A stretch of 26,548 bases of DNA from contig DASVDK010000078.1 in assembly GCA_036381125.1 (NCBI GenBank), positions 1 to 26,548 of the forward strand, given 5' to 3'. Both the position numbers and the translations under genes were made by a program. Below are positions 1-26,548 of this stretch, in pieces. The notes under the pieces are model-generated. The model saw only the letters and a list, made by a program, of their open reading frames with translations. It did no database searches and had not been told where the DNA came from. Numbering within the stretch: position 1 is the first letter of the stretch; every line of letters begins with the position of its first letter. This stretch comes from DASVDK01 sp036381125 [NCBI: Thermodesulfobacteriota bacterium]. GTDB taxonomy: Bacteria; DASVDK01.

Positions 1-43
1 GGCGGCATACGCGGGTCACACGGCGCGCTCGGGCGCGAGACGG

Positions 44-559
44 TTAGCCGAGACGCTGGCAACCGGAGGCCAGCGACGGGTTCTTCCTGACGCTCTCGAA
101 GACGCTCTTGGTGACCTCGGCGCTGGGCCGGCCCTCGGAGGCGAAGATCACCTTGAAGTCGCCGCGCAGCGTCCGCCCGACGGCCGCGCTGTCCGAGCAG
201 CCGAGGATGGCGGCCAGGTGGTCGATCGTCTCGCCCGAGCCGCGCGCCACGTCCTTGGCGAACGCCTCGCGGTTCACGTCGATGAAGAGCGACGCGGCCG
301 GCCGTCCGGTCGGGCCGCCGCCCGGGTTGCAGTTGGACGTGCCGAAGCTGATGCCGAACGTCTGCGTGCCGAACGTCGCGTTGGTGGTCGACGCGAGCAC
401 CTGCTTCCATCTGGTCTCGTCGCTCTGGAACAGGAGCGTGCCGAGACCGCAGCCGGCCATGCTGTACTGGTTGCCGCCCATGATCTGGGCCCGCGCATCG
501 TCTAGGCCGAAGGCGGCGAGCGCCGCAACGAACGCGGCGAGACCGAGGACCTTTCGCAT
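44..559 (-). CDS. DUF3015 family secreted protein (copy 1)
   Basis: Protein of 171 residues beginning MRKVLGLAAF with a cleavable signal peptide ending near ARAQ, so it is probably periplasmic or secreted. It carries the DUF3015 hallmarks: an AGCGLGTLLFQ motif just after the signal peptide, then TTNATFGTQTFGISFGTSNC, a NREAFAKDVARGSGET helix, and an LGCSD motif. Four cysteines in the mature part (GCGLG, SNC, GCSD, SGCQ) could form two disulfides. The start is fixed by AGGAGG at 568-573, 8 nt before the ATG. It is closely related to the second copy at 2889-3392, and the two flank a DUF4105 gene on the same strand. The biochemical function of DUF3015 is unknown to me. Family assignment is strong; any role is inferred from its neighbours. 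Confidence 0.88.
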   Translation of the reverse strand: MRKVLGLAAFVAALAAFGLDDARAQIMGGNQYSMAGCGLGTLLFQSDETRWKQVLASTTNATFGTQTFGISFGTSNCNPGGGPTGRPAASLFIDVNREAFAKDVARGSGETIDHLAAILGCSDSAAVGRTLRGDFKVIFASEGRPSAEVTKSVFESVRKNPSLASGCQRLG

Positions 560-733
560 TCGCGATTCCTCCTGGCGGGTTGGCGAGTGCACCGTTGCCG
601 GGCCGAATACGGCCGGGTTCGGACGACGGGCGGCGCGTTGCACGGGTCCGGCCGAAATCTCGGTGGCCGTGACCAGGCTGAGCCGCGGGAGCGGCTCGAC
701 GCGGCCGGCGTCCCGCGACGCGGTGCGGCGAGG

Positions 734-777
734 GCCGGTCCGCCGGAAGAGGGCGCTCGGTCTGCGAGGGGACCGGC
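734..777 (-). terminator. Inverted repeat after the DUF4105 stop
   Basis: Arms GCCGGTCC (734-741) and GGACCGGC (770-777) are perfect complements around a 28 nt GC-rich loop. The element starts 6 nt past the DUF4105 stop codon. There is no T tract, so it is only a possible terminator or RNA-stabilising hairpin. The rest of 560-733 holds the leader of DUF3015 copy 1, including a small GGCCG/CGGCC dyad at 601-614 around an AT step that could be part of a promoter. No gene is seen in this gap. Confidence 0.3.
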
Positions 778-783
778 AAGCGG

Positions 784-2808
784 TCAGAAGTAGACGTGGG
801 CGCCGAGGGCGCCTTCCCAGGCGGCGGGGACCCTCGCCCCTTCGATGCCGAGCGAGAGCCAGCGCGTGAGGTGGACCTTCGCCGTCAGCGAGTACTCGTA
901 CGTCCGTTCGGGGTCGTAGTCGATCAGGTAGCGCCACGACCCGGTGGCCAGGAGCGACACCCGCTCGCCGATCCGGGCGTGGAGGCCCCCGAGCGGACCG
1001 ACGCCGAGCCGGACGCGTCGGTCGAGCAGGCGAGGCGAGGCGACCGTCTCCACGTCCGCCATGGCGAAGGCCACCACCCGCGGCCGATCGAGGAGGGTGA
1101 GCGCGTACCCGCCGCCGAGGTCGAAGTTGGCCGCCAGGCAGTCCCGGCAGCTCTCGTCGCGGATGGTCTTCGCGCCGAAGCCGATCTTCCAGGAGAACTG
1201 GCGGGTGAAGCGGGTGACCGGCGAGAGGGAGACCACGCGCACGGCGTCGAAGCGCTCGAGCCACAGGGTGTCGGGATCGGAGTTGTAGCGCAGGCGCGTC
1301 GAGAAGAACTCGATCTGCGCGTAGTCGGGGTAGCCGGCCTCCGGGTCGGTGAGGTCGTGCAGCGCGAACCGGAAGTCGAGCCGCTCGAAGGGGCCGAGGT
1401 GGTCGGACCAGCCGAAGCCGAGTCCGGCGCGGGCCGAGTCGTGCCCCACCTGCGGCATCCGGTCGTACGGCGGCTCGATGGCGAGGTCGGGGCTCGCCAG
1501 CCGGATGGCGCTGCGGGCCGCGAGGAGTCGGCGCTTGCGCCGAGCCGCCTCGGGGCGCCCCTTGACGAGGTCCTCGCCGTCCCGAAAGTCGACGTAGTCC
1601 AGCGCCGCGTCGAGGATGGCCATGCGCCGCTCCGGCGCGAGCCCGGCCGGCAGCTCGCCGCCGTCGTCGACGATGCGCTTCACGTGGGCGCGATCCTCGG
1701 CCGACAGCGCGGCCACGCGGGCCCTGAACTGCGTCCAGATGGACGGCCGGTAGCGCACCGCCTTCACGAGGCCCGGCTCCGCGTAGAGCGCCTTCACCGT
1801 GTCGGCCGGGATCACCCAGAAGGGGACGCGGTCGACGAGGTCGAGGTCGGGGTTGGCCGCCTCGAGCGCCGTCAGCATGTGGAAGGAGCAGTTCTCGTTC
1901 AGGTAGTAGTAGTCGAACCAGCTCTGACCAAGCTCCCAGAAGTGGGCCACGAGCAGCGCCACCTGCTCGGGCGTGAGGTCGAGGTCGTACTCCCAGATGT
2001 CGCGCGTCTCGTAGTCGTTGTACTGGCGGACCTTGTAGTAGTAGGGGTAGTGGGAGAAGCGTCCCTCGAAGCCGCCGAAGATTCCCTTGAAGGCGTAGAT
2101 GACCGCGTTCGACGTCGTGACGACCGCCGCGTAGTCGATGCCGTAGTCGAGGAGGTCCGACCGCACCACGCCCGGCGTGTCGTCGGCGCGGCTCACCCGC
2201 ATGAACGTGTGCCCGAAGGCCGACGACGGGTTGTTGAGGTAGTAGGAGGAGAAGACGAGGGTGACGGACCTGGCGTCGAGGCGCTCGCGGAAGTCCTCCC
2301 ACTCGGGACAGGAGCGCTCCGGGAGCCGCGTGGGGTCGATGCCGAGCCGTCGCGCGAGCCAGAGCCGGCGCGCGGGGAAGCGGCACTGGGGATGGGGCCC
2401 TTCGTCGGGCACCGGCGCGAAGAACGCCGCGAGCGTGGCCTCCAGCTCCGCCTTCGGGTCCCGCTTGCCGGTCGGGGCGAGGAAGAACGCCTTTCCATCC
2501 ACCTGGCTCTCGAGCTGGCCGAAGAGGTTCCGCCGGTAATGGAGGAGCCTGAGCCACTGCTTGTCGGTGTGCAGGGCGTCGCGGCGGGCCGCCTCGAGCA
2601 GCTCGGGGAGGTAGGTCGGGTCGGGCTCGCCGGCCAGCGCGGGTGCGGCGGCGAGGAACGAAGCGGCGAGGACCCAGGCGGCGGCGAGCGCCGCCGCGCG
2701 GGCGAGCGGCCGTGCGGTCGGTCGGGAGCGGCGGTTCGAGCGCGGCGCGGAGGCCGGCGGCGAGCCGCTGGAGGCCGCGCCGAGCGCGCTCGGGGTCGAG
2801 TGAGCCAG
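784..2808 (-). CDS. DUF4105 (Lnb N-terminal-like) periplasmic protein with beta-rich C-terminus
   Basis: About 674 residues if read from the CTG at 2806-2808. A hydrophobic signal segment (AAALAAAWVLAASFLAAAP, then ALAG) precedes the mature protein. The DUF4105 domain follows, with FSSYYLNNPSSAFGHTFMRV (His about residue 200) and YYLNENCSFHML (Cys about residue 307). These are the His and Cys expected of a permuted papain-like thiol enzyme. In Bacteroides a protein with this domain (Lnb) N-acylates lipoproteins, but substrate use differs across the family. The last ~250 residues alternate polar and aromatic residues in strand-like runs and end in Phe (GAHVYF), like an outer-membrane barrel. 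The start is uncertain: no ATG, GTG or TTG exists on this strand in 2581-2880. The CTG chosen lies behind a weak GAGGA. It sits between two DUF3015 genes on the same strand. Confidence 0.8.
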   Translation of the reverse strand: MAHSTPSALGAASSGSPPASAPRSNRRSRPTARPLARAAALAAAWVLAASFLAAAPALAGEPDPTYLPELLEAARRDALHTDKQWLRLLHYRRNLFGQLESQVDGKAFFLAPTGKRDPKAELEATLAAFFAPVPDEGPHPQCRFPARRLWLARRLGIDPTRLPERSCPEWEDFRERLDARSVTLVFSSYYLNNPSSAFGHTFMRVSRADDTPGVVRSDLLDYGIDYAAVVTTSNAVIYAFKGIFGGFEGRFSHYPYYYKVRQYNDYETRDIWEYDLDLTPEQVALLVAHFWELGQSWFDYYYLNENCSFHMLTALEAANPDLDLVDRVPFWVIPADTVKALYAEPGLVKAVRYRPSIWTQFRARVAALSAEDRAHVKRIVDDGGELPAGLAPERRMAILDAALDYVDFRDGEDLVKGRPEAARRKRRLLAARSAIRLASPDLAIEPPYDRMPQVGHDSARAGLGFGWSDHLGPFERLDFRFALHDLTDPEAGYPDYAQIEFFSTRLRYNSDPDTLWLERFDAVRVVSLSPVTRFTRQFSWKIGFGAKTIRDESCRDCLAANFDLGGGYALTLLDRPRVVAFAMADVETVASPRLLDRRVRLGVGPLGGLHARIGERVSLLATGSWRYLIDYDPERTYEYSLTAKVHLTRWLSLGIEGARVPAAWEGALGAHVYF

Positions 2809-2837
2809 GGTTCGGGTCCTCGGAGTCGACGCGGCGG

Positions 2838-2862
2838 GGAGGGCCTCGTGTCGAGGCCCTCC
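2838..2862 (-). terminator. Strong 11-bp hairpin between DUF3015 copy 2 and DUF4105
   Basis: Perfect inverted repeat with 11-nt arms (GGAGGGCCTCG and CGAGGCCCTCC) and a 3 nt loop. It lies 26 nt after the DUF3015 copy 2 stop and 29 nt before the proposed CTG start of the DUF4105 gene. There is no T tract. It may attenuate, partly terminate, or protect the 3' end of the upstream message so that the small protein is made in excess over the enzyme. Confidence 0.5.
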
Positions 2863-2888
2863 TCGCCGAGGTGGACGGAGCGACGCTG

Positions 2889-3392
2889 CTAGAGGAGCTG
2901 GGTGCAGGTCGACGCGACGGCCTTGTCGGCCCTGATCGTCTCGAGGATCGCGTCGGTGACCTGGTCGGTCGAGGACGGCTCGCTCAGGAAGATCGTGCTG
3001 AAGTTCGACTGGAGCGAGGTCGCGACGGCCTTCGTGTCCGAGCACCCCATGATGGCCGACAGCCCGACCAGGGTCTCGCCCGAGCCGCGCGAGACGTCCT
3101 TCACGAGCGCCTCGCGGTTGGCCTCCACGAAGAGCGCGGCGCGGCGGCTCGTCGAGCGCCGGTCGACGCAGTTGAGCGTCCCGGTCGTGATGCCGAAGGT
3201 CTGGTTGCCGAACGTGCCGTTGGTCGTGGCTGCGAGCACCTGCACGAGCCCCGGCTCGTCCTGGAAGATGAGCGAGCCGAGGCCGCAGCCGGCGGTCCCG
3301 TAGGTGCTCGGATTCAGATTGGCGGCATCGGCGTTCGTGACCCCGAGACCGAGCAGGACGACGGCCGACGCGAGCATGGCAAGTTTCCGCAC
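2889..3392 (-). CDS. DUF3015 family secreted protein (copy 2)
   Basis: Protein of 167 residues read from a GTG with GGAGG 8 nt upstream (3401-3405). A later in-frame ATG at 3376 would shorten the signal peptide. The N-terminus MRKLAMLASAVVLLGLGV ending NADA is a clear signal peptide. The mature part repeats the copy 1 pattern almost motif for motif: AGCGLGSLIFQ, TTNGTFGNQTFGI, LNC, NREALVKDVSRGSGET, MGCSD and a C-terminal cysteine (STCTQLL). A 134 nt leader separates it from the promoter at 3533-3561. It is the first gene of the minus-strand block that continues into DUF4105 and DUF3015 copy 1. The two copies look like an old tandem duplication separated by the enzyme gene. Function unknown. 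Confidence 0.88.
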   Translation of the reverse strand: MRKLAMLASAVVLLGLGVTNADAANLNPSTYGTAGCGLGSLIFQDEPGLVQVLAATTNGTFGNQTFGITTGTLNCVDRRSTSRRAALFVEANREALVKDVSRGSGETLVGLSAIMGCSDTKAVATSLQSNFSTIFLSEPSSTDQVTDAILETIRADKAVASTCTQLL

Positions 3393-3532
3393 TCGTGTAT
3401 CCTCCGACTGACTGACGGGTGACGGGAGCGGAGTGCCCCCGAGACCTTGGGCCTGCGTTGCGAGCTGTCCAGTTGATCGGTCGAGTTCGGGGGCGCGCCC
3501 AGAAATCGGGCCTCGGCCCCAAACGCCGCAGG

Positions 3533-3561
3533 AGCATACGCTTGCTCAGCAAGACAGTCAA
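3533..3561 (-). promoter_or_regulatory. Sigma70-type promoter of the DUF3015/DUF4105 block
   Basis: On the minus strand TTGACT (3561-3556) and TATGCT (3538-3533) are separated by exactly 17 nt, matching five of six -35 positions and four of six -10 positions. The spacer holds a small dyad, CTTGC-TCA-GCAAG (3541-3553), which could be an operator. The site overlaps the proposed start of the divergent uracil-DNA glycosylase gene. The rest of 3393-3532 shows nothing else recognisable. Confidence 0.6.
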
Positions 3562-4345
3562 TGCTCGTGATGCTCGACGATGCCCGGCCGGCCGAACGGC
3601 GGGGGACGCGACCGCCGGGCCAGGGCCCGGCGGTCCGATCGCGATCGAGGCCGTGCAGGAGCGGGTCGTTCGATGCCGGGCCTGCCCGCGCCTCGTCGCC
3701 TACCGGGAGCGCGTGGCGGTGGAGAAGGTCCGGCGCTACCGGGGGGAGCGATACTGGGGCCGCCCGGTTGCCGCCTTCGGGGACCCGACGGCCCGGCTCC
3801 TGATCGTCGGCCTCGCGCCGGCCGCGCACGGGGCGAACCGTACGGGACGGATGTTCACGGGCGACGGTGCCGGCGGCAGCGGCGACTGGGTCGCGGCGGG
3901 GCTCCACGCGGTGGGGCTCGCGAACCGGCCGGTGTCGCGCGCGCCGGACGACGGCCTGGTCCTCCGCGACGCGCTCATCAGCGCCGCCTGCCGATGCGCC
4001 CCCCCGGACAACCGGCCGACCCCGGACGAGCTGGCCCGCTGCCGCCCCTACCTCGAGGCCGAGCTGGCGGCGCTCGAGGACCTGCGCGTCGTCGTGGCGC
4101 TCGGGCGGATCGCCTTCGACGCGGTGCTGGCCGCCTGGGGCCCGGCGGGCGGCGGTCACCTCCCCAGGCCGCGGCCGGCGTTCGTCCACGGCGGCGAGTG
4201 GACGCTGCCGGCCGGCCCCGGCCGTCGCGCGACGACGCTCCTGGCGACGTACCACCCGAGCCGGCAGAACACGAACACCGGCCGGCTGACGCGCGAGATG
4301 TGGCTCGACGTGTTCAGGCGTGCCGCCGCTCGCCTGGGCGCCTGA
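3542..4345 (+). CDS. Family 5 uracil-DNA glycosylase (UDGb type)
   Basis: Removes uracil and other damaged bases from DNA to start base excision repair. The core begins [17 protein letters not shown]. Motif 1 is [19 protein letters not shown], with no catalytic Asp or Asn after the Pro, as expected for family 5. Motif 2 is [14 protein letters not shown] with its His. Cysteines in RCRAC, CRCAPP and ARCRPY fit the four-cysteine iron-sulfur cluster of families 4 and 5. Start choice is hard: no ATG is in frame. TTG at 3542 has AGGAG 7 nt upstream and gives 267 residues. GTG at 3653 would start just before the conserved core, and a GTG at 3419 would run back through the divergent promoter. It is followed 34 nt later by queF. 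Confidence 0.87.
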
Positions 4346-4367
4346 GCCGCGCGTCGTCGGGCTGCGC

Positions 4368-4373
4368 TACCAT
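4368..4373 (+). promoter_or_regulatory. Putative -10 box (TACCAT) for leaderless queF
   Basis: CTACCAT ends 6 nt before the queF ATG, a spacing that would place transcription start at the first base of the start codon. No Shine-Dalgarno sequence lies upstream of this ATG. No convincing -35 element is seen. Confidence 0.45.
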
Positions 4374-4379
4374 TTCCCC

Positions 4380-4739
4380 ATGCCGACGCGTCCCAGCAAG
4401 GAGCTTCGGACCTTCCCGAACCCGAAGCCGGAGCGGCCCTACGAGATCAGCTTCGAGTGCCCGGAGTTCACCTGCGTCTGCCCGATGACCGGGCAGCCCG
4501 ACTTCGCCACCATCCGGATCCGCTACGTCCCGGACCGCACCTGCGTGGAGCTGAAGAGCCTGAAGCTCTACCTCTGGTCCTTCCGCGACGAGGGGGCGTT
4601 CCACGAGGCGGTGACCAACCGGATCCTCGACGACCTGGTGGAGGCCGTCCAGCCGCGCGAGATGACGGTCGTCGGGGACTTCAACGTCCGAGGCGGCATC
4701 CACACGGTCGTGACCGCCAGCTACCGCAAGGAGGGGTAG
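4380..4739 (+). CDS. queF: NADPH-dependent 7-cyano-7-deazaguanine reductase QueF
   Basis: Cytoplasmic enzyme of queuosine biosynthesis that reduces the nitrile of preQ0 to the amine of preQ1. The 119-residue protein is the short unimodular QueF type. It has the active-site stretch [10 protein letters not shown], with thioimide-forming Cys34 and the acid Asp41 seven residues later. The QueF signature ELKSLKLY is at residues 57-64, and the C-terminal half ends [15 protein letters not shown]. An upstream in-frame start at 4320 would overlap the glycosylase gene, so the ATG at 4380 is preferred; it matches the usual family N-terminus ([14 protein letters not shown]). No other queuosine gene is in the window. 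The start is preceded by a CTACCAT box rather than a ribosome binding site. Confidence 0.96.
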
Positions 4740-4752
4740 GCGCGCCGCGGTC

Positions 4753-4758
4753 TACAAT
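4753..4758 (+). promoter_or_regulatory. Putative -10 box (TACAAT) for the leaderless DUF72 gene
   Basis: CTACAAT sits in the 25 nt gap after queF and ends 6 nt before the ATG of the DUF72 gene. It is the best -10 match of the four similar boxes in this window. There is no Shine-Dalgarno sequence. Confidence 0.5.
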
Positions 4759-4764
4759 CACGGC

Positions 4765-5691
4765 ATGCCTCGCCCCGAGCGGATCCGCGTCGGCACCTCC
4801 GGCTGGCACTACCCACGCGGCGACGACCGCTGGACCGGGGTGTTCTATCCCCGCGGCACGAAGGACGAGCTGGCGTACTACGCGGAGCGGTTCGACACGG
4901 TGGAGGTGAACGTGACCTTCTACCGGCAGGTGCCGCCCGAGACGACGGAGGCCTGGGCGGCGAGAACACCCGACCGGTTCGACTTCTCGGTCAAGCTCTA
5001 CCAGAAGTTCACGCACCCGAAGATGTACGAGGCGGCCACCGGAAGGCCGGCGTCCGTCGCGCGGGGCGACCTCGACGCCTTCAAGCGCTCCATGTCGCCC
5101 CTGGCCGAGGCGGGCAAGCTGGGGAGCGTGCTCGCGCAGTTCCCCGCGTCCTTCAAGCGGACGCCCGAGTCGGAGCGGATGCTCGACGGCCTCCTCACGG
5201 CGCTCGACGGCTTCCCGGTGACGGTCGAGCTGCGCCACCGCTCCTGGAGCGACGCGGAGGAGGCGACGGAGGAGCTGCTCCTGCGGCACCGGGCCGGGTG
5301 GGCGCAGATCGACGAGCCGAAGTTCGCGACCTCGGTGAGGCAGCCGATGGCGGTGCGGGGGGGCATCGGCTACTTCAGGCTCCACGGGCGCAACGCCGAG
5401 GCCTGGTGGAAGAAGGACGCCGGCTCGGAGCGCTACCACTACCTGTACTCGGACGACGAGCTGGACTCCTTCGTCGACGCGATCCTCGGCGCCTCCGACC
5501 GGGCCGAACGGGTCTACGTCTACTTCAACAACCACTTCCGCGGCGCGTCGGTGGCCAACGCGCTGATGATGAAGCCGAAGCTCGGCCAGCCGCTCGGCGC
5601 CGCCTACGAGCCGACCCTCGTCGAGCACTATCCCGTTCTCGAGGGTCGGGTGCCGGTGGCGGGGCCGAAGGGGCAGGGGCGGCTGCTGTGA
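4765..5691 (+). CDS. DUF72 (YecE-like) TIM-barrel protein
   Basis: A 308-residue cytoplasmic protein. The N-terminus RIRVGTSGWHYP, then FYPRGTKDELAYYAERFDTVEVNVTFYR, FDFSVKLYQKFTH and the late YVYFNNHFRGASVANALMM are the conserved blocks of the DUF72 family, whose fold is a TIM barrel. No biochemical activity is firmly established for the family, and the presence of conserved acidic and aromatic residues only hints at a sugar- or nucleotide-related role. Length is a little above the usual 240-300. The C-terminal tail after HYPVLEG is short and low in complexity. It lies in a same-strand run with queF before it and an AlaX-type gene 20 nt after it. Confidence 0.92.
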   Translation: MPRPERIRVGTSGWHYPRGDDRWTGVFYPRGTKDELAYYAERFDTVEVNVTFYRQVPPETTEAWAARTPDRFDFSVKLYQKFTHPKMYEAATGRPASVARGDLDAFKRSMSPLAEAGKLGSVLAQFPASFKRTPESERMLDGLLTALDGFPVTVELRHRSWSDAEEATEELLLRHRAGWAQIDEPKFATSVRQPMAVRGGIGYFRLHGRNAEAWWKKDAGSERYHYLYSDDELDSFVDAILGASDRAERVYVYFNNHFRGASVANALMMKPKLGQPLGAAYEPTLVEHYPVLEGRVPVAGPKGQGRLL

Positions 5692-5711
5692 CGGCCGAGG
5701 GGGGAGGGGCG

Positions 5712-6437
5712 ATGACCGAACTCATCCATCAGACCGACAGCTACGCGCGCACGATGGACGCCTCCGTGGTCGAGGTCGTCGGCGACGCCGTGGTCCTCGA
5801 CCGCACGGTCTTCTACGCCACGTCGGGCGGGCAGCCGCACGACGAGGGGACGCTCACCTGGGACGGCGGCGAGGCGAAGGTGGTCGAGGTGGTGAAGAGG
5901 GACGGCCGGTACCTCCATCGCCTCTCGGGCGGCCTGCCGCCGGTCGGCAGCCGCGTGCGCGGCGAGATCGACTGGGCCCGGCGCTACGCCCTCATGCGCA
6001 CGCACACGGCGCTCCACATGCTCGCGGCCATCATCTTCCGCGACTACGGTTCCCGCGTGACGGGCGGGAACATGAAGCCGCTCGAAGCGCGGATGGACTT
6101 CGAGCTGGAATCGATGAGCGCCTCCTTCAAGGAGGAGATCGACGCCAAGCTCCGCGCCGAGGTGGCGGCCGACCGGCCCATCTCCGTGCGGATCCTGCCG
6201 CGCGAGGAGGCCTTCACGATCCCGGACCTGATCCGGACGAAGGTGAACCTGCTGCCCGAGGGGATCACGCAGGTGCGCGTGGTGGAGATCGCCGGTCTCG
6301 ACCTCCAGGCCGACGGCGGCACGCACGTCCGCTCGACGCGCGAGGTGGGCGGCGTGCGGGTGATCGGTCACGAGAGCAAGGGCAGGATCAACAAGCGACT
6401 CCGGATCGGGCTCGACCCGGTCGAGCCCCCGGCGTAG
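5712..6437 (+). CDS. AlaX-type alanyl-tRNA editing hydrolase
   Basis: Free-standing homologue of the AlaRS editing domain that hydrolyses Ser- or Gly-mischarged tRNA(Ala). The 241-residue product has the AlaX-M layout. A short beta domain includes FYATSGGQPHDEG. A zinc site follows, with His98 and His102 in THTALH and the later DGGTHV motif (His205), where Asp replaces the Cys seen in many AlaRS sequences, as is common in AlaX proteins. The start ATG follows GGGGAGGGG, a good ribosome binding site, 21 nt after the DUF72 stop. Its C-terminus ESKGRINKRLRI is typical. Substrate specificity (Ser versus Gly) cannot be read from the sequence. Confidence 0.92.
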   Translation: MTELIHQTDSYARTMDASVVEVVGDAVVLDRTVFYATSGGQPHDEGTLTWDGGEAKVVEVVKRDGRYLHRLSGGLPPVGSRVRGEIDWARRYALMRTHTALHMLAAIIFRDYGSRVTGGNMKPLEARMDFELESMSASFKEEIDAKLRAEVAADRPISVRILPREEAFTIPDLIRTKVNLLPEGITQVRVVEIAGLDLQADGGTHVRSTREVGGVRVIGHESKGRINKRLRIGLDPVEPPA

Positions 6438-6453
6438 CGGCGGAGGACACGCG

Positions 6454-7116
6454 ATGCGGACGATTTTCTGGGACGTCGACACCCAGGTCGACTTCATGAT
6501 GCCGGACGGGAAGCTCTACGTGCCGGGTGCGGAGCGGCTCCTGCCGAACCTCGCCGCCCTCACGGAGCACGCCCGGCGGCAGGGGATCCGGATCGTGGCG
6601 TCGGCGGACGCGCACGAGCTGCACCACCGGGAGCTGACCCCCCCGCCGGACTTCCGCTCGACCTTCCCGCCCCACTGCCTGCGCGGCACGCCGGGCGCCG
6701 AGAAGGTGCCGGCCACGGCGCCCCGCAACCCGCTCCCGATCGAGAGCCGGCCCTACCCGGCGGACGAGCTGGCCGAGTCGGTGCGCCGGCACACGGGCGA
6801 GATCGTGCTCCTCAAGGAGGAGTTCGACGTCTTCTCGAACCCGAACGTCGGCGTCGTGCTCGACACGCTCGCGCCCGAGGCGGTGGTCGTCTACGGCGTG
6901 GCGCTCGACGTCTGCGACCGGTACGCGGTCGAGGGGTTGCTCGCCCGGGGCGGCCTCGCCATCGCCGTGGTCGAGGACGCCGTGGCGCCCATCCGCGCCG
7001 ACGAGGGGGCGCGCCTGCTCGAGGCCTGGCGCGAGCGCGGCGTCCGCATCGTCTCCACGGCGGACGTGCTGGCCGGGCGGGCGTTCGCGGGCGGCGGGGA
7101 GCGGCGAACGGCCTAG
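6454..7116 (+). CDS. pncA: Nicotinamidase-like isochorismatase-family hydrolase
   Basis: A 220-residue cysteine hydrolase. The catalytic triad is visible as Asp9 (in DVDTQVDF), Lys121 (LLKEEF) and Cys154 (GVALDVC), with the Val-Ala before it giving the cis peptide of the family. The metal-site segment SADAHELHHRELT and the following FPPHCLRGTPGAEKVP are features of nicotinamidases rather than isochorismatases. The likely reaction is therefore nicotinamide to nicotinate in NAD salvage, but specificity is inferred. GGAGG 8 nt upstream supports the ATG. Its stop codon shares the four bases CTAG with the stop of the convergent phosphoesterase gene. Confidence 0.85.
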   Translation: MRTIFWDVDTQVDFMMPDGKLYVPGAERLLPNLAALTEHARRQGIRIVASADAHELHHRELTPPPDFRSTFPPHCLRGTPGAEKVPATAPRNPLPIESRPYPADELAESVRRHTGEIVLLKEEFDVFSNPNVGVVLDTLAPEAVVVYGVALDVCDRYAVEGLLARGGLAIAVVEDAVAPIRADEGARLLEAWRERGVRIVSTADVLAGRAFAGGGERRTA

Positions 7117-8105
7117 CGGCCCGCCGCCTGCCGGTCCGCGAAGAGACGCGCCATCGGCTGCACGCCGGGAGCGTCGCACGCCCTGCGCAGGCACTCGAGG
7201 CCGAACGCCCGCTCGATGCTCGCGAGCAGCGAGTAGTGGTTGTACGGCGTTGCGTCGCGTACGCCGCGCGGGCCGCGGCTCGTGACGACGATCGTCGGGA
7301 TCCTGCCCCCGCCCGGGTCGGCCCCGCAGCAGCCGCTCGTCGTCGTCCCCTCGTCCCAGGTGATCACGATCGCGGTGCGGCGGTCGGCCCACGCGCGTGA
7401 CGCCATGATCTCGCCGACCACGCGTGCGACGTAGTCGTCCGCTCGCCGCAAGAGCCGCGCGTCGCGAGCGGCCGTGGTCGGCGCGGCGCAGTGGGGCGGC
7501 GCGCCGTGCATGTCGTGGCACTGGTCGGGCACGATCAGGGCGAAGCGGGGGATCCGGCCGGACTCCAGGTCTCGGAAGAGCTGGCCGTCCGACACGAGGC
7601 GCCGACGCGCCCGATCGCTCGATCGGACCCCGTCGAACGTCACGAACGGGTTGTGCTTCGCGACGTAGAGCCCGCTGCTCGGCGTGCACGGCTCCGGCGC
7701 GCAGGCGCCCAGGAACCCTGTCGACGGAATGGACTGGAAGTAGCCCTTCCAGGAGATCCCCGCCGCGTCGAGCTGGTCCACGAGGCTCTCGCGATCGAGC
7801 ACGTGCGGCCGGTTGTCGCGGATACCGAAGAAGCTCCCGGCCAGCATCGCCACGTAGTTGCCCTGGCTCGGGCGGACGACGCCGTAGTACCGCGTGGCGA
7901 GCCCGTACGTGCCGGCCAGGTGGTTGATCGTGGGGGCGGCGGGGTTGCCGATGACGGCGTCGTGGCGGCGGTTCTCCTCGACGATGACGAAGACGTGGTC
8001 GTATCGCGGCACGCGCGGGGCGGCGGACGCCGGACCGGCCGCCGCACAGGCGGCCAGCAGCGCCGGCACCACGGCGCGGCACGCGAGGCGTGCGCGCGGG
8101 GTCAC
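7113..8105 (-). CDS. Secreted phosphoesterase (acid phosphatase/phospholipase C family)
   Basis: A 330-residue protein read from GTG at 8103-8105. An N-terminal signal segment (RLACRAVVPALLAACAAAGP, then ASA) precedes YDHVFVIVEENRRHDAVIGN, the opening metal-binding block of the PF04185 phosphoesterase family. Later blocks are PTINHLAGTYGLATRYYGV, a serine-containing SQGNYVAMLAGS, VPDQCHDMHG, and AIVITWDEGTTT, which supplies metal ligands. Family members hydrolyse phosphomonoesters or phosphodiesters outside the cytoplasm. That would fit phosphate scavenging alongside the Pho regulon further right, although no Pho box was recognised here. The ribosome binding site is weak (GGGAGG about 16 nt away), so the start is less certain than the family. 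Confidence 0.85.
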   Translation of the reverse strand: MTPRARLACRAVVPALLAACAAAGPASAAPRVPRYDHVFVIVEENRRHDAVIGNPAAPTINHLAGTYGLATRYYGVVRPSQGNYVAMLAGSFFGIRDNRPHVLDRESLVDQLDAAGISWKGYFQSIPSTGFLGACAPEPCTPSSGLYVAKHNPFVTFDGVRSSDRARRRLVSDGQLFRDLESGRIPRFALIVPDQCHDMHGAPPHCAAPTTAARDARLLRRADDYVARVVGEIMASRAWADRRTAIVITWDEGTTTSGCCGADPGGGRIPTIVVTSRGPRGVRDATPYNHYSLLASIERAFGLECLRRACDAPGVQPMARLFADRQAAGR

Positions 8106-8196
8106 GGCAGGGCCCTTTCTCCCTCCCGACGGCGCTCCGGGCGAGGGGTCGGGTCTCCGGACTCTCCGCGCCGCCCCAGGGCGCCGGGAACGCGCG

Positions 8197-8210
8197 AAGA
8201 CCTGACCCCT
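8197..8210 (+). repeat. Dispersed REP-like repeat core, copy 1
   Basis: The 14-mer AAGACCTGACCCCT occurs here and again at 24344-24357 in the same orientation. On the minus strand it reads AGGGGTCAGGTCTT, which resembles repeats I associate with REP-associated tyrosine transposases in several high-GC lineages. It lies in the 152 nt non-coding gap 8106-8257, which otherwise holds only the hairpin after the aldo/keto reductase gene. Confidence 0.5.
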
Positions 8211-8231
8211 CTGGACACCGACTTCGCCCCG

Positions 8232-8248
8232 GCCCCGCCTCGCGGGGC
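8232..8248 (-). terminator. Hairpin after the aldo/keto reductase gene
   Basis: Perfect 7-bp stem GCCCCGC/GCGGGGC with a 3 nt loop, beginning 9 nt past the stop codon. No T tract follows, so it is a possible rather than proven terminator. Confidence 0.4.
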
Positions 8249-8257
8249 GCAGGGTCG

Positions 8258-9124
8258 TTACGCGCCGGCGAGCTCCCGCAGGTCGTCGTCGTCGAGCTCG
8301 ATCGCGGCGGCGGCGACGTTCTCCTCGAGGTGCGCGACGCTGGAGGTCCCCGGAATGGGAAGCACGACCGGCGAGCGTGCGAGGAGCCAGGCCAGCGCCG
8401 CCTGAATCGGGGTTGCGCCGCGCCGGCGCGCCGCGGCCTCGAGCCGCTCGTGCGCCGCCCGGTCGCGCGCCTCCTTCTCGAGCGAGCCGGCGCCGAGCGG
8501 GTACCAGGGGATGAAGGCGATCCGCTCGCGCTCGCAGAAGTCGACCACGTCCTCCCACTGCCGGTCGAAGACGTTGTAGCGGTTCTGCACCGACGCGATC
8601 GGCACCACCCGGCGCGCCCGCTCGAGCTCCGCGACGCCGACCTCCGACAGGCCGACGTGCCGCACCTTCCCCTCGCGCACGAACTCGGCCAGCACGCCGA
8701 ACTGCTCGTCGGCCGGCACCTTCGAATCGATGCGGTGGAGCTGCCAGAGGTCGATCCGGTCGACCCGGAGGCGCCGCAGGCTGCCGTCGAGCGTGCGGCG
8801 CAGGTACTCGGGACGGCCGTTCGGCGTCCACCGGTTGGGGCCCGGCCGCTCGAGGCCCCCCTTGGTGGCGATGACGAGCCCCGGCGGATAGGGGTGGAGC
8901 GCCTCGGCGATCAGCTCCTCGGACACGTCGGGACCGTACGAGTCGGCCGTGTCGATGAAGTTCACGCCGAGGTCCACCGCGCGGCGCAGCACGCGCTTCG
9001 CCTCGTCGCGGTCGGCCGGCGGGCCGAAGATGCCCGGCCCGGTGAGGCGCATGGCGCCGTATCCCATGCGGTTCACGACGAGGTCGCCGCCCAGGGTCAG
9101 GGTGCCCGCTCGACTCGCGATCAT
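8258..9124 (-). CDS. Aldo/keto reductase
   Basis: A 288-residue NADPH-dependent oxidoreductase of the AKR superfamily, cytoplasmic. The catalytic tetrad is visible: Asp and Tyr in FIDTADSYG, Lys in VIATKGG, and His in LWQLHRID. The C-terminal cofactor-binding block is [19 protein letters not shown]. The sequence pattern ([22 protein letters not shown]) is that of the bacterial YdbC-like oxidoreductases; the physiological carbonyl substrate is unknown. GAGGAG 5 nt before the ATG supports the start. The gene appears monocistronic, with a palindrome-associated promoter upstream and a hairpin downstream. Confidence 0.93.
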
Positions 9125-9162
9125 CTCCGCTCCTCGATTGCCGTGGGGTTCGCCGGCTCCCC

Positions 9163-9188
9163 ATGGTATCAGGCACGGTCCGTGCCTG
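9163..9188 (-). promoter_or_regulatory. Putative promoter and operator dyad of the aldo/keto reductase
   Basis: A perfect 19-bp odd palindrome (CAGGCACGG, T, CCGTGCCTG; 9170-9188) sits one base upstream of a minus-strand TACCAT -10 box (9168-9163). The placement would let a dimeric regulator block RNA polymerase. The leader to the ATG is about 33 nt. The rest of the 9125-9290 gap holds a CGCGG/CCGCG dyad and the palindrome GACGCCGGCGTC (9259-9270) downstream of the cupredoxin gene, and no gene. Confidence 0.45.
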
Positions 9189-9290
9189 CCCGAGGTGGGC
9201 GTGGGCGCCTGCCGGCCCCGGCGCGGCCGGGACGCAGGTGACCGCGGACACCGCGTGAGACGCCGGCGTCCGGGGGTGAAGCCGACGTTG

Positions 9291-9659
9291 CTACTCGACC
9301 GTGAGCGTGCCGGTCATCCCGGCCTCGGCGTGGCCCGGGAAGGTGCAGACGATGCGGTAGGCGCCGGCCGCGAGGCGCGCCGTGACCCGCTCGGTGGCGC
9401 CGGGGGCGATGACCGGGATCTCGGCCACGGTGGCCCCCCTGGCGTCCCGGACGACGAAGTTGTGCTCGATGGCCCCGTCGTTCACGACGGTGAACGTCAC
9501 GTCGCCGGCCGAGACCTCGAGCGCCTTCGGATCGAAGTAGAGGTCTCCCGCCTTCACCGTCACGGCGACGCCCTCCGCCGCGGGCGCGCGGCCGGGGAGG
9601 GCGGCAAGGAGGAGCACGCCGGCGGCGAGGGCCGCCGCCAGACGGGGCGAACGGCGCAT
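9291..9659 (-). CDS. Secreted cupredoxin (type I copper protein)
   Basis: A 122-residue protein with a signal peptide ([17 protein letters not shown], cleavage near APAAEG). The mature domain is a plastocyanin/azurin-like fold. His66 (IEHNF), Cys105, His110 and Met115 ([11 protein letters not shown]) form a complete type I copper site, so it should be a periplasmic one-electron carrier. It starts 5 nt after the stop of the molybdoenzyme gene, so the two are almost certainly cotranscribed. It is the natural candidate for that enzyme's electron acceptor, in place of the cytochrome c used by SorAB. The partnership is inference from gene order. Confidence 0.88.
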
Positions 9660-9664
9660 CCGGC

Positions 9665-10900
9665 CTAGGTGACCGTGATCGGGTGCTCGACCACGGCGTT
9701 GTAGAGGTAGCCCTGGTCGTTCCACGGCACGCTGTCGGGCTGCGTGTTGCCGGCCTCGTCGGTGGCGCGCAGGCGAATGGCGTGCCGGCCGGGGCGTGCG
9801 TCCCAGTCGAAGCGGAACCGCACCCACGCGCCGGCGATGTTCGGCTCGCCGAGCGACGCGATCCGCCACGGCCCGCGGTCGACGCTCACCTCCACCTTCG
9901 CGATCCTCGCCGGCGCCCAGGCGCGCCCCGTCAACACGTAGCGGCCCGCCGCCACGCGCGCGTCCCACGCGAACTCGAGGGCGCTCTTGACGTTCTGCGA
10001 CGTGAGCACCGGCCCCTTGGACGGCGGCTGGGGCTGGTAGTCGGGGCCGATCAGGACGTAGCTGTCGGTGTTCCAGGGCGAGAAGAGCGGCTCGTCCGAC
10101 ACCTCGATGCGGCCGAGCCACTTCACGTTCTGGACGCCGATCCAGCCGGGCGCCAGGAGCCGGGCCGGGAAGCCGTGGTCGGGCGGGAGCGTCTCGCCGT
10201 TCATGGCGTAGACGACGAGCGTGTCGTCGGCCGTCGCCTTGGCGATCGGCATGGGCCGGCGCACCTTGAGGTCGTCGAGGCCGGCCGGCATCACGTCGCG
10301 CGCGGTCGGCTTCACGCCGGCGCGATCGAGGATCTCGGAGAGGCGCACGCCTGTCCACTCGGCGACCCCGACCGCTCCGAGCTTCCACTGGGTGCCCTGC
10401 GCCCGCTTGCCGTACGCCTGCTCGAAGAAGCTGCGGCCGTTGCCGGCGCACTCGACGTAGCGCAGCACCGAGACCGAGGGGAGCTTGAGGAGGTCGTTGT
10501 AGGACAGGGTGAGGGGCCGCGAGACGCCGCTTCCGTCGACGGTCAGCGTCCAGGTGCCGGCCTCGATCTGCGGCGTCTTCGTGTGGTTGCGCACGAAGAA
10601 GAGCCCGTTCGGCACCACGTAGCCGCGGCCGTACATCTGCTCCCAGCGCATCTCGAGGTTGCTGCCGTACCGGTTGAAGAGCTCCGGCGGCGCAGCCTTG
10701 ACGACCGGGCTCGCCGCCTCGCCAGCCGCCGCGCGCGAGGGCCGAAGCCCCCCGGCCAGGCCGGCGCCGGCGGCCGCGAGGGCGAGCAGGCGGCGGCGCG
10801 ACAGGCCGAGGGCGCGCGCTTCGCGCCAGAGATGCTCGTCGGTGCGGGCCAGGCGGTACGTCTGCGGGTCGACGAGGTCTCGCTCGAGCCGGTGCGGCAT
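9665..10900 (-). CDS. Sulfite-oxidase-family molybdopterin enzyme, Tat-exported
   Basis: A 411-residue protein. The N-terminus contains the twin-arginine signal SRRRLLALAAAGAGLAGG at about residues 34-51, so it is folded with cofactor and exported to the periplasm. The molybdenum domain has the cysteine ligand Cys151 in YVECAGNGRSFF, with GTQWKLGAVGVAEWTGVRL and HGFPARLLAPGWIGVQNVKWL following, as in sulfite oxidase/SorA/SoxC. A C-terminal Mo-co dimerisation domain begins around TGRAWAPARIAKVEVSVDRGPW. No heme domain is fused, so an external acceptor is needed, probably the adjacent cupredoxin. GGGAGG 6 nt before the ATG fixes the start. Sulfite is the likely substrate, but other anions cannot be excluded. 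Confidence 0.9.
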   Translation of the reverse strand: MPHRLERDLVDPQTYRLARTDEHLWREARALGLSRRRLLALAAAGAGLAGGLRPSRAAAGEAASPVVKAAPPELFNRYGSNLEMRWEQMYGRGYVVPNGLFFVRNHTKTPQIEAGTWTLTVDGSGVSRPLTLSYNDLLKLPSVSVLRYVECAGNGRSFFEQAYGKRAQGTQWKLGAVGVAEWTGVRLSEILDRAGVKPTARDVMPAGLDDLKVRRPMPIAKATADDTLVVYAMNGETLPPDHGFPARLLAPGWIGVQNVKWLGRIEVSDEPLFSPWNTDSYVLIGPDYQPQPPSKGPVLTSQNVKSALEFAWDARVAAGRYVLTGRAWAPARIAKVEVSVDRGPWRIASLGEPNIAGAWVRFRFDWDARPGRHAIRLRATDEAGNTQPDSVPWNDQGYLYNAVVEHPITVT

Positions 10901-10931
10901 GACCGTCCTCCCACGACTGGACCCGGAAACC

Positions 10932-10937
10932 AGTATA
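10932..10937 (-). promoter_or_regulatory. Putative -10 box of the molybdoenzyme-cupredoxin operon
   Basis: Minus-strand TATACT lies 31 nt upstream of the molybdoenzyme ATG in the 85 nt divergent gap, which fits a leader carrying its GGGAGG. No good -35 element is evident. Confidence 0.35.
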
Positions 10938-10973
10938 CCAGCGTTTGCCGACTCCGGCGCGGGGCAGCCCTGC

Positions 10974-10979
10974 TACACT
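10974..10979 (+). promoter_or_regulatory. Putative -10 box (TACACT) for a leaderless ABC ATPase gene
   Basis: TGCTACACT, an extended -10 form, ends 6 nt before the GTG at 10986. Transcription would begin at or beside the start codon. No ribosome binding site is present. Confidence 0.5.
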
Positions 10980-10985
10980 TCCCGC

Positions 10986-11687
10986 GTGCCGCTCGAGCCC
11001 GCCGTCTCCGTCCGCGACGTCAGCAAGGTGTACCTGACGGGGGATCTCAGGGTGGAGGCGGTCCGCGGCGTGAGCCTCGACGTGGCGCCGGGGACGTTCC
11101 TCGCGCTCGTGGGGCCGTCGGGCTGCGGCAAGTCGACCCTCCTCAACCTCATCGGCGCCCTCGATCGGCCCAGCCGGGGCGACGTCGTCGTAGGCGGCGT
11201 CTCGCTCGGCGCGCTCGACGACGACGGGCTCACCCGCTACCGCCGGCAGACGGTCGGCTTCGTGTTCCAGTTCTTCAACCTCCTGCCGAGCCTGACGGTC
11301 GCGGAGAACGTCGCGCTCCCCATGCAGATCGACGGCCGGCCGGCCGCCGCCGTGCGCGAGCGCGTCGCTCGCCTCCTCGAGGAGGTCGGCCTCGCGCACC
11401 GGGCCGGACACCGGCCGGCGCAGCTCTCGGGGGGCGAGCAGCAGCGGGTGGCGGTCGCGCGCGCGCTGGCGAACGACCCGCCCCTGCTCCTCGGCGACGA
11501 GCCGACCGGCAACCTCGACACCCGCGCCTCCGCGGCCCTGACGGCGCTCTTCGCCGGGCTGGCGCGCGACGGGCGGCGCACGGTCATCCTCGCGACCCAC
11601 AGCCCCGAGGTGGCGGCCGCGGCCGACCGGGTGGTCCGCATGCGCGACGGCGAGGTCGTCGAGGACGCGGCGGCCGTCGCGCGATGA
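10986..11687 (+). CDS. ABC transporter ATP-binding protein (LolD/MacB/AttE type)
   Basis: A 233-residue cytoplasmic ATPase. Walker A is GPSGCGKST, the Q-loop is VFQFFNLLPSLTVAENV, the signature is LSGGEQQRVAVARAL, and Walker B is LLLGDEPTGNLD. This form is characteristic of the MacB/LolD/FtsE group that drives FtsX-fold permeases in type VII (mechanotransmission) ABC systems. The GTG start matches the family N-terminus (VSVRDVSKVYLTG). Its stop overlaps the permease ATG by ATGA, so the two are translationally coupled. With the permease and the lipocalin-like gene that follow, it resembles the AttEFGH system. Substrate is unknown; lipid or lipoprotein handling is inferred. Confidence 0.93.
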   Translation: MPLEPAVSVRDVSKVYLTGDLRVEAVRGVSLDVAPGTFLALVGPSGCGKSTLLNLIGALDRPSRGDVVVGGVSLGALDDDGLTRYRRQTVGFVFQFFNLLPSLTVAENVALPMQIDGRPAAAVRERVARLLEEVGLAHRAGHRPAQLSGGEQQRVAVARALANDPPLLLGDEPTGNLDTRASAALTALFAGLARDGRRTVILATHSPEVAAAADRVVRMRDGEVVEDAAAVAR

Positions 11688-14284
11688 CGGGGCTCTCGGC
11701 GCTCGTCCGCCGCGTGACCTGGCCCTCGGTGGCGGCGCACAAGGGGCGCAGCCTCCTCACGCTGGCCGGCATCGCCATCGGCGTCGGCGTGTTCCTCGCG
11801 GTGCGGCTCGCCAACGTGAGCATCACCGAGGCGTTCGCCACGAGCCTCGACCTCTTCGCGGGGAGCGCGCAGTTGACCGTCTCGCGGCCCGGCTTCGGCC
11901 TCGACGAGACCCTCCTGCCGCTCATCGAGGCCGACCCGGCGGTCGCCCGCGCCGAGCCGCAGGTGGTGGGGACCCTCGTCACCGCGGACCCGGCGCGGGA
12001 GATCCTCCTCGTCTACGGCATCGACGTCCTGCGCTCGCGCCCGACGACCGCGTCGATCGACGCGGCGGGCGGGGACGGCGAGGACCAGGGCTTCCTCGGC
12101 GAGGACGACGCCCTCCTCGTCACGCGGCGCTTCGCCCAGGGGCGCGGGCTTCGCGTCGGCGACCGCCTCGAGGTCCTCGCCGGCTCGCGGCGCGCGTCGC
12201 TGCGCATCCGGGGCCTCCTCGTGCCGGCCGAGGCGGAAGGCGAACGGGGCGGCAGCGCGTCGGGCTTCCTCGAGCGGACGGTGGCCGTCATGGACCTCGC
12301 GGCGGCCCAGCCGCTCCTCGACCGCGTGGGGCGCCTCGACGCCGTGGCGCTCACCCTCCGCGAGGGCGCGGACGCCGATGCCGTGCGCGCGCGCCTCACC
12401 GCCGCGCTGCCCGACGGCGTGGTCGTCGACCGGCCCATCGAGCGGAGCGGCCAGGTCGACCAGATGCTCGACGCCTTCCGGCTGAACCTGACGATCCTCT
12501 CCCTCATCGCGCTCCTCGTCGGCGTCCTCCTCGTGTACAACACGCTCACCTTCTCCGTGGTGCAGCGCCGCCGGGAGATCGGGATCCTCCGGGCCATCGG
12601 CGTCTCCCGGCGCGGCGTCGAGGCGGCCTTCCTGGCCGAGGGGGTCGCGTACGGCGCGGCCGGCGGGCTCCTCGGCGTCCTCCTCGGCCTCGCCCTCGCG
12701 AAGGGGACGCTCGGCGCCATGGCGAGGACCGTGTCGGTCCTCTACCTGCACGCGCCGGTCGAGCGGCTGCGGGTCGACGCGGGCGACCTCTTGCTCGGGC
12801 TCGCCGTCGGCGTCCTCGTCTCGGCGGCGGCGGCGTTCGCGCCGGCGCGCGCCGCGGCCGGCGTGCCGCCGAGGGAGCCGATCGCACTCGGCGCGGCCCG
12901 AAGCGACACCGGCCGGGCCGGGCGGCGACGCGCCCGGCGGCTCGCCCTGGCCGGTCTCGCGATCCTGACGTTCGCCGGCCTGCTCGCCGCGCTGCCTCCC
13001 TGGCACGGCCGGCCGCTCGGCGGCTACGGAGCGGCCTTCGTGGTCCTCGTGGCGGCGCTCCTCGTGGCGCCGGTCCTCGTCCTGGCGGTCGGGCGCGCGG
13101 CGCGGCCCCTGGTCGGCCGCCTCGGGGGGCCGGCGGCGCGCCTGGCGGCCGATCACTTCGTCCAGGGGCTCCGCCGCAACGCGGCCACCGTGGCGGCGCT
13201 GTCGGTCAGCCTCGCCATGCTCGTCTCGGTCTGGATCATGGTGTCCGCCTTCCGCGCCACCGTGGAGGCCTGGATCGCGCAGTCGGTGCGGGCCGACCTC
13301 GTGGTCACGCCCGCCGCGCGCCTCGGCGGCTCGCGCGAGGCCTCGCTGCCGGCCGGCGTGGTCGAGCGGATCCGCGCGCTGCCCGGCGTGGCGGAGGTGG
13401 ACGCGTTCCGAGGCGCCGACGTCCGGTACGAGGGGAGCCCCATCGTCCTCGGCTCGGGCGACCTCGCCCTCCAGCTCAGGCGGGGGCGCCTCCCCTTCAT
13501 GGCCGGGACGCCGGCCGACGTCCTCGACGAGGTCGTGGCGCGCCGGGGCGCGCTCGTGAGCGAGTCCTTCGCTCGCCGCTTCGACCGCTGGGTCGGCTCC
13601 ACCATCACGCTCGACCTGCCGGCCGGTCGCCGGAGCTATCCCGTGGTGGGGGTCTTCTACGACTACACGACCGATCGGGGGCTCGTGGTGCTCGACGCCG
13701 CGACGTACGTCGCGGACACCGGGCGGCGCGACGTGCAGAGCGCGGCCGTCTATCTCGAGCCGGGCGCCGACCTCGAGGGCGCGCGTCGGTCGCTCGAGTC
13801 GCTGTTCGGCCCGGACGCCGCCGTGGCGGTCGTCTCCAACCGCGAGCTGCGCGCGCGGGTGCTCGACATCTTCGACCAGACCTTCGCCATCACCTTCGCG
13901 CTCGAGCTGATCGCCGTGGTGGTGAGCGCCATCGCCGTGGTGAACACGCTCGTCGCCTCGACGATCGAGCGGCAGGCCGAGCTCGGCATCCTCAGGGCGA
14001 TCGGCCTCGGCCGCGCCGACATCGGCCGGCTCGTGCGAGCCGAGGCGGGGCTCATCGCCGGAGCCGCCAGCCTCCTCGGGGTCGTCGTCGGGATCGCGCT
14101 GTCGCTCATCCTGGTCTTCGTCATCAACCGGCAGGCCTTCGGCTGGACGATCCAGTACCACCTGCCCCCCGAGGCGCTGGCGACGGCGGCGGCCCTGGCC
14201 GTCGGCACCGCGCTCGTCGCCGCCACGTGGCCCGCCCGGCGCGCTGCCGCGCAGCCGATCGCCCAGGCGGTTCGATACGAGTGA
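11684..14284 (+). CDS. Double FtsX-domain ABC permease (AttFG-like)
   Basis: An 866-residue inner-membrane protein with two FtsX repeats. The N-terminal repeat has an anchor helix in RSLLTLAGIAIGVGVFLAV, a periplasmic MacB-like region (about 45-255) and an FtsX core (about 258-400) with VVQRRREIGILRAIGVSRR. A pair of linker helices follows (about 418-475). The second repeat has its anchor helix near 500-520, another periplasmic region, and the C-terminal core from about 730 with TIERQAELGILRAIGLGRADIGR. REIGILRAIG and AELGILRAIG are the conserved coupling-helix segments. About ten membrane spans are expected. Such permeases usually move or extract lipids, lipoproteins or peptides rather than import small solutes. 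It overlaps the ATPase gene by 4 nt and is followed 30 nt later by the lipocalin-like gene. Confidence 0.92.
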   Translation: MTGLSALVRRVTWPSVAAHKGRSLLTLAGIAIGVGVFLAVRLANVSITEAFATSLDLFAGSAQLTVSRPGFGLDETLLPLIEADPAVARAEPQVVGTLVTADPAREILLVYGIDVLRSRPTTASIDAAGGDGEDQGFLGEDDALLVTRRFAQGRGLRVGDRLEVLAGSRRASLRIRGLLVPAEAEGERGGSASGFLERTVAVMDLAAAQPLLDRVGRLDAVALTLREGADADAVRARLTAALPDGVVVDRPIERSGQVDQMLDAFRLNLTILSLIALLVGVLLVYNTLTFSVVQRRREIGILRAIGVSRRGVEAAFLAEGVAYGAAGGLLGVLLGLALAKGTLGAMARTVSVLYLHAPVERLRVDAGDLLLGLAVGVLVSAAAAFAPARAAAGVPPREPIALGAARSDTGRAGRRRARRLALAGLAILTFAGLLAALPPWHGRPLGGYGAAFVVLVAALLVAPVLVLAVGRAARPLVGRLGGPAARLAADHFVQGLRRNAATVAALSVSLAMLVSVWIMVSAFRATVEAWIAQSVRADLVVTPAARLGGSREASLPAGVVERIRALPGVAEVDAFRGADVRYEGSPIVLGSGDLALQLRRGRLPFMAGTPADVLDEVVARRGALVSESFARRFDRWVGSTITLDLPAGRRSYPVVGVFYDYTTDRGLVVLDAATYVADTGRRDVQSAAVYLEPGADLEGARRSLESLFGPDAAVAVVSNRELRARVLDIFDQTFAITFALELIAVVVSAIAVVNTLVASTIERQAELGILRAIGLGRADIGRLVRAEAGLIAGAASLLGVVVGIALSLILVFVINRQAFGWTIQYHLPPEALATAAALAVGTALVAATWPARRAAAQPIAQAVRYE

Positions 14285-14301
14285 CGGCCGTGCCCGAGGG
14301 C

Positions 14302-14307
14302 TACGCT
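14302..14307 (+). promoter_or_regulatory. Putative -10 box (TACGCT) for the leaderless AttH-like gene
   Basis: CTACGCT lies in the 30 nt gap after the permease and ends 7 nt before the ATG. The nearest purine-rich run (GAGGG) is too far upstream for a ribosome binding site. An internal promoter within the operon is implied. Confidence 0.4.
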
Positions 14308-14314
14308 GGACGCC

Positions 14315-15439
14315 ATGAGTAAGCTCGTCGTCGGCGCACTCTTGCCGCTGCTCGCCGCGGGGTCGGTCCTTGCGGCCCCGTTCGTCTACCGGCAGGCCCT
14401 GCCCGGCTACCGGTTCGAGTTCCCGCGCGACCACGCCTCGCACGAGGCCTTCCGCACGGAGTGGTGGTACTACACCGGCAACCTGACGGCCGAGGGCGGC
14501 CGCCGGTTCGGCTTCCAGGTGACCTTCTTCCGCGTGGGGCTGCGCGACCGCGTGAACCCGGACAACCCGTCCCGGTGGCGCCCCGACAACGTGTACTTCG
14601 CCCACCTGGCGGTGACCGACATCGGGGAGGGCCGGTTCCGCTACTGGCACCGGACGAGCCGCGCCGGTCCCGGCCTCGCCGGCGCCGCGAGCGACCGGTA
14701 CGCGGTCTTCATCGGCGACTGGCGCGCCTGGCTCGAGGGAGGCGTCCACCGCCTCTCGTTGGCCGTTCCCGCGGACCGCGTCGGGCAGCCGGCCGAGGTG
14801 CGGCTCGACCTCGCCCTCGAGCCCACGAAGCCGCCGGTCGTCCACGGTCGGGACGGCGTGAGCCAGAAGGCGGCCGGCCTCGGGCGCGCGTCGCACTACT
14901 ACTCGCTCACTCGCCTGGCCGTCACCGGCACGCTCGGCCTCGACGGGCGGGACCTCTCGGTCGACGGCCTCGCCTGGATGGATCACGAGTTCGGGAGCAA
15001 CCAGCTCGGCGAGGACCAGGTCGGCTGGGACTGGCTGAGCCTCCAGCTCTCCGACGGCTCGGAGCTCATGCTCTACCGCCTGCGGCTCAAGGGGGGCGGC
15101 GTCGAGCCGGCCTCCTCGGGCACCGTCGTCCGGCCCGACGGCAGCTCGCGGCACCTCGTCCTCGCCGACTTCCGGATGACGCCGGAGGGGACCTGGACGA
15201 GCCGGGCGTCCGGCGGAACCTACCCCGTGCGGTGGCGGATCGAGGTGCCGTCGGAGCGGATCGCCCTCACCGTGGAGCCCGCCCTCGAGGACCAGGAGCT
15301 GCGGACCGAGGGCTCGACCGGCGTCACCTACTGGGAGGGGGCCGTCGTCGCTCGCGGCGAGAACGGAGGCCGGCCGGTGGACGGGCGCGGGTACCTCGAG
15401 CTGACCGGCTACGCCCGGCCCTTCGACACCGACATCTGA
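14315..15439 (+). CDS. CrtC/AttH-type lipocalin-like exported protein
   Basis: A 374-residue protein with a signal peptide (MSKLVVGALLPLLAAGSVLA, mature from APF). The family blocks are FPRDHASHEAFRTEWWYYTGNL, FGFQVTFFR, AHLAVTDI, AAGLGRASHYYSLTRL and LAWMDHEFGSNQL, those of the carotenoid 1,2-hydratase/AttH superfamily with two lipocalin-like barrels. Database names such as hydroxyneurosporene synthase are probably misleading here, since no carotenoid genes are nearby. The AttEFGH neighbourhood points instead to a periplasmic partner of the ABC exporter binding a hydrophobic molecule. The 3' end overlaps the convergent phoR gene by 31 nt. Confidence 0.9.
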   Translation: MSKLVVGALLPLLAAGSVLAAPFVYRQALPGYRFEFPRDHASHEAFRTEWWYYTGNLTAEGGRRFGFQVTFFRVGLRDRVNPDNPSRWRPDNVYFAHLAVTDIGEGRFRYWHRTSRAGPGLAGAASDRYAVFIGDWRAWLEGGVHRLSLAVPADRVGQPAEVRLDLALEPTKPPVVHGRDGVSQKAAGLGRASHYYSLTRLAVTGTLGLDGRDLSVDGLAWMDHEFGSNQLGEDQVGWDWLSLQLSDGSELMLYRLRLKGGGVEPASSGTVVRPDGSSRHLVLADFRMTPEGTWTSRASGGTYPVRWRIEVPSERIALTVEPALEDQELRTEGSTGVTYWEGAVVARGENGGRPVDGRGYLELTGYARPFDTDI

Positions 15440-17265
15440 CCCCGATCGCATTCAGGGGCGCCCTCGGCGCCCCCGGGCGGCAGGAGCACCCGGACCGTGG
15501 TGCCCCGGCCGACCTCGCTCGAGATCTCGAGGCGGCCGCCGTGGGCCTGGACGAGGTGCTTCACGATGGCGAGCCCGAGGCCGGTCCCCCCGGCGTCGCG
15601 GCTGCGCCCCTTCTCGACGCGGTAGAAGCGCTCCCCGAGGCGCGGGAGGTCCGCCCTGGGCACGCCGACCCCGGTGTCGGCCACCACGACCGCCTGCATG
15701 CCGTCGGGCCGCGTCTCGGCCGACACGGTGACCGTGCCGCCCGGCCGGGTGAACTTCACGGCGTTGTCGACGAGGTTCACGAGGATCTGGATGAGGCGGT
15801 TGCGGTCGACGACGAGCGGCGGGAAGTCGGGCGGCAGCGCCTTGACCAGGGCGACGCCGCGCTCGGCGGCCCTGGCGGCGAGCAGCCCGAAGGTCTCGTC
15901 CACGGCGCCGGACAGGTCGACCGGGCGCTTGACGAGCCGCACCTGGCGAAGCTCGAGGTCGGAGAGGACGAGCAGGTCGTCGATGAGCCGCTGCAGCCGC
16001 TCGGCGTGCGCGAGCGACATGGCGACCCACCGGCGCGCGCCGGCCGGGTCCTCGAGCGCCCAGTCGTGCAGCGTCTCGAGCGCGGCGCGTATCGCGGCGA
16101 GCGGCGTCTTCAACTCGTGCGACACGTTGGCGACGAAGTCGGTCCGCGTCCGCTCGAGCCGCTTGAGTCGGGTCACGTCGCGCAAGACGACGACGTGGCC
16201 GAGCGCCTCGGCGGGGGCCTCCCCCCGGAGCGGCGCAACGGAGACGGCGACGTCCACCTCCTGCGGCGGCGGCAGGCGCATCTCGCCCGACGCGCGGCGC
16301 TCGGCGCCGGCCCGGGCGAGGAGGGCGTGCAGCTCGGGGGCCCGCGTCAACTCGAGCAGCGTCCGGCCGCGCCACGCCTCGGGCCGTACGTCGAGCATCC
16401 GCTCGGCAACGGCGTTCATGAGGAGTACCTCGCCGCCGGCGGTGACGACGATGAGCCCTTCGTCCATGGAGCCGATGATCGCCTCGACCCGTCGCCGCTG
16501 CTCGGCGAGCGCCGAGACGTAGGCGGAGAGGTCGGCCGCGGCGTCGGCGAGCGCCCGCTCGACCGGCTCGAGCTCGTCGCCCCGAGGCGCGGCGGGGGGG
16601 CGGCCGCGCGACGCGAGCTCGGCGGCCACCGCGAGCCCCTCCGCGCGCCGCCTGAGCCAGCGCGAGGCGAGCGCGGCGGCCCCGACGGCCGCGGCCCCGC
16701 CGGCCACGAGGCCGAGGCCGAGCGCGAGGCGCAGCCGGTCGATCGGCGCCTCCGCCCGATCGAGCGGCAGGGCGAGCCTGACGTACGCGACCGGGCGTTC
16801 ACGCGCCGGGGAGGGGGACGGGCCGGCCGCCGCCGCGGCGCGCGGGGCGGGGGCGTCGTCCACGCGGATCGCCACGTAGAGGAGCGGCCGGCCGACCGAG
16901 GCGCTCCGCCGGCGGGCGACGCCGACCCCGCGCACGCGCGCCTCCACGATCTCGGGGCGGTCGGCGTGGTTGTCGAGGAGGCCGACGTCGAGCTGGGAGT
17001 CGGCAAGGACGCGGCCGTCGGCCGCGACGAGCGTGATCCGCTCGTCGAGCCGGCCGACCAGCGTGCGGACGAACGACCGCAACTCGCCGGGATCGCGCGG
17101 CAGCGCCGCCGCCACGAGCCGGGCCTCGGCCTCCAGGCGGCGAGCGACGGCGTCGTGAAGCGTGTCCGTGAGGAGGAGCGCCGCGCCCGCGGCGATGGCG
17201 GCAACCGTGAGCGCGACGACGGCGAGCGTGAGGGCCGCGATCCGGCCCCCGAAGGCGTGGGCCAC
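15409..17265 (-). CDS. phoR: Phosphate regulon sensor histidine kinase PhoR
   Basis: A 618-residue membrane kinase read from GTG, with GGAGG about 10 nt upstream and 22 nt after phoU. Two membrane spans (about 8-33 and 178-200) enclose a periplasmic region with an Ala/Pro-rich insert (APAPRAAAAAGPSPSPARE). A HAMP-like linker and a PAS domain (IIGSMDEGLIVVTAGGEVLLMN) follow. The HisKA site FVANVSHELKTPLAAIRAAL carries the phospho-accepting His383. The ATPase domain shows N (LVNLVDNAVKF), G1 (DTGVGVP) and G2 (GGTGLGLAIV) boxes. It is the last gene of the pst operon and should phosphorylate PhoB when phosphate is low, under control of PstSCAB-PhoU. About 20 residues after the usual end (VRVLLPPG) are read through the opposing attH end and a hairpin. 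Confidence 0.93.
   Translation of the reverse strand: MAHAFGGRIAALTLAVVALTVAAIAAGAALLLTDTLHDAVARRLEAEARLVAAALPRDPGELRSFVRTLVGRLDERITLVAADGRVLADSQLDVGLLDNHADRPEIVEARVRGVGVARRRSASVGRPLLYVAIRVDDAPAPRAAAAAGPSPSPARERPVAYVRLALPLDRAEAPIDRLRLALGLGLVAGGAAAVGAAALASRWLRRRAEGLAVAAELASRGRPPAAPRGDELEPVERALADAAADLSAYVSALAEQRRRVEAIIGSMDEGLIVVTAGGEVLLMNAVAERMLDVRPEAWRGRTLLELTRAPELHALLARAGAERRASGEMRLPPPQEVDVAVSVAPLRGEAPAEALGHVVVLRDVTRLKRLERTRTDFVANVSHELKTPLAAIRAALETLHDWALEDPAGARRWVAMSLAHAERLQRLIDDLLVLSDLELRQVRLVKRPVDLSGAVDETFGLLAARAAERGVALVKALPPDFPPLVVDRNRLIQILVNLVDNAVKFTRPGGTVTVSAETRPDGMQAVVVADTGVGVPRADLPRLGERFYRVEKGRSRDAGGTGLGLAIVKHLVQAHGGRLEISSEVGRGTTVRVLLPPGGAEGAPECDRGQMSVSKGRA
15455..15473. terminator. 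Hairpin at the convergent attH-like/phoR junction
   Basis: Perfect 8-bp stem GGGGCGCC/GGCGCCCC with a 3 nt loop, 15 nt after the attH-like stop and inside the last codons of phoR. It is symmetrical, so it could slow polymerase from either side. No T tract is present. Confidence 0.4.
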
Positions 17266-17287
17266 GCGGGGCGGCCTCCAGACCGTC

Positions 17288-17974
17288 CTAGACCTTGTCG
17301 TACGGGACGTTCATGTGCTTCACGACCTTGCCCTTGGTCATGAAGATGACCATCTCGGCGATGTTCGTCGCGTGATCGGCGATCCGCTCGAACGACTTCG
17401 ACACGAAGATGATGCGCAGCGCCCGCGCGATGGTCGTCGGGTCCTGCATCATGAACGTGAGCAGCTCCCGGAAGATCTGCTCGTTCAGGGCGTCGATGGG
17501 GTCGTCGCTGTTGAGCACCTTGATCGCGAGGTCGGCGTCCTCCTTGACGAAGGCGTCGAGCGCCTCGCGGACCATCTGCTGCGTCATCTCGGCCATCTTG
17601 GGCAGGTCGATGAACGGCTTGAGCTGCGGCTCCCGGTTCAGCTCCTGCGCCCGCTCGGCGATGCTCGTGGCGAGGTCGCCGATCCGCTCGAGGTCGTTGC
17701 TGATGCGGGCCGACGTGAGGATCATGCGCAGGTCGCGGGCGGCAGGCGCGTGCAGGGCGAGGATGCGCGTGACGCGCTCGTCGATGTCCACCTCCATGCC
17801 GTCGATGGCGGCGTCGAGGTCGATCGTCTGCTGGGCGAGCGAGGAGTCGCGCTCGACGAGCGAGCGGATGGCCTGCTCGATGGCGCGCTCGACGGCACCG
17901 CCCATGCGCAGGATCGCCGCCTTCAGCTCGGTGAGTTGCTCCTCGTACCGAGGGTCCGTATGCGTCTGGGGCAT
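17288..17974 (-). CDS. phoU: Phosphate signalling protein PhoU
   Basis: A 228-residue, all-helical cytoplasmic protein made of two PhoU repeats. Each carries the metal-binding signature: ARISNDLERIGDLATSIAERA in the first and SKSFERIADHATNIAEMVIFM in the second. It links the Pst transporter to PhoR and keeps the regulon off when phosphate is plentiful. AGGGGGA just upstream of the ATG supports the start, 8 nt after the pstB stop. It is followed by phoR after 22 nt. Confidence 0.97.
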   Translation of the reverse strand: MPQTHTDPRYEEQLTELKAAILRMGGAVERAIEQAIRSLVERDSSLAQQTIDLDAAIDGMEVDIDERVTRILALHAPAARDLRMILTSARISNDLERIGDLATSIAERAQELNREPQLKPFIDLPKMAEMTQQMVREALDAFVKEDADLAIKVLNSDDPIDALNEQIFRELLTFMMQDPTTIARALRIIFVSKSFERIADHATNIAEMVIFMTKGKVVKHMNVPYDKV

Positions 17975-17982
17975 GGGTCCCC

Positions 17983-18843
17983 CTAGCCGAAGCGACCGGT
18001 GACGTAGTCCTCGGTCTGCTTCACGGACGGGTTGGTGAAGATCCGCTCCGTCGTATCGAACTCGACCAGCTCGCCGAGGTACATGAAGGCGGTCCAGTCG
18101 GAGAGCCGGGCCGCCTGTTGCATGTTGTGGGTGACGATGACGATCGTGTAGTCGCGCTTCAGTTCGCTGACGAGCCGCTCGATGTGAGCGGTGGAGATCG
18201 GGTCGAGGGCGGAGGTCGGCTCGTCGAGGAGCAGGACCTCCGGCTTCACCGCGATCGCCCGGGCGATGCAGAGCCGCTGCTGCTGGCCGCCCGAGAGGCG
18301 CGTGCCGCTGCGCGAGAGGACGTCCTTCACCTCGTCCCAGAGGGCGGCCTTGCGGAGCGCCCACTCGACTCGCGCGTCCATGTCGGCCCGCGAGAGCCTC
18401 TCGTAGAGCTTCACGCCGAAGGCGATGTTGTCGTAGATCGACATGGGGAACGGCGTCGGCTTCTGGAAGACCATCCCCACGGTCGCGCGCAGGAGGTTCA
18501 CATCCACCCGGCGGTCGAGGATGTTGCGCGAGTCGAGCCAGACCTCGCCCGACACCCGCTGCTCCGGGTAGAGCTCGTACATGCGGTTGAAGACGCGCAG
18601 CAGCGTCGACTTCCCGCAGCCGGAGGGCCCGATGAAGGCCGTCACCTGCTTCTCCGGGACGTCGAGGGTCACCTTGTGAAGCGCCTGGAACCGCCCGTAG
18701 TAGAAATCGACCTCGCGGACCGCGAGCTTGGTCCCGGGGGCGGCCGCCCGTGCCGCGTCGGGCCGCGCCGCGCGCATCGCCACCGTGGTCCAGGGTCTCT
18801 CCGTGGTGATCTCCGGCATCGCGAATCCGTGCGCCTCGCTCAT
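17983..18843 (-). CDS. pstB: Phosphate ABC transporter ATP-binding protein PstB
   Basis: A 286-residue ATPase that powers high-affinity phosphate import. It shows [14 protein letters not shown], Walker [10 protein letters not shown], the PstB-specific [13 protein letters not shown], the Q-loop [15 protein letters not shown], the signature [15 protein letters not shown], Walker [14 protein letters not shown] and the H-loop [16 protein letters not shown]. The N-terminus has about 40 extra residues ([17 protein letters not shown] onward) before the usual start, so a downstream start is possible. However, GGAGG lies 13 nt before this ATG, and a TACACT box on the same strand at 18868-18863 could be an internal promoter. 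It is 8 nt from phoU. Confidence 0.96.
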
Positions 18844-18886
18844 CGGCGTGTCGGCCTCCGGAGTGTACCACGCCGGGATGCGGCGC

Positions 18887-19747
18887 TCATTCGCCGCCCC
18901 GGCGCTGGTGGAACAGGGAGCGGGCGCTGATGTTGAGCGCGAGGACGCCCAGCGTGATGAGCAGCGCGCCGGCCCAGGCGAGCGCGTGCCAGTCCTCGTA
19001 GGGGCTCATGGCGTACTGGAAGATCGTCACCGGAAGGTTGGCGACCGGCCGCGACAGCTCCATGCTCCAGAACTGGTTGTTGAGCGCCGTGAAGAGGAGG
19101 GGCGCGGTCTCGCCGCTCACGCGCGCGACGGCCAGCATGACCCCCGTGATGATCCCCGCGCGCGCGGCGCGGTAGGCCACCAGGACGACCACCTTCCAGC
19201 GGGGCGCGCCCAGCGCCGCGGCCGCCTCCCTGAGGCTCGCGGGGACGAGGCGGAGCATGTCCTCGGTGGTCCGCACGACCACCGGGAGCGCGATGATGGC
19301 GAGGGACACGGCGCCCGCCCACCCGGAGAAGTGCTTCACCGGCACGACCAGGAGCGTGTAGACGAAGAGGCCGATGATGATCGACGGCGCGCTGAGGAGG
19401 ACGTCGTTGATGAAGCGCGCGGCCCACGCGAGCCAGCTCCTCGCGCCGAACTCGGCGAGGTAGGTCCCGGCGAGGACGCCGACGGGGGCGCCGATGGCGA
19501 TCCCGATCGCCACGAGGGCGGCGCTGCCGGCGATGGCGTTGAGGAGGCCGCCGCTGCTGCCCGGCGGCGGCGTCATCTCGGTGAACACCCGCGTGGAGAG
19601 GCCGCCGAACCCGTAGGCGAACAGCGTCCCGAGCACCCACGCGAGGAAGGCGAGCGCGAAGGCCATCGTGAGCGCCGAGGCCGACAGGGTCACGACGTTG
19701 ACGAGCCGGCGCCTCCGGTAGACGGCGGTCGAACGCATGGCCGGCAT
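18887..19747 (-). CDS. pstA: Phosphate ABC transporter permease PstA
   Basis: A 286-residue inner-membrane permease with about six spans. Family blocks are [49 protein letters not shown], the EAA-type coupling loop [23 protein letters not shown], and [21 protein letters not shown]. It pairs with PstC to form the channel. Two ATG codons three residues apart could serve as start; the outer one begins 2 nt after the pstC stop, implying coupled translation. A 43 nt gap precedes pstB. Confidence 0.96.
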
Positions 19748-19749
19748 GG

Positions 19750-20739
19750 TCAGGCCGCCTTTCCCTCGAGCCTGGCCAGGCGCGCGAGGAGCAGCCGCGC
19801 GCCGGCGAGCACGACGAACGTGATGAGGAAGAGGATGAGCCCGAGCGCGATCAGCGCCGAGAGGTAGAGGTCGCCCACCGCCTCCGTGAACTCGTTGGCC
19901 AGCGCGGCCGAGATCGTGTTGCCCGGCATGAGGAGCGACGCCGAGAGCTGGTAAGCGTTGCCGATGACGAAGGTGACCGCCATCGTCTCGCCGAGCGCGC
20001 GGCCGAGGCCGAGCATGATCCCCCCGATCACGCCGATCCTGGTGTAGGGCAGGACGACCCGCGAGACGACCTCCCAGGTGGTCGCGCCGACGCCGTAGGC
20101 CGACTCCTTGAGCATCGGCGGCACGACCTCGAACACGTCGCGCATGACGGCCGAGATGAAGGGGATCACCATGATCCAGAGGATCAGGCCGGCCGTGAGC
20201 ATGCCGATGCCCATGGGAGGCCCCTGGAAGAGGGCGCCGACGAGCGGCAGCTCGCCCAGCGTGTCGTTCAGCCGGGGCTGGACGTGGTCGGCCATGAAGG
20301 GCGCGAAGACGAAGAGGCCCCACATGCCGTAGATGATGCTCGGGATGCCGGCCAGCAGCTCCACGGCGATCCCGAGCGGGCGCCTGAGCCAGCGCGGGCA
20401 GAGCTCGGTGATGAAGAGCGCGATGCCGAAGCTCACCGGGATGCCGATCACCATGGCGATGGCCGAGGTCACGAGCGTCCCGTAGATCGCCACGAGGGCG
20501 CCGAACTCCTCGGTGACCGGGTTCCAGGCGGTGCTCGCGACGAACCCGAGGCCGAACCTCCGGAGCGCCGGCCAGGCCCCCACGACGAGGGAGGCGATGA
20601 TCGCGAGCAGCGTGACGAGGAGCAGGAAGGCGAAGCCCTGCGTCGTGCGGAGGAAGGCGGCGTCGGCCAGCCCCTGGAGGCTGCCGCGCCGGATCGTGGC
20701 CGCGTGGCCGGGGATCGTCGGTTGCTCGGTGCTGATCAT
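19750..20739 (-). CDS. pstC: Phosphate ABC transporter permease PstC
   Basis: A 329-residue inner-membrane permease, six spans. Typical blocks are [83 protein letters not shown] and [22 protein letters not shown] 20-residue-plus loop ([20 protein letters not shown]) lies between spans, as is common in longer PstC proteins. GGAG 6 nt before the ATG supports the start. It is followed 2 nt later by pstA, and pstS ends 26 nt upstream. Confidence 0.96.
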
Positions 20740-20765
20740 GGACGGCTCCGCCGCGCGCGCCGCGG

Positions 20766-21836
20766 CTAGTTCTGGCCGGAGGTGGACCAGATCGGCTGGC
20801 CGCCGGGTCCCTTGATCTGCTCCCGCCACAGCGCCTCCACCTGCGCCACGACCGGGTTCGGCATCGGGACGTAGTGCAGCTCGCTGGCCATCGCGTCGCC
20901 GTTCTCGTAGGCCCACGCGAAGAACTTGAGGACCTCGCGCGCCGTCTCCGGCCTCGCCTGCTGCCGGTGCATCAGGACGAACGTGGCGCCGGCGATCGGC
21001 CAGGCGCCCTTCGCCGCCTGGTCGGTGAGGATCACGCCGAAGCCGGGCGTCCCCTTCCAGTCGGCGCCGGCGGCGGCGGCCTGGAAGCTCTCGGCCGTCG
21101 GGCGGACGAACTCGCCCGCCCTGTTCTGCATGAGCCCGTAGGCGAGCTTGTTCTGGAACGCGTAGGCGTACTCCACGTAGCCGATCGCGCCGTTGATCCG
21201 CTGGACGTAGGACGCGACGCCCTCGTTGCCCTTGCCGCCCACGCCGGTCGGCCACTGCACCGCGGTGCCCTCGCCGACCTTCGCCTTCCACTCCGGGCTC
21301 ACCTTCGACAGGTAGTTCGCGAAGATGAACGTCGTGCCGGAGCCGTCGGAGCGGTGCACGACGGTGATGGCGCGGTCGGGGAGCGAGAGGCCCGGGTTGA
21401 GCCGGGCGATGGCCGGGTCGTTCCACTTCCTGACCTTGCCGAGGAAGATGTCGGCGAGGAGCGGGCCGCTCAGCTTCAGCTCCCGGGCCTCGACGCCCCG
21501 CACGTTGACGACCGGCACGACGCCGCCCATCACGGTCGGGAACTGGACGAGGCCCTCCTTGTCGAGCTGCTCCGGCTTGAGCGGCGCGTCGGACGCGCCG
21601 AAGTCCACCGTCTTCGCGGTGATCTGCCGGATGCCGCCTCCGGAGCCGATCGACTGGTAGTTGAGGCCGACGCCCGTCTTCGCCCTGTAGGCCTCGGCCC
21701 ACTTGGCGTAGATCGGGAAGGGGAAGGTCGCGCCGGCGCCGGTGATGTCCGCGGCGTCCGCGGCCGTCCCCGTGAGGAGCATCGCGGCGCTCGCCAGGGC
21801 GAGGAGCCCGGTTGCGCGGCGGGCAACGGTCTGCAT
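20766..21836 (-). CDS. pstS: Periplasmic phosphate-binding protein PstS
   Basis: A 356-residue solute-binding protein with a signal peptide ([18 protein letters not shown], cleavage near ADAAD). No lipobox cysteine is present, so it should be soluble in the periplasm. Ligand-contact blocks are [39 protein letters not shown] and [18 protein letters not shown], all characteristic of PstS. AGGAGG 10 nt before the ATG sets the start. It is the first gene of pstSCAB-phoU-phoR and has a candidate Pho box at 21912-21940. Confidence 0.97.
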
Positions 21837-21849
21837 CTGTTCAACGCCT

Positions 21850-21887
21850 CCTTGGACCGGTGGGGTCGCCTTTCGGTCCCCCCAAGG
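21850..21887 (-). promoter_or_regulatory. Putative pstS leader hairpin masking the ribosome binding site
   Basis: In the minus-strand leader GGACCG pairs with CGGTCC, and the adjacent CCTT can pair with AAGG, the first half of the AAGGAGG ribosome binding site, with a four-G bulge. Such a fold could tune pstS translation. This is inferred from pairing alone. Confidence 0.3.
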
Positions 21888-21911
21888 GAAACCGACCGGG
21901 GTAATGGGCCC

Positions 21912-21940
21912 GTGGCAGAACCGTGACCGGACGATGAAAT
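21912..21940 (-). promoter_or_regulatory. Candidate Pho box upstream of pstS
   Basis: On the minus strand three 7-mers, ATTTCAT, CGGTCAC and CTGCCAC, are spaced by exactly 4 nt (11 bp period), the architecture of PhoB sites (consensus CTGTCAT repeated). Each unit matches four or five of seven positions. The box is 75 nt before the pstS ATG. No convincing -10 is seen after it. The remainder of 21941-22011 shows no gene. Confidence 0.5.
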
Positions 21941-22011
21941 GCTCGCTGCGGGTCGTGACACCGGGAGGCGCCCCGAGATCACGGGCCCGCAGGGGAGGGC
22001 CGCGGCGTCGA

Positions 22012-22746
22012 TCAGGCGGCCTCCCGAGGCGGCACGAACTTGTAGCCGACCCCGCGCACGGTGACGATCAGCTTGGGGTCGGCCGGGTTCTCCTCGATCT
22101 GCGCGCGCAGGCGCTTGATGTGGACGTCCACCGTGCGCGGCTCGACGAACTCCTCGCCCCAGATCAGGTCGAGGAGCTGGTCGCGCGTGTAGACCCGTTC
22201 GGCGTGCGTGAGGAAGAAGCGGAGCAGGCGGAACTCCATGGGGCGCAGCGACACCGGCCGGCCGTTGCGTGTGACCTCGTAGGTCGCGAAGTCCACCACG
22301 AGCCCGCCCACCTCGTAGCGCTCGCTCTCGACCGGGCGGGCCTGCTCGCGCTCCTGGCGGCGCATCAGGGCGCGGACCCGCGCGACCAGCTCTCGCGGGC
22401 TGAAGGGCTTGGTGAGGTAGTCGTCGGCCCCCACCTCGAAGCCGATCAGCTTGTCCACCTCCTCGCCGCGGGCGGTGAGCATGATGAGGGGGATGCCGGC
22501 CGTCTTCGGATCACGGCGCAGGGCGCGGCAGACCTCGAGCCCCTGGACGTCGGGCAGCATGAGGTCGAGGACCACCACGTCGAACGGCTCGTGGCGGACG
22601 AGCGACAGCGCGCGCGCCCCCTCGCCGACCCCCTGCACCTCGAAGCCTTCCTTGCGCAGGTTCGCCGCGACCAGCTCGACGATGTCGGGCTCGTCGTCGA
22701 CGACGAGGACCCGCGGCGTCCTGCGCGCCGTCGTGCTCACGCTCAT
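22012..22746 (-). CDS. phoB: Phosphate regulon response regulator PhoB
   Basis: A 244-residue OmpR/PhoB-family transcription factor. The receiver domain carries the acidic pair Asp17-Asp18 (VVDDEPD), the phosphorylation site Asp61 (VVLDLMLPD), Thr91 and Lys113 (YLTKPF). The C-terminal winged helix shows LRPMEFRLLRFFLTHAERVYTRDQLL, WGEEFVEPRTVDVHIKRLR and VRGVGYKFV. GGAGG 6 nt before this ATG sets the start; a longer reading to 22908 would add low-complexity residues. phoB precedes pstS in the same direction, while its kinase gene phoR lies at the far end of the cluster. Confidence 0.95.
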   Translation of the reverse strand: MSVSTTARRTPRVLVVDDEPDIVELVAANLRKEGFEVQGVGEGARALSLVRHEPFDVVVLDLMLPDVQGLEVCRALRRDPKTAGIPLIMLTARGEEVDKLIGFEVGADDYLTKPFSPRELVARVRALMRRQEREQARPVESERYEVGGLVVDFATYEVTRNGRPVSLRPMEFRLLRFFLTHAERVYTRDQLLDLIWGEEFVEPRTVDVHIKRLRAQIEENPADPKLIVTVRGVGYKFVPPREAA

Positions 22747-22815
22747 GCCCTGCCTCCGCCAACGGCTCGCGGCCGGCGTCCGCTCCGCGCGGGGTGAACC
22801 CGCGCTCCGCTCCAC

Positions 22816-22876
22816 GCGAGCCTTCGGCTCGCCCCGGCCGGTGGCCGCTCGCCTCGGGCGGCGCGACCGCGCCGCC
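22816..22876. repeat. Two GC-rich hairpins upstream of phoB
   Basis: Arms GCGAGCC/GGCTCGC with a TTC loop (22816-22832) and GGCGGCGCG/CGCGCCGCC with a 2 nt spacer (22857-22876) are perfect. Both fall in the proposed phoB leader and downstream of the ars genes, so they could end ars transcription or structure the phoB leader. No gene is seen in 22747-22999. Confidence 0.4.
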
Positions 22877-22898
22877 GCCCGGGTACGGGACGGCGGGA

Positions 22899-22943
22899 AG
22901 TCTAGCATGGCGTGTCACGGGCTCCGTGAACGCATCGTGACCC
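22899..22943 (-). promoter_or_regulatory. Candidate Pho box and -10 of phoB
   Basis: Minus-strand 7-mers GGGTCAC and CGTTCAC (22943-22926), 4 nt apart, resemble the CGGTCAC/CTGCCAC pair before pstS. A TAGACT -10-like box follows at 22904-22899, 21 nt beyond, about one helical turn further than in Escherichia coli Pho promoters. Autoregulation of phoB is the implied role. Confidence 0.4.
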
Positions 22944-22978
22944 GCGCGGTCGACCGGGCGCCACACCGCCTCTCCCTC

Positions 22979-23000
22979 GCCGGCCGGCCTGCCGGCCGGC
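22979..23000. repeat. Perfect 10-bp inverted repeat at the end of the arsC remnant
   Basis: GCCGGCCGGC is repeated as its own complement around a 2 nt CT centre. It coincides with the point where ArsC similarity ends. It may be a terminator-like hairpin or mark a rearrangement junction. Confidence 0.45.
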
Positions 23001-23299
23001 GCGGCCAGGAAGAGCCGGAACGCGGCGAGCCGCTCCTCCTCGCTCCCGGTCGCGACGGACCGGTCGCCGAAGCTCCAGGCGAGGCGCCGCGCCGGCGCCG
23101 GGAAGACCGCGCAGGACCCGGCCGCCCTGTCGCTCGCGGTGATCACGCAGTCCCAGGGCTGGTCGATGAAGGGGTCGACCGTCTTCGACGTGTGGCCCGA
23201 GACGTCGATCCCGATGTCGGCCATGGCCGTGACGGCGAGCGGGTGGACGCGCGTCGCCTCGGTGTTGGCCGAGGCGAGCCGACACGATGCCGGCGTCAT
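23000..23299 (-). pseudogene. arsC remnant (thioredoxin-type arsenate reductase, 5'-truncated)
   Basis: Minus-strand reading from an ATG that overlaps the arsM stop as ATGA. After a few unrelated residues it gives ASANTEATRVHPLAV, IGIDVSGHTSKTVDPFI, WDCVITASDRAAGSCAVFP and EEERLAAFR, clear similarity to the low-molecular-weight-phosphatase-like ArsC. About 40 N-terminal residues, including the catalytic P-loop CX5R, are missing. The second catalytic Cys, expected in VITxC, is Ala or Ser, leaving only the third (SC). The frame has no stop of its own nearby and continues past the inverted repeat at 22979-23000 into phoB. It therefore cannot be an active reductase and is best read as a decayed gene once cotranscribed with arsM. 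A recruited non-catalytic product cannot be excluded. Confidence 0.7.
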
Positions 23300-24123
23300 C
23301 GAGCATGGGGAGATGGAGGGACGGGCGGCTTGACCGCCCGGACGAACGCGCTCATGAACGTCCCGTCGATCGCTGCGAGGGCGGACTCGTCGAGCCCGGC
23401 CGGGGCGAGCCAGTCGCGCACGTCCTCGGCACGGTAGACGCGCGTCGGCTCGACGTCGATCACCTCGAAGCCGGCGCGCGCGAGCCTCGACCGGTAGTCC
23501 CCTTCCTCGAGGGCGCCGGCCACGCACCCGGCCCACAGCTCCACGCTGCGCCGGACCTCCGGCGGCACGTCGCCGCGGACCACGACGTCCGAGACGGCGA
23601 GGCGGCCGCCCGGCTTGAGGACGCGGAACGCCTCGGCGAAGACGCGGTCCTTGTCGGCCGACAGGTTGATCACGCAGTTCGAGATGATCACGTCCACGGT
23701 TGCGTCGGGGAGCGGGATCCGCTCGATCTCGCCCTTGAGAAACTCCGCGTTCTCGACGCCGGCCTTCCGCTGGTTCTCGCGCGCCAGCGCGAGCATCTCG
23801 TCGGTCATGTCGAGCCCGTAGGCCTTCCCCCCGGGCGCCACGCGGCGCGCCGAGAGGAGCACGTCGATCCCCCCGCCCGAGCCGAGGTCGAGCACGACCT
23901 CGCCGGGCCGCAGGTCGGCCAGCGCCGTCGGGTTGCCGCAGCCGAGGGAGGCCGCCACGGCCTCGGCCGGCAGGGCGGCCGTGTCGCCGGCCTCGTAGAG
24001 GTCGCACGTGATCGGGTCCTTCGCCCCCGTCGGCCCGCAGCAGCCGCTTCCGCCCTGGATCACCCGGAGCGCGGCCTCGCGGTAGCGCTCCCGCACCGTC
24101 TCCTTGATGCCCGTCTTCTCCAT
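23296..24123 (-). CDS. arsM: Arsenite S-adenosylmethionine methyltransferase ArsM
   Basis: A 275-residue cytoplasmic enzyme that methylates As(III) with SAM, giving methylated and volatile arsenicals. The three cysteines needed for catalysis in the family are present: Cys62 (SLGCGNP), Cys150 (ISNCVINL) and Cys200 (AGCVAGAL). An N-terminal GSGCCGP pair (28-29) and Cys40 are also present. The SAM motif is [15 protein letters not shown], followed by [15 protein letters not shown] 7 nt before the ATG fixes the start. Transcription probably begins from the promoter at 24247-24274. An arsC remnant overlaps its stop codon. No arsR, arsB or acr3 gene is within the window. Confidence 0.95.
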
Positions 24124-24208
24124 CGTTCGTCCTCCTGACGCCGTCGCTACCGCTTCGCGGTCCCGAGGGTGACGAGCCCGTTCGCCAGGCGAGCGGCGGA
24201 CGCCGGCA

Positions 24209-24274
24209 GCCTCCAGTATTCCAGATTTGTCGAAATGTACGATTCGAGAATACCAGAAGCGTGGAGGCTGTCAA
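24209..24274 (-). promoter_or_regulatory. arsM promoter with nested palindromic operator
   Basis: On the minus strand TTGACA (24274-24269) and TATTCT (24252-24247) are 16 nt apart, the best consensus promoter in the window. The region is markedly AT-rich for this genome. Nested inverted repeats surround it: GCCTCCA/TGGAGGC (24209-24215, 24262-24268), GTATTC/GAATAC (24216-24221, 24248-24253) and an inner TCGAA/TTCGA pair. This is the layout expected for an ArsR/SmtB-type repressor covering -10 and the start site. The 24124-24208 leader encodes nothing I recognise. Confidence 0.6.
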
Positions 24275-24301
24275 GGAAGGCCGAACCGGGGGCAGGCCCG
24301 T

Positions 24302-24357
24302 CCATTCTCCAGGCCTGCCCGTTCTCCCCGGGTGGAAAATGGAAAGACCTGACCCCT
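24302..24357 (+). repeat. REP-like dispersed repeat, copy 2
   Basis: CCATTCTCCA (24302-24311) and TGGAAAATGG (24333-24342) form an imperfect inverted repeat with one mismatch, followed at 24344-24357 by AAGACCTGACCCCT, the 14-mer also found at 8197. The hairpin plus conserved GGGGTCAGGTCTT tail (minus strand) resembles REP elements mobilised by REP-associated tyrosine transposases. Its end overlaps the phnE stop codon. Confidence 0.55.
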
Positions 24358-25171
24358 AGACGATGGCGCCCCGGACGCGGGCCGAGACCCACTCGCTCGC
24401 CAGGACCGTGACGAAGATGAGGATGAAGATCATGGTCACCTGGGGCCAGGCGAGGATGTTGATGGAGGACTGGAGCTGCAGGCCGATGCCGCCCGCGCCG
24501 ACCAGGCCGAGGACGGTCGACTCGCGGATGTTGATGTCCCAGCGGTAGACCGAGATGCCGGCGAAGGCCGGCAGGACCTGGGGCACGATGCCGTACGCCA
24601 GGACCTGCGCGCGGGAGGCGCCGGTGGAGGTGATGGCCTCGACCTGCGACGGGTCGATCTCCTCGATCGCCTCGTAGAGGAGCTTGCCGACGAAGCCGAT
24701 GGACCGGAAGCCGATGGCGAGGATCCCGGCCAGGATGCCGGGCCCGAGGATGCTCACGAGCAGGAGCGCCCAGATGAGGGAGTTGATCGACCGCGACGCG
24801 ACGATGCAGTAGAGCGCGAGCGGCCGAACGACGAGCATGCTCGGCGTCGTGTTGCGGGCGGCGAGGAAGCCGAGCGGCGTGGCGATCACGACGCCGAGGA
24901 GCGTCCCGAGGGTCGCGATGTTGATCGTGTCCCACAGGGGGCGCCAGAGCTGGTCGATGTAGGTCCACCGCGGGGGGACCATGCGCGAGAGCAGGTCCCA
25001 GGCCTGCGTCGGCGCGTCCCAGACGAAGGGCCACATCGTGTTGCCGGAGATCACCCGCCAGGAGGCCACCACCACTGCGGTGCCGACGAGCCAGGCGAGC
25101 CAGACGAGGAGGTCGGTGCGCCGGTCGCGCCGGCGCCAGGCCTTGACCGCTCCCGCGTTCGAGACCGGCAC
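24356..25171 (-). CDS. phnE: Phosphonate-type ABC transporter permease PhnE (second copy)
   Basis: A 271-residue inner-membrane permease read from GTG, one base after the upstream phnE stop. Spans include LLVWLAWLVGTAVVVASW and TINIATLGTLLGVVIATPLGFLAA. The PhnE blocks are SRSINSLIWALLLVSILGPGILAGILAIGFRSIGFVGKLLYEAIEEID, SQVEAITSTGASRAQVLAYGIVPQVLPAF and RESTVLGLVGAGGIGLQL. With the other PhnE it probably forms a heterodimeric channel for phosphonates, phosphite or related oxyanions. The last codon and stop fall at the edge of a REP-like repeat. Confidence 0.93.
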   Translation of the reverse strand: MPVSNAGAVKAWRRRDRRTDLLVWLAWLVGTAVVVASWRVISGNTMWPFVWDAPTQAWDLLSRMVPPRWTYIDQLWRPLWDTINIATLGTLLGVVIATPLGFLAARNTTPSMLVVRPLALYCIVASRSINSLIWALLLVSILGPGILAGILAIGFRSIGFVGKLLYEAIEEIDPSQVEAITSTGASRAQVLAYGIVPQVLPAFAGISVYRWDINIRESTVLGLVGAGGIGLQLQSSINILAWPQVTMIFILIFVTVLASEWVSARVRGAIV

Positions 25172-25172
25172 C

Positions 25173-25979
25173 TTACTGGACCTTCCGGCGGATGATCCCC
25201 GAGGCGTACTCGGTGGCCATCACGATGCCGATGATCAGGAGGAGCACGGCCGCCGCCGTGTCGAACTCGTAGCGGTCGAAGGCGGTGTTGAGCGTGGCGC
25301 CGATGCCGCCGGCGCCGACGATCCCCACCACGGCCGACTCCCGGAAGTTGATGTCGAGGCGGTAGACCGACAGCCCGATGAGGCGCGGCATGACCTGCGG
25401 CTGGACGGCGTAGTTGATGAGCTGCGACCAGGAGGCCCCGGTCGACCGGATCGCCTCCACCTGCGAGCGGTCGATCTCCTCGATGTCCTCGGCCAGGAGC
25501 TTGGCGAGGAAGCCGATCGTGGCGAAGGCGAGCGTGATCATGCCGGCGAGCGGCCCGAACCCGAACATCTTCACGAAGAGGATCGCGATGATCACCTCCT
25601 GGAACGTCCGGGACAGGGCGATCACGCCGCGGCAGGCCAGGTAGATCGGGACGGGGGCGATGTTCCGCGCGGCCCCGAGACCGATCGGCACCGAGATCAG
25701 GATCCCGAGCGCGGTCGAGGTGATCGCCATGGTGATGCTCTCGAGGATCCCCTCCCAGATGTCACGCCACCGCGAGAGGAAGTCGGGCGTGAGGAACGAG
25801 GCGACGAACGCGAGGCCGCGAGGGATACCCTCGAGCACGCGCGCCCACCGGACCTCGATCGTGCCGAGCGCGGCGGCGAGGTAGATCGCCGCGCCGAGGG
25901 CGAGCCCCCAGCGCAGGAGCGGGTTCGCGACGAGGGGCGGGGGCGACCAGCGGCGCCCCGCGGGGGAGGCGACCGACAC
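25173..25979 (-). CDS. phnE: Phosphonate-type ABC transporter permease PhnE (first copy)
   Basis: A 268-residue permease read from GTG one base after the phnC stop. It shares with its neighbour the pattern ITSTALGILISVPIGLGAARN, ALSRTFQEVIIAILFVKMFGFGPLAGMITLAFATIGFLAKLLAEDIEEID, SQVEAIRSTGASWSQLINYAVQPQVMP and RESAVVGIVGAGGIGATLNTAFDRYEF. The two permeases are clearly paralogous but diverged, as in phnCDE1E2 and ptx operons. The 1 nt spacings on both sides imply translational coupling. The binding protein gene (phnD-like) is not in the window and may lie upstream of phnC. Confidence 0.93.
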   Translation of the reverse strand: MSVASPAGRRWSPPPLVANPLLRWGLALGAAIYLAAALGTIEVRWARVLEGIPRGLAFVASFLTPDFLSRWRDIWEGILESITMAITSTALGILISVPIGLGAARNIAPVPIYLACRGVIALSRTFQEVIIAILFVKMFGFGPLAGMITLAFATIGFLAKLLAEDIEEIDRSQVEAIRSTGASWSQLINYAVQPQVMPRLIGLSVYRLDINFRESAVVGIVGAGGIGATLNTAFDRYEFDTAAAVLLLIIGIVMATEYASGIIRRKVQ

Positions 25980-25980
25980 G

Positions 25981-26548
25981 TCAGAGCACCCGCGCCCGCA
26001 CGTCGCGGTCCCGTCCCGTGCCGGTCTCGGCCTCGTCCTCCTCGTCGGCGGCCGGCGCCATCGTCGCCGTCCAGTCCTCCTCGCCGTAGATCCGGGTGAG
26101 CGCCTCGGGGGTGAGGGCGCTCGGCTGGTCGTCGAAGACGATCTCCCCGGCGCGCAGCCCGACCACCCGCGCGGCGAACATGCGGGCGAGCCCCACGTCG
26201 TGCAGGTTGACGATCGTCGCGAGCCCCCGTTCGTTCGACAGCTCGACGATGAGCCGCATGATCTGGCGCGAGGTCTTCGGGTCGAGGCTCGCCGTCGGCT
26301 CGTCGACGAGCAGGAGGTCGGGCCCCTGCAGGAGGGCGCGCGCGATGCCGACGCGCTGGCGCTGTCCGCCCGAGAGCGCGTCGGCCCGTTTGTCGACGAA
26401 CTCGGAGAGCCCCACGCGGTCGAGGAGGCGGAAGGCCTCGTCGACCGCGTCCTGCGGGAAGCGGCGGAACCACGACGACCAGAAGCCGACGTAGCCGAGC
26501 CGCCCCGAGAGGACGTTCTCCATGACCGAGAGTCGCTCGACGAGGGCG
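25981..26548 (-). CDS. phnC: Phosphonate-type ABC transporter ATP-binding protein PhnC (partial, 5' end outside window)
   Basis: The last 189 residues or so are present; the start and Walker A lie beyond the window edge. What remains begins [22 protein letters not shown], a typical PhnC stretch after the Q-loop. It continues with the signature [15 protein letters not shown], Walker [14 protein letters not shown], the H-loop [20 protein letters not shown] and the PhnC C-terminus [10 protein letters not shown]. An acidic tail ([16 protein letters not shown]) extends about 25 residues past the usual end. It heads the phnC-phnE-phnE run and should energise the two permeases. Confidence 0.93.

Follow-up and report, generated by a model that had tools for sequence, protein, structure and literature searches.

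A putative outer-membrane thiol enzyme of the Lnb_N (DUF4105) family and its small exported partner, normally DUF3015

The window, a stretch of 26,548 nucleotides of DNA from a Thermodesulfobacteriota bacterium (contig DASVDK010000078.1), encodes a protein that, judged from its sequence and a structural model, is exported and has a thiol domain with a His/Cys pair, belonging to the Lnb_N (DUF4105) family. Across genomes, this enzyme is linked to a small exported protein, as a rule a DUF3015 protein encoded just upstream and sometimes another small lipoprotein. In the handful of loci found to have lost the catalytic residues or the catalytic domain, no such partner is present. We consider it somewhat better than an even chance that the two constitute a two-component enzyme of the outer membrane that transfers acyl groups or cleaves lipids, with the partner serving catalysis through a chemistry and an interface that are proposed here. 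Two families without an assigned function, DUF3015 and the barrel-type DUF4105 proteins with DUF7843 and DUF7840, are thereby joined into one testable unit, which occurs in predatory bacteria, nitrifiers and soil bacteria.

A first-pass annotation described two paralogous signal-peptide DUF3015 proteins flanking a DUF4105 protein on one strand, and Pfam searches place all three genes in that arrangement (Table 1). The two DUF3015 sequences share 47% identity. Translation of DUF3015-a begins at a GTG codon with GGAGG 5' of it; for the enzyme, a start-codon scan revealed no in-frame ATG, GTG or TTG from 3045 to the signal peptide, leaving a CTG at 2808 as the sole near candidate.

Table 1. Features of the enzyme-DUF3015 region of the window
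Feature	Position	Strand	Evidence or remark
DUF3015-a, 167 aa, signal peptide	2889..3392	-	PF11220, E 4.3e-43, 147.1 bits (cut-off 25)
DUF7843-Lnb_N(DUF4105)-DUF7840 enzyme	784..2808	-	Pfam; stop at 784, start codon uncertain
DUF7843, N-terminal domain of enzyme	2350..2577	-	PF25225, E 9.6e-26
Lnb_N (DUF4105) catalytic domain, presumed papain-like/permuted NlpC-P60 fold	1783..2298	-	PF13387, E 8.4e-57
His143 of mature enzyme (FGHTF), presumed catalytic	2209..2211	-	Conservation
Cys250 of mature enzyme (NENCSF), presumed nucleophile	1888..1890	-	Conservation
DUF7840 region, predicted 12-stranded outer-membrane beta-barrel, C-terminal Phe	790..1431	-	PF25222, E 2.7e-45; model
DUF3015-b, 171 aa, signal peptide, second downstream copy	44..559	-	PF11220, E 5.8e-39, 133.7 bits (cut-off 25)

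The middle protein matches PF13387 at 192 bits against a curated cut-off of 22.2, and the two motifs and terminal Phe reported at first reading are present, the chain ending in ...HVYF. All 77 rows of the enzyme alignment A3 carry His143, Asn249 and Cys250 (numbered along the mature chain); A3 excludes the partial or split frames of L044, L059, L074, L078 and L082 as well as the second copies from L008 and L084. Among 280 frames, some of them split, partial or counted twice, the His and the Cys are each kept in 271, with a gap in seven and another residue in two (L142 and L176). Two N-terminal cysteines, Cys85 and Cys110, are also conserved. A sequence search of the PDB with the enzyme gave no convincing relative, and its structure-match lists, filled by barrel matches, included neither an NlpC/P60 nor an LRAT chain. 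The AlphaFold2 prediction for the mature protein (mean pLDDT 94.4) contains 12 barrel strands at residues 403-616, matching NanC (Z 14.7), EstA (14.4), KdgM (14.1), NalP (12.9), LpxR (11.9) and OMPLA (11.6). Phe, Tyr or Trp is the last residue in 64 of the 77 A3 rows, which end where the profile ends. The beta-rich C-terminus is confidently modeled as a barrel of outer-membrane type, a prediction that lends strong support to the earlier suggestion of an outer-membrane anchor for the enzyme.

The cysteine pattern said to be common to the two DUF3015 proteins is borne out by alignment A4 (93 rows, omitting the DUF3015 copies of L017, L019, L036, L056, L066, L074 and one copy of L076), in which Cys13 and Cys52 are invariant and Cys94 and Cys140 are conserved at 90% or more. 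The Cys13-Cys52 pair looks like a disulfide. The model of the DUF3015 fold (mean pLDDT 74.5) is confident in the C-terminal helices alone, residues 1-53 lying mostly below 50, and the top-scoring PDB entry, a pheromone-binding protein (Z 3.8), was rejected as too weak a match to interpret. In L159 and L161-L163 the Cys-bearing N-terminal half is absent and a lipoprotein leader stands in its place, while beside some enzyme genes DUF3015 is replaced entirely by another small lipoprotein family bearing the motif GGxFGxTTDYAS. A lipoprotein of L092 has a suggestively DUF3015-like end (hhalign E 8e-4, probability 24%; Pfam E 0.029, under the cut-off). DUF3015 may also function by itself, since some of its genes stand alone: 3 of 18 copies in one sample and 10 of 134 in the Bdellovibrio phylum, a count that drops second pieces of split genes and in which several of the lone genes are partial or lie at contig ends. 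Pseudomonas PA4607 is, from gene order, what we take to be such a lone copy; the accessible parts of the literature on it give no function, and no paper was found for three Acinetobacter locus tags.

The adjacency of DUF3015 and DUF4105 is conserved in related genomes, as seen in individual loci, plasmid records and two genome samples. DUF3015 was found in 74 of 80 enzyme loci, and in the other six the contig ends about 500 nt or less upstream of the enzyme gene. Of nine plasmid records with a match, four were examined, and in three annotated gammaproteobacterial ones DUF3015 directly precedes the enzyme gene. Within 1.5 kb of 149 enzyme genes, a count in which a few regions enter twice, the nearest DUF3015 lies upstream on the same strand in 121, downstream on the opposite strand in five (including the weak match in L092), downstream on the same strand in four (that of L156 belonging to a neighboring enzyme copy) and upstream on the opposite strand in one; the remaining 18 have none, nine of them starting less than 500 nt from a contig or locus end. 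DUF3015 on both sides of the enzyme, as in the window, is not general, and the extra downstream copy is unusual. No single-ORF fusion of the two proteins occurs in these loci. A crude grouping of stop-to-stop ORFs from 84 loci revealed no clear third conserved gene and no recurring secretion or conflict gene beside the pair: the groups of 65, 24 and 11 loci hold frames overlapping the pair, that of 65 being a chained mixture, and the next comprises eight. Enzyme and DUF3015 divergence correlate with r 0.849 against a permutation maximum of 0.144 (120 pairs), a mirror-tree value that shared descent inflates. Where the enzyme is duplicated, in L152 and G303 (L116 and L147), each copy is accompanied by a DUF3015 of its own class; in a third two-copy locus, L062, one copy agrees with its DUF3015 class and the other does not.

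In a class sample, DUF3015 was detected in 42 of 46 genomes with the barrel enzyme and, among the best first-look candidates scored per genome, in none of 183 without it (Fisher test, 1e-41). A sample of 134 genomes from the Bdellovibrio phylum, a label that rests on L069 lying in G032, held both genes in 78 and neither in 54; of the remaining two genomes, one has a barrel lacking the enzyme domain and the other a DUF3015 fragment at a contig end. The class of G049 was taken as Gammaproteobacteria. Because only limited first-look candidates were scored per genome, absences in these searches are upper bounds on certainty. Among 14 control genomes Lnb_N occurs in one, a Bacteroides, where no DUF3015 was found.

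Further evidence comes from enzymes that have lost their active site. When two random samples are pooled, DUF3015 or a small lipoprotein adjoins 160 of 163 catalytically intact genes with room for it and neither of two catalytically dead ones (Fisher test, 7e-4), a comparison of two cases in which rows are related sequences and not independent events. L142 carries Gln for the His and Gly for the Cys, and L176 carries Glu and Arg. The two barrel-only genes without an enzyme domain (L172, L180) also have no partner, and their inclusion brings the Fisher value to 1e-6. In the class sample, 46 of 49 intact genes have a partner (43 DUF3015; three lipoproteins, that of L156 at 398 nt), with one further gene dead and one without room (L150); in the Bdellovibrio phylum sample all 114 intact genes do (109 DUF3015, one diverged DUF3015 in L174, four lipoproteins), with one dead, two barrel-only and one without room (L173). 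The His and Cys are kept in all 109 DUF3015-paired enzyme genes of that phylum. The split gene L149 was scored as intact, since both residues survive in its fragments. Intact enzymes with no adjoining partner are L127, L139 and L158 in the class sample and L093 in a separate phylum sample; unlinked DUF3015-helix proteins are encoded elsewhere in the genomes of L127 and L139, and none was found in those of L093 and L158. A tree that leaves out four duplicate regions has eight lipo-type copies; L008_2 starts at a contig end, and the lipoprotein near it belongs to L008_2711.

The first-pass annotation held that the enzyme acts on, or with, DUF3015. Because partner and active enzyme occur together, comparative data support "with" well, while "on" is weakened, since the N-terminal half or the whole of the partner is swapped for lipoprotein parts in some genomes. 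Of the outcomes that the annotation named as refuting it, an unconserved neighborhood and a non-barrel C-terminus did not occur. Missing in two dead copies and accompanying the enzyme in several phyla, DUF3015 therefore looks like a helper. In the proposed two-component mechanism, Cys250 would take an acyl chain from a phospholipid on the periplasmic side of the outer membrane, forming an acyl intermediate, and hand the chain on to water or to an acceptor in that membrane. DUF3015 may bind the enzyme through its helical half, enabling or restraining the reaction as a cofactor, scaffold or regulator rather than as the main substrate, and the enzyme would operate in addition to Lnt. More tentatively, we suggest a previously undescribed outer-membrane acyl-modification pathway of Myxococcota, Bdellovibrionota, Nitrospirota/Nitrospinota and Pseudomonadota. 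There, a thiol enzyme of Lnb type, held in place by its barrel, would need a swappable periplasmic partner (the DUF3015 helix module or the GGxFGxTTDYAS lipoprotein) to acylate an outer-membrane component in Lnt-bearing cells. We found no description in the literature of a membrane-modifying reaction with such a helper; it would be a lipid-modifying step besides Lnt, PagP, LpxR and PldA, and the dead enzymes and swapped partners offer a direct route to testing the partner's role.

The absence of the partner beside dead enzymes would also be expected if DUF3015 were a dedicated inhibitor or safety protein restraining a harmful periplasmic lipid-cleaving enzyme, like the immunity proteins of related secreted toxins. 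In most pairs the partner gene precedes that of the enzyme, and Tox-Act1, the sister clade of DUF4105, is described in the accessible part of PMC12994826 as an antibacterial lipid-acting effector. Lone DUF3015 genes with no adjoining barrel enzyme, the lack of a PADLOC match and the lack of a recurring secretion or conflict gene in the crude ORF grouping speak against this reading, which we judge rather unlikely. A dead enzyme would equally have no need of a substrate, and DUF3015 or the replacement lipoprotein could be a dedicated acyl acceptor, lipidated and held at the outer membrane. The partners are exported, some are lipoprotein-like, and the Bacteroides relative Lnb acylates lipoproteins (PMC12994826, accessible part). 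Against this, no acceptor site is visible in common between the two partner families, and the half of DUF3015 bearing the likely disulfide is dispensed with in L159 and L161-L163; a substrate role for the partner is accordingly unlikely in our view.

It is doubtful that the barrel is a type-V-like translocator displaying the thiol domain at the cell surface: EstA and NalP share its 12 strands, but the small non-translocating barrels NanC and KdgM score alike, the partners look periplasmic or lipid-anchored, and the conserved N-terminal cysteines Cys85 and Cys110 would be unusual in a passenger. Despite the common catalytic domain, it is highly improbable that the enzyme is simply another lipoprotein N-acyltransferase with the role of Bacteroides Lnb, given the predicted outer-membrane barrel anchor, the lack of DUF3015 in the one control genome with Lnb_N, and the presence of Lnt (LNT_N) in 39 of 42 genomes (those of 42 of the 80 loci) and 44 of 46 genomes with the barrel enzyme, relatives of the window's own genome. 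Because nearly all hosts examined have Lnt, the Lnb role mentioned at first reading finds no support, and the enzyme is ruled out as a stand-in for Lnt. Co-occurrence likewise rules out a replacement for OMPLA/PldA (PldA in 20 of 46 versus 36 of 183 genomes). An anti-phage defense system was rejected, the three proteins matching no PADLOC family at E 0.01.

Known systems share parts of this design. In the accessible parts of the sources, DUF4105 groups with lipid-acting permuted NlpC/P60 enzymes, including Lnb (PMC12994826), for which lipid-acyl chemistry is reported (PMC12994826, PMC13103446). Lnb and the window enzyme have the catalytic domain PF13387 in common; the window enzyme adds a DUF7843 head, a C-terminal barrel and a DUF3015-type partner, in hosts that nearly all already have Lnt. 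The membrane part of Lnb consists of C-terminal inner-membrane helices, in contrast to the predicted 12-stranded outer-membrane barrel. A DUF7844-Lnb_N protein (L096) has Lnb_N and, by Pfam, neither DUF7843 nor DUF7840; it and six long Lnb_N genes (L094, L095, L097-L099 and L102, classed by a weak match to the barrel-type profile and not by Pfam) have no DUF3015 in the surrounding 5.5-6.5 kb. The Tox-Act1/TseH/LRAT/YiiX permuted NlpC-P60 group has the same His-then-Cys order, whereas the window enzyme is a putative outer-membrane-anchored member of a two-gene unit found in many phyla, with no sign of a secreted effector. OMPLA (PldA) and LpxR resemble it in their 12-stranded outer-membrane barrel and a presumed lipid substrate, but the active site of the window enzyme would lie in a separate soluble domain ahead of the barrel.

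Two small exported proteins of the DUF3015 family (PF11220), DUF3015-a and DUF3015-b, flank the gene of a long protein with DUF7843, Lnb_N (DUF4105) and DUF7840 domains, referred to here as the enzyme, and the curated Pfam cut-offs are far exceeded by all three. The start of the enzyme gene is uncertain, because a start-codon scan of window 784-3045 on the minus strand found no ATG, GTG or TTG from 3045 to the signal peptide. The reading frame stays open far upstream of the signal peptide, and the nearest start candidate, the only near one, is a CTG at 2808, a few bases behind CCGAGG. The gene may use a rare start codon, or the assembly may contain an error. The closest relatives of the enzyme among the matches listed share about 50% identity with it; they are found in records of Anaeromyxobacter and further Deltaproteobacteria or Myxococcota.

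Positions of the three-gene block, of lipoprotein-like partners and of barrels without an enzyme domain
Feature	Sequence	Position	Strand	Remarks
DUF3015-a	window	3392-2889	minus	GTG start; Pfam; first in transcription order
DUF7843 + Lnb_N/DUF4105 + DUF7840 long protein	window	stop at 784	minus	Pfam; second in transcription order
DUF3015-b	window	559-44	minus	Pfam; third in transcription order
Small lipoprotein-like partner	L175	3488-3862
Small lipoprotein-like partner	L177	2179-2556
Small lipoprotein-like partner	L178	2454-2819
Small lipoprotein-like partner	L179	2110-2505
Free-standing DUF7840-type barrel	L172	2375-3124		apparently own signal peptide; without enzyme domain
Free-standing DUF7840-type barrel	L180	2777-3607		apparently own signal peptide; without enzyme domain

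Two other groups of genes were seen in the window. On the plus strand (10659-15439), an ABC ATPase frame and a long frame resembling two FtsX-type permease halves, both named by eye, accompany a CrtC-type lipocalin protein (PF07143, PF17186), and these genes look like one exporter-lipocalin unit. On the minus strand (22012-26523), a PhoB-type response regulator (by domains) is grouped with an ArsM-like methyltransferase (by eye), a pair of ABC permeases and an ATPase; between regulator and methyltransferase is a frame resembling, by eye, an arsenate reductase fragment, for which a Pfam scan gave no match. This is possibly a phosphate/arsenate cluster.

His143, Asn249 and Cys250 of the enzyme (mature-chain numbering) are invariant in an alignment of 77 rows, as are Cys110 and Arg212-Asp213. 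When 280 enzyme frames were aligned, some of them split, partial or seen twice, only those of loci L142 and L176 differed at His143/Cys250; 7 were gapped. Modelled with AlphaFold2, the mature chain (mean pLDDT 94.4, pTM 0.91) shows 12 strands in residues 403-616, which resemble the outer-membrane barrels NanC (Z 14.7), EstA (14.4), KdgM (14.1), NalP (12.9), LpxR (11.9) and OMPLA (11.6); Foldseek likewise matched the model to outer-membrane barrels. The final residue is aromatic in 64 of the 77 enzyme rows, which are cut at the profile's end. A sequence search of solved structures with the enzyme found no convincing relative, and the Max protein was rejected as one, its seven matches (E 0.26-0.74) being taken as chance.

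The pairing of enzyme and DUF3015 extends far beyond this contig. A profile search found at least 537 enzyme relatives, and of the loci of the 80 best in named genomes, 74 contain DUF3015; each of the remaining 6 enzyme genes has a contig end no more than about 500 nt upstream of it. Five loci (L006, L010, L015, L016, L022) retain the pair with DUF3015 on the opposite strand. Nine plasmid records carry an enzyme relative, and four were examined: on three annotated plasmids, from Salinivibrio, Pseudoalteromonas and Acinetobacter, DUF3015 lies directly upstream of the enzyme in otherwise differing surroundings, and in the fourth, unannotated record DUF3015 was detected with our own profile. By coordinates, an Lnb_N match adjoins 15 of 18 DUF3015 copies in 150 genomes drawn from the phylum to which a Nitrosomonas genome belongs. 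An E. coli control genome matched neither family. Among 229 genomes belonging to the same class as genome G049, taken as Gammaproteobacteria, 46 have the barrel enzyme and 42 have DUF3015, all 42 falling within those 46 (Fisher p 1e-41). Among 134 genomes of the Bdellovibrio phylum, 79 have the enzyme, 79 have DUF3015 and 78 have both; DUF3015 lies at most 1.5 kb from 109 of 118 enzyme genes (91 upstream, 18 downstream). Of the 134 DUF3015 copies, 124 adjoin an enzyme gene. No third gene stood out as recurring with the pair in a crude neighbourhood comparison.

Enzyme and DUF3015 distances in 120 pairs correlate with r 0.849 against a permutation maximum of 0.144, a value inflated by shared descent. 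Where two enzyme copies occur, in locus L152 and in genome G303 (loci L116 and L147), each has a DUF3015 partner from the class that corresponds to it; the two copies in L062 were not informative on this point. DUF3015 also occurs without DUF4105 in three Pseudomonas-like genomes (L085, L086, L087; minus, about 4143-5577), where a CstA-like gene lies on one side of it and genes resembling PilZ and RadA on the other, all named by eye.

In some loci the partner is replaced. The enzymes of L100, L101, L106, L107 and L157, and second copies in L156 and L008, lack DUF3015 and adjoin a small protein that looks like a lipoprotein and ends in a GGxFGxTTDYAS-type sequence; the two short forms scanned, from L100 and L101, gave no Pfam match over the cut-off. 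In the Bdellovibrio phylum (L175, L177, L178, L179) as in Pseudomonadota, DUF4105 barrels repeatedly have such a small protein beside them, ending in a TTDYASG-like sequence. Six lipoprotein-partnered copies and one contig-end copy form one group in the enzyme tree (support 0.853; 1.0 for the core without L156). L092 and L008_2711 are placed outside this group, and therefore the lipoprotein association arose or persisted more than once. The L092 lipoprotein has a PEGA domain, and its end weakly resembles DUF3015, which is only suggestive of a relation to that family.

The genomes of L127 (G392) and L139 (G361), whose enzyme genes have no partner beside them, encode unlinked proteins matching mainly the helical half of DUF3015, with a lipobox-like leader in L159, L161 and L162 and no clear lipobox in L160, and G265 has one further such protein, L163, beside its ordinary pair. 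Some forms of DUF3015 can thus do without the N-terminal Cys half. In certain Bdellovibrio relatives that half has instead diverged strongly. DUF3015 relatives adjoining the enzyme in L165, L166 and L167, of the same phylum, have an N-terminal half that is longer and diverged and closes with a Ser-Thr-Gly-x-Cys or Ser-Trp-Gly-x-Cys motif.

Partner presence was compared with the state of the catalytic residues. In L142, His143 is replaced by Gln and Cys250 by Gly; L176 has Glu and Arg at these places in an otherwise full-length frame of 546 residues. No partner was found beside either gene, nor any DUF3015 match genome-wide in G260, the genome of L142. The same holds for the bare barrels L172 and L180, beside which no partner was found, and for G513, the genome of L172, which gave no DUF3015 match at all. 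In two pooled random samples (51 genes from the class of G049 and 118 from the Bdellovibrio phylum, leaving out the contig-end genes L150 and L173), a partner lies beside 160 of 163 genes with an intact active site, but beside none of the 2 dead and none of the 2 barrel-only genes. The p values (Fisher 7e-4 comparing dead with intact genes, 1e-6 with the barrel-only genes added) are an indication, since the sequences compared are related to one another. In the Bdellovibrio-phylum sample, His143 and Cys250 are both retained in all 109 genes paired with DUF3015. L093 and L158 are catalytically intact, yet no partner was found.

Acyl transfer has been proposed for DUF4105 and related lipid enzymes (PMC12994826). 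Judging from family membership, His143 would activate Cys250, which would accept a phospholipid's acyl chain and then hand it on. The barrel would hold the catalytic domain at the outer membrane. The partner tracks the active catalytic domain and not the barrel, and its role should therefore lie in the reaction. The best candidate for the contact to the enzyme is the helical module of DUF3015, with its conserved ARGxGE motif (N69, G80, G82, E83 and L88 in the 93-row alignment), still visible in lipoprotein-like forms. Our first choice for the role of DUF3015 is a cofactor or regulator, followed by an inhibitor and, third, a substrate.

The accessible parts of the literature on DUF4105 or DUF3015 make no mention of the pair; PMC13066512 tabulates genes related to iron, among them a Leptospira DUF3015 gene that is down-regulated. 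The enzyme is not an alternative to PldA (OMPLA), with which it co-occurs (20 of 46 genomes with the enzyme versus 36 of 183 without). DUF7844-Lnb_N proteins (L096) form a different Lnb_N family from the barrel enzyme, and no DUF3015 was found beside the L096 gene. Lnt was found in nearly all host genomes examined, namely 39 of 42 (covering 42 of the 80 loci) and, in the sample from the class of G049, 44 of 46; the enzyme therefore does not replace Lnt. In contrast to Bacteroides Lnb, a lipoprotein N-acyltransferase with the same Lnb_N domain that stands in for Lnt, the barrel enzyme described here co-occurs with Lnt.
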